Origin: Ferruginibacter sp.
GTDB lineage: Bacteria; Bacteroidota; Bacteroidia; Chitinophagales; Chitinophagaceae
NCBI GenBank assembly: GCA_025350645.1
Contig: JANXXM010000125.1
Span: 1 to 64,000, forward strand
Direction: 5' to 3'
DNA length: 64,000 bases
The notes under the pieces were generated by a model. That model was given only the letters and a program-made list of their open reading frames with translations, was not told the DNA's origin and did not search any database. Position numbers and translations under genes: made by a program. The first letter of the stretch is position 1, and the number at the start of each line of letters is the position of its first letter. This document shows positions 1 to 64,000 of the stretch, piece by piece.

Positions 1-98
1 TTTTAGTAGTGAAATGGAAATTCAAAAAGTTTTTTAATGCACTGTACTTATATTTCTAAACATTTCTCATTTATTTATTTTCAAAAAAATTCTTATTC

Positions 99-1223
99 TT
101 AACCAGTTATTGTCTTTTGGTAAATAACATTTCTTTCTTTGAGATGTGCCATTATACTTTTAAAACATGCATTATCATTACCTACCAGTTCCGGTGGAAA
201 AACACCTTTTTTTGTAAACAATTTTTCGCTGATGAGTTTTACAAATGCGGTACAAGCAAAGCCTGTGGTGCGGCTCATAGAGGAAGTACCTGCTGCATCC
301 ATTTCGTCGTACAAAAAATAAGTAGTGGTTACCGGTTTGTTTTCCTTTATTCCTTTTATAATTATTTTCATCACTGTAAACTCCGCTTCGCCTGGCTGTG
401 CTTTCCATTCTTTAAACAAAATAGCACTGGTTACCTGTAACGGGCTGATACTTTTTTCGTTCACCAATATTTCTTCTTCGTTAAAAAAACCTGCACTTTG
501 CAATGCCATAATTAAATTGATATGGCCGGGATAGCGGAGTGTTTTTTCTTTCATATCCGGAATGTGTTTCATAGTATGCAAAATGCTGCGCAAGCCATCG
601 GTATTAAAAGATTCCAGCGTGCCCACATTTTCTATTTCTATCAGCTCCGCATCGCTAAGGGCGGGCTTTGTAACAATATATCCGTTTTCTACATACCGGG
701 CAGGTCGGGTATATTCTTCAATAACATCTACCGGCGAAAAAGGTGCTTTATATTCAAAAGGTTTTACTCTTTTTTTGGGCAGACCACCCACCATACACTC
801 AAAACTATGGATATTTATTTTTTCGTTTTCATAACCCAATATCAAATTGCTCATTCCTGGTGCAACGCCGCAATCCGTTATTACAGTCACGTTTTTTTCT
901 TTGGCCAGTGCATCCAGCGCCAGCGCATCTTCCGGAAAGAAAGAAATATCTGCCACATTTTTTCCAGCATTAATAACCGCTTCCAGTGTTTTATACCCCA
1001 TAAAACCAGGCACAGCAGTTACTACCATATCAAAATCTTTCAGGAGGTTATAGTATGATTCGTATTTAGTAAGATCAGCAGGAATGCAATGTATATTGCC
1101 CAATTTTTTTAATACTGCAAGGTTATCTTCGCTTTTGTCAAACGAAGTTATTTCATGCACTGCAGCAAGATCTGCAGCAATAGTGCGCCCCACCATACCA
1201 GCACCTAAAACAGCTATTTTCAT
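99..1223 (-). CDS. Saccharopine dehydrogenase family protein
   Basis: 374 residues, full length for the family. The N-terminus has a Rossmann dinucleotide-binding motif (GAGMVG at about residues 7-12) followed by an acidic residue after the second strand, as in saccharopine dehydrogenase/lysine 6-dehydrogenase-like enzymes. A conserved 'DCGVAPGMSN' stretch lies near residue 118, typical of this family. The protein is probably cytosolic and NAD(P)-dependent, acting on lysine or a related amino acid, but the substrate cannot be read from sequence. The gene stands alone, with about 200 bp of spacer before the divergent DUF4197 gene. The family call is firm and the exact reaction is inference. 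Confidence 0.85.
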   Translation of the reverse strand: MKIAVLGAGMVGRTIAADLAAVHEITSFDKSEDNLAVLKKLGNIHCIPADLTKYESYYNLLKDFDMVVTAVPGFMGYKTLEAVINAGKNVADISFFPEDALALDALAKEKNVTVITDCGVAPGMSNLILGYENEKINIHSFECMVGGLPKKRVKPFEYKAPFSPVDVIEEYTRPARYVENGYIVTKPALSDAELIEIENVGTLESFNTDGLRSILHTMKHIPDMKEKTLRYPGHINLIMALQSAGFFNEEEILVNEKSISPLQVTSAILFKEWKAQPGEAEFTVMKIIIKGIKENKPVTTTYFLYDEMDAAGTSSMSRTTGFACTAFVKLISEKLFTKKGVFPPELVGNDNACFKSIMAHLKERNVIYQKTITG

Positions 1224-1430
1224 TTTTATATTTTTTTGAAATTAAACAGATACTGTTGCACCATAAAATTTATTTTAAAAATCAGTAAACTTCATCAGCA
1301 TTACAGTGTGTTATGCCATGAAAAATAAAATGCTGTGGCATTTAATTCAACTAAGGCATTAACTAATATTTTAACCCGTTATTAGCATGTTAAGCCGTTA
1401 CTTTGTTATTAAATATTTAAAATTAATATC

Positions 1431-2177
1431 ATGAAAAAAGTACTTCTACTTTTAACCATTGCATTCGTTACTTACCAAACCCATGCACAGGGCATACTCG
1501 GCAAATTAAATAAAGCATTAAGTAAAGACAGTTCCAAAAGCATATTATCTACCATAAAAGGCGGTGGCAGCAAGGGTTTGAGTAGTGATGATATTATAAG
1601 TGGCTTAAAGGAAGCACTAAGGGTAGCAACAGACAGTACAGCAAAAAACCTGAGCAAGGCAGATGGTTTTTTTAAGAATGAAGCTATAAAATTAGTGATG
1701 CCGTCAGAGGCTGTTAAAGTAGAAAAAACCTTGCGTTCTGTTGGTGCTGGTGCGCTGGTAGATAAAGCTATTTTGTCTATGAACCGGGCTGCCGAAGATG
1801 CTGCGGGCAATGTAGGCGAAATATTTTTTACAGCTATCAAACAAATGACGGTAACAGATGGTTTAAGTATTTTGAGAGGAAGCAACACAGCAGCTACCGA
1901 ATATCTTAAAAAAACGACCACAGCCACACTTACAGAAAGGATGAGACCGGTGATAGAGGCATCGTTGCAAAAAGTAAATGCCACGCAATACTGGAAAGAT
2001 GCGTTTAGTAAATACAATATGTTTTCCCGGGAAAAAGTAAATACAGATCTTACCGCTTATGTAACCGGCAAAGCGCTGGAAGGAATGTTTTACAATATCA
2101 GTTTAAAAGAGCAGGACATTCGCAAAGATCCAAAAGCACAGGTAACAGATATTTTGAAAAAGGTTTTTGGAAAATAA
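1431..2177 (+). CDS. DUF4197 secreted protein
   Basis: 248 residues. The start has a Sec signal peptide (MKKVLLLL..., cleavage likely after THAQ, about residue 19). The mature part is mostly helical, and the order of segments (GLKEAL repeats, 'AGALVDKAILSMNRAAEDAA', 'YWKDAFSKYN', C-terminal 'DPKAQVTDILKKVFGK') matches the DUF4197 family of periplasmic proteins. The function of that family is unknown. The gene is monocistronic and ends at a strong hairpin terminator shared with the convergent lpdA. Confidence 0.85.
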   Translation: MKKVLLLLTIAFVTYQTHAQGILGKLNKALSKDSSKSILSTIKGGGSKGLSSDDIISGLKEALRVATDSTAKNLSKADGFFKNEAIKLVMPSEAVKVEKTLRSVGAGALVDKAILSMNRAAEDAAGNVGEIFFTAIKQMTVTDGLSILRGSNTAATEYLKKTTTATLTERMRPVIEASLQKVNATQYWKDAFSKYNMFSREKVNTDLTAYVTGKALEGMFYNISLKEQDIRKDPKAQVTDILKKVFGK

Positions 2178-2210
2178 ATTTTTTATTAAGGCATTAAATT
2201 TATAGCATTA

Positions 2211-2243
2211 AAAAGTCCCGGAAAATTTTCCGGGACTTTTTTG
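2211..2243. terminator. Bidirectional intrinsic terminator (DUF4197 / lpdA)
   Basis: A perfect 22-nt palindrome (11-bp arms starting GTCCCGG, 2215-2236) is flanked by an A-run on the left and a T-run on the right, so it can end transcription from both convergent genes. Confidence 0.9.
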
Positions 2244-2286
2244 TACAAAATATAAAACTATGTTTTAAAAAACTACAAACTTGTTT

Positions 2287-3675
2287 CTACACATCAGTAG
2301 CTTCTCCATAAGCCACAGCCACAGCCTCTTTCAGCCCTTCGCTCATGGTAGGGTGCGGGTGCACAGCATTCATTATTTCGTGGGCGGTAGTTTCCAGTTT
2401 CCTGGCCACTACTGCTTCTGCAATCATTTCTGTTACATTATATCCTATCATGTGGCATCCCAAAAACTCTCCGTATTTAGCATCAAAAATTACTTTTACA
2501 AAACCTTCTGTGGCGCCTGCTGCAGTAGCTTTACCACTTGCCATAAAAGGAAATTTACCTACTTTTATTTCAAACCCTGCATCTTTTGCTCCTTTCTCTG
2601 TATACCCTACCGATGCTACTTCTGGCGTGCAATATGTACAGCCTGGTATGTTGTTATAATCTACAGGGGTTATTTTGTGCCCGCACAAATGTTCTGCTGC
2701 ATTTATACCTTCCCTGGCTGCCACGTGCGCCAGCGCCTGGCCTGGTGTACAATCTCCAATAGCATATAAACCTGTAATATTTGTAAGCTGATTGCCATCA
2801 GTAATTATTTTTCCCTTATCCGTTTTTACGCCCAGTTTTTCTAATCCTATATTTTCAATATTTGCCACTACACCTACTGCACTTAATAAAATTTCTGCCT
2901 CCAAAACTATTTCTCCTGTAGCAGTTTTTACAGTTGCCTTTACACCATCGCCAGTAGTATCTACATTTAATACTTCTGCGTTAGTCATAATGTTTATTCC
3001 TTGTTTTTTAAATTGCTTTTCTAGCTCTTTGCTAATGTCTTCATCTTCTACCGGCACTATCCTCGGCATAAATTCTACAATGGTAACTTTTGTGCCAATG
3101 CTATTGTAAAAATTTGCAAACTCGCTGCCTATTGCTCCACTGCCGCATACAATCATTGTTTTAGGATGTTTTTCCAGCACCATAGCTTTGCGATAGCCAA
3201 TAATTTTTATATCATCTATAGGCAGGGTGGGCAATTGCCTTGCACGGCCACCAGTAGCAATGATAATATTTTTTGCTTCCAGTGTTTGTTTGGTTCCGTC
3301 GGTAGCAGTTACTTCCAATTGCGTAGGGCTCAAAAAATTACCCGTTCCCATTATCACATCTATCTTATTTTTCTTCATTAAAAAAGTAACACCCTTACTC
3401 ATCTTATCTGCAATACCACGGCTTCTTTTTATCATGGTATCAAATTCAACCATTGGGTTTTCTACTTTTACCCCGTAAGCTTCTGCATGTTTTGCATAAT
3501 CAAAAACCTGCGCACTTTTAAGCAATGCCTTAGTGGGAATACAACCCCAATTAAGACAAATACCACCGAGTGCTTCTCTTTCTACAATAGCCACTTTTTT
3601 ACCCAACTGGCTTGCACGGATAGCTGCAGGATAACCCCCAGGCCCGCTCCCTAAAACAATTACATCATATACCAT
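2287..3675 (-). CDS. lpdA: Dihydrolipoyl dehydrogenase (E3)
   Basis: 462 residues, the usual length. It is the flavoprotein that reoxidises dihydrolipoamide in 2-oxoacid dehydrogenase complexes, using NAD+, in the cytosol. It carries the FAD motif GSGPGG (residues 9-14), the redox-active disulfide CLNWGC (C40 and C45), a second Rossmann motif GSGAIG near residue 178, the 'YAIGDC' FAD motif, and the C-terminal catalytic His-Glu motif HPHPTMSE. The gene is monocistronic, with a -7 promoter box about 35 bp upstream. It is not adjacent to E1/E2 genes, so it may serve several complexes. Confidence 0.96.
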   Translation of the reverse strand: MVYDVIVLGSGPGGYPAAIRASQLGKKVAIVEREALGGICLNWGCIPTKALLKSAQVFDYAKHAEAYGVKVENPMVEFDTMIKRSRGIADKMSKGVTFLMKKNKIDVIMGTGNFLSPTQLEVTATDGTKQTLEAKNIIIATGGRARQLPTLPIDDIKIIGYRKAMVLEKHPKTMIVCGSGAIGSEFANFYNSIGTKVTIVEFMPRIVPVEDEDISKELEKQFKKQGINIMTNAEVLNVDTTGDGVKATVKTATGEIVLEAEILLSAVGVVANIENIGLEKLGVKTDKGKIITDGNQLTNITGLYAIGDCTPGQALAHVAAREGINAAEHLCGHKITPVDYNNIPGCTYCTPEVASVGYTEKGAKDAGFEIKVGKFPFMASGKATAAGATEGFVKVIFDAKYGEFLGCHMIGYNVTEMIAEAVVARKLETTAHEIMNAVHPHPTMSEGLKEAVAVAYGEATDV

Positions 3676-3708
3676 AAAATAAGTTTGATTCTTGTTTAAA
3701 TAATTGGC

Positions 3709-3717
3709 GCAAAGGTA
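3709..3717 (-). promoter_or_regulatory. -7 promoter box of lpdA
   Basis: On the minus strand this reads TACCTTTGC, matching the Bacteroidota primary sigma -7 consensus TAnnTTTG, and lies 34 bp upstream of the lpdA start codon. Confidence 0.65.
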
Positions 3718-3860
3718 AAATTTTATAGTTAATAAAAACTAAGAGAATTGCAGCAGGAAAAAGACTTTTATTTTAAAGAATAAAATAAATAGCATTTAAA
3801 ATATTTGCCCATATTAATTTATTTTACCTCAAAACAAATATGTTTGTATTTTTCCTATAA

Positions 3861-4484
3861 ATGAATGGACAACAAGCAACCAGATACACGCTCTGGAAAC
3901 AACTCTTTTCTCAAAAAAAAACATGGCTAGGGCTTATACTATTGCTTATTGTTTTACTCATTTTACCCATTTTCTTTAATTATATTGAAAATAGGAAAGG
4001 GTTTATTCTAAATGATATTATACTGGAAAAAATACCTGCTTACGAAGTATCCATTCCTATTTTTTTATTAATATGGGGAGCCACTATATTTATGCTGGTA
4101 AGGGTTATACAATTGCCGCAGCTTTTTCCTTTACTATTATGGACATACGTATTATTGCTTATTACAAGGGTAATTACGTTATATTTCGTACCATTAAATC
4201 CACCATTACATCTAATACCCCTTCAAGATCCTCTTATTAAAATATTTTATGGTAATAAAAATATTGTAAACGATTTATTTTATTCAGGGCATACGGCTAC
4301 GCTATTTATGTTTTATTTATGCCTTAAAACCAAACATGATAAACGCCTTGTACTTTTATTAACCATTTTTGTAGCTATACTTTTACTGGTACAGCATATA
4401 CACTACAGCATAGATATTTTGTTTGCACCAGCATTTTCTATACTATGCTATACATTAGCAAAAAAAATTAATCCCACTTTCTAA
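3861..4484 (+). CDS. PAP2 / sphingomyelin-synthase-like membrane protein
   Basis: 207 residues with about six hydrophobic segments. Two conserved signatures of PAP2_C-type lipid phosphotransferases/phosphatases are present: 'YSGHTATLF' near residue 142 and 'HYSIDILFAP' near residue 182 (the two catalytic His and the Asp). It probably acts on a phospholipid head group in the inner membrane, and the substrate is unknown. It lies upstream of the phytanoyl-CoA-dioxygenase-like gene on the same strand with a 100-bp gap, so co-transcription is possible but not shown. Confidence 0.75.
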   Translation: MNGQQATRYTLWKQLFSQKKTWLGLILLLIVLLILPIFFNYIENRKGFILNDIILEKIPAYEVSIPIFLLIWGATIFMLVRVIQLPQLFPLLLWTYVLLLITRVITLYFVPLNPPLHLIPLQDPLIKIFYGNKNIVNDLFYSGHTATLFMFYLCLKTKHDKRLVLLLTIFVAILLLVQHIHYSIDILFAPAFSILCYTLAKKINPTF

Positions 4485-4584
4485 ACTCAATCTTAGGTTA
4501 ACCAATCTTTTTTTTAAAAATAATATTTAAATAACAATTTGTTTATTTATTTTTACCATTGCTACATGCAAACTGCTATAGAAT

Positions 4585-5400
4585 ATGAGAAAATTAATTT
4601 GTCCGGATTTTACTATCGGAGAAACCTTAACTGAAGAACAATTTAAGTTTTTTGATAAAAATGGTGTTATCATATTTAGGAACTTTATAAGCCCTGATGC
4701 AGTAAACGTATTTATAGCAGAGCTTAATAGGATTGAAGCCAAATGGCTTGCTGAGGGAAAAGAAAAAATTAATGGTATACCACTAAAATTTAGTAAAAAT
4801 GTCGAAGGTAACAAAATGATACAACGCATGTGTTTTCTTTCATTGCATAGCGATATTTTACACGATTTTTTGGAAGATCCCCGAATGCAGACCTTATTGC
4901 AACTGCTTTATCCTTACGAAGGCAGAATTGGTGAAAATGAAAAGGATGGTTTGGTGCTCAATCATTACATTAAAGAAAAAGACAGCTCTTTTACAAAAAT
5001 GGGTTGGCATACAGATAGTCCCAGGGATCTTTTTCTCGGGCAAAAAATAATGCCAATGCTTAACGTAGGCATCCATTTAAACGATTGCCCAATGGAAAAC
5101 GGCGGGCTGAGGGTGTTACCTGGCACTCATAAACAAGGGATGCTAAAATTATTATTTGCAAAAAAATATTTTATAGATAACAATCCAGATGAAAAAGAAT
5201 TTGGGCTTGATATAAAAGCTGGTGACCTTACGGTACACGACGGTAGAATATGGCACAGAGCACAGGAATCGCCTTACACTGGTGAGCAAAGCCGCCGAAG
5301 AGTAATGTATGTACCCATTATAACGGGAAAAGTAGTAACCAAGCATGAAAATAGTAAAACACCTTTTTATCACAGGCTTGCTTCCAAAATACAAAGTTAA
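4585..5400 (+). CDS. Phytanoyl-CoA dioxygenase (PhyH) family protein
   Basis: 271 residues. It belongs to the Fe(II)/2-oxoglutarate-dependent PhyH oxygenases. The metal triad is visible as H142-x-D144 (WHTDSP) and H224 (RIWHRA), with arginines around 237-239 available to bind 2-oxoglutarate. The family hydroxylates varied small molecules and lipids, and the substrate here is unknown. It is followed 70 bp later by an SDR on the same strand. With the upstream PAP2-like gene the three could form a lipid-modification set, which is inference only. Confidence 0.82.
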   Translation: MRKLICPDFTIGETLTEEQFKFFDKNGVIIFRNFISPDAVNVFIAELNRIEAKWLAEGKEKINGIPLKFSKNVEGNKMIQRMCFLSLHSDILHDFLEDPRMQTLLQLLYPYEGRIGENEKDGLVLNHYIKEKDSSFTKMGWHTDSPRDLFLGQKIMPMLNVGIHLNDCPMENGGLRVLPGTHKQGMLKLLFAKKYFIDNNPDEKEFGLDIKAGDLTVHDGRIWHRAQESPYTGEQSRRRVMYVPIITGKVVTKHENSKTPFYHRLASKIQS

Positions 5401-5470
5401 TTTACTACTTTCATAAAATTATTTAGTTAAGGGCAGCATGGGCTGGCCTTTTTTATTTTCAAAAAAAATT

Positions 5471-6247
5471 ATGGCATACGCACTTATAACAGGCGCCAGT
5501 AAAGGAATAGGAAAAAGTATAGCTGCAGAGCTTGCAGCAAAAGGACATAATATCATTTTAGTTGCCCGGTCGCAAATGGTATTAAAAGAATTATCAGAAA
5601 GTTTTGAAGCCCAATACAAAATAAATTGTAAATACCTGGCTATAGATCTTACAAAAGAAAATGCTGCTAAAGCCGTTTTTAATTATTGCACCAACAATAA
5701 TTATGTGATAAATATTTTGGTTAATAATGCAGGTTATGGTTTAAATGGATCATTCGAAAAATACTCCACCGGGGAATATGCTGATTTGATGAAAATAAAT
5801 ATGCTGGTACCTGTGGAATTATGTCAGCTTTTTTTACCCTGCTTAAAACTACTGGATAGTGCTTATATCTTAAATATTGCCAGCACCACCTCTTATCAGT
5901 CTGTACCGGGTTTTACCATTTATGCGGCATCCAAAGCCTTTGTATTAAGTTTTACCCGCAGCTTGCGTCAGGAGCTTAAAAAAACAACCGTTTCCGTTAC
6001 CTGCGTAAGCCCCGGATCTACAGATACTGATTTTGTGAACAGGGCGCAGGCTGGCGATAAGGCAAAAAAATTGGCAGAAAAAGTAAATATGACTCCTGAT
6101 GCTGTTGCAAAAATTGCAGTAAAAAGTATGTTTAATAAAAAAGCAGAAGTAATACCTGGTTTTATAAATAAATTATCTGTTTTCCTGGTTTGGCTATTGC
6201 CAAAATCGGTCGCAGAAGTTTCTGCATTAAAAATATATAAGCCATAA
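5471..6247 (+). CDS. Short-chain dehydrogenase/reductase (SDR)
   Basis: 258 residues from the ATG at 5471. An upstream in-frame ATG at 5438 would add 11 residues ahead of the nucleotide-binding fold, so the inner start is preferred. It has the glycine motif GASKGIG (8-14), NNAG near residue 86, and the catalytic Ser-Tyr-Lys (about S138, Y151, K155 in 'YAASK'). The family includes DltE/YqjQ-like oxidoreductases acting on fatty or keto substrates; the substrate is unknown. A hydrophobic C-terminal stretch ('LSVFLVWLLPKSVAEV') may associate with the membrane. Confidence 0.85.
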   Translation: MAYALITGASKGIGKSIAAELAAKGHNIILVARSQMVLKELSESFEAQYKINCKYLAIDLTKENAAKAVFNYCTNNNYVINILVNNAGYGLNGSFEKYSTGEYADLMKINMLVPVELCQLFLPCLKLLDSAYILNIASTTSYQSVPGFTIYAASKAFVLSFTRSLRQELKKTTVSVTCVSPGSTDTDFVNRAQAGDKAKKLAEKVNMTPDAVAKIAVKSMFNKKAEVIPGFINKLSVFLVWLLPKSVAEVSALKIYKP

Positions 6248-6307
6248 AACTGTTTCACTTTTTTAAAAAATGGAAAGTCTATCATTTTATGATGACCTGT
6301 TTATCCC

Positions 6308-6316
6308 TATATTTGC
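6308..6316 (+). promoter_or_regulatory. -7 promoter box of the SRP RNA gene
   Basis: TATATTTGC matches TAnnTTTG and ends four bases before the predicted first base of the SRP RNA, the spacing expected between a Bacteroidota -7 box and its start site. Confidence 0.75.
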
Positions 6317-6319
6317 AGC

Positions 6320-6413
6320 GGCAAGTCTTATACGACCAGCTCCTATTGAACTCCCCCAGGACCGGAAGGTAGCAAGGGTAAATGGTTGAGCGGTGCGATG
6401 TAAGTAACTTGCC
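6320..6413 (+). ncRNA. ffs: Signal recognition particle RNA (small bacterial 4.5S type)
   Basis: The universally conserved SRP domain IV core is present: 'CTCCCCCAGGACCGGAAGG' followed by AGCAAGGGTA (6351-6380), containing the GGAA tetraloop and the asymmetric bulge that binds Ffh. The ends pair with each other (GGCAAGT at 6320 with ACTTGCC ending at 6413), giving a single long hairpin of about 94 nt, the small SRP RNA type without an Alu domain. A -7 box lies just upstream and a T-run (6415-6420) follows. The RNA works with Ffh/FtsY in co-translational membrane targeting. Confidence 0.95.
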
Positions 6414-6575
6414 ATTTTTTATTTATGGTAACTATACTTGAGATTGTAGATGTAAGCCATAAAACGATTTCTAAAATATTTTATTTTCTTTCTCCATTTT
6501 AAAATTATTATTAATTTATGAATAATGATAATAGTTCTCTCGTGCGTAAAGGCTGTTATCTAAAATCTCTTTTCT

Positions 6576-6584
6576 TATATTTGC
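6576..6584 (+). promoter_or_regulatory. -7 promoter box upstream of the transaldolase gene
   Basis: TATATTTGC fits TAnnTTTG and lies 66 bp before the transaldolase ATG. It would give a 5' leader of roughly 60 nt. Confidence 0.6.
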
Positions 6585-6649
6585 GTTTTATAACATTGTT
6601 TGGCCTTAGTTATATAAAAATCTAACGTCTAACAGCAAACATCTATCAC

Positions 6650-7303
6650 ATGAAATTTTTTATAGACACAGCTAACCTTGCACAGATAAAGGAAGCAAAC
6701 GATTTGGGCATTTTAGATGGGGTAACCACCAACCCTTCTCTTATGGCAAAAGAAGGTATAAAAGGCAATGATGCGGTAATGCAGCATTATAAAGATATTT
6801 GCAATATTGTAGATGGAGACATTAGCGCAGAGGTAGTATCTACCGATTTTGAAACCATGATAGAAGAGGGCAAAAAGTTTGCAGCAATACATAAAAATAT
6901 TGTAGTAAAAGTGCCTATTATAAAAGAAGGTATAAAAGCTATAAAGTGGTTTTCAGATAATGGTATTCGTACAAATTGTACATTAATTTTTTCTGCAGGT
7001 CAGGCAATATTGGCTGCAAAAGCAGGTGCAACGTATGTTTCACCATTTCTTGGTCGTTTAGATGATATTGGCAGCGATGGCATGGAGCTTGTACATCAGC
7101 TTCGCCAGATATTTGACATGCAGGGTTATAAAACCGAAATACTTGCAGCATCTATCCGCAGCCCTTTGCATATTATTAAATGTGCGGAAGCTGGTGCCGA
7201 TGTATGTACCTGCCCGCTGGATTCTATTTTAGGGTTGCTCAAACACCCGCTTACAGATAGTGGCCTAGCAAAGTTTTTAGAGGATGCAAAAAAATTCGCT
7301 TAA
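6650..7303 (+). CDS. fsa: Transaldolase, fructose-6-phosphate aldolase (FSA/TalC) type
   Basis: 217 residues, the length of the short FSA/TalC transaldolases. The start '[16 protein letters not shown]' and '[13 protein letters not shown]' are diagnostic. The Schiff-base lysine sits in 'VVKVPI' at about residue 86. It is a cytosolic enzyme of the non-oxidative pentose phosphate pathway; from sequence alone transaldolase and F6P-aldolase activity cannot be separated. It is monocistronic, with a -7 box upstream and a hairpin terminator right after the stop. Confidence 0.92.
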
Positions 7304-7320
7304 AATTTTATTGAAAAATA

Positions 7321-7350
7321 AAAAAATCTGCCGCTGGCGGATTTTTTTTG
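7321..7350 (+). terminator. Intrinsic terminator of the transaldolase gene
   Basis: The hairpin pairs AAATCTGCC (7324-7332) with GGCGGATTT (7336-7344), with one G-T wobble, and is followed by a T-run. It starts about 20 bp after the stop codon. Confidence 0.88.
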
Positions 7351-7446
7351 AGTGCATACGATTCTGATAAAAATAATTCTAAAAGAAATATTGGTCATTA
7401 AAATATTTCTACCTTTTATCCAAAAAGTTTAGTTGTTATTATTCAT

Positions 7447-7494
7447 TATCACAACAGCATTCTTATTCTCTATCACAACAGCATTCTTATTCTC
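7447..7494 (+). repeat. Two exact tandem copies of a 24-bp unit upstream of cinA
   Basis: The 24-bp unit beginning TATCACAACAGC occurs twice without a mismatch (7447-7470 and 7471-7494), ending 39 bp before the cinA start. It may be a slippage duplication in the leader, and no regulatory role can be read from it. Confidence 0.9.
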
Positions 7495-7533
7495 TTTTTC
7501 ACCATTACAATGTAGCTTTATAAAAAAATTATA

Positions 7534-8799
7534 ATGATTAATGCCTCCATCATTACCATTGGCGATGAACTTTTAATAGGACAGGTTGTAGACACTAACA
7601 GTGCTTTTATTGCACAGGAAATAAATAAAGCGGGCTTTTTTGTAAAACGACGTGTAGCTGTGGGAGATGATAAGACAGCAATTATAGCAGCATTAAATGA
7701 AGAAAAAATACACTCCGATATTATTTTGATTACTGGCGGTCTTGGCCCCACAGCAGATGATATTACCAAGCCATTGCTATGCGAATATTTTGGTGGTAAG
7801 CTGGTAATAAATGAAGCAGCACTTGCTAATGTAAAACATCTTTTCGAAAATATTTTTAAACGCCCCTTCACGGAACGAAACATAAAACAGGGTGAGGTGC
7901 CGGATGTTTGTACTGTTATACAAAACAAACTGGGTACTGCACCAGGAATGGTTTTTACTCAAATTATTGAAGGAAAAGAAAAGATATTTTTTAGTATGCC
8001 GGGTGTGCCTTTTGAAATGAAAGGAATGATAACAGATGATGTAATACCGATGTTGCAAAAAAAATTTGCAGTAGCACATATTGCGCACAGAACATTGCTT
8101 ACGGCGGGTATTGGCGAAAGTATGCTGGCAGATATGATACAATCTTTTGAAGAAAAACTACCTTTAAATATTAAACTGGCCTATTTACCTAGCTATGGTT
8201 TTGTGCGACTTCGCCTTACCGCAGTATCAGATAACGCCGCAGAAAATGATGAAACCCTAAATAAGCTGTTTGCCAGCTTACAACTATTGGTAACAGATTA
8301 TTTTGTAACCAATGAGGATGAACCTATGGAAAAAGTAGTGGGCAAACTATTGTTGCAAAAAGGTAAAAAAATGTGCACTGCAGAAAGTTGCACTGGTGGT
8401 TACATCGCTCATTTAATTACTGCTATGGTGGGTTCATCTCAATATTATGATGGCAGTATAGTAAGTTACTCTTACCGTGCAAAAGAAGATTTACTACAGG
8501 TAGAAAAAAATATATTAGAAACAAAAGGTGCAGTAAGCGAAGAAGTGGTTTTGCAGATGGCAAAAGGAGCATTAAAAAATATAGGATCAGATTATACCAT
8601 AGCATTATCTGGCATAATGGGACCTGGCGGTGCTATGCAGGATAAACCTGTAGGTACTGTATGGGTATGCGTGGGCAAAAAAAGCAAATTGCAAACACAT
8701 AAATTTCATTTTAGGTTTGACAGAGAAAGAAATATAAGACTAACAGCATTGAATGCACTGAACATGCTCCGTAAATTTATTTTAGAAGACGTTGAATAA
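7534..8799 (+). CDS. cinA: CinA family protein (nicotinamide-nucleotide amidase)
   Basis: 421 residues, normal for full-length CinA. The N-terminal MoCF-like domain (about 1-170) shows 'TIGDELLIGQVVDTN' and 'TGGLGPTADDIT'. A linker domain follows, and the C-terminal CinA amidase domain (about 265-415) has 'AESCTGG' and 'GIMGPGG'. The enzyme deamidates NMN in NAD recycling, and the N-terminal half of the family may hydrolyse ADP-ribose. It is monocistronic and ends before a strong terminator. Confidence 0.95.
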   Translation: MINASIITIGDELLIGQVVDTNSAFIAQEINKAGFFVKRRVAVGDDKTAIIAALNEEKIHSDIILITGGLGPTADDITKPLLCEYFGGKLVINEAALANVKHLFENIFKRPFTERNIKQGEVPDVCTVIQNKLGTAPGMVFTQIIEGKEKIFFSMPGVPFEMKGMITDDVIPMLQKKFAVAHIAHRTLLTAGIGESMLADMIQSFEEKLPLNIKLAYLPSYGFVRLRLTAVSDNAAENDETLNKLFASLQLLVTDYFVTNEDEPMEKVVGKLLLQKGKKMCTAESCTGGYIAHLITAMVGSSQYYDGSIVSYSYRAKEDLLQVEKNILETKGAVSEEVVLQMAKGALKNIGSDYTIALSGIMGPGGAMQDKPVGTVWVCVGKKSKLQTHKFHFRFDRERNIRLTALNALNMLRKFILEDVE

Positions 8800-8946
8800 A
8801 ATATAATACTATTTTGCTTTTATAAATAATCAAAAGATCATTTATAAATTTAATTCTCTTATAGTAATCTATATAAAAGTTAAACAAAAACCTTGTGAGA
8901 ACCTGTATTCATTTTTACGATTACAAGAGCATTTTATTCATAACTA

Positions 8947-8985
8947 AAAAGAGGCTTCGTAATTTAAGTAACGAGGCCTCTTTTA
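8947..8985. terminator. Strong hairpin terminator between cinA and the barrel genes
   Basis: A stem of about 14 bp (AAAAGAGGC...TCGT with ACGA...GCCTCTTTT, one wobble) has a 10-nt loop and A/T-runs on both sides. It can serve both cinA and the convergent barrel gene. Confidence 0.9.
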
Positions 8986-9018
8986 GTAAAAGAAATATTT
9001 ACAGCATTAACTATTTAT

Positions 9019-9510
9019 TTAAAAAGTGTACCCGATGCGTAAACCAAAAGTACCACCGTCACTAGAGTAGCCGGTGTATTTAACCAATGCATCTATTCTT
9101 TCGCTAAATTGATATCCTACACCAGGTATGTATGTAAAGCTGGAACCACCGCCACTTTTGGTAGAAACACTTGTACCAATTTGTGCAGATCCAAAAGCTT
9201 TTGGAGAAAAATAATATTTTATACCCACCAGTAGCGGAATTAGGGCAGAAGATTTATATTTTAAATTTGTACCACTTATTTTTTTGCCAGTAAGGTTTAT
9301 AATACCGGCATTTCCTGTAATACCAAGGTCTTCTGTTGCCTTGTATTCTACTTGTGCTGTAGCACCAAATGCAGCTCCATATACTGAGTTCAAATTACCA
9401 GTAACTGCGCCAACCTCTGCACCTAAACTAAATCTTATTGTATTTGATTTTTGTGCTTTTGTGTTTATTGCTGCAATTATAATCACAGCGATCAAAATCA
9501 TTTTTTTCAT
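9019..9510 (-). CDS. Outer-membrane beta-barrel protein
   Basis: 163 residues. It has a signal peptide (MKKMILIAVIIIAAINTKAQ, about 20 residues), then alternating amphipathic strands rich in Gly/Tyr/Thr, ending in an aromatic 'GLRIGYTF', typical of outer-membrane barrels. It is a close paralogue of the next gene upstream (shared 'PGVGYQFSERIDALVKYTGYS'-type segment). It is probably an eight-strand barrel of the OmpA/OmpW-like size class, with no OmpA peptidoglycan domain. Ligand unknown. Confidence 0.8.
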   Translation of the reverse strand: MKKMILIAVIIIAAINTKAQKSNTIRFSLGAEVGAVTGNLNSVYGAAFGATAQVEYKATEDLGITGNAGIINLTGKKISGTNLKYKSSALIPLLVGIKYYFSPKAFGSAQIGTSVSTKSGGGSSFTYIPGVGYQFSERIDALVKYTGYSSDGGTFGLRIGYTF

Positions 9511-9573
9511 AAAAGTATTTTTTTATATTTTGCAAATTTACTACAAACATTAATCTAAAATAAACTTTAATAG

Positions 9574-9600
9574 AAAACCCTGCAAAATTGCAAGGTTTTT
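9574..9600. terminator. Weak hairpin between the two barrel genes
   Basis: AAAACC-CTGC pairs with GCAAGGTTTT around an AAAATT loop with one mismatch. The T-run is better for plus-strand transcription, so its use by the minus-strand gene is uncertain. Confidence 0.45.
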
Positions 9601-9654
9601 TAATTTACAAAAAGCATTTATAATTTTTTGCTCTTAGCACCAAATAAATATTTA

Positions 9655-10188
9655 TTAAAAAGTATAAGCTACACGAATAGCAATAGCACTATTAGTAACA
9701 CTATTTTTACTATACCCTGTGTACTTTACAAGTGCATCCAAGTTTTCAGTAAATTTATAACCAATGCCAGGAGCATAAGCTAAAGCAGATACACTTTTAC
9801 CACCACCAGAACCAGCAGTAAAAATGCCTACACCAATTTGTGCAGAACCATAAAACTGGGGAGTAAAGTTATACTTACCACCTGCTAAAATTGGAATAAC
9901 AGCTTGAGAAGGAACTTTAAAAGTGCCAAAACCCGGAATAGTTTGTGACTTACCGGTATAGCTTATGTAACCAGCATTTATGGTAAGCGCAAATTCCGGA
10001 GCTACTGAATAATCTGCCTGTGCAGTACCACCAATACCGAAAGAATAAGCTTTACCAAAATCTCCCAGCGGAGCTGCTGCTTCTACACCAACGCTAAATT
10101 TTAAAGGAGATTCATCACTTTCCTTTTTTTGTGCATTTGCACCAAATGCTACTGCAATAATTGCAACGCTTAATAATACTTTTTTCAT
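9655..10188 (-). CDS. Outer-membrane beta-barrel protein (paralogue)
   Basis: 177 residues. The signal peptide is MKKVLLSVAIIAVAFGANAQ. The mature chain alternates in barrel fashion and ends 'AIAIRVAYTF'. It shares its middle and C-terminal segments with the adjacent downstream barrel protein ('GSAQIG', 'PGIGYKFTENLDALVKYTGYS'), so the pair is a tandem duplication. The 144-bp gap and the hairpin between them suggest that each may be transcribed on its own. Confidence 0.8.
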   Translation of the reverse strand: MKKVLLSVAIIAVAFGANAQKKESDESPLKFSVGVEAAAPLGDFGKAYSFGIGGTAQADYSVAPEFALTINAGYISYTGKSQTIPGFGTFKVPSQAVIPILAGGKYNFTPQFYGSAQIGVGIFTAGSGGGKSVSALAYAPGIGYKFTENLDALVKYTGYSKNSVTNSAIAIRVAYTF

Positions 10189-10320
10189 TTGTTTTGTTTT
10201 TTTTAGAGTTTTAAATCGGCTGCAAAATTACGCTACTTTTTTTAAAAGAAATATATTTATTATAATTATTAAGAAAAATTATTTAAATGTATTACTGTGA
10301 ACCAAAGCGTATAATCATTT

Positions 10321-11262
10321 TTACGTAACATTATGCAACATATCCTTTGTCATCGCTGCAAGGTCATATTTTGTTTTCCAGCCCCAGTCTTTTTGCGCCA
10401 CACTATCATCAATACTTTGCGGCCAGCTATCTGCAATAGCCTGGCGAGAGTCTGGTTTGTACATTGTATCAAAATCTATTATATGTTTTTGTATTTCTTG
10501 AGTTATTTCTTTTGGAGAAAAACTCATGCCAGATAAATTGTAAGAAGTGCGGATGGTTATTTTACTTGCGTCTGCTTCCATTAGTTCTACCGTGGCACGT
10601 ATGGCATCATCCATATACATCATGGGCAAATATGTATTTTCTTTTAAAAAACATTCATATTGTTCCCCATCTTTTGCAGCTTGAAAAATTTCTACAGCAT
10701 AATCTGTAGTGCCGCCACCAGGCTGGCTTTTGTAACTTATTAGCCCTGGGTAGCGCAGGCTGCGAACATCTACGCCATACCGGTTAAAATAATAATTGCA
10801 CCAAAACTCTCCTGCATATTTGCTTATACCATACACCGTGCTGGGTTCTATAATGGTTTGCTGCGGGCAATTTTTCTTGGGAGATGTTGGGCCAAAAACT
10901 GCAATACTGCTTGGCCAGTAAACCTTGCGAATATTTTCTTCTTTAGCAATATCCAGCACATGCAGCAGGCTAGCCATATTGAGGCTCCAGGCAAGATTAG
11001 GATTTTTTTCGCCGGTGGCAGATAGTATTGCTGCGAGCAAATAAATTTGTGTTATTCCCTGGCGTATAACCTGTACATGCAGCATTTCTTTGTTCATTAC
11101 ATCTAAGCTTACATAAGGTCCTGTACCTTCCAGCAGCGGGTTTTGTTCCCGCAGGTCGCTGGCTATTACATTACTGTTGCCATATATTTTTCTTAAAGCA
11201 AGTGTAAGTTCTACCCCTATTTGCCCGCTTGCACCTATTACCAATATTTTTTCTTTGATCAT
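10321..11262 (-). CDS. tdh: L-threonine 3-dehydrogenase, SDR type
   Basis: 313 residues. It is an extended SDR (epimerase-like) with NAD motif GASGQIG (10-16) and catalytic Y-x3-K in 'YGISKYAGE' near residue 146. The overall pattern ('LLAAILSATGEKNP', 'YWPSSIAVFGP', 'LRYPGLIS') matches the NAD-dependent threonine dehydrogenases of Flavobacteria/Cytophaga rather than UDP-sugar epimerases. It oxidises threonine to 2-amino-3-oxobutyrate in the cytosol. It is monocistronic with a -7 box just upstream. The activity call rests on family resemblance. Confidence 0.82.
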   Translation of the reverse strand: MIKEKILVIGASGQIGVELTLALRKIYGNSNVIASDLREQNPLLEGTGPYVSLDVMNKEMLHVQVIRQGITQIYLLAAILSATGEKNPNLAWSLNMASLLHVLDIAKEENIRKVYWPSSIAVFGPTSPKKNCPQQTIIEPSTVYGISKYAGEFWCNYYFNRYGVDVRSLRYPGLISYKSQPGGGTTDYAVEIFQAAKDGEQYECFLKENTYLPMMYMDDAIRATVELMEADASKITIRTSYNLSGMSFSPKEITQEIQKHIIDFDTMYKPDSRQAIADSWPQSIDDSVAQKDWGWKTKYDLAAMTKDMLHNVT

Positions 11263-11280
11263 TGAGTTTAAAATTTATGA

Positions 11281-11289
11281 ACAAATGTA
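11281..11289 (-). promoter_or_regulatory. -7 promoter box of the threonine dehydrogenase gene
   Basis: On the minus strand this reads TACATTTGT, matching TAnnTTTG, 19 bp upstream of the start codon. Confidence 0.6.
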
Positions 11290-12001
11290 GAGGGAAAATA
11301 GGTGTTAATAAAAAAGGAAGTCTTTTATAATTACCCTATAAATTAATTGAGTTATTGATTTTCATTTTTTTGGCTAAAGCCGCCAACCCAAATTTGTTTG
11401 AGGCTGTCTCAAAATTTAAAAGATTGTCAAATTAAGCTTGTAGAAATTGATAATCTGCCTGCCTGTTAAACCGCTCTGCCATTGCATTTGGAATACAAGT
11501 TATTTTCAAACAATAAATTTCTACGGTCATTATATTACCTGCGGCTAATCAAATTTTAAAATAATTTAAATGCGCTTTACTCAATTTTTAAAACAAATAA
11601 TTTTACTTTTAATTCTACAGAACTCAACCGTTAGACTTAACGCTATCACTACTACATCAGAAAATTTCGGCACAGTAAAACTTCTCAAATAGTTGCCTTT
11701 TCATTTATTTCATCAGCAATAATATCTTTTATTACACTAGACATTTTTATGAAATTTCTGCAGATATTGTGTATGTTATTTTACTTGGTTTAGTTGCCAA
11801 ACTAAGACAACGGCAAAGCATCTTTCATTGAACTTTTTAAAAAATAACTCCCCAACGGATTTAATTATTTAATTTGCTTTTAAATATTTATTAGACTGCT
11901 TTATTCTCTACTGTGTAAGCTGTAGTAAACAATTAGAATAAATAATCTGCTGCATAGAACCGCCGCTGTAGGCTTCTGTAGCAGATTTACAATGCGCTTT
12001 T
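11290..12001. other. Gene-poor A+T-rich spacer with a possible IS end
   Basis: No open frame of convincing length or composition is seen on either strand. At 11400-11414 the sequence GAGGCTGTCTCAAAA resembles the terminal inverted repeat of IS1182-like elements, but no transposase and no matching opposite end were found. A hairpin lies at 11944-11987 (8-bp AATCTGCT/AGCAGATT arms plus an inner helix), downstream of the broken small gene on the minus strand, and may be its terminator. Confidence 0.4.
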
Positions 12002-12214
12002 TTAAATTTTAATTAGGCCCTTTGATCGTCTAAAAAGCGTTTTTTCTTTTGCGCTTGTTATCAGTTTTATTACTTCTTTATCGGTTTTAGCCATTTCTGC
12101 AGCTGCTTTTACATAATCTTTATATGCCTGCTGTTTCATTTCCATTTGCGATTGTGCAAAACAAAAACCAGTTATAAAAAACTAGACAGTTAATGCAAAT
12201 ATTTTTTTAATCAT
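12002..12214 (-). pseudogene. Small secreted protein, stop codon inside the signal peptide
   Basis: From an ATG at 12214 the frame reads MIKKIFALTV, then TAG (12182-12184), then continues in frame as FFITGFCFAQSQMEMKQQAY... to a TAA at 12002. The two parts together form an ordinary Sec signal peptide ending CFAQ and a 40-50 residue charged, Lys/Ala-rich helix ('DYVKAAAEMAKTDKEVIKLI'). The interrupted but otherwise coherent frame argues for a recently inactivated small periplasmic protein. The family is not recognised. Initiation downstream of the stop would leave no good start codon before the mature chain. Confidence 0.65.
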
Positions 12215-12392
12215 CTTTTTTATTATTAAATATTCATTATCACATTAAGGCCGCAAATACACGAATAAAATATTGCAAAAGTCCTTTGCATAAATTTGCT
12301 TATTAAATTTTATTTCAACTTTATAAAATTATTTATGCATTCATGGTACTCCTATTTTAAAATGCTAAATATCCACAAATATTTATTTTATC

Positions 12393-15122
12393 TTAAATAA
12401 CCAGTAAACTTTCTTCAATAATTTTTATCTTTTCTTCAGCATCTGCCTTTTTCTTTTGCTCCAGTGCCAATACATCGGGCCGGGCATTTTGTACAAATTT
12501 TTCGTTACCCAGTTTTTTTTGTACGCTTAGCAAAAAGCCCTGCAAATGCAGCAATTCTTTTTGCAACGTTTCCTTTTGGCTAGTTGTATTTAATGGTAGT
12601 TCTGTTTCTATAAAAAATTTATCTTTTCCTATAACCGTGGTAATACTGCCTGCTACTGCATCGTTTACATAATGGATAGATGCAGCATTTACCTGCTTTG
12701 CAAAAATATTTTCAATTGCTTTGTAAGTGGCTGCATCATGGGTTTGTATGTGCAGCTTTATCGTTTCTTTGGGCTTAATCTGGTTTTTATTCCGCACATC
12801 TCTTAGCCCGCTAATAATATTTTTAAGCAATTCCCCTTCGGATAATATTTTACTATTGGGTAAATCCAAAGAGCCGTTTTGTTTTATGCATAAATCATCT
12901 GCTCTTTCTTCAACAAGCAAATGATATATTTCTTCTGTAATGAAAGGCATAAATGGATGCAGCAATTGCATTAGTGATGAAAAGAAGCCAACCGTTTTTT
13001 CATATACCGCTTTTTCGATTGGCTGTTCAAACCCTGGCTTTACCCATTCCAGATACCAACTGCAAAAGTCATCCCATATTAGGGAGTAGATAACTTTCAA
13101 GGCTTCGCTTAATTTGAATTGATTAAGCAATTCATTTACTTCCAAAGAAACTTCATTCAATCTATTCTCAAACCATAAAGCAGACCACTGACCATTATCG
13201 TCCGTTCTCCCTTGTCCATTGTCCGTTGTATGTTGTCCACCATTCGTCGTCCGCTCTTCCCACATTTTCACCAGTTTTAGCGCATTCCACATTTTGTTAT
13301 TAAAATTTCGCCCTTGTTCCAATGCGCTTTCATCAAACAAAATATCATTACCAGCAGGCGATGCAATCATAATTCCAAATCTTACTGCATCCGCACCATA
13401 CTTGTCTATGAGTTCAAGCAGGTCTGGCGAGTTCCCCAGGCTCTTGCTCATTTTTCTGCCTTGCTTATCTCTTACAATACCCGTAAAATATACATTTTCG
13501 AAAGGCATTTCATTTTTGTACATGTAGCCTGCCATTATCATACGAGCCACCCAAAAGAAAATAATTTCGGGTGCTGTTACCAGGTTTTGTGTAGGATAAT
13601 AATATTTTATTTCTGCATTAGCTGGATGGCTGATACCTTTAAATACTTCTATTGGCCATAGCCAAGAGGAGAACCAAGTGTCCAGGCAATCTTCATCCTG
13701 AAAAAGATTTGGTATTAAATTTTCTTTGTTAACCTGAAATTGTTCTTCTCCTAAAGCAAGTTTTAATTTTTCAAAATAAATTTTTTCTGCATCTTCTTTG
13801 CTTGCTGCAACCGCTACCAAATCACCATTCGCATCGTACCACGCAGGTATTTGCTGCCCCCACCAAAGCTGGCGGCTAATACACCAGTCTTTAATATTAT
13901 CCATCCAATGCGAGTATGTATTTTTAAATTTTTGTGGATAGAATTTTATTTTTTCTTCCGCCACTGCTGCAGCTATTTCCGTGTTAGCAGCAATCAATTT
14001 TTTCATATCCATAAACCACTGCAGCGAAAGCCTGCTCTCTATAACTGCACCAGTACGCTCACTCGTACCCACCTGCCCTTTGTAATCCGTTGTTTTTTCC
14101 AGCAAGCCTTCGGCATCAATATCTGCAGCCATTTTTTTACGCAGCACAAAACGATCTACGCCTGCATAAGAAATAATGAGATCATTTATAAGCTCATCTT
14201 CCAAATCTTGCAGGGTAAATTTACCTTCTGCATCCAGCGTATTTAATGCTTTCAGGTTATATTTTCTTCCCAGTTCATTATCATTTTTATCATGAGCCGG
14301 GGTAACCTTTAGTGCGCCTGTACCAAAATCTGCGGTTACATATTCATCTGCAATAATGGGAATAATACGGTTTATAATGGGTACCGATACCTCTTTACCT
14401 ACAAAACTTTTATAGCGTTCATCAGCCGGGTTTACACAAATAGCTACGTCGCCCAAAATAGTTTCAGGCCTGGTAGTAGCAACGGTTATACCTCCCCCGC
14501 TGCCATCCGCAAACGGATACGTTACATAATATAATTTGCTGTCTACATCTTTAAAAATAACTTCTTCATCGCTCAAAGCAGTTTTACTTGCAGGGTCCCA
14601 GTTTACCATGCGCAGGCCTCTGTAAATAATGCCGTCTTTATGCAGTTTTACAAATGTTTCTATAACTGATTTGTAGTAATCAGGATCCATCGTAAAAGTA
14701 GTGCGTTCCCAATCTAAACTGCAACCTATTTTTTTTAACTGCTCCAAAATTATACCGCCGTATTTTTCCTTCCATTCCCATGCATATTCTAAAAACTCTT
14801 GCCTGCTAAGCGATGATTTTGCAATACCTCTTTCTCGCAACATAGCCACCACCTTAGCTTCTGTAGCTATAGATGCATGATCTGTACCTGGTACCCAGCA
14901 GGCATTTTTACCTTGCATACGTGCACGCCTAATTAAAATATCCTGTATGGTATTATTAAGACAATGCCCCATGTGCAGCACACCAGTAACATTTGGCGGC
15001 GGCATTACAATGGTATACGGCTCCCGGCCATCAGGCACACTTTTAAAATATCCATTTTCCATCCAGTGTTTATACCACTTTAATTCTATTGCCTGCGGCT
15101 CAAAGTTTTTAGAAAGTTCCAT
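12393..15122 (-). CDS. valS: Valyl-tRNA synthetase
   Basis: 909 residues from the ATG at 15122. An upstream in-frame ATG at 15158 lies ahead of the -7 promoter box, so it cannot be used by that transcript. It charges tRNA-Val in the cytosol. The class I motifs HMGH ('NVTGVLHMGHCLNN', near residue 40) and KMSKS are present, as are the editing domain ('TTRPETILGD') and a C-terminal coiled-coil tRNA-binding arm. A low-complexity Gly/Asn/Gln/Thr stretch encoded by a GTCC-rich repeat (13185-13257) interrupts the anticodon-binding region just after the catalytic domain. Confidence 0.96.
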   Translation of the reverse strand: MELSKNFEPQAIELKWYKHWMENGYFKSVPDGREPYTIVMPPPNVTGVLHMGHCLNNTIQDILIRRARMQGKNACWVPGTDHASIATEAKVVAMLRERGIAKSSLSRQEFLEYAWEWKEKYGGIILEQLKKIGCSLDWERTTFTMDPDYYKSVIETFVKLHKDGIIYRGLRMVNWDPASKTALSDEEVIFKDVDSKLYYVTYPFADGSGGGITVATTRPETILGDVAICVNPADERYKSFVGKEVSVPIINRIIPIIADEYVTADFGTGALKVTPAHDKNDNELGRKYNLKALNTLDAEGKFTLQDLEDELINDLIISYAGVDRFVLRKKMAADIDAEGLLEKTTDYKGQVGTSERTGAVIESRLSLQWFMDMKKLIAANTEIAAAVAEEKIKFYPQKFKNTYSHWMDNIKDWCISRQLWWGQQIPAWYDANGDLVAVAASKEDAEKIYFEKLKLALGEEQFQVNKENLIPNLFQDEDCLDTWFSSWLWPIEVFKGISHPANAEIKYYYPTQNLVTAPEIIFFWVARMIMAGYMYKNEMPFENVYFTGIVRDKQGRKMSKSLGNSPDLLELIDKYGADAVRFGIMIASPAGNDILFDESALEQGRNFNNKMWNALKLVKMWEERTTNGGQHTTDNGQGRTDDNGQWSALWFENRLNEVSLEVNELLNQFKLSEALKVIYSLIWDDFCSWYLEWVKPGFEQPIEKAVYEKTVGFFSSLMQLLHPFMPFITEEIYHLLVEERADDLCIKQNGSLDLPNSKILSEGELLKNIISGLRDVRNKNQIKPKETIKLHIQTHDAATYKAIENIFAKQVNAASIHYVNDAVAGSITTVIGKDKFFIETELPLNTTSQKETLQKELLHLQGFLLSVQKKLGNEKFVQNARPDVLALEQKKKADAEEKIKIIEESLLVI
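13185..13257. repeat. GTCC-rich degenerate repeat inserted in frame in valS
   Basis: On the plus strand the element is built of irregular copies of GTCCNTT/GTCCAC ('TTGTCCATTGTCCGTTGT' and neighbours). In the coding direction this gives GGAC-ATGGAC-type repeats translated as TTNGGQHTTDNGQGRTDDNGQ, a composition unlike the flanking ValRS sequence. The reading frame is kept. Confidence 0.75.
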
Positions 15123-15146
15123 CATACCCATTCCATTTTTAAGTAG

Positions 15147-15155
15147 GCAAAAGTA
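15147..15155 (-). promoter_or_regulatory. -7 promoter box of valS
   Basis: On the minus strand this reads TACTTTTGC, matching TAnnTTTG, 25 bp upstream of the ATG at 15122. Transcription from it would start downstream of the alternative ATG at 15158, which decides the start codon. Confidence 0.65.
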
Positions 15156-15255
15156 CAAAAACGGGTTGGCTGTTTCAATATTTAAATTGAAGGATGAGGT
15201 TTGTATTTAAGAAGAATGCTGCTAAATACAAAAAATGGTAAAAAATGCTTTCTGT

Positions 15256-15264
15256 TATCTTTGC
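15256..15264 (+). promoter_or_regulatory. -7 promoter box of the cation-efflux gene
   Basis: TATCTTTGC matches TAnnTTTG and ends only 7 bp before the ATG at 15272. The mRNA would be leaderless or nearly so, and the upstream in-frame ATG at 15245 would not be transcribed. Confidence 0.65.
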
Positions 15265-15271
15265 AACCATC

Positions 15272-16267
15272 ATGACATCTTCCAGCCAAAACCTACGTAT
15301 ACAAAAAAATATAGCTGCACTTTCTATTGTGCTGTTTATTATAAAAACAGTAGCATGGGCACTTACCCATTCTGTAGCCATACTTACCGATGCGCTGGAA
15401 AGTATTGTGAACGTAGTTGCAGGTTTAATAGGGGTTTACAGCCTGTACGTATCTGCAAAACCAAGAGATAATGACCACCCGTACGGGCATGGAAAAGTAG
15501 AATTTATTTCTGCAGCCATAGAAGGTACGCTTATATTTGTGGCGGGCATTTTTATAATAATTAGTGCAGCAAAAACATTAAGCACAACCAGGGAAATACA
15601 TAAAATAGATATTGGAATATTGCTGGTGGCTATTACTGCTATTATTAATTATATAGCAGGTTATATTTGCGAGCGTACGGGACTAAAAAATAATTCGCTT
15701 GCACTTGTAGCCAGTGGCAAACATCTAAAAACTGATACTTACACTACTGCCGGTATTATTGCCGGTTTGTTACTGCTTTACTTCACAAAAATTGTCTGGA
15801 TAGACAGTGCGGTAGCTATTTTATTTGCCGGCATAATTACATATACAGGGTATAAAATAATACGCAGTTCCATTGCCGGTATTATGGATGAGGCAGATGA
15901 AAAACTATTGCAGGAAATGGTAACTACACTTAACGAGAACAGGCGTGCAAACTGGGTAGATATGCACAACATCCGTATTATAAAATATGGCCCCACCCTG
16001 CATTTAGATGCACACCTTACAGTGCCGTGGTATTTTAATGTGTATGAAGCACACCACGAAATAGATGAACTTACCGGCCTGCTCAGAAAAAAATACGGCG
16101 ACTCGCTGGAAATATTTGTACACTCCGATGCATGTATGACCTTTAGCTGCCCCATTTGCATAAAACCAGATTGCGCCGTCCGCCAAAACCCGTCGGTAAA
16201 AAAAATACAATGGAGCATGAAGAATATTTCTGCAAACCAAAAGCACAGTGAAGACACGGAAGGGTGA
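15272..16267 (+). CDS. Cation diffusion facilitator (CDF) family transporter
   Basis: 331 residues from the ATG at 15272, chosen because the -7 box sits between it and the upstream ATG. About six membrane segments are followed by a cytosolic C-terminal domain. The metal-site motifs of CDF proteins are visible (H-x3-D type 'THSVAILTDALES' in helix 2, 'HPYGHGKVEF', and H-D-type residues in 'ASGKHLKTDTYT' in helix 5). It probably exports Zn2+ or another divalent metal by proton antiport. The tail is cysteine-rich ('ACMTFSCPICIKPDC'), which may bind metal. Confidence 0.88.
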   Translation: MTSSSQNLRIQKNIAALSIVLFIIKTVAWALTHSVAILTDALESIVNVVAGLIGVYSLYVSAKPRDNDHPYGHGKVEFISAAIEGTLIFVAGIFIIISAAKTLSTTREIHKIDIGILLVAITAIINYIAGYICERTGLKNNSLALVASGKHLKTDTYTTAGIIAGLLLLYFTKIVWIDSAVAILFAGIITYTGYKIIRSSIAGIMDEADEKLLQEMVTTLNENRRANWVDMHNIRIIKYGPTLHLDAHLTVPWYFNVYEAHHEIDELTGLLRKKYGDSLEIFVHSDACMTFSCPICIKPDCAVRQNPSVKKIQWSMKNISANQKHSEDTEG

Positions 16268-16562
16268 GAACAGAAAGAAAGATTTACAAACAGAAACGGC
16301 TCTTGCAACTTTATTTATTACCCCCACTTAGTATCTCCTTTATTTTCTTGTATAAAAAAGAAGGACTTGCAAAAAGCTGATTTTTTTCTTACAAAAAACA
16401 TGTTGCTTATTTATACAAAAGCAAGAAAAGAGTGAATTTTACTAAGGAAATAAAAGATATTTGCCAAGGCTGAATAAGATAAAAAACTATTTGCAGGAAA
16501 CATAAAAAAGCTACGATTTTATTTTCAATAAATATAATGATAAGCATCACGATTAAAACAAT

Positions 16563-17348
16563 TTATTCTTTCGTAGCAATAAAATTATAATCTTCCAATA
16601 ATTTCTCTAAAAAATCTATAGAAGAAAGACGGCTTTCTACTTTGAGCACATCTTTTATTTTATACTCTACCCTTATACAGATATCGTGGTTATGATTTTT
16701 GCGGGCTTGTATAAGAACTTGCTTTATGGTATTTATATCATTATCAGACAGGCGCATTACTTCGGGGAAGGTCACTTTATAATTATCTGATTTTACTTCC
16801 ATAAAAATAGTATCGTTTATACCCAGCGATGTTCTTGCATCTACCACTGCTGTGCCAGCGGCAAGATCTCCCAGGCGCTGATTTTTTTTAGACACCAAAA
16901 TAATGATGATAACCGGTATACCGAAAAAAGCAGTATAAAAAATATAAATAATAAGGGATATAGAAGAGGCGTATATGTAGCCAAATAAAAATGGCCACTC
17001 AAAAAACTTTGTTATCCACCGCAGTACAAACTGGCCGGCGGTTGGTTCCCCGCCTTCCAGGCTCACCACTCTTATTTGCATTATTCTTTTACCCAGGGTT
17101 TGCCCGTTCATAAGCAATTCTGTAAACACCGAATATAAAAGCATGGGCAGGGAAATAGCAATAATATCTAGTCCAATGGCGGATTCCAGCTCCAGGTTAA
17201 AGCCCGTATACAGCAGGTATTTCATAGAAAAAAGATACAATACCAATATGCCGAAATCTATGATATAAGCCATGAGCCGCTTATGAAAGGGTGCTATTTC
17301 AAAATCCAATTCTACATTAAATGCAGTTTCTATTTGTACCGTGGGCAT
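16563..17348 (-). CDS. RDD family membrane protein
   Basis: 261 residues. The RDD domain spans about residues 20-170, starting 'APFHKRLMAYIIDFGILVLYL' with the characteristic Arg and Asp, then 'GQTLGKRIMQIRVV' and 'QRLGDLAAGTAVV'. A soluble C-terminal region of about 90 residues is unrecognised. The role is unknown. RDD genes commonly accompany the SpoIIM-DUF4129-MoxR-DUF58 set, and here it is divergently placed 110 bp from that operon, so a shared control region at 17349-17457 is likely. Confidence 0.85.
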   Translation of the reverse strand: MPTVQIETAFNVELDFEIAPFHKRLMAYIIDFGILVLYLFSMKYLLYTGFNLELESAIGLDIIAISLPMLLYSVFTELLMNGQTLGKRIMQIRVVSLEGGEPTAGQFVLRWITKFFEWPFLFGYIYASSISLIIYIFYTAFFGIPVIIIILVSKKNQRLGDLAAGTAVVDARTSLGINDTIFMEVKSDNYKVTFPEVMRLSDNDINTIKQVLIQARKNHNHDICIRVEYKIKDVLKVESRLSSIDFLEKLLEDYNFIATKE

Positions 17349-17457
17349 GTAAGTTGCAATTTACAGGCTGTTGTTGTAAAAAAACGCAGAAGTATTTTTT
17401 TTTATTAATGAAATTTTCACCAACTTGTATATACAAAAAAAGGGAAAAGAAAGGTTT

Positions 17458-18480
17458 ATGAGGGAAGCAATGTTTATTAAAAAAAATGCGGACAAATGGA
17501 AAAAATACCAGCACGAACCATCTGAACATCCTGATGAAACTGCGGAACGTTTTATTACCCTAATGGATGATCTTGCCTATGCAAAAACATTTTACCCACG
17601 CAGTAAAGCAACTAAATGGATCAATGGACTTGCATCTTCTGTTTACCAAAATATTTATCGCAATAAAAAAGAAAAATATGCCCGAATATTAAATTTTTGG
17701 AAATACGAACTGCCGCTCACGTTTAAAAAACATCACCGCACTTTTCTTTTTACTACCATCATTTTTATTTTATTTGTGGCTATCGGCTATTTTTCTTCTG
17801 CACATAACCCGGGGTTTGTAAGAGGGGTAATGGGCGACCGCTATGTGGATATGACCGAAGAAAATATAGCCAAAGGAGACCCCTTCGGCGTTTACAAAGA
17901 CAATAATCCTTTTGGCATGTTCATCCGCATTGCGTTTAACAATATTTATGTGGCATTTCTTACATTTATCGGCGGTTTTACGATGGGTATTTTTACCATT
18001 AAGCAATTGTGGAGCAATGGGATTATGCTGGGCTGCTTTGAACAAATGTTTTTTGCAAATGGGCTGGGCATAAAATCTGTACTCGTAATATGGGTGCATG
18101 GTACTATAGAAATTGCCTCTATTATTATAGCAGGTGCAGCAGGTTTTATTTTGGCAAATGGTATTTTATTTCCAGGTACTTACCGGCGGCTAGATTCTTT
18201 TAAGCAAGGTGCAAAAGATGCGGCAAAAGTGCTGATATGCCTGATACCCTTTTTTATTGTAGCAGCTTTTTTAGAAAGTTACATCACACACCTTATGAGC
18301 GAAACATACGATCGCACATCCAACGGTGGCCTGCCAGTATGGGCAAGTATTTTAATTTTGGCCGCTTCATTTTTCCTCATTATTTGGTACTTTGTTGTAT
18401 GGCCCATCAAATTACACAACCGAGGATTTTTTCTAAAAAAAGACAGCATCGTAAGCCGATTGCATAATGATGATGCGTAA
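17458..18480 (+). CDS. Stage II sporulation protein M (SpoIIM) family membrane protein
   Basis: 340 residues from the ATG at 17458, which has a purine-rich stretch (AAAAGAAAGG) upstream; an in-frame ATG at 17425 lies 11 codons earlier and is less favoured. There are about five membrane segments. The family hallmarks 'NPFGMFIRIAFNNIYVAFLTF' and 'HGTIEIASIIIAGAAG' are clear. The organism need not sporulate, since this family is widespread in non-sporulating bacteria next to MoxR/DUF58 genes. It is the first gene of the operon and overlaps the next by 14 bp. Confidence 0.85.
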   Translation: MREAMFIKKNADKWKKYQHEPSEHPDETAERFITLMDDLAYAKTFYPRSKATKWINGLASSVYQNIYRNKKEKYARILNFWKYELPLTFKKHHRTFLFTTIIFILFVAIGYFSSAHNPGFVRGVMGDRYVDMTEENIAKGDPFGVYKDNNPFGMFIRIAFNNIYVAFLTFIGGFTMGIFTIKQLWSNGIMLGCFEQMFFANGLGIKSVLVIWVHGTIEIASIIIAGAAGFILANGILFPGTYRRLDSFKQGAKDAAKVLICLIPFFIVAAFLESYITHLMSETYDRTSNGGLPVWASILILAASFFLIIWYFVVWPIKLHNRGFFLKKDSIVSRLHNDDA

Positions 18481-19276
18481 AATAATTTTTTATTTATTGA
18501 TGTTTAGCTGTAGCAATACCATGCTGTATGCACAGGATACTTCTTATACCGATATGGATAATGTAACGGTACAGGCTCCTGTAGAATCGACACTGGTGGA
18601 CACTACAGAAGATTACGGCTTTGCCCCACAATCGCACGGAGATACATTGTTAAGTTTTAGAAATATAAAAGATGCAGGCGATACTGTACGGCAATGGAAA
18701 ACAAAAAAAGAATTTGCCTACCTGCACAACCTAGATAGCCTGCTAAGTAATTTGCAGGAGCAACAAAAAAAAGAACCAGTAAAAACAAATAACCGTATAG
18801 CCCCTCCGCCATCTATTAATTTATTCTCATCAGGCTTTTTTCAATTAATAATGTGGGGACTTGCAATATTTTTTGTTGGTTTTATTTTGTATCATTTATT
18901 TTTAAGCAAAGGTTTTTTTAAAAAATCTTCTACAAAAAAAACAAAGGAAAATAATACGGTGGAAGAAGAAGAAAATATTTCAGATTCGGATTATGAAAGA
19001 CTACTGCGCCAGTCTTATTTACTGGGCGATATGAGAATGGCAGCCCGGTATTTATTTTTAAAAACATTACAAAAACTAAATGAAAAAGAACTAATAACTT
19101 TTGCAGCAGATAAAACAAACAGCGATTACTTGTATGAAATGCCGCAGGCAAAACGTGCAGCGTTTTCATCGCTGGCGCTTTACTACGAGTACATTTGGTA
19201 TGGCAATATGGCTGTTGCAAAATATGATTTTGATAAAATAGAAATAAAGTTTAATGAATTTTTAAACAGGTTATAG
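18467..19276 (+). CDS. DUF4129 domain membrane protein
   Basis: 269 residues. A signal peptide (ending MLYAQ) is followed by a periplasmic stretch, one membrane helix near residues 125-145, and a cytosolic C-terminal DUF4129 domain ('DYERLLRQSYLLGDMRMAARYLFLKTLQKL', 'FSSLALYYEYIWYG'). Three successive ATG codons start the gene inside the 3' end of the SpoIIM gene, indicating translational coupling. It ends in TAG, and the next gene's start codon follows directly. DUF4129 is often linked to transglutaminase or MoxR systems; its function is unknown. Confidence 0.8.
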   Translation: MMMRKIIFYLLMFSCSNTMLYAQDTSYTDMDNVTVQAPVESTLVDTTEDYGFAPQSHGDTLLSFRNIKDAGDTVRQWKTKKEFAYLHNLDSLLSNLQEQQKKEPVKTNNRIAPPPSINLFSSGFFQLIMWGLAIFFVGFILYHLFLSKGFFKKSSTKKTKENNTVEEEENISDSDYERLLRQSYLLGDMRMAARYLFLKTLQKLNEKELITFAADKTNSDYLYEMPQAKRAAFSSLALYYEYIWYGNMAVAKYDFDKIEIKFNEFLNRL

Positions 19277-20491
19277 TTGTTAAAAAAAAGTGTTACCTAT
19301 ATTATTATGGTTTGTATTGCGGCTGCATTTTGCAGTTGCCGGCAGCAAAATTCCTTACCAGACCTGCGGGAAACCTACGCCTATAAAGACACTAAACCAT
19401 TTGGTGCTTTTGCAGCACACGAACTTTTTAAAAAGAGCTATCCCGGTAGTAAAATAGAAATAATAAAGGAGGCTTTTGCAGATAATTATGCCTGGGATTA
19501 TGATACTGCCTCGGTTTATATAAACATAAGCAAACATTTTTACAGTACAGAAAGAGATGCAAATTCATTAATGGATTTTGTGTACAAAGGTAACACTGCA
19601 TTAATAGCCGCAGCAGATATAGATAGTACACTGCTTAATAAAATATACTGCAAGCAGGATGAAAACTATACTGTAGAAACAATATCGGATAAGCCTTTTA
19701 GAAAAACTGCTGTTACCTTAATAGCTGCCATTACGCCTGCAAAAGATTCGTTTCAATATTTTTATAAGCCCTTCTCCTCTTATTTTTCGCAGCTTAACGG
19801 CAGCTATGCAAGAAAAGCTGGCTACAACGATGATGGCAAAACAAATTTTTTTGTATTTTTTTGGGGCAAAGGGCGCTTGTATTTACATGCAGAACCAAAA
19901 GCATTCAGCAATTATTTTTTACTTACTAAAAACAATTACGAATACCTTCAGCACATTAGCAGTATGCTGCCAGCGGCGCCACAAAATATATACTGGGACA
20001 ATTTTTACAATAAAAAAAATTATAAGAACCAGGATGATAATAATAATTTCTCGACCTTTAGTACTATCATGAAATATCCGCCGCTGAAGAAAGCCTTTTG
20101 GATAGCACTGGTTTTATTATTACTCTATATTTTTTTTAACAGCAAGCGCAGGCAAAGAATTGTACCCATAGTAAAAAAACCTGAAAACACCAGCATTGCA
20201 TTTGCAGAAGCCATTGCAGGGTTATACCTTACCGAAAAAGATAACAAACTTATTGCAGAAAAGATTGTCACTTATTTTAATGAATATTTGCGTACAAAAT
20301 ATTTTATTACAGGCAGCATAAACGACCCGGCTTATGCTGATACCCTTAGCAGAAAAAGTGGTGTGGCGGTAACCCTTACCACGCCCCTGATAAATGAAAT
20401 AAAAGCAGTAGGCGGCAATGAAAAAATAACCGATCAGCAATTACTTACTCTTAACGGATTGATTGAAAAATTTTATAAAAATAAAGCATAA
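19277..20491 (+). CDS. DUF4350 domain membrane protein
   Basis: 404 residues if it starts at the TTG at 19277, immediately after the TAG of the previous gene. An ATG at 19307 (30 bp later) would also leave a signal or lipoprotein-like leader ending 'AAFCSC'. The DUF4350 domain covers about residues 35-240 ('YKDTKPFGAFAAHELFKKSYPGSKI', 'GKGRLYLHAEPKAFSNYFLL'). One membrane helix lies near 275-290, followed by a cytosolic tail. The GATase-like fold of this family suggests ligand binding in the periplasm. The last base of its stop overlaps the moxR ATG. Confidence 0.78.
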   Translation: MLKKSVTYIIMVCIAAAFCSCRQQNSLPDLRETYAYKDTKPFGAFAAHELFKKSYPGSKIEIIKEAFADNYAWDYDTASVYINISKHFYSTERDANSLMDFVYKGNTALIAAADIDSTLLNKIYCKQDENYTVETISDKPFRKTAVTLIAAITPAKDSFQYFYKPFSSYFSQLNGSYARKAGYNDDGKTNFFVFFWGKGRLYLHAEPKAFSNYFLLTKNNYEYLQHISSMLPAAPQNIYWDNFYNKKNYKNQDDNNNFSTFSTIMKYPPLKKAFWIALVLLLLYIFFNSKRRQRIVPIVKKPENTSIAFAEAIAGLYLTEKDNKLIAEKIVTYFNEYLRTKYFITGSINDPAYADTLSRKSGVAVTLTTPLINEIKAVGGNEKITDQQLLTLNGLIEKFYKNKA

Positions 20492-21468
20492 TGGAAGAAA
20501 ATTTTTTTTTGGAAAGTACACCTGTAACCGAACTTAACCATAAGCTTACGGAAATAAGAGCAGAGATAGCCAAGGTAATTGTGGGGCAGCAAAAAGTGGT
20601 GGATCTGCTTATTACGGGCTTGCTGTGCGATGGACATTTATTGCTGGAAGGTGTGCCAGGCGTGGCCAAAACGCTTACGGCAAAATTACTTTCCCGCATT
20701 ATAGATGTAAATTTTAGCCGCCTGCAGTTTACGCCGGATCTTATGCCTGGAGATGTAATTGGTACGTCTGTATTTAACCCAAAAGAAGGTACATTTTATT
20801 TTAAAGCAGGCCCGGTGTTCAGTAATATTGTGTTGATAGATGAAATAAACCGTGCACCTGCAAAAACACAATCTGCATTATTTGAAGTAATGGAGGAGCG
20901 GCAGGTAACGGTGGATGGTAATACACATACGATGCAATACCCATTTATTGTACTAGCCACGCAAAACCCGATAGAGCAGGAAGGAACATACAGGCTGCCC
21001 GAAGCGCAATTGGATCGTTTTCTTTTTAAAATAGAAATAGATTATCCCACCCTGCAGGAAGAAGTACAGATACTAACACAACAGGAAGGTAAAACACAGG
21101 CACAGCTTTTACAAAATATAAACAAGCTCATGGATGTGCATGAAATTGCAAAGTACAGAGAGATAGTACAAAATATAAAAGTAGATGCCAAGCTCATAGA
21201 GTTTATTGCAAAAATTGTAAATGAAACAAGAAACAATTCTTCCTTGTACCTTGGTGCATCTACCCGTGCATCTCTTGCAATGCTAAAAGCCGCAAAGGCA
21301 ACAGCAGCAATGAAGGGCAGAGATTTTGTAATACCGGAAGATATACTGGAAATGGCACCTCACGTATTGCGCCACCGCATAATGCTTACGCCAGAAAAAG
21401 AAATGGAAGGTATAACACCCGATGATCTTACGGAAACCATTTTAAAAGGATTGGAAGTGCCGAGGTAA
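20491..21468 (+). CDS. MoxR family AAA+ ATPase
   Basis: 325 residues, full length. It has Walker A 'GVPGVAKT' near residue 55, Walker B 'LIDEINRAP' near 117, sensor 1 'LATQNP', and a C-terminal lid. MoxR ATPases act as chaperones for VWA/DUF58-type partners, here plausibly the DUF58 protein encoded two genes downstream. The ATG overlaps the previous stop by one base (TAATG), so the genes are translationally coupled. Confidence 0.94.
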   Translation: MEENFFLESTPVTELNHKLTEIRAEIAKVIVGQQKVVDLLITGLLCDGHLLLEGVPGVAKTLTAKLLSRIIDVNFSRLQFTPDLMPGDVIGTSVFNPKEGTFYFKAGPVFSNIVLIDEINRAPAKTQSALFEVMEERQVTVDGNTHTMQYPFIVLATQNPIEQEGTYRLPEAQLDRFLFKIEIDYPTLQEEVQILTQQEGKTQAQLLQNINKLMDVHEIAKYREIVQNIKVDAKLIEFIAKIVNETRNNSSLYLGASTRASLAMLKAAKATAAMKGRDFVIPEDILEMAPHVLRHRIMLTPEKEMEGITPDDLTETILKGLEVPR

Positions 21469-21542
21469 TTTTATTGTTTTAAAAATGCACAAAACTAAAT
21501 TATTTTTTGCTTAAAGATTTCATTAAAATTTATACGCTATAA

Positions 21543-23504
21543 ATGGTAGGCTTGTTTAAGGCAAATACAAACATGAATAAATTTCGCTCCATATTTAAAC
21601 ACCGCTTTGGCCCTGTAGCACTGGTAGTGTTTTTAGTAGCAGGCATGAGTTTAATAACGAGGTTATTTTTATTTTTTTACAGCTATAAAAGTCTTGAGCT
21701 TAACCCGCCAAAAGTTATTGGCATTTTTTTTATTGGTTTATTTTATGACCTGGTGGTTTCTTCGTTTTTTGCAGTACCGGTGTCATTATATTGCTGGCTC
21801 ATGAAAGATAGCTGGTATCAAAAAAAATGGAGCCGCATTCCTGTGTTTATATTGTTTACGATAATCACTTTAATACTGCTGGTAAATGCCGGAGCAGAAA
21901 TTGCATTTTGGGACGAGTTTAATGTACGCTATAATTTTATTGCTGTAGATTATTTAATTTATACCACAGAGGTAATTGGCAACATTAGGGAATCGTACAA
22001 CATGCCGCTGATATTGAGTGCTATACTGCTTATTGTAATTTCATTACTGCTTTTTATCAGAAAAAAATTATTTGCTTCGCAACAGGTAAGTATGCGTTTT
22101 ACAAAACGATCTGTATATTTTTTAGGTTGCATGGCCGTGGCCGCAGCCGCTTATTTTTTGGTAAACAACCGCATAAAAAACATAAGCAACAATAATTATG
22201 TAAACGAACTGGCCGGTAATGGCATTTACGAATTTGGTGCAGCTTTTTGGAATAACGCAATTGACTACCAAAAATTTTATACTGTAAACGATAACAAAAA
22301 AAACTTTACCATATTACGCCAAATGTTGCAACAACCAAATGCAGTTTTTACAAATGACTCGCTTAGTATAGAAAGAAAAATTACCAGTGACAGCCCGCAA
22401 CATAATTATAATGTGGTATTAATAAGTGTGGAAAGTCTTAGCGGCGAATATTTAAAATACTTTGGCAATACATTAAATATAACCCCTTATCTGGATTCGC
22501 TGATACCCCATAGCCTGTTTTTTACCAACTTTTATGCTTCGGGCACACGCACAGTACGTGGGCTGGAAGCCTTATCCCTGGCTATTCCGCCCACACCAGG
22601 GCAGTCCATTGTACGCCGACCCAATAATGAAGATATGTTTACCATGGGCAGTATTTTAAAAGATAAAAACTATGATGTAAAATATATTTATGGCGGTAAT
22701 AGTTTTTTTGATAACATGGGTTATTTTTTTAGCCACAGTGGCTATCAAGTTATTGACCGCAGAGATATTCCGGATAGCATGGTACAACACGAAACCGCCT
22801 GGGGCGTGGCAGATGAAGATGCATTTGCTATAGCCCTAAAAGAATGCGATAAAAGTTTTAAAAACAACAAACCTTTTTTTAGCCATATAATGACAGTGAG
22901 CAACCACCGGCCATATACTTACCCCAAAGGCCGCATAGATATGAACCCGGATGATCAAAATAGCGAAGGTGCTGTAAAATATACAGACTATGCTATTAAT
23001 AAATTTTTAAAAGATGCACAGCAAAAGCCCTGGTTTAGTAATACCATTTTTGTGATCGTATCCGACCATTGCAGCCATAGTGCAGGCAAAACAGATTTAC
23101 CGGTGAACCGCTATCATATTCCCTGTATTATATACTCGCCAGGCCTTGTAAAGCCTGCATTACAGGCAAAGTTTACGAGCCAGATAGATCTTGCCCCTAC
23201 CCTGCTGGGTATGATGAATATGACCTATACCAGTAAATTTATGGGCTACGATATTAATAAAACAACTACTGAAAATAACCGGCTTTTTATAAGTACGTAC
23301 CAAGATATGGGTTATATAAAAAATGATACACTGGTTATTTTATCGCCGCAAAAAAAAGTAAGTTTTTTTAAGATAGATTTTAAAACAGGAGTTTCTATAA
23401 AAATAAACAGTACACAAAAATTAACTGACGAAACCATAGCATGGTACCAAAGCGCAAGCTTTTTATTTACCAGTGGCAGGTATAAAAAAAATAAACTACA
23501 GTGA
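21543..23504 (+). CDS. LTA synthase (LtaS)-like membrane sulfatase-fold transferase
   Basis: 653 residues; an alternative ATG at 21573 would drop 10 residues. About five N-terminal membrane helices (to about residue 200) precede a large extracytoplasmic alkaline-phosphatase/sulfatase-fold domain. The catalytic Thr lies in 'ASGTRTVRGLEAL' near residue 340, and metal-site motifs 'GGNSFFDNM', 'TVSNHRPY' and 'VSDHCSH' are visible. LtaS enzymes transfer glycerol-phosphate from phosphatidylglycerol. In Gram-negatives relatives make periplasmic glucans or modify lipids, so the acceptor here is open. It lies 74 bp after moxR and overlaps the DUF58 start by 4 bp. Confidence 0.85.
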   Translation: MVGLFKANTNMNKFRSIFKHRFGPVALVVFLVAGMSLITRLFLFFYSYKSLELNPPKVIGIFFIGLFYDLVVSSFFAVPVSLYCWLMKDSWYQKKWSRIPVFILFTIITLILLVNAGAEIAFWDEFNVRYNFIAVDYLIYTTEVIGNIRESYNMPLILSAILLIVISLLLFIRKKLFASQQVSMRFTKRSVYFLGCMAVAAAAYFLVNNRIKNISNNNYVNELAGNGIYEFGAAFWNNAIDYQKFYTVNDNKKNFTILRQMLQQPNAVFTNDSLSIERKITSDSPQHNYNVVLISVESLSGEYLKYFGNTLNITPYLDSLIPHSLFFTNFYASGTRTVRGLEALSLAIPPTPGQSIVRRPNNEDMFTMGSILKDKNYDVKYIYGGNSFFDNMGYFFSHSGYQVIDRRDIPDSMVQHETAWGVADEDAFAIALKECDKSFKNNKPFFSHIMTVSNHRPYTYPKGRIDMNPDDQNSEGAVKYTDYAINKFLKDAQQKPWFSNTIFVIVSDHCSHSAGKTDLPVNRYHIPCIIYSPGLVKPALQAKFTSQIDLAPTLLGMMNMTYTSKFMGYDINKTTTENNRLFISTYQDMGYIKNDTLVILSPQKKVSFFKIDFKTGVSIKINSTQKLTDETIAWYQSASFLFTSGRYKKNKLQ

Positions 23505-24841
23505 GCATATATCAAAAATACATTGGCAATTTATTTGTGACACTTCGTTTTTACGTAGCTACGGGAGCATGTGTGGTACTATATGTTGCTGCATTTTTTT
23601 TACCATCGCTGTTTGCCGTTACCAATATTCTTTTTACTGTTTTATGTTTTTTGTTACTGGCCGATTTTCTTTTTCTCTTTGTATTTTTTAAACCGCCTAC
23701 AGCACTGCGGTTTGTTGGCGACAGGCTAAGTAACGGCGATGAAAATAAGGTGCAGATTGAACTGGTAAATAAAATGCCCTTTACGATAGATCTTAAAATT
23801 ATAGATGAATTGCCTGAGCAATTTCAAGAAAGGGATTTTTTGATAACCAAAAAATTATTGCCCAAACAAAAATCATTTGTTACTTACAACATTACCCCAA
23901 AGCAAAGAGGAGAATATATTTTTGGCAATATTTTGTTGTATATACAATCGCAAATGGGGCTGGTACGCATACGCAGAAATATAGCTGCCGGCGAAACTAT
24001 AAAAGTGTACCCATCGTTTATGCAGCTGGGCAAATACCAGCTTATGGCACAAGCCATGAGCACAGAACAGGGGAGCAAACGAATGCGTAAGATAGGCCAC
24101 AGCATGGAGTTTGAGCAAATAAAAGATTATGTAAGCGGCGATGATATACGCACCATAAACTGGAAAGCTACAGCACGTAAGGGTCAACTAATGGTGAACA
24201 ATTATGTAGACGAACGCAGCCAGCAAGTGTATTGCATTATTGATAAAGGCAGGCTGATGAAGATGCCTTTTTATGGATTGAGCCTGCTGGATTATGCCAT
24301 AAATGCCAGCCTTGCCCTTACCAATATATGCCTGCAAAAACAAGACAGAATAGGGCTGATAACGTTTGCAAATAAATATGGCTCTGTAATAGCTGCAGAC
24401 AGGCAACCAATACAGAGAGAAAATATAATGCAGGCATTGTACAGAGAAAATACTGCATTTTTAGAAAGCGATTATGAAATGCTTTATACGCAAATAAGGG
24501 CTAAAATAAAGCAGCGCAGCCTGCTGGTTTTATTCACCAATTTTGAATCGCTGAATGGTTTAAAAAGACAGGTAAATTATTTACGATCTATAGCAAGGCA
24601 TCATTTGCTGCTGGTAGTATTTTTTGAAAACACAGAACTTACCAAACTTAGTGGAGAAGAAGCATTGAATGTTGAAGACGTTTACGTAAAAACAATTGCA
24701 GAAAAACTTGCTTTTGAAAAACGAATGGTAGTAAAAGAATTACAGAAATACGGCATACTTTCTATATTAAGTTCTCCCCAAAACCTTACTGTAAATACTA
24801 TAAATAAATACCTGGAATTAAAAGCAAGGCAAGCCATATAA
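23501..24841 (+). CDS. DUF58 domain protein (MoxR partner)
   Basis: 446 residues from a GTG start within a GTGA overlap with the previous stop. Two N-terminal membrane helices are followed by an extracellular beta region, then the DUF58 signature 'VSGDDIRTINWKATARKGQLMVN' near residues 205-228 and a VWA-like fold. DUF58 proteins pair with MoxR ATPases in envelope stress or cell-wall functions. It is the last gene of the operon beginning at 17458 and is followed by a hairpin. Confidence 0.9.
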   Translation: MSIYQKYIGNLFVTLRFYVATGACVVLYVAAFFLPSLFAVTNILFTVLCFLLLADFLFLFVFFKPPTALRFVGDRLSNGDENKVQIELVNKMPFTIDLKIIDELPEQFQERDFLITKKLLPKQKSFVTYNITPKQRGEYIFGNILLYIQSQMGLVRIRRNIAAGETIKVYPSFMQLGKYQLMAQAMSTEQGSKRMRKIGHSMEFEQIKDYVSGDDIRTINWKATARKGQLMVNNYVDERSQQVYCIIDKGRLMKMPFYGLSLLDYAINASLALTNICLQKQDRIGLITFANKYGSVIAADRQPIQRENIMQALYRENTAFLESDYEMLYTQIRAKIKQRSLLVLFTNFESLNGLKRQVNYLRSIARHHLLLVVFFENTELTKLSGEEALNVEDVYVKTIAEKLAFEKRMVVKELQKYGILSILSSPQNLTVNTINKYLELKARQAI

Positions 24842-24951
24842 AACAAAACTGAATTTTTATAGGCAATGTATGAAGGCGAAAATTCTTGCGAAACTTTTTA
24901 TAGTTGGCTTAAAAATACCAATTGAATGAGCGTACAAATTTAATCGGTATA

Positions 24952-24994
24952 AAAACTGGTATAGCAGGAATTTAAAAACCCGGATACCAGTTTT
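24952..24994. terminator. Long-loop hairpin terminator after the MoxR/DUF58 operon
   Basis: Perfect 11-bp arms (AAAACTGGTAT at 24952-24962, ATACCAGTTTT at 24984-24994) with a 21-nt loop and flanking A/T-runs lie between two convergent genes. Confidence 0.75.
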
Positions 24995-25011
24995 ATTACA
25001 TTCATACTTTA

Positions 25012-25470
25012 TTACATTGGCATAGGTGCAGGCATAACTCCCATTGCCGACAGTTTTTGTTCATCTTCCGCAATTTTCTTTTTTAAATCTGCAATGCGAC
25101 TGTTTAGTTTTTCCATTTTATCGTTATTTCTTCTTGCTGATGATGCATCTTTTTCTGCCTGCCGTGCCCTTTTGCTTGCCTTCTTAGCCAGTTTACCATT
25201 TTGAGCATCATTGCTTAAATCTAATGCTGCATCATTATTTGCATTTGCAGATTGCTGAGCTTCCTTTGCTGCATTTGCCTGGTTTTTGCTCGTTTCAGCA
25301 ATAGTATTTTCGAACTTTGCCACTTTAATTTTATTCTCATTAATTCTATCCTGTATTTTTAATACTTCTTTTTGGTCTTTTAAGGACTTCATAGAATCTG
25401 CAGATACTTGCGCCGCTACAGTTTGGCTAATGGTAAATAAACTTACCATAGCAATAATTATTTGTTTCAT
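25012..25470 (-). CDS. Secreted coiled-coil protein, unrecognised
   Basis: 152 residues. The signal peptide is MKQIIIAMVSLFTISQTVAAQ. The mature chain is almost entirely helical and highly charged, with heptad-like Lys/Glu/Ala patterns ('RINENKIKVAKFENTIAETSK', 'MEKLNSRIADLKKKIAEDEQKL'), and ends in a Met/Pro tail (MGVMPAPMPM). No family is recognised. It resembles small periplasmic coiled-coil proteins of Bacteroidota. It is monocistronic and convergent with the MoxR/DUF58 operon. Confidence 0.7.
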   Translation of the reverse strand: MKQIIIAMVSLFTISQTVAAQVSADSMKSLKDQKEVLKIQDRINENKIKVAKFENTIAETSKNQANAAKEAQQSANANNDAALDLSNDAQNGKLAKKASKRARQAEKDASSARRNNDKMEKLNSRIADLKKKIAEDEQKLSAMGVMPAPMPM

Positions 25471-25800
25471 ATTTTAATTTTATAAAATAATTACAATTTC
25501 TGTGCCTTAAAAAAAAATTAGAACAAGCATTCACTCCAGATAATGTAGTGTATTATCTTCCCCAGGTGGGATTAATTTTTTTCTGTGATAAAATAATATT
25601 ATCCTGATTGATAGGAAAAGGATTTGAGAAAGTTATTGAAATATCGGACAGTAAAATGATAACAGCGTTTTAAAAATGCTTACAGTTTACTACTGCCTAA
25701 ACTAGCAGCTCACATTTTAATATCTCCAATTATTTAATAAATTATAAAATGCTTTTTCTCCGCTGAAATACAGACATTCGTTTATTAAAAATTAAATACT
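25471..25800. other. 330-bp spacer, nothing recognised
   Basis: This A+T-rich sequence lies between the divergent coiled-coil and SDR genes. No clear -7 box, hairpin or small gene was found on either strand. Confidence 0.5.
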
Positions 25801-26499
25801 ATGAATTTACAAGAAGCAAAAATATTAATAACCGGCGGCAGCACCGGCATAGGCTACGAAACTGCAAAGCTATTGGTAAACAAAGGAGCGAAAGTGGTAA
25901 TATGCTCCCGCAATAAAGAAGAAATAGAAAAGATTGCAAATGAAATAGGCGCCATCGGCCTGGCAGCAGATGTGAGTGACGAAACATCTGTAAATATTTT
26001 GTTTAAAAATGCTATTGAAAAACTAGGCGGCCTGCATGCAGTAATAAACAATGCAGGCATAGGTTTAATAGCTCCTTTGGTAGAAACGAGCGTTGCAGAT
26101 TTTACAAAAATATGGGAGACGAATGTGAAAGGTGCATTTATGGTAGGTAAAGAAGCTGCCAAATATTTCGTAGAAAAAAATGAAGGCAATATTATCAATA
26201 TTGCATCTACCGCTGGCAGTAAGGGCTTTGCTGGCGGCTCTGCATATTGTGCAAGCAAGTTTGCATTAACTGCACTTACAGAATGCTGGCGTGCAGAGCT
26301 TCGCAAAAATAATGTGCGGGTAATGCAGGTAAACCCTAGTGAGGTAATAACGCCTTTTGCAGAAAAAATAGGCTATAAAAATAACCCCACTGGCAAATTA
26401 AAACCCACAGAAATTGCACATACCATTGCGGCTATGCTGGAGATGAATGACGTGGGTTTTATTACAGATTTAACAGTGTGGGCAACAAACCCGCAGTGA
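25801..26499 (+). CDS. Short-chain dehydrogenase/reductase (FabG-like)
   Basis: 232 residues. The cofactor motif is GGSTGIG (about residues 12-18), NNAG lies near 82, and the catalytic Ser-Tyr-Lys is visible as 'IASTAGS' and 'YCASK'. The R/K residues after the second strand (CSRNKEE) suggest NADP(H). It is a generic 3-oxoacyl-reductase-like SDR, with the substrate unknown. It is monocistronic. Confidence 0.87.
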   Translation: MNLQEAKILITGGSTGIGYETAKLLVNKGAKVVICSRNKEEIEKIANEIGAIGLAADVSDETSVNILFKNAIEKLGGLHAVINNAGIGLIAPLVETSVADFTKIWETNVKGAFMVGKEAAKYFVEKNEGNIINIASTAGSKGFAGGSAYCASKFALTALTECWRAELRKNNVRVMQVNPSEVITPFAEKIGYKNNPTGKLKPTEIAHTIAAMLEMNDVGFITDLTVWATNPQ

Positions 26500-26630
26500 A
26501 TCCCAAAAAATCCTTATTATTTTTTATATGACTTTCATACATCTCTTCTAAGGTAAATCAGCTTTTAAAAATAGCCGTAAAGGTACAAAATGTTATTTTT
26601 TGCGACTAAAATTTTATGGTATAAAAAAAT

Positions 26631-27209
26631 TTACTTTGGAAAAACCATCCGGTAATCTACCCGTATTTTTCCTTTGGAAATATCGTCCAGCTTGCGTTTG
26701 AGCAGTGTACGCTTTAATGGTTTAATGTGGTCTATAAACAATTTTCCTTCCAGGTGGTCGTACTCGTGCAATATAACACGGGCTGTAATACCATTGAAAG
26801 TTTTTGTTTGTGCTGCAAAATTTTCGTCAACGTAAGATAGCGTAACCGTTTCGTGGCGGTTAATATCTTCTCTAATTTTCGGAATACTAAGGCAACCTTC
26901 ATTATAACTCCAGGGTTCGCCATTAAGGGCTGTAATATGTGCATTTATAAAAACGCCTTTATAGCCTGGTGCATCAGTATATTTATCAGTATCACCGTCT
27001 TCATCATTTTCAAAAATTTGCACACTATCCATTGTAAAAATACGAATGCTTTTATTTACCTGTGGTGCAGCCAAACCCACGCCATTACTCTCATACATGG
27101 TTTCCCACATATCTGCAAGCAGTTTTTCCAACCCCGGGTAGTCCGGCGAAATATCTTCTGCTATTTTTCTTAATACAGGCGAACCGTATGCTACAATTGG
27201 AAGTATCAT
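26631..27209 (-). CDS. def: Peptide deformylase
   Basis: 192 residues. It removes the N-formyl group from new proteins in the cytosol. Motif 1 is GVGLAAPQ (43-50), motif 2 is EGCLS (metal-binding Cys, near 108-112) and motif 3 is HEYDH (two metal-binding His, near 148-152). An insert of about 20 residues between motifs 1 and 2 ('FENDEDGDTDKYTDAP') resembles that of other Bacteroidota deformylases. It is downstream of ruvX on the same strand but separated by about 280 bp. Confidence 0.96.
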   Translation of the reverse strand: MILPIVAYGSPVLRKIAEDISPDYPGLEKLLADMWETMYESNGVGLAAPQVNKSIRIFTMDSVQIFENDEDGDTDKYTDAPGYKGVFINAHITALNGEPWSYNEGCLSIPKIREDINRHETVTLSYVDENFAAQTKTFNGITARVILHEYDHLEGKLFIDHIKPLKRTLLKRKLDDISKGKIRVDYRMVFPK

Positions 27210-27485
27210 TATGTTATTTTAAAAATGGTATTATTGCTATCTCTTTCATCTTAAAAAGTTGTTCCTCCGCACTTAAAAGAGGAAAGCCTAAATATTTTGC
27301 GGTAGTTGTACTAATTATAATTAAACATCTCTCATTTTTCTTTAAAATTCAACCCCGTTACAAAATCCTTTATTTTTACCAAAATATTGTTTAATAATTA
27401 ATTCCTTACAAGATTTTGGTGCAGGCTTTTGGGAATATCAAATTTCTTTTTTGTTGTTTTTTCCGCTGCTAAAATTACAAAATAA

Positions 27486-27899
27486 TTAATTAACTGACTG
27501 CATATACTCCTGCAACATAATAGCAGCAGCTATTTCATCTACTAATTTTTTATCTCTGCGCTGCATTTTTTTCATACCCATTTCTATCATGGCGGTTTTT
27601 GCCATTTTAGAAGTATACCTTTCATCTACTGTTTTTAGCGGCATCGCCGGAAATTCTTTTTGTATTTTTTTTATGGCAGCAAGTGCAAGCGGCGTTCCGT
27701 GCGTATCACTATTATCAAGGTTTTTTGGTAAACCAATAATAATTAACTCCACCTGCTGCTCTGCAAAATATTTTTTTAAAAAAGGAATAAGTTCCTGAGA
27801 CCGAATAGTGGTAAGTCCCGTGGCAATAATCTGTAAAGGATCAGTAACGGCAATACCGGTTCTTTTACCACCATAGTCTATCGCTATTATTCTTGCCAT
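27486..27899 (-). CDS. ruvX: Putative pre-16S rRNA nuclease / Holliday junction resolvase-like (YqgF)
   Basis: 137 residues, full length. The RNase H-like fold starts 'IIAIDYGGKRTGIAVTD', with the catalytic Asp in the first strand. 'IIGLPKNLDNSD' and 'DERYTSKMA' (second acidic cluster) and the final 'VDEIAAAIMLQEYM' complete the family pattern. It matures the 5' end of 16S rRNA and was named as a RuvC-like resolvase. It lies 15 bp downstream of bshC and is likely in one transcript with it. Confidence 0.93.
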   Translation of the reverse strand: MARIIAIDYGGKRTGIAVTDPLQIIATGLTTIRSQELIPFLKKYFAEQQVELIIIGLPKNLDNSDTHGTPLALAAIKKIQKEFPAMPLKTVDERYTSKMAKTAMIEMGMKKMQRRDKKLVDEIAAAIMLQEYMQSVN

Positions 27900-27914
27900 T
27901 ACAATTAATTTATT

Positions 27915-29510
27915 TTATAACTCTTGTAACAAAGTAAATTGTTGAGATAAACCCTCGGTGTTTTTATACAACTCTTTTAAAAAATCTTTTCCATAAATAG
28001 CATAGTAGGGCAATATATTATCTATTCTTTCCTGCAACAGACCACCGGGGTAAAGTGCATTTTTTATTTTATGTATCTGCCGTTGCTGTGCATCAAATTT
28101 TTTCTTCTCAGCCTTTAGCATTTTCTTTTCTACAATCTCTAATCTGTTCAAAGCCTGTATGGCAAGGGAGTGTACATGGCAATTCAATGTGCTATCTACA
28201 TTACCGGCAGTAATTTTTATTTTTTCGTACGCCTGTTTTACGAGTTCTTTTTCCTCTTTCAAATCCAGCTTTACACTCGTTTCTTTTTTCACCAGCTCTT
28301 CCAGTAAAATTTTTTCACTCTTAAAAATATCGTTTTGCTGCAAGCCCAGTGCCGCAATTTTTTGAGCAGTTTTTTTATTTATCACCGCAAAAGAATTTCT
28401 TAAAATAAGCATCGGGAAAAATGCACCTGCTGCTTCAAAAACTTTTTTCAGTTCCAGCCAGTAAGCAATTTCCCCGCCACCGCCTATAAAAGCAATATCC
28501 GGCAAAATCATTTCCTGAAATACAGGGCGCAATATTACATTGGGGCTAAATTTTTCGGCATTTGTTTTCAGTTCCTCAAATAACTCCTCTTGTGTAAACT
28601 GATGTTTAGTATTTGCTATTGCAAAACCATTGGCTGTTTTTTCTATTCTTTCCCTGCTGTTATTTTCCAGGTAAAATAAATTAATATCTCTGCCCGCCGC
28701 CTGCACTTTATACACTGCCGGAAAAGCAGTCACCGTCTCACTTACAGCGGTATGAGAAAATTGATCCGCTAATTCTTTTTGTATAATTGATGCAAATTCA
28801 TTTTTCAACAATTTATTATCGGGCAATAAAATAACCAGGCCTAATTCATTAAATAATTCGTGTACAAAATTAAAAGTTGCCCGTTCAATGGTTGTTCCTA
28901 TGATGTAAGCGTTCTTTACAGCAGTTAATATTTCTGCAGCATTTTTTTCTACAGAAAGCTGCCCTTCTATTTCATTAATTATTTGTAAAAATGCAGCATC
29001 AATTTTCATTCTGCCTACGGCACCTTTTTGTTGCGTTGTCCATTGGTAATGTTTTTCATTGATGTGTACTTCACCCAGTTCCTGCAGGTCGGCATCTTCG
29101 CTGCCCATATAGTAAACGGGTATAAATTTTTTACCCGGCATGGTTTCATTAAGTTCATCGCTCAGTTTTATTGCATGGAGTATTTTGTAAATAAAATATA
29201 AGTGTCCTGTAAAAATATTGGGCTGGTGTGCAGTGCAAATAGTAAAGGTATTTTCGCTCAAAAGTGAATCAATATTGGCTTTTAGCTTATCAGATTTTTG
29301 TTTATCTGCATATTGCTGCTCCAAAACATTTACCAATAACTTTCTATTTACAGGAAATTTTTGCCTGTCTTCCACCGCTTTTTTTATTCCCTCAATATTA
29401 GTCTTGTAATTATAAAAATTATTTAACGCAGGCAAGGCATCTACATAATCCAAAACCAATTTGGAAAATGCATTAGTTTGCAGATAAGAAATTTTATTAG
29501 TAATAAACAT
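27915..29510 (-). CDS. bshC: Bacillithiol biosynthesis cysteine-adding enzyme BshC
   Basis: 531 residues, typical length. It is predicted to ligate cysteine to glucosaminyl-malate, the last step of bacillithiol synthesis, in the cytosol. Family signatures are 'CTAHQPNIFTGHLYFIYKI', 'PVYYMGSEDADLQELGEV' (HIGH-like nucleotidyl-transferase fold), 'RPVFQEMILPDIAFIGGGGEIAYW' and a long C-terminal coiled coil ('KMLKAEKKKFDAQQRQIHKIK'). It indicates that this Bacteroidota organism uses bacillithiol as its thiol buffer. bshA and bshB are not in the window. Confidence 0.93.
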   Translation of the reverse strand: MFITNKISYLQTNAFSKLVLDYVDALPALNNFYNYKTNIEGIKKAVEDRQKFPVNRKLLVNVLEQQYADKQKSDKLKANIDSLLSENTFTICTAHQPNIFTGHLYFIYKILHAIKLSDELNETMPGKKFIPVYYMGSEDADLQELGEVHINEKHYQWTTQQKGAVGRMKIDAAFLQIINEIEGQLSVEKNAAEILTAVKNAYIIGTTIERATFNFVHELFNELGLVILLPDNKLLKNEFASIIQKELADQFSHTAVSETVTAFPAVYKVQAAGRDINLFYLENNSRERIEKTANGFAIANTKHQFTQEELFEELKTNAEKFSPNVILRPVFQEMILPDIAFIGGGGEIAYWLELKKVFEAAGAFFPMLILRNSFAVINKKTAQKIAALGLQQNDIFKSEKILLEELVKKETSVKLDLKEEKELVKQAYEKIKITAGNVDSTLNCHVHSLAIQALNRLEIVEKKMLKAEKKKFDAQQRQIHKIKNALYPGGLLQERIDNILPYYAIYGKDFLKELYKNTEGLSQQFTLLQEL

Positions 29511-29556
29511 TTAATAAATTATTTTTCAACCGAACGATAAACCAATGATATGCGGT

Positions 29557-29690
29557 TTATTGTTTAGGCACAAACATTAATAATTCTCCGAGTTCTTTGT
29601 CTGTAGGATTTTTTTTTCAGATTTGTCATAAGAGGTGTATATTTTTTACTCAACTGTTTTTATTGCCTATCGAATGCTGGTGTGGGTAAT
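29557..29690 (-). pseudogene. Remnant of a RelE/ParE-like toxin gene
   Basis: Read on the minus strand directly after the antitoxin remnant, the frame gives LPTPAFDRQ-stop-KQLSKKYTPLMTNLKKK, then a +1/-1 shift at an A9 run into NPTDKELGELLMFVPKQ-stop. This matches the N-terminal half of Bacteroidota RelE/ParE-type toxins ('...F.R.LK.L.KKY.SL..DL..L...L..NP..G..L'). The C-terminal half is missing. Confidence 0.6.
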
Positions 29691-29693
29691 ATA

Positions 29694-29899
29694 TTAAAAC
29701 TGATTGTATAATTGCCTTGCTGTTTTCAATTTTAATTTACCTTTTTTTTCTACAATTAAATTTTCTACAGCCTATTTTATCTTTTCCATCAACATGCCAT
29801 TTCATTAGTAATTGTTTTCGCTTATACATAAGACAACCTTTTTAGCACTTCCATTAAATGTATAGCTTTATTGTCTTTGATGTCTAATAAAACTTTCAT
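29694..29899 (-). pseudogene. Remnant of a RelB/Phd-like antitoxin gene
   Basis: From the ATG at 29899 the frame reads MKVLLDIKDNKAIHLMEVLK, then RLSYV, then TAA, then AKTITNEMA. After a frameshift it continues AVENLIVEKKGKLKLKTARQ, ending LYNQF-stop at 29694. This is the layout of the small Bacteroidota antitoxin that begins MKVLLDIKD and ends in a KGK-LK-RPA/TA-LL-EL tail just before its toxin gene. It is clearly inactivated by one stop and one shift. Confidence 0.7.
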
Positions 29900-29934
29900 A
29901 TTGTTTGCATTTTAAAACATTTTTAAAATACCAA

Positions 29935-31245
29935 TTAGTTTATTATCTCCCCTTCCAAATCATAATCGTACGCCTTCGTAATTTTAACCATCACAAAATC
30001 GCCGGGCTGTAATTTTTTTGTGGTGTTTATAATTACTTCATTATCTACTTCTACACTGTCAAATTCTGTGCGGCCAATATATCTTCCACTTTCTCTTTTA
30101 TCTACCAGTACTTTAAAAATTTTGCCCAATTTTTCCTGGTTTTTTTCTAGCGAAATTTCCATTTGCACATCCATTATTTCTCTTGCCCGTTCTTCTTTTT
30201 CTTCTGCGGGAATATCATCAATTAAACCATGAGCGCTCGTATCTTCCTCATGGCTGTAGGTAAAAATTCCTACTCTGTCAAACCGCATTTTTTCTAGAAA
30301 AGTTTTTAGTTCTTCCACATCATCTCTTGTTTCGCCGGGGAAGCCGGCTATGAGTGTGGTGCGTAGGCAAATACCCGGAACCTTTGCCCGTATTGCGTTT
30401 ACGAGTTCCTCCATTTCTGAGCGGGTAATATTTCGTTTCATTGCATGCAGCATATTATTTGCCGCATGTTGCAAAGGCATATCCAGGTATTTGCAAATAT
30501 TATCATGCGCATTCATGGCATCTAATATTTCCATAGGGAATTTTGAGGGGTAAGCATAATGCAATCTTATCCACTGCAAACCCGGTATTACTGCAAGCTC
30601 ATTAAGCAAACGGGGCAGCTCTCTTTTTTTATAAATATCCAACCCATAATAAGTAAGTTCCTGTGCTATGAGCATTATTTCTTTTACGCCACGTTGCACG
30701 AGTTGTTTGGCTTCTGCTACCAAACTTTCTATAGTGCGGCTCACATGTTTGCCCCGCATAAGCGGTATGGCACAAAATGAGCAGGTGCGGTTGCAGCCCT
30801 CGCTTATTTTCATATATGCGTAGTGGCTGGGTGTGGCCAGCAGCCTCTCTCCTATTAACTCTCCTTTATAATCTGCTTCAAATTTTTTGAGTATTTGTGG
30901 CAGTTCCATTGTACCAAAAAATGCATCTACCTCTGGTATTTCTTCTTCTAAATTATTTCGGTAGCGCTCGCTGAGGCAGCCGGTTACATACACTTTATCC
31001 AGCTTGCCTTTTTTCTTTAGTGCCACATTATCCAGTATGGTATTTATGCTTTCTTCTTTAGCCTTATCTATAAAACCGCAGGTATTTATAATTACAATAT
31101 TATGATCCAGCTTGCCGTTTTCGTGTACGGTATCAATATCATTTGCCAGCAATTGGCCACTAAGTACTTCACTATCCACCATGTTTTTACTACAACCGAG
31201 CGTTATAATATTTACCTTATCCCGTTTTATTGTTTTTGTCTTCAT
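29935..31245 (-). CDS. rimO: Ribosomal protein S12 methylthiotransferase RimO
   Basis: 436 residues from the ATG at 31245. The in-frame ATG at 31278 is upstream of the -7 box and would not be on the transcript. It is a radical-SAM enzyme that methylthiolates Asp in ribosomal protein S12. The N-terminal UPF0004 domain has conserved cysteines ('TLGCSKNMVDSE', 'NTCGFI', 'GCLSERY'). The radical-SAM cluster is CNRTCSFC near residue 140, and a C-terminal TRAM domain follows. The order of cysteine motifs and 'LGCSKN' favour RimO over MiaB. It is monocistronic. Confidence 0.94.
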   Translation of the reverse strand: MKTKTIKRDKVNIITLGCSKNMVDSEVLSGQLLANDIDTVHENGKLDHNIVIINTCGFIDKAKEESINTILDNVALKKKGKLDKVYVTGCLSERYRNNLEEEIPEVDAFFGTMELPQILKKFEADYKGELIGERLLATPSHYAYMKISEGCNRTCSFCAIPLMRGKHVSRTIESLVAEAKQLVQRGVKEIMLIAQELTYYGLDIYKKRELPRLLNELAVIPGLQWIRLHYAYPSKFPMEILDAMNAHDNICKYLDMPLQHAANNMLHAMKRNITRSEMEELVNAIRAKVPGICLRTTLIAGFPGETRDDVEELKTFLEKMRFDRVGIFTYSHEEDTSAHGLIDDIPAEEKEERAREIMDVQMEISLEKNQEKLGKIFKVLVDKRESGRYIGRTEFDSVEVDNEVIINTTKKLQPGDFVMVKITKAYDYDLEGEIIN

Positions 31246-31256
31246 AATGTAAAGGC

Positions 31257-31265
31257 GCAAAGGTA
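31257..31265 (-). promoter_or_regulatory. -7 promoter box of rimO
   Basis: On the minus strand this reads TACCTTTGC and matches TAnnTTTG. It lies 12 bp upstream of the ATG at 31245, implying a very short leader, and settles the start codon. Confidence 0.7.
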
Positions 31266-33821
<2,556 letters not shown>

Positions 33822-33841
33822 CTTTTTTAGCATTCATATAC

Positions 33842-33873
33842 ACCTGCATCTTTAGAAGTTGCAGGTTTTTTTG
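33842..33873 (+). terminator. Intrinsic terminator of the GH97 gene
   Basis: ACCTGCA (33842-33848) pairs with TGCAGGT (33860-33866) and is followed by a run of Ts, 20 bp after the stop codon. Confidence 0.88.
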
Positions 33874-34021
33874 TGGCTATAACACCCGAAGATAATCCGT
33901 TATTTTTTTTACTAATATTACTAAAAGTAAAAAAAAAATAACCCAATAAAACTGTTTTTTTATTTATTATGTAATTAGCTGCGTTAAATATTTCCATTAC
34001 AATTTTACCGTAAAACTAATT

Positions 34022-34750
34022 ATGAAAAAAAATACCGGGCTAGCTTTTGTTTTTTGCTGTAGCAGTATTTGCTCTTATGCACAAACTAAATCCGTAAAAA
34101 ATGTAAACCAGTTTATAGATTTTACTATTGGCATTGGTGGCCAACAAGGCTCTGCAGCTATTGCATATCTATACAATTGACAACTGGGTAAAAAAGAAAA
34201 TTTGAAGCTGGTATTGGTGCAAGGTTTACATCTTACTTTGCTGGAAGCAAGTACTACACTACCGCTCCTGCAATACTCACTACAGGCAAAACAGGACCTG
34301 CTGTATTTTTCGGAGATGATATATCGGCAAATATTGACAGCTTTCAATTAAAAAATTTCAGGTTAATGCGCAATCTTTCTATTAACTTAGGGTATAATAT
34401 TACATCTAAATGGTATGCAGGGTTTAATATAGATGCTATAGGCGTAAGTTTTGGAAGCAGCAGGCAGGGTATTTATTATTCCAATGCAACAACCGGCACT
34501 GTAGCCAATGCAAAGCCCACATCACTTAATATTTTACTGGTAAGCGATAATGATCGTGGCACAATAAACAGCGAATTTTTTACCCGGTTATGCCTTTAAT
34601 AAGCGGTGGAGTGTAAAAGTTGCATTTGAATTTTTATTTGCAGAATACACTACAAATACACAGGTACAAACAACGCCAACCGGATTAAAAAATGATCGTT
34701 TCCGTAATAAAGTTTCTGCCCTTGGGGTAGGCATTTCTTATCATCTTTAA
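34022..34750 (+). pseudogene. Outer-membrane barrel protein, broken by a stop and two frameshifts
   Basis: The frame starts MKKNTGLAFVFCCSS with a signal peptide (SYAQ), continues in barrel style to 'IAYLYN', then meets TGA (34178-34180, in place of an expected Trp). Near the A-runs at 34190-34200 it shifts frame and continues 'KFEAGIGARFTSYFAGSKYYTT...' for about 130 codons, then shifts back near 34577-34590 into 'YAFNKRWSVKVAFEFLFAEYTT' and ends 'SALGVGISYHL'. Joined, the pieces form one coherent 240-residue barrel protein, so this is a decayed gene rather than separate small ones. Confidence 0.82.
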
Positions 34751-34761
34751 AATATATTATT

Positions 34762-35199
34762 ATGAAAAGTTTTGTTCATGCTGCAGCTATATGCTGTGTG
34801 ATTTATTTTTCTGCTTGCAAAAAAAGTGAACCTGCTACAGCTCAAGTTACGCAGGTGACAGATACTACTTTTAACATTAATGCAGCTACACTTTTAAAAC
34901 AGGGCAGTTTTACCGGCAACATGAATTACAGTGTATCTGGCACTGTAAAATTGTACAGCTATCAAAGTAAAAATTACCTCTATCTGGAAAACTATAATGG
35001 CAGCAGCGGTCTGGATCTTAGAGTGTATATCAGTACAACTATGCAGGCTTCGCAATTTGTATCGCTTGGTAAAATATAGGCCAATAGCGGCTCTCAGCTT
35101 TACCTTATCTCCGCACCGCCAGATTTTACCACGTACAATAAAGTACTCATCTGGTGCCAGCAATACAGTGTTTTATTTGACTCATCTTCTTTAAACTAA
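34762..35199 (+). pseudogene. DM13-domain lipoprotein with an in-frame stop
   Basis: A lipoprotein signal (lipobox 'YFSAC', Cys near residue 19) is followed by a DM13-like domain ('GSFTGNMNYSVSGTVKLY', 'GLDLRVYIS', 'FVSLGKI'). An in-frame TAG at 35077-35079 cuts it after 105 codons, but the same frame continues 'ANSGSQLYLISAPPDFTTY' and ends 'VLIWCQQYSVLFDSSSLN', completing the domain including its conserved 'IWC'. The TAG is a likely CAG (Gln) to TAG change. It starts 11 bp after the broken barrel gene and 21 bp before the YceI gene. Confidence 0.82.
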
Positions 35200-35220
35200 A
35201 TTTTAAACTAACCACTTTTT

Positions 35221-35763
35221 ATGAAAAAAATTATTTTAGGTTTTACTTTGTGCTTCGTATTTTTTACCATCACGGCACAGCAAATTTACAAGGCTACTGA
35301 TGCGGGCAGTAAAATACATTTTATTATTAAAAACTTTGGGATAAAAACGGGTGGCGATTTTACCGGGCTTGCAGGTATTGTAAAATTTGATACAAAAAAC
35401 CTAGAGGCATCTTACTTTAATGTAACAGTACAATCTACCTCAATAGATACTGACAATGGCAGCAGGGACGGGCATTTGCGCAAGGCAGAATATTTTGATG
35501 CGGCTACTTACCCACAAATAAAAATTATCAGTACAAAAATTACGGCATCTACAGTTGCAGGTCGTTTTTATGTGTTTGCAAATCTTACCATAAAAGGTGT
35601 TACTAAACCTATTGAATTTGGTTTTAGCGCCCTGCCACAAAATGACGGTTATTTTTTTGAAGGCCAATTCAATATTAACCGAAGGGATTTTGGTGTAGGA
35701 GGAAACAGCATGTCGCTTGCAGATAAACTTTTAGTAAAACTAGCGGTAAATGCAATAAAATAA
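35221..35763 (+). CDS. YceI family periplasmic protein
   Basis: 180 residues, intact. The signal peptide ends TITAQ (about residue 19). The YceI lipocalin-like domain shows 'IHFIIKNFGIKTGGDFTGLAG', 'STSIDTDNGSRDGHLRKAEYFDA', 'LTIKGVTKPIEF' and 'NRRDFGVGG'. Family members bind isoprenoid-type ligands in the periplasm; the physiological role is unclear. It is the only undamaged gene in a run of four decayed ones, so it may be under selection, or simply not yet hit. Confidence 0.9.
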   Translation: MKKIILGFTLCFVFFTITAQQIYKATDAGSKIHFIIKNFGIKTGGDFTGLAGIVKFDTKNLEASYFNVTVQSTSIDTDNGSRDGHLRKAEYFDAATYPQIKIISTKITASTVAGRFYVFANLTIKGVTKPIEFGFSALPQNDGYFFEGQFNINRRDFGVGGNSMSLADKLLVKLAVNAIK

Positions 35764-35767
35764 GCGT

Positions 35768-36259
35768 ATGAAAATTAAACTACTTGTACAACCCGCTTTG
35801 GATGAAATTGCTAAAACCCTTGCTGCGCTGACGAATGAGCAGTACTACATGCCTTGCTGTCTGCTAAATGACGCTAGTATAGGCTAGCATGTAAGGCATA
35901 TTATTGAATTATACGGTTGCGTAATAAATGCCTATCACAATGGCATGCTGTGTTATGACGATAGAAAGAGAGATAACAAAACGGAAATAAACAGACAACA
36001 TGCTACTGCGCTCCTTCGTTTAATTAGTAGCCGAATAGAAAATGAAAATAGAGACATGATTATACATACTTCTGTAGCGGGAAAAACTTTTAGCGTATCA
36101 ACTAATTATCATAGAGAAATATTGTACAATGCGGAGCACACCGTACAGCACATGGCGCTTATACGGGTAGCAATACAATTTGCAAGCGATGTGGTATTGC
36201 CACCGGATTTTGGTGTAGCATCATCTACCATTAAATACAGAAAACAATGTGTACAGTAA
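35768..36259 (+). pseudogene. DinB-like protein with an in-frame stop
   Basis: From the ATG at 35768 the frame reads MKIKLLVQPALDEIAKTLAA..., meets TAG at 35885-35887 within 'SIG-stop-HVRHIIELYG' (Gln expected), and continues to a TAA at 36257. The rest has the DinB superfamily pattern, with metal-ligand-type histidines ('HVRHIIELY', 'NYHREILYNAEHTVQHMALIRVA'). Apart from the single stop the 163-codon frame is complete. It overlaps the next gene's ATG by 13 bp. Confidence 0.8.
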
Positions 36260-36510
36260 CTTACCTGCCCTCTGCAAACGGCTTTTATCTTACAAGCAAC
36301 AGGGATGAAAAAAGTACAAGGCCCGCAGCATTGCCCCCCGCTGTTTATTTTTTAAATGGCAGTAAAATTATTTACCCAAAAGATGCACAAGGGTGCGGTA
36401 CATGGATAGCACTTAAGATAATACAGATGCATTGTGCAAGAAGAAAAAAAACATCAGCAACTTATAGCAACATCATTGGAAGGTTTGCGGCTATTATAGC
36501 CGGGAGATAA
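36247..36510 (+). pseudogene. NRDE/TANGO2-like protein, truncated
   Basis: The start 'MCTVTYLPSANGFYLTSNRDE' and 'RPAALPPAVYFL', 'GTWIAL' are the classic N-terminus of the NRDE (TANGO2-like) family, whose members run to about 230-270 residues. After about 57 residues the frame becomes non-homologous ('KIIQMHCARRKKTSATYS') and stops at 87 codons. The C-terminal two thirds are absent, so the gene is a remnant of an overlapping DinB-NRDE pair. Confidence 0.75.
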
Positions 36511-36605
36511 GGTTATTTATACCTTAATTTCAGCTACAGAAGTATAAGGTTTTTATCAGTAAGTTTGTTATACCGACATACCGGGTCAAATATGGCTTTT
36601 TCCCC

Positions 36606-36614
36606 TATCTTTGC
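36606..36614 (+). promoter_or_regulatory. -7 promoter box of secDF
   Basis: TATCTTTGC matches TAnnTTTG and lies 46 bp upstream of the secDF start codon. Confidence 0.7.
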
Positions 36615-36659
36615 CAACTTGTAAAAATTAACATAGCTTATAATTAAAGTATTTTTATT

Positions 36660-39602
36660 ATGAAACTGAAAGGTTTAGTTTGGTTTTTTACCATTGCACT
36701 TCTTTTAATATCTATTTGGGAACTCTCTTACACTTTTGTAGTAAGAAGTTATGAAAGCCAGGTAAGAAAAGAGGCAGAAAGGCTTACAAAAAATGATGTA
36801 GCTAATATGAATGCAGATGATAAAGAAGATATTATCAAAGCAAAAACAATTCATATACTGGATAGTACCAAAGAAAAGAAAATTTACCCGCTCGTGGGTA
36901 CCACTTACCAAAAATGTAAAGAGTACGAACTTAACCTTGGGCTGGACCTTCAGGGTGGTATGAGCGTGACCATGGATGTGAGCTTGGAAGGATTACTAAA
37001 ATCCCAGAGCAATAACCCCAAAGACAGCACGCTGCTAAAAGCCCTGCAGGGCGCAAGACTTGCTAAACTTAACAGCGATAAAAATTTCATAAACCTTTTT
37101 GCAGAAGCATATGCACAGCAAAATGGCGCAGGCAAATTATCTTCCATATTTGCAGGCCCCAATAAGGATATTAAAATTGGTGATAATGATAATACTGTTA
37201 CTGATAAATTGCTGGTGGTAGGTAAAGGAGCTATTAACCAAACCTATAAAATATTACAGAAGCGTATAGATAAATTCGGTGTAGCACAACCCAACATTAA
37301 CCTGGATGCAAACAAAGGCGTTATAAACGTAGAACTGGCGGGCATTACAAACAAGCAGCGGGTAAGAGATTTTCTTACTTCCTCTGCAAACCTACAGTTT
37401 TGGAGCATCAAAACACTCACGTCGAAAGATTTTACCTCTTTTTTTGAGGCAGATAAATCACTAGCAAAATACCTCAAAGGTGTTTCTAAAGATACTGCTT
37501 TTGCAAAAAATGATTCTGTAAATAATATTTTAAATACCATCATCAGTTTTCCTGTAGATCCTAAAACCGGGCAGTCATATAACGCACCATATATTGGTAA
37601 TGTAGCAAAAAAAGATACATCGCTTTTAAACAGTTACCTGAGCAACCCCGCATTTACGAGTGTTCTTAGCAGCAATATTAAATTGATATACGGCGTAGAA
37701 CAAAAAGGTAAAAATGATATTGCGTTTTTTGAATTGTATGCAGTGGAAAGAATAAACGGTACAGATAAAGCACCTATGGAAGGCGAAAGTGTAGCTGAGG
37801 CTAGCCAGAGCTATGATGAAAAAGGTGGTCCATCCATTAAAATGCAAATGACAGCAACGGGTTCTAAAACATGGGCAAACCTAACAGAAAAAAATACCGG
37901 AAATTTTGTAGGTATTTCTCTGGATGATATCATGTACTCAGCCCCATCAGTAAAAGGAAAAATAGATGGTGGCAATACAGAAATAAGCGGTTCATTTACG
38001 GTGGAAGCGGCACAGGATCTTGCCAACGTTTTAAAATCTGGAAAGCTGGATGCACCCGCAAAAATAGTACAGGAGCAGGTTGTAGGTGCTACGCTGGGTA
38101 AAGAAGCAGTAAACGGCGGTGCTATGGCATTTCTTATTGCCTTTATTGTAATATTCGGGCTTATGTTATTGTACTATAACAGTGCAGGCTGGATAGCAAA
38201 TATTGCGCTTATTTTAAACCTTGTATTTACAGTGGGTGTACTGGCCATGTTTGGCTTTACGCTTACGGCTGCCGGTATTGCGGGGCTGGTGCTCACTATT
38301 GGTATGGCAGTAGATACTAACGTAATTATTTTTGAAAGAATAAAAGAAGAACTCACCAAAGGTAAATCTTACCCGCAGGCAGTAAGCGATGGTTACAAAC
38401 GTTCACTGGCACCCGTGCTGGATGCTCACGTTACTTCTTTGCTTACAGCTTTCGTTTTATTATATTTTGGTTTAGGCCCCGTATTAGGTTTTGCCACTAC
38501 ACAAATCATTGGTATTTTATTGTCTTTGTTCTGCGGTATTTTAGTATCAAGATTAATTACAGATTTACGTACAGATAAAAATCATCACTTTAATTATTTT
38601 ACGAGTATTTCAAAAAAAATATTTAAGCATGCCAGTTATGATTTTATCGGCAAAAGAAAATATGCGTATATACTTTCTGCAATAGTATTAACAGCAGGTG
38701 TGGCCTCTTTCTTTCATGGTTTTAATGAGGGAGTAGAGTTTAAAGGCGGGCGCAGTTATACGGTATCTTTTACAAAACCTGTAAAAAATGATGATGTACG
38801 GGATGATCTTAAAACAGCTTTTGCAAATGAATTTCCTTCTATAAAAACAGTGGGAGATGCAAGGCATTTAAATATTACAACCTCTTACCTTATAGGCAGA
38901 GAAAATGCAGATGAGCAGGTGCAGCAAAAATTATTTGAAGGGCTTAAAAAAGTATTGCCACAAGGTTTAACGTATGCACAGTTTTCTAAAAATAATGTGC
39001 AGAGTTCTACAACAGTGCAACCATCTATATCAGATGATTTAAAAAAAGGTGCTATTAAGGCAACCATCTTTGCCATGCTAATGATATTTTTTTATATTTT
39101 CATTCGTTTTAGGGATTGGAGATATTCCGCAGGAACAATCGTTACACTTATACATGATGTACTGGTAACGCTTGCGGTGTTCTCGTTCTTTAAAGACATT
39201 GTACCTTTTCCGCTGGAGATAGACCAGCATTTTATTGCAGCTATACTCACCGTTATTGGTTTTTCTATGAACGATACGGTAATTGTATTTGACAGAATTA
39301 GAGAATACAGCAGAGATATGAAAGGTACTTCTAAAATAACCATCATAAACAAAGCGATAAACGATACGCTTAGCCGTACCGTAATGACGTCGCTTACGGT
39401 ATTTGTAACCCTGCTTATTCTATTTATATTTGGTGGCGAAGTAACCCGCGGGTTTGCATTTGCTATGCTTATAGGTGTGGTTACGGGTACTTATTCTTCA
39501 ATATTTGTAGGAGCACCAGTATTGGTAGATTTTGCAAAAGATAAACCACTGGGCGCTGCATCAGCAATAAAAACTAAAAAAGTAAAAGCACCGGAGCTTT
39601 AA
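36660..39602 (+). CDS. secDF: Protein translocase SecDF, fused SecD and SecF
   Basis: 980 residues, a fusion of SecD (about 1-640) and SecF (about 650-980), as is usual in Bacteroidota. It uses the proton gradient to help Sec export from the periplasmic side. Visible features are 'LGLDLQGGMSVTMDV' near residue 95, a large periplasmic domain, 'LVLTIGMAVDTNVIIFERIKEE' (SecD TM motif) and the SecF counterpart 'VIGFSMNDTVIVFDRIREY'. About 12 membrane segments are expected. It is monocistronic, with its own -7 box and a strong terminator. Confidence 0.96.
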   Translation: MKLKGLVWFFTIALLLISIWELSYTFVVRSYESQVRKEAERLTKNDVANMNADDKEDIIKAKTIHILDSTKEKKIYPLVGTTYQKCKEYELNLGLDLQGGMSVTMDVSLEGLLKSQSNNPKDSTLLKALQGARLAKLNSDKNFINLFAEAYAQQNGAGKLSSIFAGPNKDIKIGDNDNTVTDKLLVVGKGAINQTYKILQKRIDKFGVAQPNINLDANKGVINVELAGITNKQRVRDFLTSSANLQFWSIKTLTSKDFTSFFEADKSLAKYLKGVSKDTAFAKNDSVNNILNTIISFPVDPKTGQSYNAPYIGNVAKKDTSLLNSYLSNPAFTSVLSSNIKLIYGVEQKGKNDIAFFELYAVERINGTDKAPMEGESVAEASQSYDEKGGPSIKMQMTATGSKTWANLTEKNTGNFVGISLDDIMYSAPSVKGKIDGGNTEISGSFTVEAAQDLANVLKSGKLDAPAKIVQEQVVGATLGKEAVNGGAMAFLIAFIVIFGLMLLYYNSAGWIANIALILNLVFTVGVLAMFGFTLTAAGIAGLVLTIGMAVDTNVIIFERIKEELTKGKSYPQAVSDGYKRSLAPVLDAHVTSLLTAFVLLYFGLGPVLGFATTQIIGILLSLFCGILVSRLITDLRTDKNHHFNYFTSISKKIFKHASYDFIGKRKYAYILSAIVLTAGVASFFHGFNEGVEFKGGRSYTVSFTKPVKNDDVRDDLKTAFANEFPSIKTVGDARHLNITTSYLIGRENADEQVQQKLFEGLKKVLPQGLTYAQFSKNNVQSSTTVQPSISDDLKKGAIKATIFAMLMIFFYIFIRFRDWRYSAGTIVTLIHDVLVTLAVFSFFKDIVPFPLEIDQHFIAAILTVIGFSMNDTVIVFDRIREYSRDMKGTSKITIINKAINDTLSRTVMTSLTVFVTLLILFIFGGEVTRGFAFAMLIGVVTGTYSSIFVGAPVLVDFAKDKPLGAASAIKTKKVKAPEL

Positions 39603-39624
39603 AAATAATTTATCTTAATTATAC

Positions 39625-39655
39625 ATCCCTGTCATTTTTTGATGGGGATTTTTTA
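39625..39655 (+). terminator. Intrinsic terminator of secDF
   Basis: A 10-bp stem (ATCCCTGTCA with TGATGGGGAT, two wobble pairs) has a T5 loop and is followed by TTTTTTA. Confidence 0.88.
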
Positions 39656-39973
39656 TAAATTATTTTTTTATTGCAATCTTTATACCTTATCATGAGAGCG
39701 ATTTACTTATAAGTATACTAAAAAAATAATAATGATGCGCAGTAGTCATAAATAATCAAAAAATAAGATTAATGTACTCAAAATATATTTCTTCTTGCTG
39801 ATGTACTTTAATACTTTTAGGGAAAAAGGTATGGAGCGTAAATAAAGAAATACTTTATTAAAGTAATTTAATTACATTACTAGAAATATTATTTTAATTA
39901 ACAACCATTACAAAAAGTATAAATTTCCCTGCCTTAAAATGGTGTTCTTTTACCTATTTCATATCTTAGCCGC
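39656..39973. other. About 320-bp spacer upstream of the DtxR-like gene
   Basis: A+T-rich, with no small gene seen. A near-consensus -7 box (TATCTTAGC, one mismatch to TAnnTTTG) at 39962-39970 ends 3 bp before the ATG, which would make the regulator mRNA leaderless. No clear palindromic operator was found. Confidence 0.4.
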
Positions 39974-40630
39974 ATGAATACTTATGCCGAAGAAAATTAT
40001 TTAAAAGCTCTTTTTAATTTAAGCGATGAAAAAGGAGAAGTAACCGTGCAGGAACTAAGCCAACAGTTGCAAATAAAAATGCCTTCTGTAAACAGTATGA
40101 TTAAAAAACTGGCAGAAAAGAAAATGGTGTATTACGAAAGTTATAAGCCTATAAAACTTACAGATAAAGGCAAAAAAGAAGCCGGGCTTATTATAAGAAA
40201 GCACCGGCTTACAGAAATGTATCTTGTTGAAAAAATGGGCTTTGGCTGGGAGCAGGTACATGAAATTGCGGAGCAGATAGAGCATTTACAATCTCCTTTA
40301 TTTTTTGATAAAATGGATGAAGCACTGGAGTTTCCTTCTGTAGACCCACATGGCTCGCCCATACCAGATAAACAAGGGCGCATACAATGGCTGCAATATA
40401 AAAAGCTAAGCGATACAAAGCCCGGCGACAGAGTAAAACTTAGTGCTGTTACGCATTCTTCAGAAGATTTTTTAAAATTTTTAAACAGCCGCGGACTTTA
40501 CCTGGGCCTCATATTGAAAGTGACAGCGATAGAAAATTTTGATAGCAGCATGATGGTAAGTTATGGTAAAAAAACAAATGAAACACTGAGTAAAATGGTA
40601 ACAGAAAAATTGCTTACTGAAAAAATTTAA
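39974..40630 (+). CDS. DtxR/MntR family metal-dependent transcriptional regulator
   Basis: 218 residues. The N-terminal winged helix ('EENYLKALFNLSDEKGEVTVQELSQQL', 'MPSVNSMIKKLAEKKMVYYESYKPIKLTDKG') is followed by a dimerisation/metal-binding domain with the family's Glu/His ligands ('HRLTEMYLVEKMGFGWEQVHEIAEQIEH', 'DPHGSPIP') and a C-terminal SH3-like domain. It likely represses or activates Mn/Fe transport genes when metal is bound. No metal transporter adjoins it, though the cation-efflux gene lies elsewhere in the window. Confidence 0.9.
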   Translation: MNTYAEENYLKALFNLSDEKGEVTVQELSQQLQIKMPSVNSMIKKLAEKKMVYYESYKPIKLTDKGKKEAGLIIRKHRLTEMYLVEKMGFGWEQVHEIAEQIEHLQSPLFFDKMDEALEFPSVDPHGSPIPDKQGRIQWLQYKKLSDTKPGDRVKLSAVTHSSEDFLKFLNSRGLYLGLILKVTAIENFDSSMMVSYGKKTNETLSKMVTEKLLTEKI

Positions 40631-40668
40631 AAATGATTATTAAAATAATTACCGGCAATACAAATTTA

Positions 40669-41679
40669 TTATTTAAAATAAATCTCCGTAGCACCATAAC
40701 CATATAAAGGATTAAACTGATTTACGAAAGATTTTACTTCTTTTTTTAACCGAAGTATTTCGTGTATTTCGTTTCGCAAAACGCCTTCGCCCACACCATG
40801 TATAACAATAAACGTGGGTTGTTTATGTGCTACAGCAAGTTCATAATATTTTTCAAAGGTATTTACCTGTAGCGTAAGCATTTCAAAGTTGGTGAGGGAT
40901 GCAGGTTTATCTGTCAATTTTTCTATGTGTAAATCTATCACAGATCTTGCTGGTGGCAGGTTTTCCCGAATTTTGCCTGCATCAAAAATTCTAAACCCGG
41001 CATTGCCCAGGCTGCTAAGGTCTACCTTGTCGTCATTAAGTTTTTCGGGATAATGAGTAAACAATTCATAAGAAAATGAGGCTTCATTTTTAAGCTGCGT
41101 TTCTTCAATTTTTTTAAATAATTGCTTGCCCCGAAGTTTAAAAAATACTTCATTAAAAGCTACTTTCTTTTTATCGGGGTTTGCAAGGCTAAATTCAAAT
41201 TCAAATTTTGGTGCTTCACCCATATCATCAAAACTTACATCGTGCAGGTAAAATTCTGATAAGCCATCCACTTTATTTTTCAGGTTAAAGGAACTTTCCC
41301 CATCAAAAACTAGATCATAAGTAAAATTATAGGCTTCTTCATTTTGGTTAACAAGGTAAATTTTTAATTTTTCTACCAGGTCATCATCAAATACATCTTT
41401 ATCAAATACCGGTATAAAATTTAAAAATACCCCATCTCCTGTTTTCTTTTTTACGGTTTTCTTTTCCCGTTTTACATCATCCACATATATTTTCTTTTTC
41501 TCCACTACTTTTTTTTTCGAAAACATTTTAAAATAAGGAAAATCTATCTGATCCATATATGCCGGAAACCTTACCCCACGCACTTCTATCATTACCATTT
41601 TTTCATTCATAATTTCTACTACTACCCCATCTTCATCCGTTTGCAGTACCAGTATTTTATCGCCCACTTCATATTTCAT
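40669..41679 (-). CDS. DUF2027 and Smr domain protein
   Basis: 336 residues. The N-terminal SH3-like segment ('YEVGDKILVLQTDEDGVVVEI') is followed by a DUF2027 domain and a C-terminal Smr domain ('SVIDLHIEKL', 'FIVIHGVGEGVLRNEIHEIL') with the D-x-H and HGxGxGxLR motifs of Smr/MutS2-type nucleases. This arrangement is typical of Bacteroidota. The nuclease substrate is unknown. It is monocistronic, with a -7 box 20 bp upstream, and separate from the caspase cluster. Confidence 0.9.
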   Translation of the reverse strand: MKYEVGDKILVLQTDEDGVVVEIMNEKMVMIEVRGVRFPAYMDQIDFPYFKMFSKKKVVEKKKIYVDDVKREKKTVKKKTGDGVFLNFIPVFDKDVFDDDLVEKLKIYLVNQNEEAYNFTYDLVFDGESSFNLKNKVDGLSEFYLHDVSFDDMGEAPKFEFEFSLANPDKKKVAFNEVFFKLRGKQLFKKIEETQLKNEASFSYELFTHYPEKLNDDKVDLSSLGNAGFRIFDAGKIRENLPPARSVIDLHIEKLTDKPASLTNFEMLTLQVNTFEKYYELAVAHKQPTFIVIHGVGEGVLRNEIHEILRLKKEVKSFVNQFNPLYGYGATEIYFK

Positions 41680-41698
41680 TTCTAAAAATCTTTAGCCT

Positions 41699-41707
41699 GC
41701 AAAAATA
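41699..41707 (-). promoter_or_regulatory. -7 promoter box of the DUF2027-Smr gene
   Basis: On the minus strand this reads TATTTTTGC, matching TAnnTTTG, 20 bp upstream of the start codon. Confidence 0.6.
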
Positions 41708-41791
41708 CACTTTCGTAGCCATAGATATTAATTCTACTGAGGCACACTTTCATTTCATAACAAAAATTACAGCTAAGTTTTTATAAAATAA

Positions 41792-44700
41792 TTATTTTAC
41801 AATCTCCACCGGAAAATCATTTCCAAAACCATAGCTGGCAGGGTATTGGGCGGCGCCATTGTATTTTTTCATTAAGGCCGGAACTTGTAATTGTAAAAAG
41901 TTTTTTAATCCATTTACTGTTATCATTTTATTGTTTGCGGCTTCGCCTTTTAATGCCTGTAACAAAACGTAAGTGAAAGCGCCATGACCCAATGAAGAAA
42001 ATTCATTGGCAAATTGCTGTGAACCGCTGGCGGCAATCCAGTGGGTGCCTGTACTTCGGGCAACTACTGCTAAACTTTTTTGTTGATTTGCATCGCCGGT
42101 TAATAAATCTGCAAAAGCTCCTGCGCTCTGGCAGGCATCAAGGATAAAAACCTGTTTTTGTGCTGGAATGTCAATAGCATACTGTTGCAACATTTTGGAG
42201 GAAATACCATTTTGAGCAAGTGCTTCATCTACATTTTTCAAATCAGTTACATCTGTTGGCACTAAATAAAATTCTTTATTTTTTTCGCTTATCACACCAT
42301 GGCCGGCATAATAAAATACCATCACATCCTGCGGTTTGGCATTTTGCTGTACTTCTTTTAGCGCAGCCAAAATACCTACTTTGTCGGCCTTATCATCGGT
42401 AATAAAATAGGTCTTGATATTCGCCATCATTGATTTTACATCTTTTTCTGTTACCTCTTTAAATGCGGTGGCGTCCGCCAGTGCATAGTTAAGGTTCAGT
42501 TTAGCATTTTTATATTGGTTTATTCCTATAACAATGAGGTGCATGGTTGCATTTTTGTCAATTTTATCAACAATAACATTGGTATTATCATTTATAACAG
42601 GTGTATTATTTGAGTTGGATGATGAGCCATCATCATAAATAATATTAATAACATCTGGCTGGCTTTCCGTGCGTTGTGTATTTAACGCAACGGCTCTTAT
42701 TTGATTTCTGCCTGGCAATAAATTAATGGTATATTTTTTACTATCACTGCCATCATTGTCTGCAACAAAGAGCCCACGGGTGGCCAAGTTTACAACTTTA
42801 CCATTGTGAAATAAACGTATCTCATCTACCTTATCGTCAGGCGCAGTTGCATTAACGGTTATTTCGGCAATACCGGTTGTATTTTGATAAGAAGGCAAAT
42901 CTGCATCAACTGTTAAGTTGCGCTGTTTTTCTGCATATTTAATTTTAACCAATGGCACTTTTTTAATAGTATTTATATCTACAGGTAAAGGATTAAATTG
43001 TTCTCCACTTAAAATCCGATTGATAAGCATAGGGGTAAAGAATTGTTCATACACCCCTTCAAGCGGAATGATTTCTTTCCCTCTGGTGTAATACATTTTT
43101 TTTAGTACTTCTGAGGACGCATCAAACCTGCCATCAGGCATTAAAGCAACCCAGTCTTCTTTCTCTTCAAACAGAATCAACTTAAATAATTCTTTTTGAT
43201 TTTTCCAATCCCAAATACGAATAGTATTGTCTGCAGAAGAAGACACAAGGAATTTATCATTACCCATCAAATCAGTGTACATTACCGAATTGCTGTGTCC
43301 TTGTAATTCGCTTGTTTTTTCAAGAGTTTCAAGATTCCAGATTTCAATGTTATTTCCTACATTTAGAAATGCAAACTTTGCATCATCGGTAACAACTGCA
43401 TTATTGATTTTTTTACTTCCAAAAGTTTTTTTATTTAGCTCTGTACCGTTTTCTGCATTAAGCCAGATTGCCTCATTATTGTAGTGGTCTATACAGAAAA
43501 TACTTGAATTTTTATTGATGAATTTGAATGAATAAATATCACCTTCTTTATCCCATAGTGTATTACCAGTTAATAAACTCATACAGGTTACCAGGTATTT
43601 ATTTTCCTCAGTGATACCCAAAAAAATAAACTTTTTATTGTCATCTGAAAATGCACCAATCCTTTCCTTTGTAAGAAGCATGTGAGTCCCATTTTTAAAA
43701 AGATAGATAATCTTTTTTGTAGCTAGATTAATGATTCGTATTTGCCTATCACCGACTATGGCCACAAGTTTTCCATCCTTTGAAAATATAACCTCGGTAG
43801 CACCACCTTCTTTTGTGAGAGTTTCGATTGCTGTATAAGTGTCGGGGGATTCAGTATTATAAATATTTATAAACTCTTGTGAAACACTTATCCCAGTTTT
43901 ACCATCGGGAGAAATACCTACCACTTGACTACTATATTTTATGTCTAGATTTTTTACTTCAAAACCATTAGGACCAATATTTAATTGTTTGAAATATTGC
44001 ATATGACTTCCCAGCAGTATCGTGTTGCTTTTAACGGCAGTTTTTAGAGCCCAAACATCTAGCACTGCGTCACCAAAATTGTTGCCTGCGCTATTGGTAT
44101 TGGTGTTAAAAGGGTATAAGTATACCGACTTACTATTGTAATTATTAGTTCCAATAAAAAATGTTCCTTTAACTGGGGAAAAACAGATACTGCTAATTTC
44201 ACCTCTGGGGGAATCAAACGGTCCGGCAACAGTCTTATTAACATAATCTAACACTACGAAATCCTTGCTACCAGCCATAACGAATTCGCCTGTATTTGCA
44301 CTAAATTCCGCCATTTGAAAATTATAGAGCGTAGTGAAGAAGCTATTCATGTGAACCGTTGTTTCCCAATTTATTTGTAGGGTTTGGGCATTAAGAAACT
44401 GAACATTATAGCTATTTGAACCAGCTTCCTGAATGGCCAGTAAAGATCCTGTTGGTGTAAAGCACCAAATATTTTTTTCTTGAGGATATACAATTAGTTC
44501 TTTTCCGCTGGTATCAATAAGCGCAGAGCCTTTGAATTTTGAATAACAAAGTAATTTATCCTCTTCTTTATTCAGCGATATACGGGGAAACTCTATGTCC
44601 CACGAATCAGCATCTGCAAGCGTATGAATTTTTTTGAAAGAATAATCTTCCAAATTTAGTTTAATAATATCCGCCTTAAATTGCTCTGAAGATGCGGAAA

Positions 44701-45094
44701 TGAAAAGTGTTTGTCCGTTAGATGTTAATGCAATGCATTTCATACCCTCCAGAAAGAATTGTTTTGTTATGGTGAATGTTTCAAAATCAAAAATCATTAG
44801 CACATCATTTCCCATTGCAATAAGTTGCCGACCATTATCTCTCAAAAGAAATTTAAAGAAAGAATAATTTTTACCATTACTTATTTTTGGAAATGAATAA
44901 AGCAATTTGCCTGAACGATTATCCCAAACCTTAGTCGTATAGTCGAGGCCGGAAGACACCAAATATTTATTATCCGGCGTAATAATTGTAGAACGCACAT
45001 CATCACCATGCCCCGCAGGGATTACCAGTTTTGGAGTTTGCGCAAAACAGTTAGCCGCCACAAAAAAAGATAAAATAAAAAATATTTTTTTCAT
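41792..45094 (-). CDS. Secreted WD40 beta-propeller and caspase (C14) protein, copy C
   Basis: 1100 residues. The signal peptide ends NCFAQ (about residue 19). WD40/beta-propeller repeats fill about 25-690 ('VIPAGHGDDVRSTIITPDNKYLVSSG', 'LQGHSNSVMYT'...'NTIRIWDW'). A linker follows ('GRFDASSEVLKKMYYTRGKEIIPLE', about 650-690), then a beta-sandwich region with two RNLxV-type motifs (42899-42922; 42755-42778 in the variant RGLFV). The C-terminal caspase p20 domain (about 850-1100) has catalytic H932 (YYAGHG) and C988 (LDACQSAG). This is the general architecture of prokaryotic caspase homologues. Substrate and trigger are unknown. It lies 22 bp downstream of copy B, so co-transcription is likely. 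Confidence 0.9.
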   Translation of the reverse strand: MKKIFFILSFFVAANCFAQTPKLVIPAGHGDDVRSTIITPDNKYLVSSGLDYTTKVWDNRSGKLLYSFPKISNGKNYSFFKFLLRDNGRQLIAMGNDVLMIFDFETFTITKQFFLEGMKCIALTSNGQTLFISASSEQFKADIIKLNLEDYSFKKIHTLADADSWDIEFPRISLNKEEDKLLCYSKFKGSALIDTSGKELIVYPQEKNIWCFTPTGSLLAIQEAGSNSYNVQFLNAQTLQINWETTVHMNSFFTTLYNFQMAEFSANTGEFVMAGSKDFVVLDYVNKTVAGPFDSPRGEISSICFSPVKGTFFIGTNNYNSKSVYLYPFNTNTNSAGNNFGDAVLDVWALKTAVKSNTILLGSHMQYFKQLNIGPNGFEVKNLDIKYSSQVVGISPDGKTGISVSQEFINIYNTESPDTYTAIETLTKEGGATEVIFSKDGKLVAIVGDRQIRIINLATKKIIYLFKNGTHMLLTKERIGAFSDDNKKFIFLGITEENKYLVTCMSLLTGNTLWDKEGDIYSFKFINKNSSIFCIDHYNNEAIWLNAENGTELNKKTFGSKKINNAVVTDDAKFAFLNVGNNIEIWNLETLEKTSELQGHSNSVMYTDLMGNDKFLVSSSADNTIRIWDWKNQKELFKLILFEEKEDWVALMPDGRFDASSEVLKKMYYTRGKEIIPLEGVYEQFFTPMLINRILSGEQFNPLPVDINTIKKVPLVKIKYAEKQRNLTVDADLPSYQNTTGIAEITVNATAPDDKVDEIRLFHNGKVVNLATRGLFVADNDGSDSKKYTINLLPGRNQIRAVALNTQRTESQPDVINIIYDDGSSSNSNNTPVINDNTNVIVDKIDKNATMHLIVIGINQYKNAKLNLNYALADATAFKEVTEKDVKSMMANIKTYFITDDKADKVGILAALKEVQQNAKPQDVMVFYYAGHGVISEKNKEFYLVPTDVTDLKNVDEALAQNGISSKMLQQYAIDIPAQKQVFILDACQSAGAFADLLTGDANQQKSLAVVARSTGTHWIAASGSQQFANEFSSLGHGAFTYVLLQALKGEAANNKMITVNGLKNFLQLQVPALMKKYNGAAQYPASYGFGNDFPVEIVK

Positions 45095-45116
45095 TCAAAT
45101 TAAATTTTAATTTTCA

Positions 45117-48100
45117 TTATTTCAACATTTCCACCGGAAAATCATTTCCAAAACCATAGCTGGCAGGGTATTGATTATTACCTCCATATTTTTTTACCAG
45201 TTCCGGTACCTGTATTTGCAAAAAGTTTTTCATTCCATTTACGGTAATCATTTTATTTGCTGCAGCCTGCCCTTTGAGTGCCTGTAATAAAACGTAGGTA
45301 AATGCACCATGGCCAAGCTCCCCAAATTCCTTTGCCGTTTCTGTACTGCCGCTTGCTGCCATCCAATGCGTACCCGTACTGCGGGCAACAACAGCTAGGC
45401 TTTTTTGCTGCTCACCATCGTGCTGCAGCATAGCATTAAAAGCTCCTGCGCTCTGGCAGGCATCTAAAATAAATAATTGTTTTTGTGCCTGTATATCTAC
45501 TGCATATTGCTGCAGTTCTTTTGCGGGAATGCCATTTTTTAACAGGCTTTCTCCCCCATCGGCAACGTCGACCGATACTAAATAAAACTCTTTATTAACC
45601 GGATTTATATAACCATGCCCTGCATAATAAAATACAAACACATCCTGCGGTTTGGCATCTCTTTTTATTTCGTTGAATGCTGTTACAATGCCAGCCTTAT
45701 CGGCTTTTGCATCTGTAATAAAATATGTTTTTACATTGGCAAGCACACTCTTTGCATCTTTTTCTATTTCTTCTTTAAACGCAGTAGCATCGGGCAATGC
45801 ATAGGCCAGCGGGTTTATTTTATTGGTATAAGCATTTATACCAACAACCATCAAATACATGGTTGCATTTTTATCAATGGAAGATATAATGCTTGTACCA
45901 TTATTTTGAATTGGTTTCGGTGTTGGCTGAATACCATTTGCTGAATAGGATACAATAATTTCATCAGGGTCACTTTCTGTACGCTGGGTATTTAATGCAA
46001 TGGCTCGTATATTATTATTGCCGGGCAGCAGCGAAAGCTGGTATTTATTTGTTTTTGAACCCCCGTTATCATCAGCCACTATCAAATTACGAGTGGTGAG
46101 TGTTACGATTTTCCCATTCTGAAATAACCGTATCTCATCAATACCATCATCTTCGGCAGATGCAGTAACAACAATATCGGCAAAGCCTGTTTTATTTTGA
46201 TAACTGGGTACATCTTCTTCCACATTAAGATTACGGGTAGCTTCGGCATAAGCAATTTTTACCTTTGGGGTACCTTTAATATTAATGTTAATGGGGTCAA
46301 ATTTTTCTCCATTTACAAGACGTGTAAAAAGGTTTGGCGTGTAAAATTTTTCGTAAACTTTATCAAGATTTACCACTTCTCTCCCCTTTAAAAAATATAG
46401 TCTTTTTATCCCATTGTCTGTTCCATCAAATCTGCCATCCGCATTTACAAAAACCCAATCCGCAGTGTTTTCAAAAATATATAGGGTTCCAAAATATTTG
46501 CCCGTTATAGCGTTATAGGCATTCATCGATTTATCTGCATGTATGGTATAAAGAATGCTATCGTTTTGTGTAAATTCGATATTGGTTACTGGCGAAGAAA
46601 TATGATCTAACCTAAACCGATTTGGACCATACACTGTCTCTACAATTGTTTCATTTTCATCTTGGTAAGTTGCAATAATATTTTCGAGCTTATGATCACC
46701 AAAAATATTTACTTCATGTTTACCATCAAACATTTTCCCATCAATAAATTTCTTTTCTGTAGCCTGCCCATTCGTTAAATTAAATTCATATAAATTTTCA
46801 CTTCCCAATACTTTCACTATTTTATCACTAGTTTTTTTAACAGCTTTTAAAATAAATGGTCTGTAATCATTGCCCTCTTTTTCAAAATCTTTTATGTTTA
46901 CGTAATTATTTCTAAGGGTGGCCGAATCATACATGAAAGGATGGCTTGCCAAAATTTTTCCGGTTTTAATATCAATAATTTTTACATATCCTTTGAAATC
47001 ATTTTCTGCAGACGCAAAAATTTCGTTGTCCTTATCCATTATTAATTGTTTAACAGCATAAGGGCTGTATGCGCTGCTTCCACCCAAGCTTTTCCATTTA
47101 GCAGATTCCATGCTTGCCGCACTAAATATTTTTTCAGATTTATTGGTTGCAAGGTTGTATTTATACAAGTTACAGGTATATGGATCGGTATCTTTTACAC
47201 CATATTGACCTATTGTGTAATATGCTATACCAGGAGTGGTTAATGTAAAAAACTCCGGCAAGCCTGCAAATTGCCTGCTAATAGTTTGATGGGTAGTGGC
47301 GAAATCTTTTACTGTGAATGCTGTTGATTTTTTGCTTTTTTTATCATAGATAAAAAAAGTGTTTTTATCTGTGGTTATTGAATTGTAGGACAGCAAAAAG
47401 CTATCTTTATTAAGTCTAATGGACGATACCACATTGGAGGGGATGGAGGGCACTGTGTCATAAATGTACACGGCTGACCGATTAAGATCAACCACATAAT
47501 TAGATTTATACATTTTAAAAGTACCTTGATTAATATTGTCTGAAACGATGGTTGATGCATTAAAACTCATCAAATTTCCTTCTCTAAAAAAAGAAGAAGT
47601 ATTTATTTCGGGCATTGCTCTTTGTACCGTTTCTTTTCCGTTATTATCAATATTAGCTTTAAAGAGTTTGTAATTATAATCAACATAAATAACGGTGTTA
47701 TTTTTTTTGGATAATGCAGCAACATAAATTTCATCACTTATATCCAGCAACTTTTTCTTTTGAATTTTATACCCCTGTGAATATATTACCAGTTCCTGTT
47801 TGTTATATCTGGTTCCCTTGTTGGTTATGTACAATAATTTATCCGCATTCGTACTTGCCTGCATAGTAATAGCAGCATACGCTGGCATAAAGGCAAACTC
47901 TCTATTATTATAAATATCCCATGTAGCCCAACCAAGCCCCTGCTTTCTTTTTTGTTGAAAAACAAACAATCCCGATTCAGGATAAACCTCAAAATTGTTT
48001 TCATTAAATGCCATGTTGGGCTCCGAAAGATTTTTTTTTGCTTCTGCAGAAATTTGCTCGTTGGCCACTTCTTTTTTTTCATCAAGGTCCAATATCTCAT

Positions 48101-48710
48101 AACCCTTTTCATTAAAATTAATAATGCGACTATTGAGCAAGGGGAAAAAGTATTTTGCACTTAGGCCAAATGCATTTAAGTATTTTAAATGCCAATAGTC
48201 CTTTACAGAGCCATTTGCAATAGTTACAGCCTTTACCATTCTACCCTCTGGCTCATTGCTATTGGCAATTGTTGGTCCGTTTGCTATGTAGTAAATGGTT
48301 TTTGAATCTTTTGAAAAAACTATCTTAGACTCTACATTTGCTATGGCTTGTAAGAATTTACCGGTAGCAGTAGAAAATATTTTTAATGAATCTTTTACGG
48401 TAATACAAGCCAATATATTTCCATCTGGAGATATGATAAGTTCTTTAAAACTGGTTACCCTAGTGGCAGTACCTGCATCCGTAGATATGTTAGCAATTGT
48501 AAAAGAGTAAAGTTGTGTCATGGTTTTAAAATTCCACATAATAATCTTTTCATCATCTGCTGTATAAAAAAATTTATTTTCTCGATCAATAATTATTTTA
48601 GATATTTTTTGGTTTAGAGCGGTAGGTATTACAATCTTGGGAGCTTGAGCAAAAGCAGCAACTTTTAATAAAGTAAATACTGTAAACGTTTTAACTACTT
48701 TAAAAATCAT
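45117..48710 (-). CDS. Secreted beta-propeller and caspase (C14) protein, copy B
   Basis: 1197 residues from the ATG at 48710, which opens a signal peptide (MIFKVVKTFTVFTLLKVAAFAQ); an ATG at 48773 would put 21 polar residues before it. The mature chain starts APKIVIPTALNQ. Degenerate beta-propeller repeats run to about 760. The linker 'GRFDGTDNGIKRLYFLKGREVV' and a beta-sandwich with two motifs (RNLNVEED 46212-46235, RNLIVADD 46068-46091) follow, then the caspase domain with H1032 (GHG) and C1085 (DACQSAG). It shares a 44-bp exact stretch with copy C at the 3' end (45130-45173 and 41805-41848). Confidence 0.9.
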   Translation of the reverse strand: MIFKVVKTFTVFTLLKVAAFAQAPKIVIPTALNQKISKIIIDRENKFFYTADDEKIIMWNFKTMTQLYSFTIANISTDAGTATRVTSFKELIISPDGNILACITVKDSLKIFSTATGKFLQAIANVESKIVFSKDSKTIYYIANGPTIANSNEPEGRMVKAVTIANGSVKDYWHLKYLNAFGLSAKYFFPLLNSRIINFNEKGYEILDLDEKKEVANEQISAEAKKNLSEPNMAFNENNFEVYPESGLFVFQQKRKQGLGWATWDIYNNREFAFMPAYAAITMQASTNADKLLYITNKGTRYNKQELVIYSQGYKIQKKKLLDISDEIYVAALSKKNNTVIYVDYNYKLFKANIDNNGKETVQRAMPEINTSSFFREGNLMSFNASTIVSDNINQGTFKMYKSNYVVDLNRSAVYIYDTVPSIPSNVVSSIRLNKDSFLLSYNSITTDKNTFFIYDKKSKKSTAFTVKDFATTHQTISRQFAGLPEFFTLTTPGIAYYTIGQYGVKDTDPYTCNLYKYNLATNKSEKIFSAASMESAKWKSLGGSSAYSPYAVKQLIMDKDNEIFASAENDFKGYVKIIDIKTGKILASHPFMYDSATLRNNYVNIKDFEKEGNDYRPFILKAVKKTSDKIVKVLGSENLYEFNLTNGQATEKKFIDGKMFDGKHEVNIFGDHKLENIIATYQDENETIVETVYGPNRFRLDHISSPVTNIEFTQNDSILYTIHADKSMNAYNAITGKYFGTLYIFENTADWVFVNADGRFDGTDNGIKRLYFLKGREVVNLDKVYEKFYTPNLFTRLVNGEKFDPININIKGTPKVKIAYAEATRNLNVEEDVPSYQNKTGFADIVVTASAEDDGIDEIRLFQNGKIVTLTTRNLIVADDNGGSKTNKYQLSLLPGNNNIRAIALNTQRTESDPDEIIVSYSANGIQPTPKPIQNNGTSIISSIDKNATMYLMVVGINAYTNKINPLAYALPDATAFKEEIEKDAKSVLANVKTYFITDAKADKAGIVTAFNEIKRDAKPQDVFVFYYAGHGYINPVNKEFYLVSVDVADGGESLLKNGIPAKELQQYAVDIQAQKQLFILDACQSAGAFNAMLQHDGEQQKSLAVVARSTGTHWMAASGSTETAKEFGELGHGAFTYVLLQALKGQAAANKMITVNGMKNFLQIQVPELVKKYGGNNQYPASYGFGNDFPVEMLK

Positions 48711-48802
48711 GGTATAATCTATTAATGAGAATTTATGCAGATAACATTTTTTATTGGGGTTATACCTTATCATGTTTAAAAGAAATAAGCATATTTATTC
48801 AA

Positions 48803-49106
48803 CTATTTTAACAACTCCACCGCAAAGACATTTCCAAAACCATAACTAGCCGGGAACTGATTGTTGCTACCATATTTTTTAGCAGTTCCGGTACCTGTAT
48901 TTGCAAAAAGTTTTTCATACCATTTACTGTAATCATTTTATTTGCTGCTGCCTGCCCTTTTAATGCCTGCAACAAAACATAGTAAATGCACCATGGCCAG
49001 GCTCGCCAAATTCCTTTGCAGTTTGGGTACTACCGCTTGCTGCCATCCAGTGCGTGCCAGTACTACGGGCTACAACAGCAAGGCTTTTTTGTTGCTCACC
49101 ACCGTG
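48803..49106 (-). pseudogene. C-terminal fragment of a fourth caspase-like gene
   Basis: Read on the minus strand, this matches the last 100 or so codons of copy B, from the 'SLAVVARSTGTHWMAASG' region to a 'VELLK-stop' end. It lacks everything upstream, including the catalytic Cys and His. Single-base losses (for example in the 'TTTTTTAGCAG' and 'CATAGTAAATGC' parts compared with copy B) break the frame. It lies between the TPR gene and copy B, showing that the cluster once had, or gained and lost, another copy. Confidence 0.85.
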
Positions 49107-49131
49107 TTAATTTTATAAACCAGTCTTCCCT

Positions 49132-50535
49132 TTACAAAACCTGCTTCAACTCTATACTAAAATCTACTTTCATTTTTAAGATAATAGGATTATTAGCATC
49201 GTCATTTATCCATAATTCTTCACCATTTTTTGCAAGCACTTTTATACATTTTACATATTTTATACCATCATCTACCGTAATAGGATAGTAAGAATCATCA
49301 CTATTTTTTTCACTTACCAATTGAAATTCTTTTGAACCTTCCCATTCATTTGCATTAATGGATGAATATCCATTTGTTTTAAATTCATTAAAAACTTCTT
49401 TGCTTATCCATACAGATGTTCTGGTATCTAGTTGTATATTTTCTTTTCCAAATTTATTCATTTGGTCGTGAGCAGTTGCAATAGCTTCCTTGCTTATGTT
49501 TACCGTTCCGTTATACATGGCATCGCCTGTAAGTTTGTATTTAAAGGATATCCCATTATCCATATCTACATTGGGGTTGCTCACCCTAAAATCATATTTC
49601 ATATCATTAAAAATTACTTCGTAAATATAAGTGCGCTGCAGGTTAGGTTTTACGTCTGCCATTATCTGTGGGCAGTTAAAAAGCTTGCCATAGTAATCAC
49701 CATCATCAAACTGGGTTTTTAATATTTGTGCATCTTCACAGGCTTTTTCGGCATTGCCCATATCGTTATATAACATGGCTCGTTGTCCAAAATAATTTCC
49801 CATGCTGTCTTTTTTTATGTAGTCCGTTGCTTTATCTATCCCATCCTGATAGCGTTTATCTTTAACATAAAAACCAAAATAATCTTTTAAAATATCGTAT
49901 GTATTATTACCTGCAGCTATTTCATCTTCCAGCAATTTGTAAGCTTCTGGTTTTTTTTCGCTGCCATAGAGTATGGTAGCATAAAGATTTACAAGCGCTT
50001 TTTTATATTTTGCATTTAAAAGGTCGTATCCTTTTTGTGCATTGCTTAATCCTTCTGTCGCCTTTCCATCATCCGATAATTGTGCAGCTTTAAATAAATA
50101 AGGAATACCATTTTTTGGAGACAATGCTATGGCAGAACTGTAATAAATATCTGCATTTCGTTTCTTACTATAAAAATCAAACTGAGAAGGCATAATAGCA
50201 ATAACAGTAGCGGCAGTATCTTTATTTTTAAAATATTTTTTTATATCAGCAATGGCGGGCTTATCCATCTTCAGCATAATTTCGCTGTTAATTTTTGTTA
50301 AATAAATATTTTCATCTTTAGGATTTCTTTTAAGCAAAGTATCTGCAAGGGATAAAACCAGTTTGTATTTTTTCCTTTTATATGCACTCTCCAACTGCTT
50401 CTTCAATAATTTGGTAGGCACAATAGGGATTATTTTTTTCTCCACATTAGATGCAGGAATTACAACTGGTTTTTGCTGGGCAAATAAAATATTGCCACAA
50501 AAACAAATGAGCATTAATACAATAATTTTTTTCAT
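49132..50535 (-). CDS. Secreted TPR-like protein of the caspase cluster
   Basis: 467 residues. The signal peptide is MKKIIVLMLICFCGNILFAQ. The mature start 'KPVVIPASNVEKK' matches the mature starts of the caspases. Helical TPR-like repeats occupy about 45-300 ('AYKRKKYKLVLSLADTLLKRNPKDENIYLTK', 'GQRAMLYNDMGNAEKACEDAQIL'). The C-terminal third (about 305-467) is a beta-rich region with no recognised domain. It has no protease motif. It lies 35 bp downstream of caspase copy A and is probably co-expressed. It may be an adaptor, substrate or inhibitor, which is inference. Confidence 0.78.
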   Translation of the reverse strand: MKKIIVLMLICFCGNILFAQQKPVVIPASNVEKKIIPIVPTKLLKKQLESAYKRKKYKLVLSLADTLLKRNPKDENIYLTKINSEIMLKMDKPAIADIKKYFKNKDTAATVIAIMPSQFDFYSKKRNADIYYSSAIALSPKNGIPYLFKAAQLSDDGKATEGLSNAQKGYDLLNAKYKKALVNLYATILYGSEKKPEAYKLLEDEIAAGNNTYDILKDYFGFYVKDKRYQDGIDKATDYIKKDSMGNYFGQRAMLYNDMGNAEKACEDAQILKTQFDDGDYYGKLFNCPQIMADVKPNLQRTYIYEVIFNDMKYDFRVSNPNVDMDNGISFKYKLTGDAMYNGTVNISKEAIATAHDQMNKFGKENIQLDTRTSVWISKEVFNEFKTNGYSSINANEWEGSKEFQLVSEKNSDDSYYPITVDDGIKYVKCIKVLAKNGEELWINDDANNPIILKMKVDFSIELKQVL

Positions 50536-50570
50536 ACAAGTGTGTTTTGGTTTGAGGTTATTTATATTTT

Positions 50571-53500
50571 TTATTTTATAATGATAATGGGAAAATCGTT
50601 GCCATAGCTATAGCTGGATGGATATTGCTCTGTGCCTTTATATTTTTTTGTAATCTCCGGCACTTTATTCTGCAGGTAGGCATCCAGTTGTTTTACAGTA
50701 AGTTTTTTATCTGTGTTGCCGGCGTCGCCTTTAAAAGCTTCTAAGAGGCAGTAAGTAAATGAGCCATGCCCCAGTTGCTGAAACTCTGATGCAAACTGCT
50801 CGCTACCACTTGCAGTAAGCCACTGTGTACCCGTGGCACGTGCAAGCTGTGCAATGGCTTTTTCTTCTGCTGCACCACGGGCTCCTGCTACCACTTCCAA
50901 TGCACCTGCACTCTGGCATGCATCTAAAATAAACAACTGTTTTTGCGCTTTTATATCTTTGCTCATTTGCTGCAAAGCCGCTGCACTAAAGCCTTTTTGC
51001 GCAAGCGCACCATCATTGCCATACATTTGTGTAACATCATAAGGCACCAGAAAAAATTCTTTTTTATCATTTATTACGCCATGGCCGGCGTAGTAAAATA
51101 CAAACAAATCCTGCGGGCGAGCAACCGCTTTTATCTTTTCAAAAGCAGTTATAAGTCCTTCTTTAGTGGCTTCATCATCTTTTAAAAAAGTGGTGTTTAC
51201 TTTGCCAAATAAATTTTGCGAACCCTGTGTAAGTGCAGCTATAAAAGCAGTAGCATCTGCATTGGCATAATTTAAACTGTAGCGTGGGTTTTTATAAATA
51301 TTTACACCCACTACCAGCAGGTGAAGCTGTATATCGTTACCCTCCGGCTTTGGGGGAACAATTGCGGGTGTATAGTTTGCAATAATTTTTGCAGGCAAAC
51401 TTTCTGTACGCTGGCTGTTTATAGCCACTGCCCTAAAATTATTTATACCAGCATTAAGTATTACGGTAAAATTTTTAGTGAGTATTTTTTCTCCTTTATT
51501 ATCATCTTCTACTGATAAATTTCTCGTGCTTTGTACCAGCTTTCCGTTTTGGTATAAACGTATTTCGTTTACTACATCTTTTATTCCATCGGCTTCTGCT
51601 TTTATGGTTACCTGTTCCTTATCTGTTTTTATTGTTTCTATATCATCTGCTACTTCCAGGTTTCTGTCTTTGTTTTCTATGGTTATTTTTATGAGCGGGG
51701 CAGATTTTAAATCGTTTATATCCGGTACATTATCGGGCAAAGTATTATCCCATATTTGTTTTAATAAGCCGGGTACATAATATTTTTCAAATAAACTTTC
51801 TATAGGTATTATTTCTTTGCCTTTAGTAAAGTACATTTTTTTTAATGCGCCTTCGGTAGCATCAAACCTGCCATCATCTGTAAGTAAAACCCAGTCACCA
51901 GATTTTTCAAACATATATATTTTACCAATTTTTCTTTTCTTCACCACATCCCAAAGGCAAAGCCCACCGTACTCTTCAGTAAGCATATACCGTTCGTTAT
52001 GTAAAAAAATAAATCCCTTTACTTCATCGCCGGTACCCTGCATTTTACCATCCTGTTTGTTGTGGATGATGTCTACCAGCCCAATGTCAGAGCCGGCGTC
52101 AACATTTAATGCTACAGGAATTTGTGTAGCTGCATATTTGCCGGAAGGAGAAATAATAGTTTCAAAATCTGATTTTGGAAGTTGTATATCCCCTCCTATT
52201 TGTGTGCCTGTTTCTGCATCAAGATTTATTAATTTATCGTTGGAAGTGAACAATAATTTTTTACCATTTTCTGTAAAACGGATATTACGGATGTTTACCG
52301 ATTGAAAATTCCATTTTTCATTTCTATCAGCAAGGTTTACACAATAAATAAAATTAGCAGTATCTCCTCTGGATTCTGCAAACAAAATCATCTTTGTATT
52401 ATCTGGTGAAAAATCACAAAATTTATTCAATCTTTCTGTACCTGTATAATGCAGCCCGGATGGTATATCGACTATATATAATACTTTCAGAGTTTTTAAA
52501 TCCATCACATAAATACCTTCATTGCCAGTGAGCACAATAAGATTGAGTGCATCAAAAATTTGCATTCCTACAAATCGTTTACGTAGATTTTTTATTTTAG
52601 TAATATTTTCATACGTTATCTTGGCAGCGTTAGCATTAAAACGAAAAAGGCCATCCTGGTCATTATATAAAAAACCTGTTTCGCCATCGGCAGTAATGCG
52701 ATACAAAAACCCACTATAGTCGCTTTTAAAATCGGGATCTACAAGGCGCATATTAAAGACGCCGTTATCAAAATTTAAAAACCTGTCTTTAAGACAAACA
52801 GCATCTTTATTTTTATATACAAACTGCACATAAGAATTAAGCGGAAGGAGGCCATAGCTGGATATTTCAACGTTTGTAGTGCTGTTTATTTTACTCATAT
52901 TTGTACCTGCTACAAAATAATTACCTGATGGAGAAAGTGCAATGTTTTGCTGAAATTGTGCATCGTAGTTATGCAGATTTTTATCAGGCATTTTTGCAGA
53001 GGCGGAAAAATCTGTCGGATTAAACAGCACAAAATTATCTGTATAATACAATAATATTTTACCGGAGGTGGAGGGATAAGCTTTTACACTGGCTACAGGA
53101 TTTGTTTCAAATTGTATACGAAAAATTATTTTCGATTTTTTAACCGGTGCATAATTTTTACCATTAATTTCTTCTGTATAAAATACTTTTTCTGCTCTGC
53201 CGGAAAACATGATCACATTACCATTTGCTAAAAAGCAATAAGGATAGCCATTGCTGTTTTTAGAAAAAGTTTTTATTAATTTGCCTGTTTGCACATCCAT
53301 AAGCCAGCTTGCATCATACGGGCTGGCAATGAGCAGTGTTCCGCCATCCGGCGAAATATCCAATCTTTTAACTTCATAATAATCATCGGGTACTACGATG
53401 ATATTTTTTAAAAGTTCGTTTTTTCCGGTGGCACAATTAATTTTTTCGATAAGCAGACTATCATTGAAGGCAATTCTTCTTCCGGCAGCAAACAATGTTT

Positions 53501-53921
53501 TTCCATCAGGAGCAAAAACCATAGCTGTTCTAAAACCTCTTGCAGCTATTTTTTTAATTATGGTAAACTTATCAAAGTCAAATAAATAAATACTATCTGC
53601 AAATTGCATAGCTAGTGTAGTGCTTCCTGCATCTACAGCCATTGCTATTTTTCCATCATCAAATCTTTTATTATCCTTACCGCCGGGGGTAAGATTTTTT
53701 AATAAACTACCCGTTTTATTATCCCATATTTTTATACCATCTTTAGCTGCAGATATTACCCACTTATCGTCTGGCGAAATAACTACAGCGTTAGCCTCAT
53801 GCGTAGCAGGTATAATAAGTTCCGGCCGCTGTGCACGAAGCTTTCCGTTAAAAAAAATTATAAAAAGCAGGCAGCAATAAATTGCTTTTTGCAAGTGCAA
53901 GGCATTGCATTTCTTCTTCAT
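50571..53921 (-). CDS. Secreted beta-propeller and caspase (C14) protein, copy A
   Basis: 1116 residues from the ATG at 53921, which opens the signal peptide (MKKKCNALHLQKAIYCCLLF...LRAQ); an upstream ATG at 53969 adds 16 unlikely residues. The mature start is RPELIIPATHEANAVVISPDD. Beta-propeller repeats run to about 700, followed by 'GRFDATEGALKKMYFTKGKEIIPIE'. The beta-sandwich has two motifs (RNLEVADD 51642-51665, RNLSVEDD 51501-51524). The caspase domain has H947 (YYAGHG) and C1002 (DACQSAG). It is the most divergent of the three copies and lies 64 bp after the papain gene. Confidence 0.9.
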   Translation of the reverse strand: MKKKCNALHLQKAIYCCLLFIIFFNGKLRAQRPELIIPATHEANAVVISPDDKWVISAAKDGIKIWDNKTGSLLKNLTPGGKDNKRFDDGKIAMAVDAGSTTLAMQFADSIYLFDFDKFTIIKKIAARGFRTAMVFAPDGKTLFAAGRRIAFNDSLLIEKINCATGKNELLKNIIVVPDDYYEVKRLDISPDGGTLLIASPYDASWLMDVQTGKLIKTFSKNSNGYPYCFLANGNVIMFSGRAEKVFYTEEINGKNYAPVKKSKIIFRIQFETNPVASVKAYPSTSGKILLYYTDNFVLFNPTDFSASAKMPDKNLHNYDAQFQQNIALSPSGNYFVAGTNMSKINSTTNVEISSYGLLPLNSYVQFVYKNKDAVCLKDRFLNFDNGVFNMRLVDPDFKSDYSGFLYRITADGETGFLYNDQDGLFRFNANAAKITYENITKIKNLRKRFVGMQIFDALNLIVLTGNEGIYVMDLKTLKVLYIVDIPSGLHYTGTERLNKFCDFSPDNTKMILFAESRGDTANFIYCVNLADRNEKWNFQSVNIRNIRFTENGKKLLFTSNDKLINLDAETGTQIGGDIQLPKSDFETIISPSGKYAATQIPVALNVDAGSDIGLVDIIHNKQDGKMQGTGDEVKGFIFLHNERYMLTEEYGGLCLWDVVKKRKIGKIYMFEKSGDWVLLTDDGRFDATEGALKKMYFTKGKEIIPIESLFEKYYVPGLLKQIWDNTLPDNVPDINDLKSAPLIKITIENKDRNLEVADDIETIKTDKEQVTIKAEADGIKDVVNEIRLYQNGKLVQSTRNLSVEDDNKGEKILTKNFTVILNAGINNFRAVAINSQRTESLPAKIIANYTPAIVPPKPEGNDIQLHLLVVGVNIYKNPRYSLNYANADATAFIAALTQGSQNLFGKVNTTFLKDDEATKEGLITAFEKIKAVARPQDLFVFYYAGHGVINDKKEFFLVPYDVTQMYGNDGALAQKGFSAAALQQMSKDIKAQKQLFILDACQSAGALEVVAGARGAAEEKAIAQLARATGTQWLTASGSEQFASEFQQLGHGSFTYCLLEAFKGDAGNTDKKLTVKQLDAYLQNKVPEITKKYKGTEQYPSSYSYGNDFPIIIIK

Positions 53922-53985
53922 ACAAAAAATATTTGGTAAGCAATTTTCTGCAATACCTTTTACAGGCATTGCAAAAAATGAATTG

Positions 53986-55620
53986 TTATTGATGTTTTAT
54001 TTCTACCATAAGTGGTACCACAGTTCCTGTTGTAGGTTTTGAAGGCTCATCATCTGTAACGGTAAGATTACGGGATGATAATTTTTTTGTACTGAAACCC
54101 ACTTTATCTTTATCGTAGTTAATTTTACTTTTATCAATGAGCTTATTACCCAGTACTGCTCTTATTTTGCTGCTAAGCGGGCCTTTCATATCATTCATTT
54201 TTTCTGCCATTGCTTTAGCATCCAGTTGTTGTGCGGAGTATAATACCAGTAAATAATCTACACCCTTTTGTTCATCCAGTTTTATCACTTTAGTATCTGA
54301 CGGAAAAGCGATAATAGATCCTGCACCCACATGGGTAGATGTCCTGTCATCAAACGGAAGTATCCTGTTTACCTTACCGGTAAGGTCTGTTGCAAATGCA
54401 TACACATAAGCTTCTGCATCTACATTCATAAAAAGGCGGAAGGCATCGCCGCTGTTGTAGGTATTTTGCATAGTGTAAGCCACAAGGTCTTCTTTTTGTT
54501 TTGGCTCATCTTCTTCTACCGTAAGATTTCTGGTAGATGTTTTTTTAACGGGCATATCTGCACCAGTGTTTAAAGTAAAATCTATTGTACCGCTTAATGC
54601 AAATGTTTCTTCTTTTACGGGTATGGGTTTTGGTTTTGGTTCTGGTTTTGGCTCTGGTTTTGGTTCTGGTTTAGGTTCTGGCTTTGGCTCTGGCTTTGGC
54701 TCTGGTTTAGGTTCTGGTGTAGGTTTTACCTCATCTGGCATTTTAGTATTATACCCTGCAAAAACTTGTATAGCCACGGTACACCACTTTGCAACGTCTT
54801 TATATTTTACCCATATAAACCCACCATCGCCCCAGCCTGTACCCCAGCTATTTATTACCCGAAATGCGCCACCATACTTATTATCATCGTACCCTATAAT
54901 TGCCATTGCATGGCCACGGTGCTGCCATTCTCCCACCACTTCATTATCTGCAGGCAGCCACACATCTGTAGTTATTTTAAAAAAAGTTTCTGGCAGCGCA
55001 AAGCCCACGGATACGGGTGAACCTTCATTTAAAGATTTTTTTATCAGCTCTATCCGCACATCATTTGGTTTATCATATTCTGCAACAAAAGTGGAATATA
55101 ATACAGAGAAATCGCTGATCTTGTAATTGGATGCCTCATCTACAGCAGTAGGCGGAATGTAAGAACCACATTTGTAAGGAATGGTTGTATTCAACGGCAA
55201 ACCTTTCTCCTTCATTACGCTTAATGCAAGAATAGGATCAGCTCCTTTTTGGCAATCTGCATCATCTGTATTCTTTATTTGCTCGTATAAATAAGTAGGA
55301 GAAAAAATGTATTTGTTGATGACATTTTTATTGGTAAGATTATATTTTTTTGCATACAATGTAGTGGCTACACCATACGTAGCCGCAAATGCAGCACAGG
55401 TGCCATGCTGACCCTGATTACCGGGTGTGGGGCAATACGCTTCCAGCGATACCATGGGTGGCAGCGATTGAAAACTCCTTGTGGAGAGATCTAATTTTTT
55501 AGGGATTTTTGCAATACTTGCGGCATCAAAATTTGCACCGGTAAAATATTGCTGGGCTGTAAGTGTAGTACTTTTAATAAATAACAATACCAAGGCAATA
55601 GCAATTAGTTTTTTCTTCAT
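53986..55620 (-). CDS. Secreted papain-family (C1A) peptidase with Pro-rich linker and C-terminal DUF4384-like domain
   Basis: 544 residues from the ATG at 55620 (an ATG at 55641 precedes it by 7 codons). The signal peptide ends TLTAQ. The peptidase domain (about 40-290) has the oxyanion Gln and catalytic Cys in 'GNQGQHGTCAAFAA' (Q69, C75), His in 'HRGHAMAIIGYD' (H237) and Asn in 'VINSWGTGWGDGG' (N257). A PEPK repeat linker (about 302-335) follows, then a DUF4384-like beta domain ('AYTMQNTYNSGDAFRLFMNVDAEAYVYAF') bracketed by two RNLTV motifs (54508-54531 and 54049-54072). It is the first gene of the caspase cluster on its strand. Confidence 0.88.
   Translation of the reverse strand: MKKKLIAIALVLLFIKSTTLTAQQYFTGANFDAASIAKIPKKLDLSTRSFQSLPPMVSLEAYCPTPGNQGQHGTCAAFAATYGVATTLYAKKYNLTNKNVINKYIFSPTYLYEQIKNTDDADCQKGADPILALSVMKEKGLPLNTTIPYKCGSYIPPTAVDEASNYKISDFSVLYSTFVAEYDKPNDVRIELIKKSLNEGSPVSVGFALPETFFKITTDVWLPADNEVVGEWQHRGHAMAIIGYDDNKYGGAFRVINSWGTGWGDGGFIWVKYKDVAKWCTVAIQVFAGYNTKMPDEVKPTPEPKPEPKPEPKPEPKPEPKPEPKPEPKPKPIPVKEETFALSGTIDFTLNTGADMPVKKTSTRNLTVEEDEPKQKEDLVAYTMQNTYNSGDAFRLFMNVDAEAYVYAFATDLTGKVNRILPFDDRTSTHVGAGSIIAFPSDTKVIKLDEQKGVDYLLVLYSAQQLDAKAMAEKMNDMKGPLSSKIRAVLGNKLIDKSKINYDKDKVGFSTKKLSSRNLTVTDDEPSKPTTGTVVPLMVEIKHQ
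54622..54727 (-). repeat. In-frame tandem repeat encoding a PEPK linker
   Basis: Near-perfect 12-bp units (GGTTCTGGTTTT and variants on the plus strand) encode a run of Pro-Glu-Pro-Lys in the papain-like protein. The copy number is easily changed by slippage, so linker length may vary between strains. Confidence 0.9.
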
Positions 55621-55775
55621 ACAAAATTTATTTATATGCAAGTTACAATCGGCTATTACTGCTCATATACCCACGGGAGGGTATTTTGTGAAACCTACTT
55701 ATTTTTACGTGATGCATCAATGAATACAGCAAAAAAAAATTACGGCATTAAAATAATGAGCTGGTTCTATAAAAT

Positions 55776-57683
55776 TTACGATGCCAGTTTACTTTTTTTA
55801 TATCCGTACAAAAAATAAAATACAAGACCAATAAGCAGCCAGCCGCCAAACCAAAGCCAGTTTGCTTTCGTCATACCGGTAAGTAAATACAGGCAGGTGC
55901 TTACACCCATAAGTGGTATGAGGGAATAATTTTTTAAGAAAGTTATAAAAGCAAGAGCGGCCATAAGAAGCCAGAATATAATGGTAGATATTTTTTGGGT
56001 ACGGCTCTGCTCCGTACCGGCATTAGCAATAAATTTATTTATTAGTGCCAGTTTTTCTGATGGCAGTTTTTTTACCTGTATAGAATCCTGCAGGCCGTTA
56101 AAAACAGCATTGCCTTTATTTGTTGTAGCAAGATTTTGTTGTACCTGCTGCACTATCATTGCAGTATCCATATTTTTTAAAGGTATAGCTGTGGCAAAAT
56201 TATCTATGGCCTGCTCTTCGCTAAAATCTATTTTATTGGGAAAATATTTTGGTGTAACTGTAGCCAATACCACAATACAACCCGCTACCAGCAGGGGAAA
56301 AATGAGCTTACCATTTATGTAAGGCAAATTAAATTTACCAGGTTCTTTTACTTTTTGTGGTATAAGCAATATTCCGCCGCATACCAGTACAAATGCAAAA
56401 AGGGTGGCGATGCTGGTAAAGTCCAGCACAAAAGTTTTATCTGTAAAAAGAATAGGTATACCTACCACAAGCCCCGTTATTAATGTAGCAAAAGAAGGTG
56501 TTTGGTATTTTGGATGAATTTTCTGGAACACTTTTGGCAGCAAACCATCCCTGCTCATGCTCATCCATATTCTTGGCTGCCCCATTTGAAAAACGAGGAG
56601 CACACTCGTCATGGCTACTACTGCACAAACAGATACCAGCAGTTGCATCCAGCCAAGGTTTAGATTTTGCTTTTCAAAAATAAATGCCAGCGGGTCTCCT
56701 ACCCCTTCAAAATTTCTATAGTTAACAGCACCGGTTAAAACCAGCGTAAGTAAAATGTATACCACCGTACAAATAACCAGCGAATAAATCATGCCCCTTG
56801 GTAAATCTCTTTGTGGATTTTTGCTTTCTTCTGCCAGCACGCTTACCGCATCAAACCCAATGTAGGCAAAGAATACACCTGCTACTGCCGCCATTACACC
56901 ACTAAAACCATTGGGCATAAATGATTTTACACCGGCATCGTTTGGCGGCGTCCAGTTTACGGTGAGCCCGTTATGAAAAACTAAATAACCCCCTACAACA
57001 ATAACTAATGCTACTACTACCATTTTTAAAATAACCATTACATTACTAAAATTGCGGCTTTCTTTTATGCCTCTAAAAACGAGGTAGGTAATTAAAAAAT
57101 TTATTACAATAGCTGGGAGATCAAAAATAATTTTTAGTCCGCCGATAAGGGGTGCATTTTTCCAGGCTTCAAATTGATCTCCGGATAGGGAGCCGCCCTG
57201 CACTGCATGCTGCGCCTCTTTGTAACTGGTGCTAAGCCATGCAGGAATATCCATACCACATTTGCTGAGGAAGGAGGTAAAATAATCGCTCCAGCTAAAG
57301 GCCACATAAATATTACCAATGCTGTATTCCATTATTAAAGCCCAGCCTATTATCCAGGCAAACAGCTCCCCAAAACTTGCGTAGGCATACGTATACGCAC
57401 TACCAGCCACAGGTATGCGGCTTGCAAACTCACTATAACAAAAAGCTGTGAAAGCACATGCCACAGCGGTTATCATAAACAATACCACCACACCTGGACC
57501 GCCATTAAACACCGCACCGCCCAAGCTACTAAAACTACCGGCACCCAAAATGGCTGCTATGCCAAAAAAGGTAAGGTCTTTTACGGTGAGTACTCTTTTT
57601 AAACCACCGCCACCATGGCTATCATCTGTACCTTCTGCTAAAATATTTGAAATGTTTTTCTTTCTGAATAAAGAATTACTCAT
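55776..57683 (-). CDS. APC family amino-acid permease
   Basis: 635 residues, longer than the usual 450-500. The start 'LKRVLTVKDLTFFGIAAILGAGSF' is the first APC membrane helix, and 'CYSEFASRIPVAGSAYTYAYASFGELFAWIIGW' is the conserved core. About 12-14 membrane segments are expected, similar to cationic amino-acid transporters. A hydrophilic insert of about 90 residues separates two late helices (about 483-570). The substrate is probably a basic or neutral amino acid. It is monocistronic and upstream of the papain gene by 155 bp. Confidence 0.9.
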   Translation of the reverse strand: MSNSLFRKKNISNILAEGTDDSHGGGGLKRVLTVKDLTFFGIAAILGAGSFSSLGGAVFNGGPGVVVLFMITAVACAFTAFCYSEFASRIPVAGSAYTYAYASFGELFAWIIGWALIMEYSIGNIYVAFSWSDYFTSFLSKCGMDIPAWLSTSYKEAQHAVQGGSLSGDQFEAWKNAPLIGGLKIIFDLPAIVINFLITYLVFRGIKESRNFSNVMVILKMVVVALVIVVGGYLVFHNGLTVNWTPPNDAGVKSFMPNGFSGVMAAVAGVFFAYIGFDAVSVLAEESKNPQRDLPRGMIYSLVICTVVYILLTLVLTGAVNYRNFEGVGDPLAFIFEKQNLNLGWMQLLVSVCAVVAMTSVLLVFQMGQPRIWMSMSRDGLLPKVFQKIHPKYQTPSFATLITGLVVGIPILFTDKTFVLDFTSIATLFAFVLVCGGILLIPQKVKEPGKFNLPYINGKLIFPLLVAGCIVVLATVTPKYFPNKIDFSEEQAIDNFATAIPLKNMDTAMIVQQVQQNLATTNKGNAVFNGLQDSIQVKKLPSEKLALINKFIANAGTEQSRTQKISTIIFWLLMAALAFITFLKNYSLIPLMGVSTCLYLLTGMTKANWLWFGGWLLIGLVFYFLYGYKKSKLAS

Positions 57684-57997
57684 GCCTGTGTATGTTTTAG
57701 AGAAGTAAAATAAGAAAAAAAAAGGAAAGCGGGAAGAATGGAATGGGGATAACGGATTTGGGTGAAATGTTTATGGAATTGCGGAGTTTAGTATGAATTT
57801 AACGCAGGCGGGGCTTTGGCTAAATCATACTACAAAATGTAAGGTTTATAATTGTAAAGAACCGTTGAAAGAAATTCTTTTTACCTTATAAGCAAAATTT
57901 TTAAAAAACTTTTATTGTTGTTTTTTTAAATATCTTTTTATTTTTTTATAGGCTGAAGGTTACCAATTAATATTTAATTTATACTTATAGATGAATA
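57684..57997. other. 314-bp spacer, no gene seen
   Basis: The spacer lies upstream of the permease on the minus strand. It contains a purine-rich stretch close to the permease start (57700-57740) and A/T-runs. No consensus -7 box or small gene is evident. Confidence 0.4.
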
Positions 57998-58000
57998 GAA

Positions 58001-58043
58001 AACGATACCATAAAATGCCCATTAGCAATTTCATAGTATCGTT
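58001..58043. terminator. Hairpin downstream of the lipoprotein gene
   Basis: AACGATAC (58001-58008) pairs with GTATCGTT (58036-58043), with inner A-T pairs and T/A-runs on both sides, just after the stop of the minus-strand lipoprotein gene. Confidence 0.7.
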
Positions 58044-58053
58044 ATTTTTAAAA

Positions 58054-58842
58054 TCAATAATAAATTTGTGCGGTAGAAAAAGTTGTTCCATCTGCATTTA
58101 ATCTTTTTCTTTCTACAGGAAAATTATTTGCATCAAAGGTATCCTGAAATGTACTAAGCATTGTTTCAGAAGTGCCATCGGCGTTTAATGTAATTTCATT
58201 TATGGACAGTATATTATTTATGCTGGTATTTCTATCCAGCAAATAACTGATACCAATAATATTTTTATTGCTGCTGTTCTTATCATCGTAAGTAAAATTT
58301 GTTGTTACTGTTTGCTTTACTGTACCAGTAGCATCGTAAGTTATTACTTCTTTTTTTACGAGATTATTATTTTGATAATTTAATGTGCCGGAGGTTATAA
58401 GCAGTTCCGCAGCGGTTACTGTATCTATCGCAAACCTTTTGTAGGTATAGCTTCCATCGGTATTATACAGGTAATCTGTTCTATAATTTTTTATGCCCCC
58501 GCTGTTAACCATTACCATTTGTGTGAGCGTTTTCAGTACGTTGTTTTCATACAAATAGTTGATGGTGTTTTTTAGCGTATCGCTGCTGGTCGTTTCCGTT
58601 TTTGTAATTAAATCGCCGGTATAAGTGTATGCAATCTTTTTGGTTAAGATACCATCAAAAGAAGTTGATGTAAGTATTTTACTGCCGTCATAAGTGTTAG
58701 TTTGTGTAGTGGTAATACCATCTTTTAACGAAACTACTTTCTGCGGAAGAATCATAACAGATTCAGCAGGAACATCATCATTTTTTTTGCAGGAGGTAAA
58801 CGCAATAAGCGTTACAGCCAAAAGGCTCAATAGATTTTTCAT
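58054..58842 (-). CDS. Lipoprotein, beta-rich with YD-like repeats
   Basis: 262 residues. The lipobox 'AFTSC' (Cys near residue 18) marks it as a lipoprotein. The rest is a series of beta-hairpin units with tyrosine and threonine ('NTYDGSKILTST', 'YTYTGDLITKTET', 'TDYLYNTDGSYTYKRF', 'TNFTYDDKNSS'), resembling YD/RHS-like or DUF4595-type repeats but without RHS core motifs. Function unknown. It has its own -7 box and is monocistronic. Confidence 0.72.
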   Translation of the reverse strand: MKNLLSLLAVTLIAFTSCKKNDDVPAESVMILPQKVVSLKDGITTTQTNTYDGSKILTSTSFDGILTKKIAYTYTGDLITKTETTSSDTLKNTINYLYENNVLKTLTQMVMVNSGGIKNYRTDYLYNTDGSYTYKRFAIDTVTAAELLITSGTLNYQNNNLVKKEVITYDATGTVKQTVTTNFTYDDKNSSNKNIIGISYLLDRNTSINNILSINEITLNADGTSETMLSTFQDTFDANNFPVERKRLNADGTTFSTAQIYY

Positions 58843-58907
58843 GTTTTTATTTTTATAGTTTATGAATTGTTTGCTATAGGACGGGCATAAACTATAAAAG
58901 GTTTAAC

Positions 58908-58916
58908 GCAAATATA
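58908..58916 (-). promoter_or_regulatory. -7 promoter box of the lipoprotein gene
   Basis: On the minus strand this reads TATATTTGC, matching TAnnTTTG, 66 bp upstream of the start codon. Confidence 0.6.
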
Positions 58917-59051
58917 AAAAGCGCAAATTTTTAATTTTTTTCTGAGTATTTTACTAAGTAGGATCTTTAGATTTTACTTAAATATTTATAACTTTTTATA
59001 AAATATTTCATGCAACCGCTGTAATACTTTACGATTCACCTAAAAGTGAAT

Positions 59052-59699
59052 CTATTTAGTAACCAGCTTATTTTCGTAAGCATATTTTATGAGCCCAATA
59101 AGCCCTGCGGTTTTTGTTTTTCTAAAGATATTTTTGCGATGGGTTTCTACGGTGCGCTCGCTTATAAAAAGGCTGTCGGCAATATGTTTGTTGTTGTATT
59201 CTTTTTCTATGAGGCGTATAATTTCAATCTCCCGTAAGGTGAGGTGCGTTTCTTCCGCACACTTTTTTCGCTCGCTGGCTTTTATCATTTCTTCCAGCAC
59301 TTCGTTGCTAAAATATACACCCCCGGCAGATATTTTTTCCAGTGCTGTTATGAGTTCATGCTTTCCCAGGTTTTTAAGCACATAGCCAGATATATCGCTA
59401 TCGTCTATCATCTGGTTCACCAGGTCGCCCTGCCCGCTCATGGAGAGCGCAAGTATTTTTATTGCAGGAAATTTATTTTTTACATTGCGGGCAAGTTGTG
59501 CACCATCCATTACCGGCATCATTACATCTGTAAGCAAAATATCTACCGGTTCGCTTTCTAATATTTTTTCCATACGCTCCGGATGGTTGCATTCTACTTT
59601 CACCATAAATTGCGGGTGCCCTGCCAGCAGGGCTTTCAATCCGTCTATTACAATTTGGTGATCATCCACTATGGCAAGCGTAATCTTTTCCTTCTTCAT
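59052..59699 (-). CDS. LuxR-type response regulator
   Basis: 215 residues. The receiver domain (about 5-125) has the phospho-acceptor D58 ('DILLTDVMMPVMDG') and conserved Lys in 'VLKNLGKHEL'. The C-terminal LuxR/FixJ HTH (about 150-212) has 'LTLREIEIIRLIEKEYNNKHIADSLFISERTVETHRKNI'. It lies 64 bp downstream of the second histidine kinase and is most likely phosphorylated by one or both of the neighbouring kinases. Confidence 0.94.
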   Translation of the reverse strand: MKKEKITLAIVDDHQIVIDGLKALLAGHPQFMVKVECNHPERMEKILESEPVDILLTDVMMPVMDGAQLARNVKNKFPAIKILALSMSGQGDLVNQMIDDSDISGYVLKNLGKHELITALEKISAGGVYFSNEVLEEMIKASERKKCAEETHLTLREIEIIRLIEKEYNNKHIADSLFISERTVETHRKNIFRKTKTAGLIGLIKYAYENKLVTK

Positions 59700-59763
59700 A
59701 CAAAAAGATAATTAGTGTGAATATAAAGCATTTACAATAATATGTAGCCGTTGTACTACGTAT

Positions 59764-61575
59764 TTATTTTTGTACCGGCAAGTGCATAACTACAGCAGTA
59801 CCTTCATCCACCGCACTTGTAAAATCTATGGTTCCGTTTAAATATTTTATGCGGGAAAAAATATTTTTTAGCCCTATACCTTCAAACTTTTCTTTTTGGC
59901 TGGTATCAAAACCACGTCCGTTATCTTCTATTGTGGCAGCTATTCCTGCATCATCTTTTATAATAGCTATATCCAGGTAGCTGGCGCCGGAGTGTTTTAA
60001 AACATTATTTACACATTCCTGTATAACCCGGTACAGTACTGTTTCTACATTGCCCTCCAGCCTTTCGTTAAGCCCTTCGGTATGTAACGTTACTTTAATA
60101 ATTTTGGTATCTATTTTACTTATAAATTCTTTTACCGCACTGGCAAGCCCGCTTTTGAGCAGGGCATTGGGCATCATCTGATGGCTCACATTACGCACTT
60201 CTTTGCAACTTTCATCTACCAGTGCTATTACATTTTCAAATTTCTTTTTTTGATTATCGTTTTCAAAAACCAGTTCTTCTTCAAATACGGAGAGGTTCAT
60301 TTTTGCTGCACTCATCATCTGCCCCACCCCATCGTGCAGTTCCTCGGCTATTCTTTTGCGCTCGTTCTCTTCCGCATCTATAACAGCTTTGGTAGAAATA
60401 TCCTGCTGGTGCAATACTTCTGCCTGCAGCGCAAACTGGTGTGCTATTCTTCTTTTTTTATAAAATGAAAACGCAGCAAAAAGCAACAATAAAACACCGG
60501 AAATAATGCCAACAAGCAGATAATTTTTTTGCTTTATTTCCACCTGTTGCAGTTGTAGCTGCTGTTCTCTTTTTTCGGTTTGGTACTTTGCATTCAGCTC
60601 TTCTATCTGTTTAATTTTTGCTGATGAATAAATCGAATCTTTTAAAACATCATGCTTTTTTAAATAATCCAGTGCCTGGGATTTATCGCCGGTTTTTTCT
60701 GCAATGGCAGATAGTTCTTTATAATTCGTGAGCAACAAATCTGCAAATTGCATCTTTGCTGCTATTGCATTACTGCTCATATATTGCTCTGCGGCTTTTT
60801 CAAAATTACCCTGTTGTGTGTAGGTATATCCCAGGTCTGAAAAGCTTAGTGCAACGGCAAAATTATCTTTTAACCGTTGTCTTATTTTTAGGGAAGCCAG
60901 CAGGTATTTTTCTGCTTCATCAAACTTTTTTTGAATGGTATACACGCCGCCTAAAAAATTATAACTGTAGCCTATTCCTACACTGTCTTTTAATTTTTCT
61001 CTTATGGCTAAAGATTGTTTATACCGGTTTATAGCTTCTTCATATTCTTCTTTGTATTCAAATACCACCCCGGATTCGTTGAGGATAGTAGCCATTCCAT
61101 CTTGATCATTAGCATTTTTATAAATTAAAAATGCCTCGTCGTATATTTGCAGTGCACGATTAAGGTCTTTTGTTTTTCTATATAGTTTTCCCAAATCATT
61201 TAATACTGCAGCTCTTGCAGCAGCATCTTTTTTATTTTTAAGCAGGCTTAGTGCTTTATAATAGAAAACAGATGCACTATCATAACTTCCCTTAAAGTAA
61301 TAGGCCAATGCAGTAAATTTATTACACTCTCCCATGGAAACGGAGTCATTATTTTTTTCGGCAAGCGTAAACCCTTTTTCTGCAGTAATTAAACATTCAT
61401 CAAAGTTTTCAGTAGATAATATTTCTGCATATTTTTTGTACGCTTTTATTTTTTCGGCAGTAGTGGCATTGCCATTTATTATTTTCTGCAGGCTGCCGTT
61501 TATAGTGGATTGTGCGCAGCAATATTCTGTGGAATTAATAATAAAAAATAACAACAGCAGTTTTAATTTTTTCAT
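59764..61575 (-). CDS. TPR sensor histidine kinase (HisKA_3 type), copy 2
   Basis: 603 residues. The signal peptide (ending CCAQ) and TPR repeats (about 30-330) form the periplasmic sensor, followed by one membrane helix (about 350-372), a HisKA_3 domain with phospho-His in 'AEELHDGVGQMMSAAKMNL' (about 412), and a HATPase_c domain ('CVNNVLKHSGASYLDIAII', 'IEDNGRGFDTS'). The C-terminal 190 residues are nearly identical to those of copy 1. It lies 115 bp after copy 1 and upstream of the response regulator. Confidence 0.93.
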   Translation of the reverse strand: MKKLKLLLLFFIINSTEYCCAQSTINGSLQKIINGNATTAEKIKAYKKYAEILSTENFDECLITAEKGFTLAEKNNDSVSMGECNKFTALAYYFKGSYDSASVFYYKALSLLKNKKDAAARAAVLNDLGKLYRKTKDLNRALQIYDEAFLIYKNANDQDGMATILNESGVVFEYKEEYEEAINRYKQSLAIREKLKDSVGIGYSYNFLGGVYTIQKKFDEAEKYLLASLKIRQRLKDNFAVALSFSDLGYTYTQQGNFEKAAEQYMSSNAIAAKMQFADLLLTNYKELSAIAEKTGDKSQALDYLKKHDVLKDSIYSSAKIKQIEELNAKYQTEKREQQLQLQQVEIKQKNYLLVGIISGVLLLLFAAFSFYKKRRIAHQFALQAEVLHQQDISTKAVIDAEENERKRIAEELHDGVGQMMSAAKMNLSVFEEELVFENDNQKKKFENVIALVDESCKEVRNVSHQMMPNALLKSGLASAVKEFISKIDTKIIKVTLHTEGLNERLEGNVETVLYRVIQECVNNVLKHSGASYLDIAIIKDDAGIAATIEDNGRGFDTSQKEKFEGIGLKNIFSRIKYLNGTIDFTSAVDEGTAVVMHLPVQK

Positions 61576-61690
61576 TGTTCTCTTTTAGAATATGAAGTAT
61601 TTTTCATTAAAAAAATTATTTGAATTTTACAGGTCTTATTTTATCAAAAAAGCGGAGATTATTTTATTATTTGAATAAAATACAATCTCG

Positions 61691-63622
61691 TTATGCAGGC
61701 AAATGAATAACTACAACAGTACCCTTATTTACAGCACTGGTAAAATCTATAGTACCCTGCAGGTATTTTACCCGGGATAAAATATTTTTAAGTCCTATAC
61801 CGTCAAATTTTTCTTTTTTGCCGGTATCAAAACCACACCCGTTATCTTCTATTGTGGCAGCTATTCCTTCCTCATCTTTTATGATAGCAATATCCAGGTG
61901 GTTGGCACCGGAGTGTTTTAAAACATTATTTACACATTCCTGTATAACCCGGTACAGTACTGTTTCTACATTAGCTTCGAGCCTTTCGTTTAGCCCTTCT
62001 GTATGCAGGTTTACTCTTATAATGTCGCTATCTATTTTAGCTATAAATTCTTTTACTGCACTGGCAAGTCCACTTTTAAGCAGCGCATTTGGCATCATTT
62101 GGTGGCTCACATTCCGCAGCTCTTTGCAGCTTTCATCCACCAGTGCTATTACATTTTCAAATTTCTTTTTTTGAATATCGTTTTCAAAAACTAATTCTTC
62201 TTCAAATACGGAGAGATTCATTTTTGCTGCACTCATCATCTGCCCAATGCCATCATGCAGGTCTGCGGCTATTCTCTTTCTTTCATTTTCTTCTGCATGT
62301 ATAATGGCTTTGCTGGCAATATCCTGCTGGTGCAATACTTCATTTTGCAATACAATTTTATGCTGCAAAATTCTTTTGCGGTAGTATAAAGAGCCGGATA
62401 ATGTAATGAGCAGAATAGATACTACCGAACCCGTTAACAGAAAATTCTTTTTATTAATTTCGTTTTTTTGCTGCAATAATTCCTGTTCTTTTTTTTCTGA
62501 CTGATATAGCGTTTCCATTTCAGCTATTTTATTTTCTGTGCCTACATTTATTATACTGTCTTTTATTTTATAGCCTTCATTAGTAGCAGCAAGGGCGCTA
62601 TCTTTTTCATTATTTTTACTGAAAGCCTTGCCCAGCAAAAGATACGCCGTGTATGTACCTTGCTTATACCCCGATAGCTTTGACAATGTAATGGAATGCC
62701 GCAGGTTTATTATTGCGCCAGTATAATCATTACCCATTAAAGATAGCTGCCCTAGGTTAAGGTAGGTATCTGCCATTTGTTTGCTATTGCCAAAAGAAGA
62801 ATCAATGGCAATACAAAGTGAAAAATATTTTTTCGCATTAGCAGCGTCCCCACTATACATGTAGCAGTTTGCCATGTTATCATAAATGCCGGAAGTTAAA
62901 AAACGGAGATCATTTTTTTCTGAAATCACTAAGGCTTTTTCATCCAGCGCAAAAGCCTCTTTATATTTTTCCTGCATGCCGTATACATTTGCCAGTGTAT
63001 GCATAATGTTTACCTGCACTTTCATATCTGTACGCTGCTCCTGCGATAATTCTTTTAAAATTTTTTCTGCAGCAGGCAAATCATTTTTTAACTGGTATAC
63101 CTGTGCCATGCCAATACGGGCTTTTGTAATACCCTCACTGTTATTTATTTTTTTATAAAAGCTAACAGCCAGCAAAGCTTTTTCTATAGAAAGATCATAA
63201 TTGCTTTTGTTGTAATGTGCGGTAGATATAATCATATTAGAAACAGCACGAAGAGAATCATTATTCAGATTCTCCGCCATTACCAATCCTTTTTTACCGG
63301 ACTCCATCGCAATTTCAAAATTGCCTTTTATAGAATTTGCCATGCCAATACAAAGTGTGGCTACAGCAGCACCATATTTATAATTTTCTTTTTCTGCCAG
63401 CACCAGATTATCATTTGCAACCTGTAAAGCTGAATCCGGCGAAAAAATCCGCATCTCATACGAAATGGTATTACTAAAATCTATGCGGGACTTTACATCT
63501 TTTGCAGCAGCAAGTTTTTTTTGTAGCTCATGTACAATTTCTCTTTGTGCGCAGGCTTCTCCAGCAATACTGCAAAGCAGCAGCAGCAAAAATATTTTTG
63601 CTAAAAGGAGGTGCAATTTCAT
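61691..63622 (-). CDS. TPR sensor histidine kinase (HisKA_3 type), copy 1
   Basis: 643 residues. The signal peptide ends ACAQ. The TPR sensor (about 30-390) is clearly different in sequence from that of copy 2. The membrane helix is about 393-415. The HisKA_3 'AADLHDGIGQMMSAAKMNL' and HATPase ('VNNVLKHSGANHLDIAII', 'IEDNGCGFDTG') follow. The change of the usual Arg to Cys in 'NGCGFD' is notable. It begins 23 bp downstream of dapB and may be co-transcribed with it. Confidence 0.93.
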   Translation of the reverse strand: MKLHLLLAKIFLLLLLCSIAGEACAQREIVHELQKKLAAAKDVKSRIDFSNTISYEMRIFSPDSALQVANDNLVLAEKENYKYGAAVATLCIGMANSIKGNFEIAMESGKKGLVMAENLNNDSLRAVSNMIISTAHYNKSNYDLSIEKALLAVSFYKKINNSEGITKARIGMAQVYQLKNDLPAAEKILKELSQEQRTDMKVQVNIMHTLANVYGMQEKYKEAFALDEKALVISEKNDLRFLTSGIYDNMANCYMYSGDAANAKKYFSLCIAIDSSFGNSKQMADTYLNLGQLSLMGNDYTGAIINLRHSITLSKLSGYKQGTYTAYLLLGKAFSKNNEKDSALAATNEGYKIKDSIINVGTENKIAEMETLYQSEKKEQELLQQKNEINKKNFLLTGSVVSILLITLSGSLYYRKRILQHKIVLQNEVLHQQDIASKAIIHAEENERKRIAADLHDGIGQMMSAAKMNLSVFEEELVFENDIQKKKFENVIALVDESCKELRNVSHQMMPNALLKSGLASAVKEFIAKIDSDIIRVNLHTEGLNERLEANVETVLYRVIQECVNNVLKHSGANHLDIAIIKDEEGIAATIEDNGCGFDTGKKEKFDGIGLKNILSRVKYLQGTIDFTSAVNKGTVVVIHLPA

Positions 63623-63645
63623 TTGTAATAAAGCAGTTTCTGTGG

Positions 63646-64000
63646 TTAGTTTATTTGCAATACATCGGTCATGCTAAAGATACCTTTTTTGTTGTAAATA
63701 AACTCTGCAGCTGCAATAGCGCCTGCTGCAAAGCCTTTGCGGCTATGGGCGGTATGTATAATTTCAATATCGTCTATTGCAGAAGTATATTTTACAAAAT
63801 GTGTTCCCGGTGCAGGATCTGTTCTTTTACTTATTATTTGCAGTTCATTTTCGGCCGCCGGGTAATGTAGTGTCCATTGTTTTTTATCGTTGCGCTCCTG
63901 CATTATTTGCTGCGCAATGGTTATAGCCGTGCCACTCGGCGCATCTAACTTAGCTGTATGGTGTATTTCTTCTACTATCACTTTGTAGCTGCTGTGGTGC
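63646..64000 (-). CDS. dapB: 4-hydroxy-tetrahydrodipicolinate reductase, 5' end outside the window
   Basis: The C-terminal part (about 118 residues, open at the window edge) carries the DapB substrate motif 'EEIHHTAKLDAPSGTA' with the catalytic His-His-x-x-Lys, and 'HTAHSRKGFAAGAIAAAEFI'. The enzyme reduces the cyclic product of DapA with NAD(P)H in lysine and diaminopimelate (cell-wall) synthesis. It is the first visible gene of the dapB-kinase-kinase-regulator run on the minus strand. Confidence 0.93.
   Translation of the reverse strand, partial: HHSSYKVIVEEIHHTAKLDAPSGTAITIAQQIMQERNDKKQWTLHYPAAENELQIISKRTDPAPGTHFVKYTSAIDDIEIIHTAHSRKGFAAGAIAAAEFIYNKKGIFSMTDVLQIN

Follow-up and report, generated by a model that had tools for sequence, protein, structure and literature searches.

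A papain-like peptidase and propeller-caspases, encoded side by side in three bacterial phyla, share a linear motif

Gene composition of the locus

The minus strand of the window (the whole 64-kb stretch of DNA analysed) carries five intact genes and one broken 3′ end of a caspase gene, and the open reading frames agree on this point with the original prediction. The genes and two further neighbours are as follows:

53986..55620, minus strand: PAP, secretion-type C1A papain-like peptidase with a Pro-rich linker and DUF4384 (ATG at 55620; 544 aa)
50571..53969, minus strand: CAS1, tandem β-propeller, Ig-like domain and C14 caspase-like peptidase (1132 aa from the first ATG)
49132..50535, minus strand: TPR-like protein with a secretion-type N-terminus, accessory (467 aa; no Pfam match)
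48804..49106, minus strand: caspase gene fragment, a 3′ end with broken frame (87% identical in DNA to CAS2)
45117..48773, minus strand: CAS2, propeller–Ig–C14 (1218 aa from the first ATG)
41792..45094, minus strand: CAS3, propeller–Ig–C14 (1100 aa)
59052..59699, minus strand: LuxR-type response regulator, possible regulator
59764..61575, minus strand: TPR histidine kinase, possible regulator

The intergenic gaps from PAP to CAS3 are 16, 35, 358 and 22 nt; the 22–65 bp predicted for most of them fits the 35- and 22-nt gaps and misses the other two. The caspase fragment sits in the 358-nt gap. Its identity to the 3′ end of CAS2, together with frame-breaking gaps, identifies it as what is left of a fourth caspase gene. 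Since three of the four C14 matches in the whole genome are located here, the set of caspases is no chance gathering. The pattern TAnnTTTG, which resembles a −7 promoter element, was not found upstream of PAP and is under-represented in the window (83 observed, 116 expected).

The likely starts of CAS1 and CAS2 are internal Met residues (17 and 22). A Sec signal peptide had been predicted for every product; a hydrophobic N-terminal stretch is present in each, and the signal-peptidase-like site was judged by eye. The N-terminal sequences suggest a periplasmic or surface location of PAP and CAS. Among the Pfam matches listed for PAP, CAS1 and CAS2, and the 25 of 36 listed for CAS3, there is no type IX C-terminal sorting domain.

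Domain architecture of PAP and CAS

PAP matches Peptidase_C1 (PF00112) with 55.1 bits (cut-off 20.7) and DUF4384 with 43.6 bits, also over its curated cut-off, and the alignment contains the Gln, Cys, His and Asn residues that define peptidase family C1A. The AF2 model has a mean pLDDT of 85.1. The nearest solved C1A structure, xylellain (3ois), resembles PAP in fold and catalytic residues; the top structural matches span the papain domain, and PAP differs in the DUF4384 with motif loops that follows.

CAS1, CAS2 and CAS3 match Peptidase_C14 (PF00656) with 55.9, 50.0 and 58.2 bits (cut-off 21.4), and all three contain the catalytic His (GHG) and Cys (DAC). The predicted set of one intact C1A and three intact C14 peptidases is thus upheld by both residues and Pfam scores. 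H963 and C1018 are invariant in 36 aligned CAS sequences; among 100 distinct CAS, the His motif is found in 99 and the DxC pattern in 98. The dyad is replaced in the CAS of loci L179 and L180 (GYG, with the Cys gone), which also lack the motif described below; their genomes (G180, G176) have no entry in the PAP match list.

The nearest solved relatives of the CAS C14 domain are metacaspases. The predicted acidic S1 positions D905 and D1016 are invariant in the 36 CAS, as expected of an orthocaspase or metacaspase. In a profile alignment, D905 of CAS1 corresponds to chain index 115 of TbMCA2 (4afr), which would be Asp95 if a 20-residue tag is assumed; D1016 was assigned from its position in the DxC motif alone, as the Asp two before Cys. 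The TbMCA2 pocket residues given in the available part of PMC4357240 are Cys92, Asp95, Ser156 and Asp211.

A motif shared by PAP and CAS

The linear motif R-[NG]-L-x-V-[ED]-D-D, which PAP and CAS have in common, is new here. The copies at the locus are as follows:

54508..54531, minus strand: PAP site 1, RNLTVEED, residues 364–371 (in the pLDDT<50 loop 364–377 at the DUF4384 domain)
54049..54072, minus strand: PAP site 2, RNLTVTDD (inside the pLDDT<50 segment 515–530)
51642..51665, minus strand: CAS1 site 1, RNLEVADD, residues 769–776 (between the propellers and the Ig-like domain; partly within the pLDDT<50 segments 769–771 and 773–775)
51501..51524, minus strand: CAS1 site 2, RNLSVEDD, residues 816–823 (Ig-like hairpin loop, in the pLDDT<50 segment 815–824)
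46212..46235, minus strand: CAS2 site 1, RNLNVEED (motif scan)
46068..46091, minus strand: CAS2 site 2, RNLIVADD (motif scan)
42899..42922, minus strand: CAS3 site 1, RNLTVDAD (motif scan)
42755..42778, minus strand: CAS3 site 2, RGLFVADN, a variant copy (alignment; coordinates derived by hand from the translation)

PAP site 2 lies in an insertion present in only part of the PAPs. In the predicted models of PAP and CAS1, whose folds are unrelated, the copies lie within or overlap low-confidence, flexible loops that run between domains or beside them.

In its own 3.6-Mb genome, all seven motif matches fall in PAP and CAS1–3, and the reversed pattern has two matches. Across 16 genomes, 55 of 76 matches are in PAP or CAS genes (reversed control, 12; hand tally), and shuffled proteins give 0.0015 matches per protein. 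Because regular-expression counts presuppose the Arg, motif conservation was rested on alignments. At PAP site 1, R is found in 37 of 43 aligned sequences, L in 38, V in 36 and E in 35. In the CAS alignment of 36 sequences, which includes none of a set of ten motif-free CAS, R816 is invariant and R769, L771, L818 and V820 are nearly so. The strands flanking PAP site 1 (G353, M356, Y382) are conserved as strongly as the motif. Chance as a source of the motif is rejected by the reversed-pattern scans, the shuffled proteins and the alignment-based counts.

Of the 21 matches outside PAP and CAS, 17 were inspected: eight lie in no listed open reading frame and nine are in frame in unrelated proteins, two of which look secreted (RNLMVDDE at L212 in G204; RNLKVPDE at L215 in G299). 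The proteins with in-frame matches may be candidate substrates. The four uninspected matches start with a Ser codon. A further solo CAS was seen in genome G123 during this inspection. The exact motif combined with an operon position occurs outside PAP and CAS only in a third neighbouring protein of loci L253 and L254, the DUF4384 protein X, where RNLIVEDD or RNLIVEDE stands ahead of its Pro-rich linker.

The second position may covary between PAP and CAS (one PAP with RG against 31 with RN by regular expression; Fisher p = 0.03, uncorrected for relatedness). A second RG PAP, L289 (STRGLVVEQD), was recognised by eye, and the regular expression also missed L252; with so few events, the covariation is suggestive only.

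Within CAS arrays, the divergence of propellers far exceeds that of C14 domains. The propellers are mostly 19–33% identical, which is near the shuffled baseline (24, 0, 28, 20 and 22%, the 0 probably being an end-gap artefact) and bears no finer reading; higher values occur in L269 (pairs of 65% and 49%) and in one pair of L284 (42%). We propose that CAS is a sensor–effector fusion of variable tandem WD40-type propellers, an Ig-like domain and a nearly constant C14 domain. Propellers commonly bind short peptides, and the motif peptides could accordingly be propeller ligands; this is very improbable, since a constant ligand needs constant propellers, and here the propellers diverge while the motif and C14 stay constant.

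Conservation of the neighbourhood

PAP is located upstream of CAS on the same strand at 41 of 71 CAS loci, within 200 nt at 35 of the 41. The pairing spans Bacteroidota, Verrucomicrobiota and Planctomycetota, and genera with the module include Dokdonia, Mucilaginibacter, Arcicella and Flectobacillus; Dokdonia sinensis and Arcicella rosea are cultured examples with adjacent PAP and CAS genes. The original prediction was to be abandoned if C1A and C14 genes were never neighbours in relatives; they are found side by side across families and phyla. The conserved core is PAP plus one CAS, and tandem expansion is lineage-specific.

The TPR-like gene has orthologues in four loci, the window included, and is a local accessory; its putative helical-repeat label comes from the sequence and not from a database. 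The response regulator is found in 10 loci and the kinase in 11 (window counted), with relatives beside PAP or within the module in five other loci. This two-component pair possibly regulates the module and is not claimed as a part of it.

Co-occurrence of the motif with both partners

The motif occurs where both partners occur, with exceptions. A draw of 395 genomes from the phylum was searched for CAS at E ≤ 1e-60 and for PAP at E ≤ 1e-100. Twelve genomes have CAS without PAP, and the motif is absent from all 18 CAS listed for them, of which 17 keep the His motif and 18 the DxC pattern. In the two genomes with both partners, it is present in 7/7 CAS listed. It is likewise absent from G483, which has a PAP-type match and no CAS, from 25 PAP-family proteins outside the module (0/25), from the CAS of L279 and L295, which have no PAP match, and from the PAP-type pairs of family f12 (G046, G139, G168, G163, G184, G157). 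In G003, a PAP with the variant RSIIVEDD stands beside a TPR–C14 protein without the motif.

There are exceptions in both directions. Four of six genomes without full-length PAP (L246, L260, L275, L278) keep the CAS motif; in three of them the locus lies on a short contig, and the genome of L246 has a fragment resembling PAP at the edge of a contig. An incomplete assembly may therefore account for the missing PAP. Six loci (L232, L240, L264, L272, L292, L293) keep the motif in CAS and not in PAP site 1. In L296, PAP has the motif and CAS only a degenerate form.

The partnerless CAS score 280–465 bits against 644–721 for the others and are therefore more distant, which confounds subfamily descent with partner loss. 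The two enzymes might have no functional link, being neighbours by descent, with the motif a structural loop part or a subfamily mark; both families are also common singly in the order, and the motif-free CAS belong mostly to more distant subfamilies. This is the least probable of the readings. Motif-free CAS keep the Ig-like hairpin with another or a shorter loop, so the motif is dispensable for the fold; moreover, the same peptide occurs in PAP and protein X, and adjacency is conserved over three phyla.

Proposed mechanism

Our preferred reading, held tentatively, is an envelope two-protease module in which the motif would be a cutting site between and within the enzymes, with PAP the likelier reader. 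By sequence, PAP and CAS are made with secretion-type N-termini from adjacent same-strand genes. The motif would serve for recognition and cutting, one enzyme processing the other and itself; cutting would part the propellers from the caspase and the papain domain from DUF4384. More speculatively, the propellers would govern the timing of loop accessibility, for which ligand binding, the trigger originally suggested, may be responsible; the outcome could be envelope defence or recognition, or turnover of envelope proteins. Of the proteolytic cascade originally suggested, a motif common to both enzymes and tied to their co-occurrence now stands as observation; the cutting itself is what we infer.

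PAP is slightly favoured as the reader on two grounds: the motif is missing from active-looking CAS that have no PAP partner, and six loci have it in CAS and not at PAP site 1. C1A enzymes prefer Leu at P2, and with the invariant Leu in that place and P1 free, PAP would cut between x and V. The invariant Arg would fit P1 of a clan CD enzyme better than P4 of a papain-like one. The conservation flanking any single bond also exceeds the usual need of either class, which speaks against a cutting site.

Cutting by CAS is somewhat less likely, and on its own rather doubtful. C14 would then cut after the invariant Arg in itself and in PAP, at the domain junctions named above, with the propeller-caspase as initiator and the papain downstream. 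The predicted metacaspase-type S1 acids (D905 placed on TbMCA2, the Asp two before Cys), the Arg invariant at CAS site 2 in the 36 aligned sequences and the L296 PAP that retains the motif beside a degenerate CAS are consistent with this, as is the orthocaspase MaOC1, which the available text of PMC7475262 describes as activated by autocatalysis at Arg219. However, conservation lies mostly on the prime side, after the Arg, and several PAPs lack the motif beside CAS that keep it. The partnerless, active-looking CAS (18/18 listed; L279, L295) are also motif-free, which is unexpected for self-processing; the four genomes with fragmentary assemblies depart from this pattern.

The motif might instead be a docking or pseudo-substrate segment that is bound uncut and either holds a PAP–CAS complex together or closes the active sites; this is unlikely. 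In its favour, eight conserved positions is a high number for a cutting site, and the motif lies in predicted flexible surface loops and goes with the joint presence of PAP and CAS. By analogy, it might be compared with the inhibitory Arg loop in the prodomains of gingipains, described for RgpB in the accessible portion of PMC4357240. Against docking, the motif precedes the Pro-rich interdomain linker in protein X and lies between domains in CAS, both typical places of processing.

Comparison with known systems

CAS is similar to orthocaspases and metacaspases (MaOC1, T. brucei MCA2) in its C14 domain, His/Cys dyad and predicted acidic S1 positions, and WD40-bearing prokaryotic members are known from the parts of PMC3501461 and PMC7475262 available. 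It differs in the secretion-type N-terminus, N-terminal tandem propellers, Ig-like domain, papain partner and shared motif, a combination without a match in those parts of the two papers.

The best-named C14 subfamily for CAS is that of the EACC1-associated caspases (NCBIfam NF047832; 84.1–88.8 bits), to which CAS does not belong, as its scores are below the curated cut-off of 140 bits; no EACC1 component is seen at the locus. EACC1-associated caspases are linked to work on bacterial conflict systems. In PADLOC, a generic caspase model matches CAS1–3 partially and CAS3 has a weak CARF match (E 0.004); PAP and the TPR-like protein have no match there, and components of known anti-phage systems were not recognised. 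In polymorphic toxin systems, the processing peptidases described include caspase-like and papain-like domains (PMC3482391, available sections); here, the Pfam matches listed for the five proteins include neither a toxin domain nor a repeat scaffold nor an immunity gene.

The tandem-propeller structures that the CAS1 model matches include Apaf-1 (3shf, 3sfz), with low TM-scores that indicate propeller likeness only. The Apaf-1/caspase-9 apoptosome would be an analogue, not a relative by membership, in that a double propeller controls a caspase. In the apoptosome, however, the propellers are in a protein separate from the caspase, with an NTPase, whereas CAS has propellers and C14 in one chain with a secretion-type N-terminus. 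No NTPase or death domain, as an Apaf-1-type apoptosome would have, is found among the Pfam matches listed (25 of 36 for CAS3).

Significance

No description of the module was found in the open-licence literature. To our knowledge, bacterial caspase homologues are numerous and few have known partners or substrates; the module offers for one of them a concrete partner (PAP) and a concrete candidate site (the eight-residue motif). It is conceivable, at less than even chances, that the module represents a class of extracytoplasmic protease signalling in three phyla that has so far gone unrecognised, an envelope cascade of variable double-propeller receptors with a constant caspase, a papain partner and a private peptide code, whose arrays diversify by propeller exchange or rapid evolution over a homogenised caspase end. 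Such a class, if real, would follow in bacteria the logic of propeller-controlled initiator caspases. If the cascade is true, it would be a propeller-controlled, caspase-based proteolytic relay outside the bacterial cytoplasm, with sensor arrays whose ligands could be sought.

Gene content and predicted structures

The module of Ferruginibacter sp. (G000; compared genomes bear G numbers and loci L numbers) is located on the minus strand and comprises the following features:

53986–55620 (−), PAP, a secreted C1A papain-like/DUF4384 protein
50571–53969 (−), CAS1, a propeller/Ig-like/C14 caspase-like protein
49132–50535 (−), a TPR-like accessory gene
48804–49106 (−), a broken caspase 3′ end
45117–48773 (−), CAS2, of the same architecture as CAS1
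41792–45094 (−), CAS3, likewise

Pfam searches assigned C1A and DUF4384 domains to PAP and a C14 domain to each of CAS1–3, which account for three of the four C14 matches in the genome. The fourth C14 gene (L004, G000:C142:4285–4809, a 444-codon frame) lies away from the module. Between the module and two-component genes, positions 58054–58842 encode a 262-aa protein without a Pfam match.

In the AF2 prediction for CAS1 (mean pLDDT 80.7), propeller-like strands extend over about residues 50–700; an Ig-like region follows, and a caspase fold forms the C terminus. A Foldseek search matched the model to tandem-propeller proteins, including Pwp2, an AIP1 homologue (1nr0) and Apaf-1, with TM-scores that cover the propeller part only. 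The best structural match of the PAP model (mean pLDDT 85.1) is xylellain.

PMC3501461 describes prokaryotic caspase homologues with WD40 domains, operons holding up to three of them, and proteolysis domains in 23 operons. A secreted CAS–PAP pair with a shared motif was not found in searches of an open-licence literature library.

Shared motif

PAP and CAS proteins have in common the motif R-[NG]-L-x-V-x-[DE]-D, usually preceded by S/T. All seven pattern matches in the Ferruginibacter genome fall within PAP or CAS genes of the module; codons differ between the copies, so the motif is not a DNA repeat. A similar pattern gave 76 matches in 16 genomes, 55 of them in PAP or CAS genes, and 12 for the reversed control (hand tally); G003 had zero matches, and G371 lacked a module match because its copies read RGL. 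With a stricter pattern, 12 further genomes gave 15 matches, 13 of which lie in genes of PAP, CAS or protein X by contig position (hand tally), and the reversed control gave two.

Among 102 CAS proteins with a length of 900 aa or more, 100 of them distinct, 92 have one or more copies and 71 have two. Seven of the ten motif-free CAS are second-type paralogues from Verrucomicrobiota/Planctomycetota loci that also hold motif-bearing CAS; the remainder belong to L279, L295 and L296, the last with a degenerate form. Four of 733 other ORFs in the compared loci match the motif. Two of these are protein X, a DUF4384 protein; its gene separates PAP from CAS in L253 and L254, and its motif (RTRNLIVEDDD and NTRNLIVEDEA) precedes a Pro-rich linker. 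A motif-free 513-aa relative of protein X is encoded directly upstream of the motif-free CAS genes of L295 (503–2044).

Far from the module, in-frame motif-like copies occur in two proteins with secretion-type starts: RNLMVDDE in a 2091-aa protein (L212 around 3360, G204) and RNLKVPDE in a 1158-aa protein (L215 around 2326, G299). These are possibly further substrates or chance matches.

In PAP, the motif copies are located within residues 364–377 (site 1, 364–371) and 515–530 (site 2), two of the three segments with pLDDT below 50 in the AF2 model; the third lies in the Pro-rich linker. In CAS1, one copy overlaps segments 769–771/773–775 and the other lies inside 815–824, among ten low-pLDDT segments listed. 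In the alignment, PAP site 2 is an insertion present in only part of the PAPs; residues 372–376, immediately after site 1, are variable, and the flanking strands are conserved as strongly as the motif. Motif-free CAS retain the same hairpin with a different or shorter loop. This retention and the low-pLDDT positions suggest that the motif is a linear one displayed on loops, rather than an element of the fold.

Conservation of the neighbourhood and array evolution

Neighbouring C1A and C14 genes, which the original note proposed to look for in related genomes, do occur there: among 59 relatives compared, PAP-like and C14 genes adjoin in G025, G003 and G046, and G025 shares the PAP–CAS1–TPR gene order at 55–63% identity. 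An order-wide draw of 396 genomes, with the Ferruginibacter genome listed among them, contained full-length CAS (about E ≤ 1e-130) in 14 genomes. Motif-bearing PAP was found in 13 genomes, all within these 14, among the top PAP matches examined; at least 174 genomes have some PAP-family match, and the motif reading covered the top matches and only part of the weaker ones. PAP and a CAS share contig and strand in 12 of the 13, with a widest spacing of about 5.4 kb. In G252 they are on different contigs, and in G146 the CAS is at a contig end.

Scanning a named genome collection gave 111 matches; the best 80 of these yielded 71 loci, some sharing a contig. PAP is upstream on the same strand in 41 of them, with a median gap of 17 nt; the gap is at most 200 nt, overlaps included, in 35. 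The other 30 loci either are cut off less than 3 kb before the first CAS (22) or show no PAP (8). A genome search covered 20 of these 30, nine others being from genomes already represented. The 20 searched correspond to 19 genomes: a full-length PAP is present elsewhere in 12, PAP is split into two pieces at contig ends in one, and the remaining six have no PAP or a fragment only. The hosts include Bacteroidota (Chitinophagaceae, Saprospiraceae, Flavobacteriaceae, Mucilaginibacter, Pedobacter, Arcicella, Flectobacillus, Lentimicrobium), Verrucomicrobiota (Pelagicoccus, Coraliomargarita, Puniceicoccaceae) and Planctomycetota.

Five loci from Flavobacteriaceae and a Bacteroidia MAG (L250, L255, L256, L259, L261) encode a secreted-looking protein of about 910 aa upstream of PAP–CAS, and four of these also encode small secreted-looking paralogues there. 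A downstream block of other genes is common to eight or nine loci.

Identity within tandem arrays is 50–95% for the C14 ends and mostly 19–33% for the propellers; propeller pairs of L269 (49% and 65%) and one of L284 (42%) are the exceptions. CAS2 and CAS3 share 59% identity over about the last 500 residues and little before; the fragment at 48804–49106 is a further sign of turnover. In the Mucilaginibacter loci L269 and L270, a single PAP is followed by seven and four CAS-labelled frames, respectively, among them close duplicates and one or more split copies. Two motif-free propeller–C14 proteins (L179 1405–4614; L180 6218–9514) have both His and Cys replaced (GYG; no DxC), and their genomes have no entry among the PAP matches listed; judging by sequence, they are inactive caspase homologues that retain their full length.

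Motif and presence of the partner

Among 395 genomes drawn from across the phylum (CAS, E ≤ 1e-60; PAP, E ≤ 1e-100; best three PAP candidates per genome scored), 14 contained CAS and three contained PAP. The motif is present in all seven listed CAS of G000 and G123, which hold both proteins, and in none of the 18 listed CAS of the 12 CAS-only genomes, where the His motif is kept in 17 and DxC in 18. CAS-only proteins score lower (280–465 versus 644–721 bits), so the effect of lacking the partner cannot be separated from that of subfamily descent. G483, with a PAP-type match and no CAS in this draw, lacks the motif. All 13 CAS loci read in the order-wide survey (L112–L124) carry the motif; among the more distant propeller–C14 loci L127–L140, one of 14 has a loose match, RGFKVNED.

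In the six searched genomes without full-length PAP, CAS are motif-free in L279 (Winogradskyella) and L295 (a Saprospiraceae MAG), yet carry the motif in L246, L260, L275 and L278. The last three lie on contigs of 3.9–5.4 kb, and the L246 genome has a fragment resembling PAP at the edge of a contig; in these four, the assembly may have failed to capture PAP.

PAP-family proteins outside the module lack the motif in all 25 loci (L037–L061, some partial); one, L041 of G046, lies beside a short C14 gene. In G003 (L036/L062), a PAP with the variant RSIIVEDD adjoins a TPR–C14 protein without it. The 25 loci include two further PAP-family genes of the Ferruginibacter genome, G000:C170:33955–34683 (L058) and G000:C99:16731–17564 (L061); the reading frame of the latter is interrupted by a TAG. 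Family f12 (L067, L158, L159; L159 known from its ORF table only) pairs a PAP relative with a secreted-looking C14 protein bearing GYI/GFI-type repeats, likewise motif-free; it is a sister arrangement with a different putative sensor.

Candidate reader of the motif

Both enzyme classes, C14 and C1A, offer a fit to the motif. Metacaspase S1 acids are present in the C14 domain, which makes Arg a natural P1 residue and CAS a candidate reader. C1A enzymes favour a hydrophobic P2. A papain-like cut would place the invariant Leu at P2, the free position at P1 and Val at P1′, with the eight conserved residues centred on the cut. The motif could also be a docking segment. Six loci (L232, L240, L264, L272, L292, L293) carry it in CAS and not at PAP site 1. 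Because the motif in CAS tracks the presence of PAP, and PAP itself can do without it, the sequence comparison tilts towards PAP as the reader, with CAS as the partner that it would activate.
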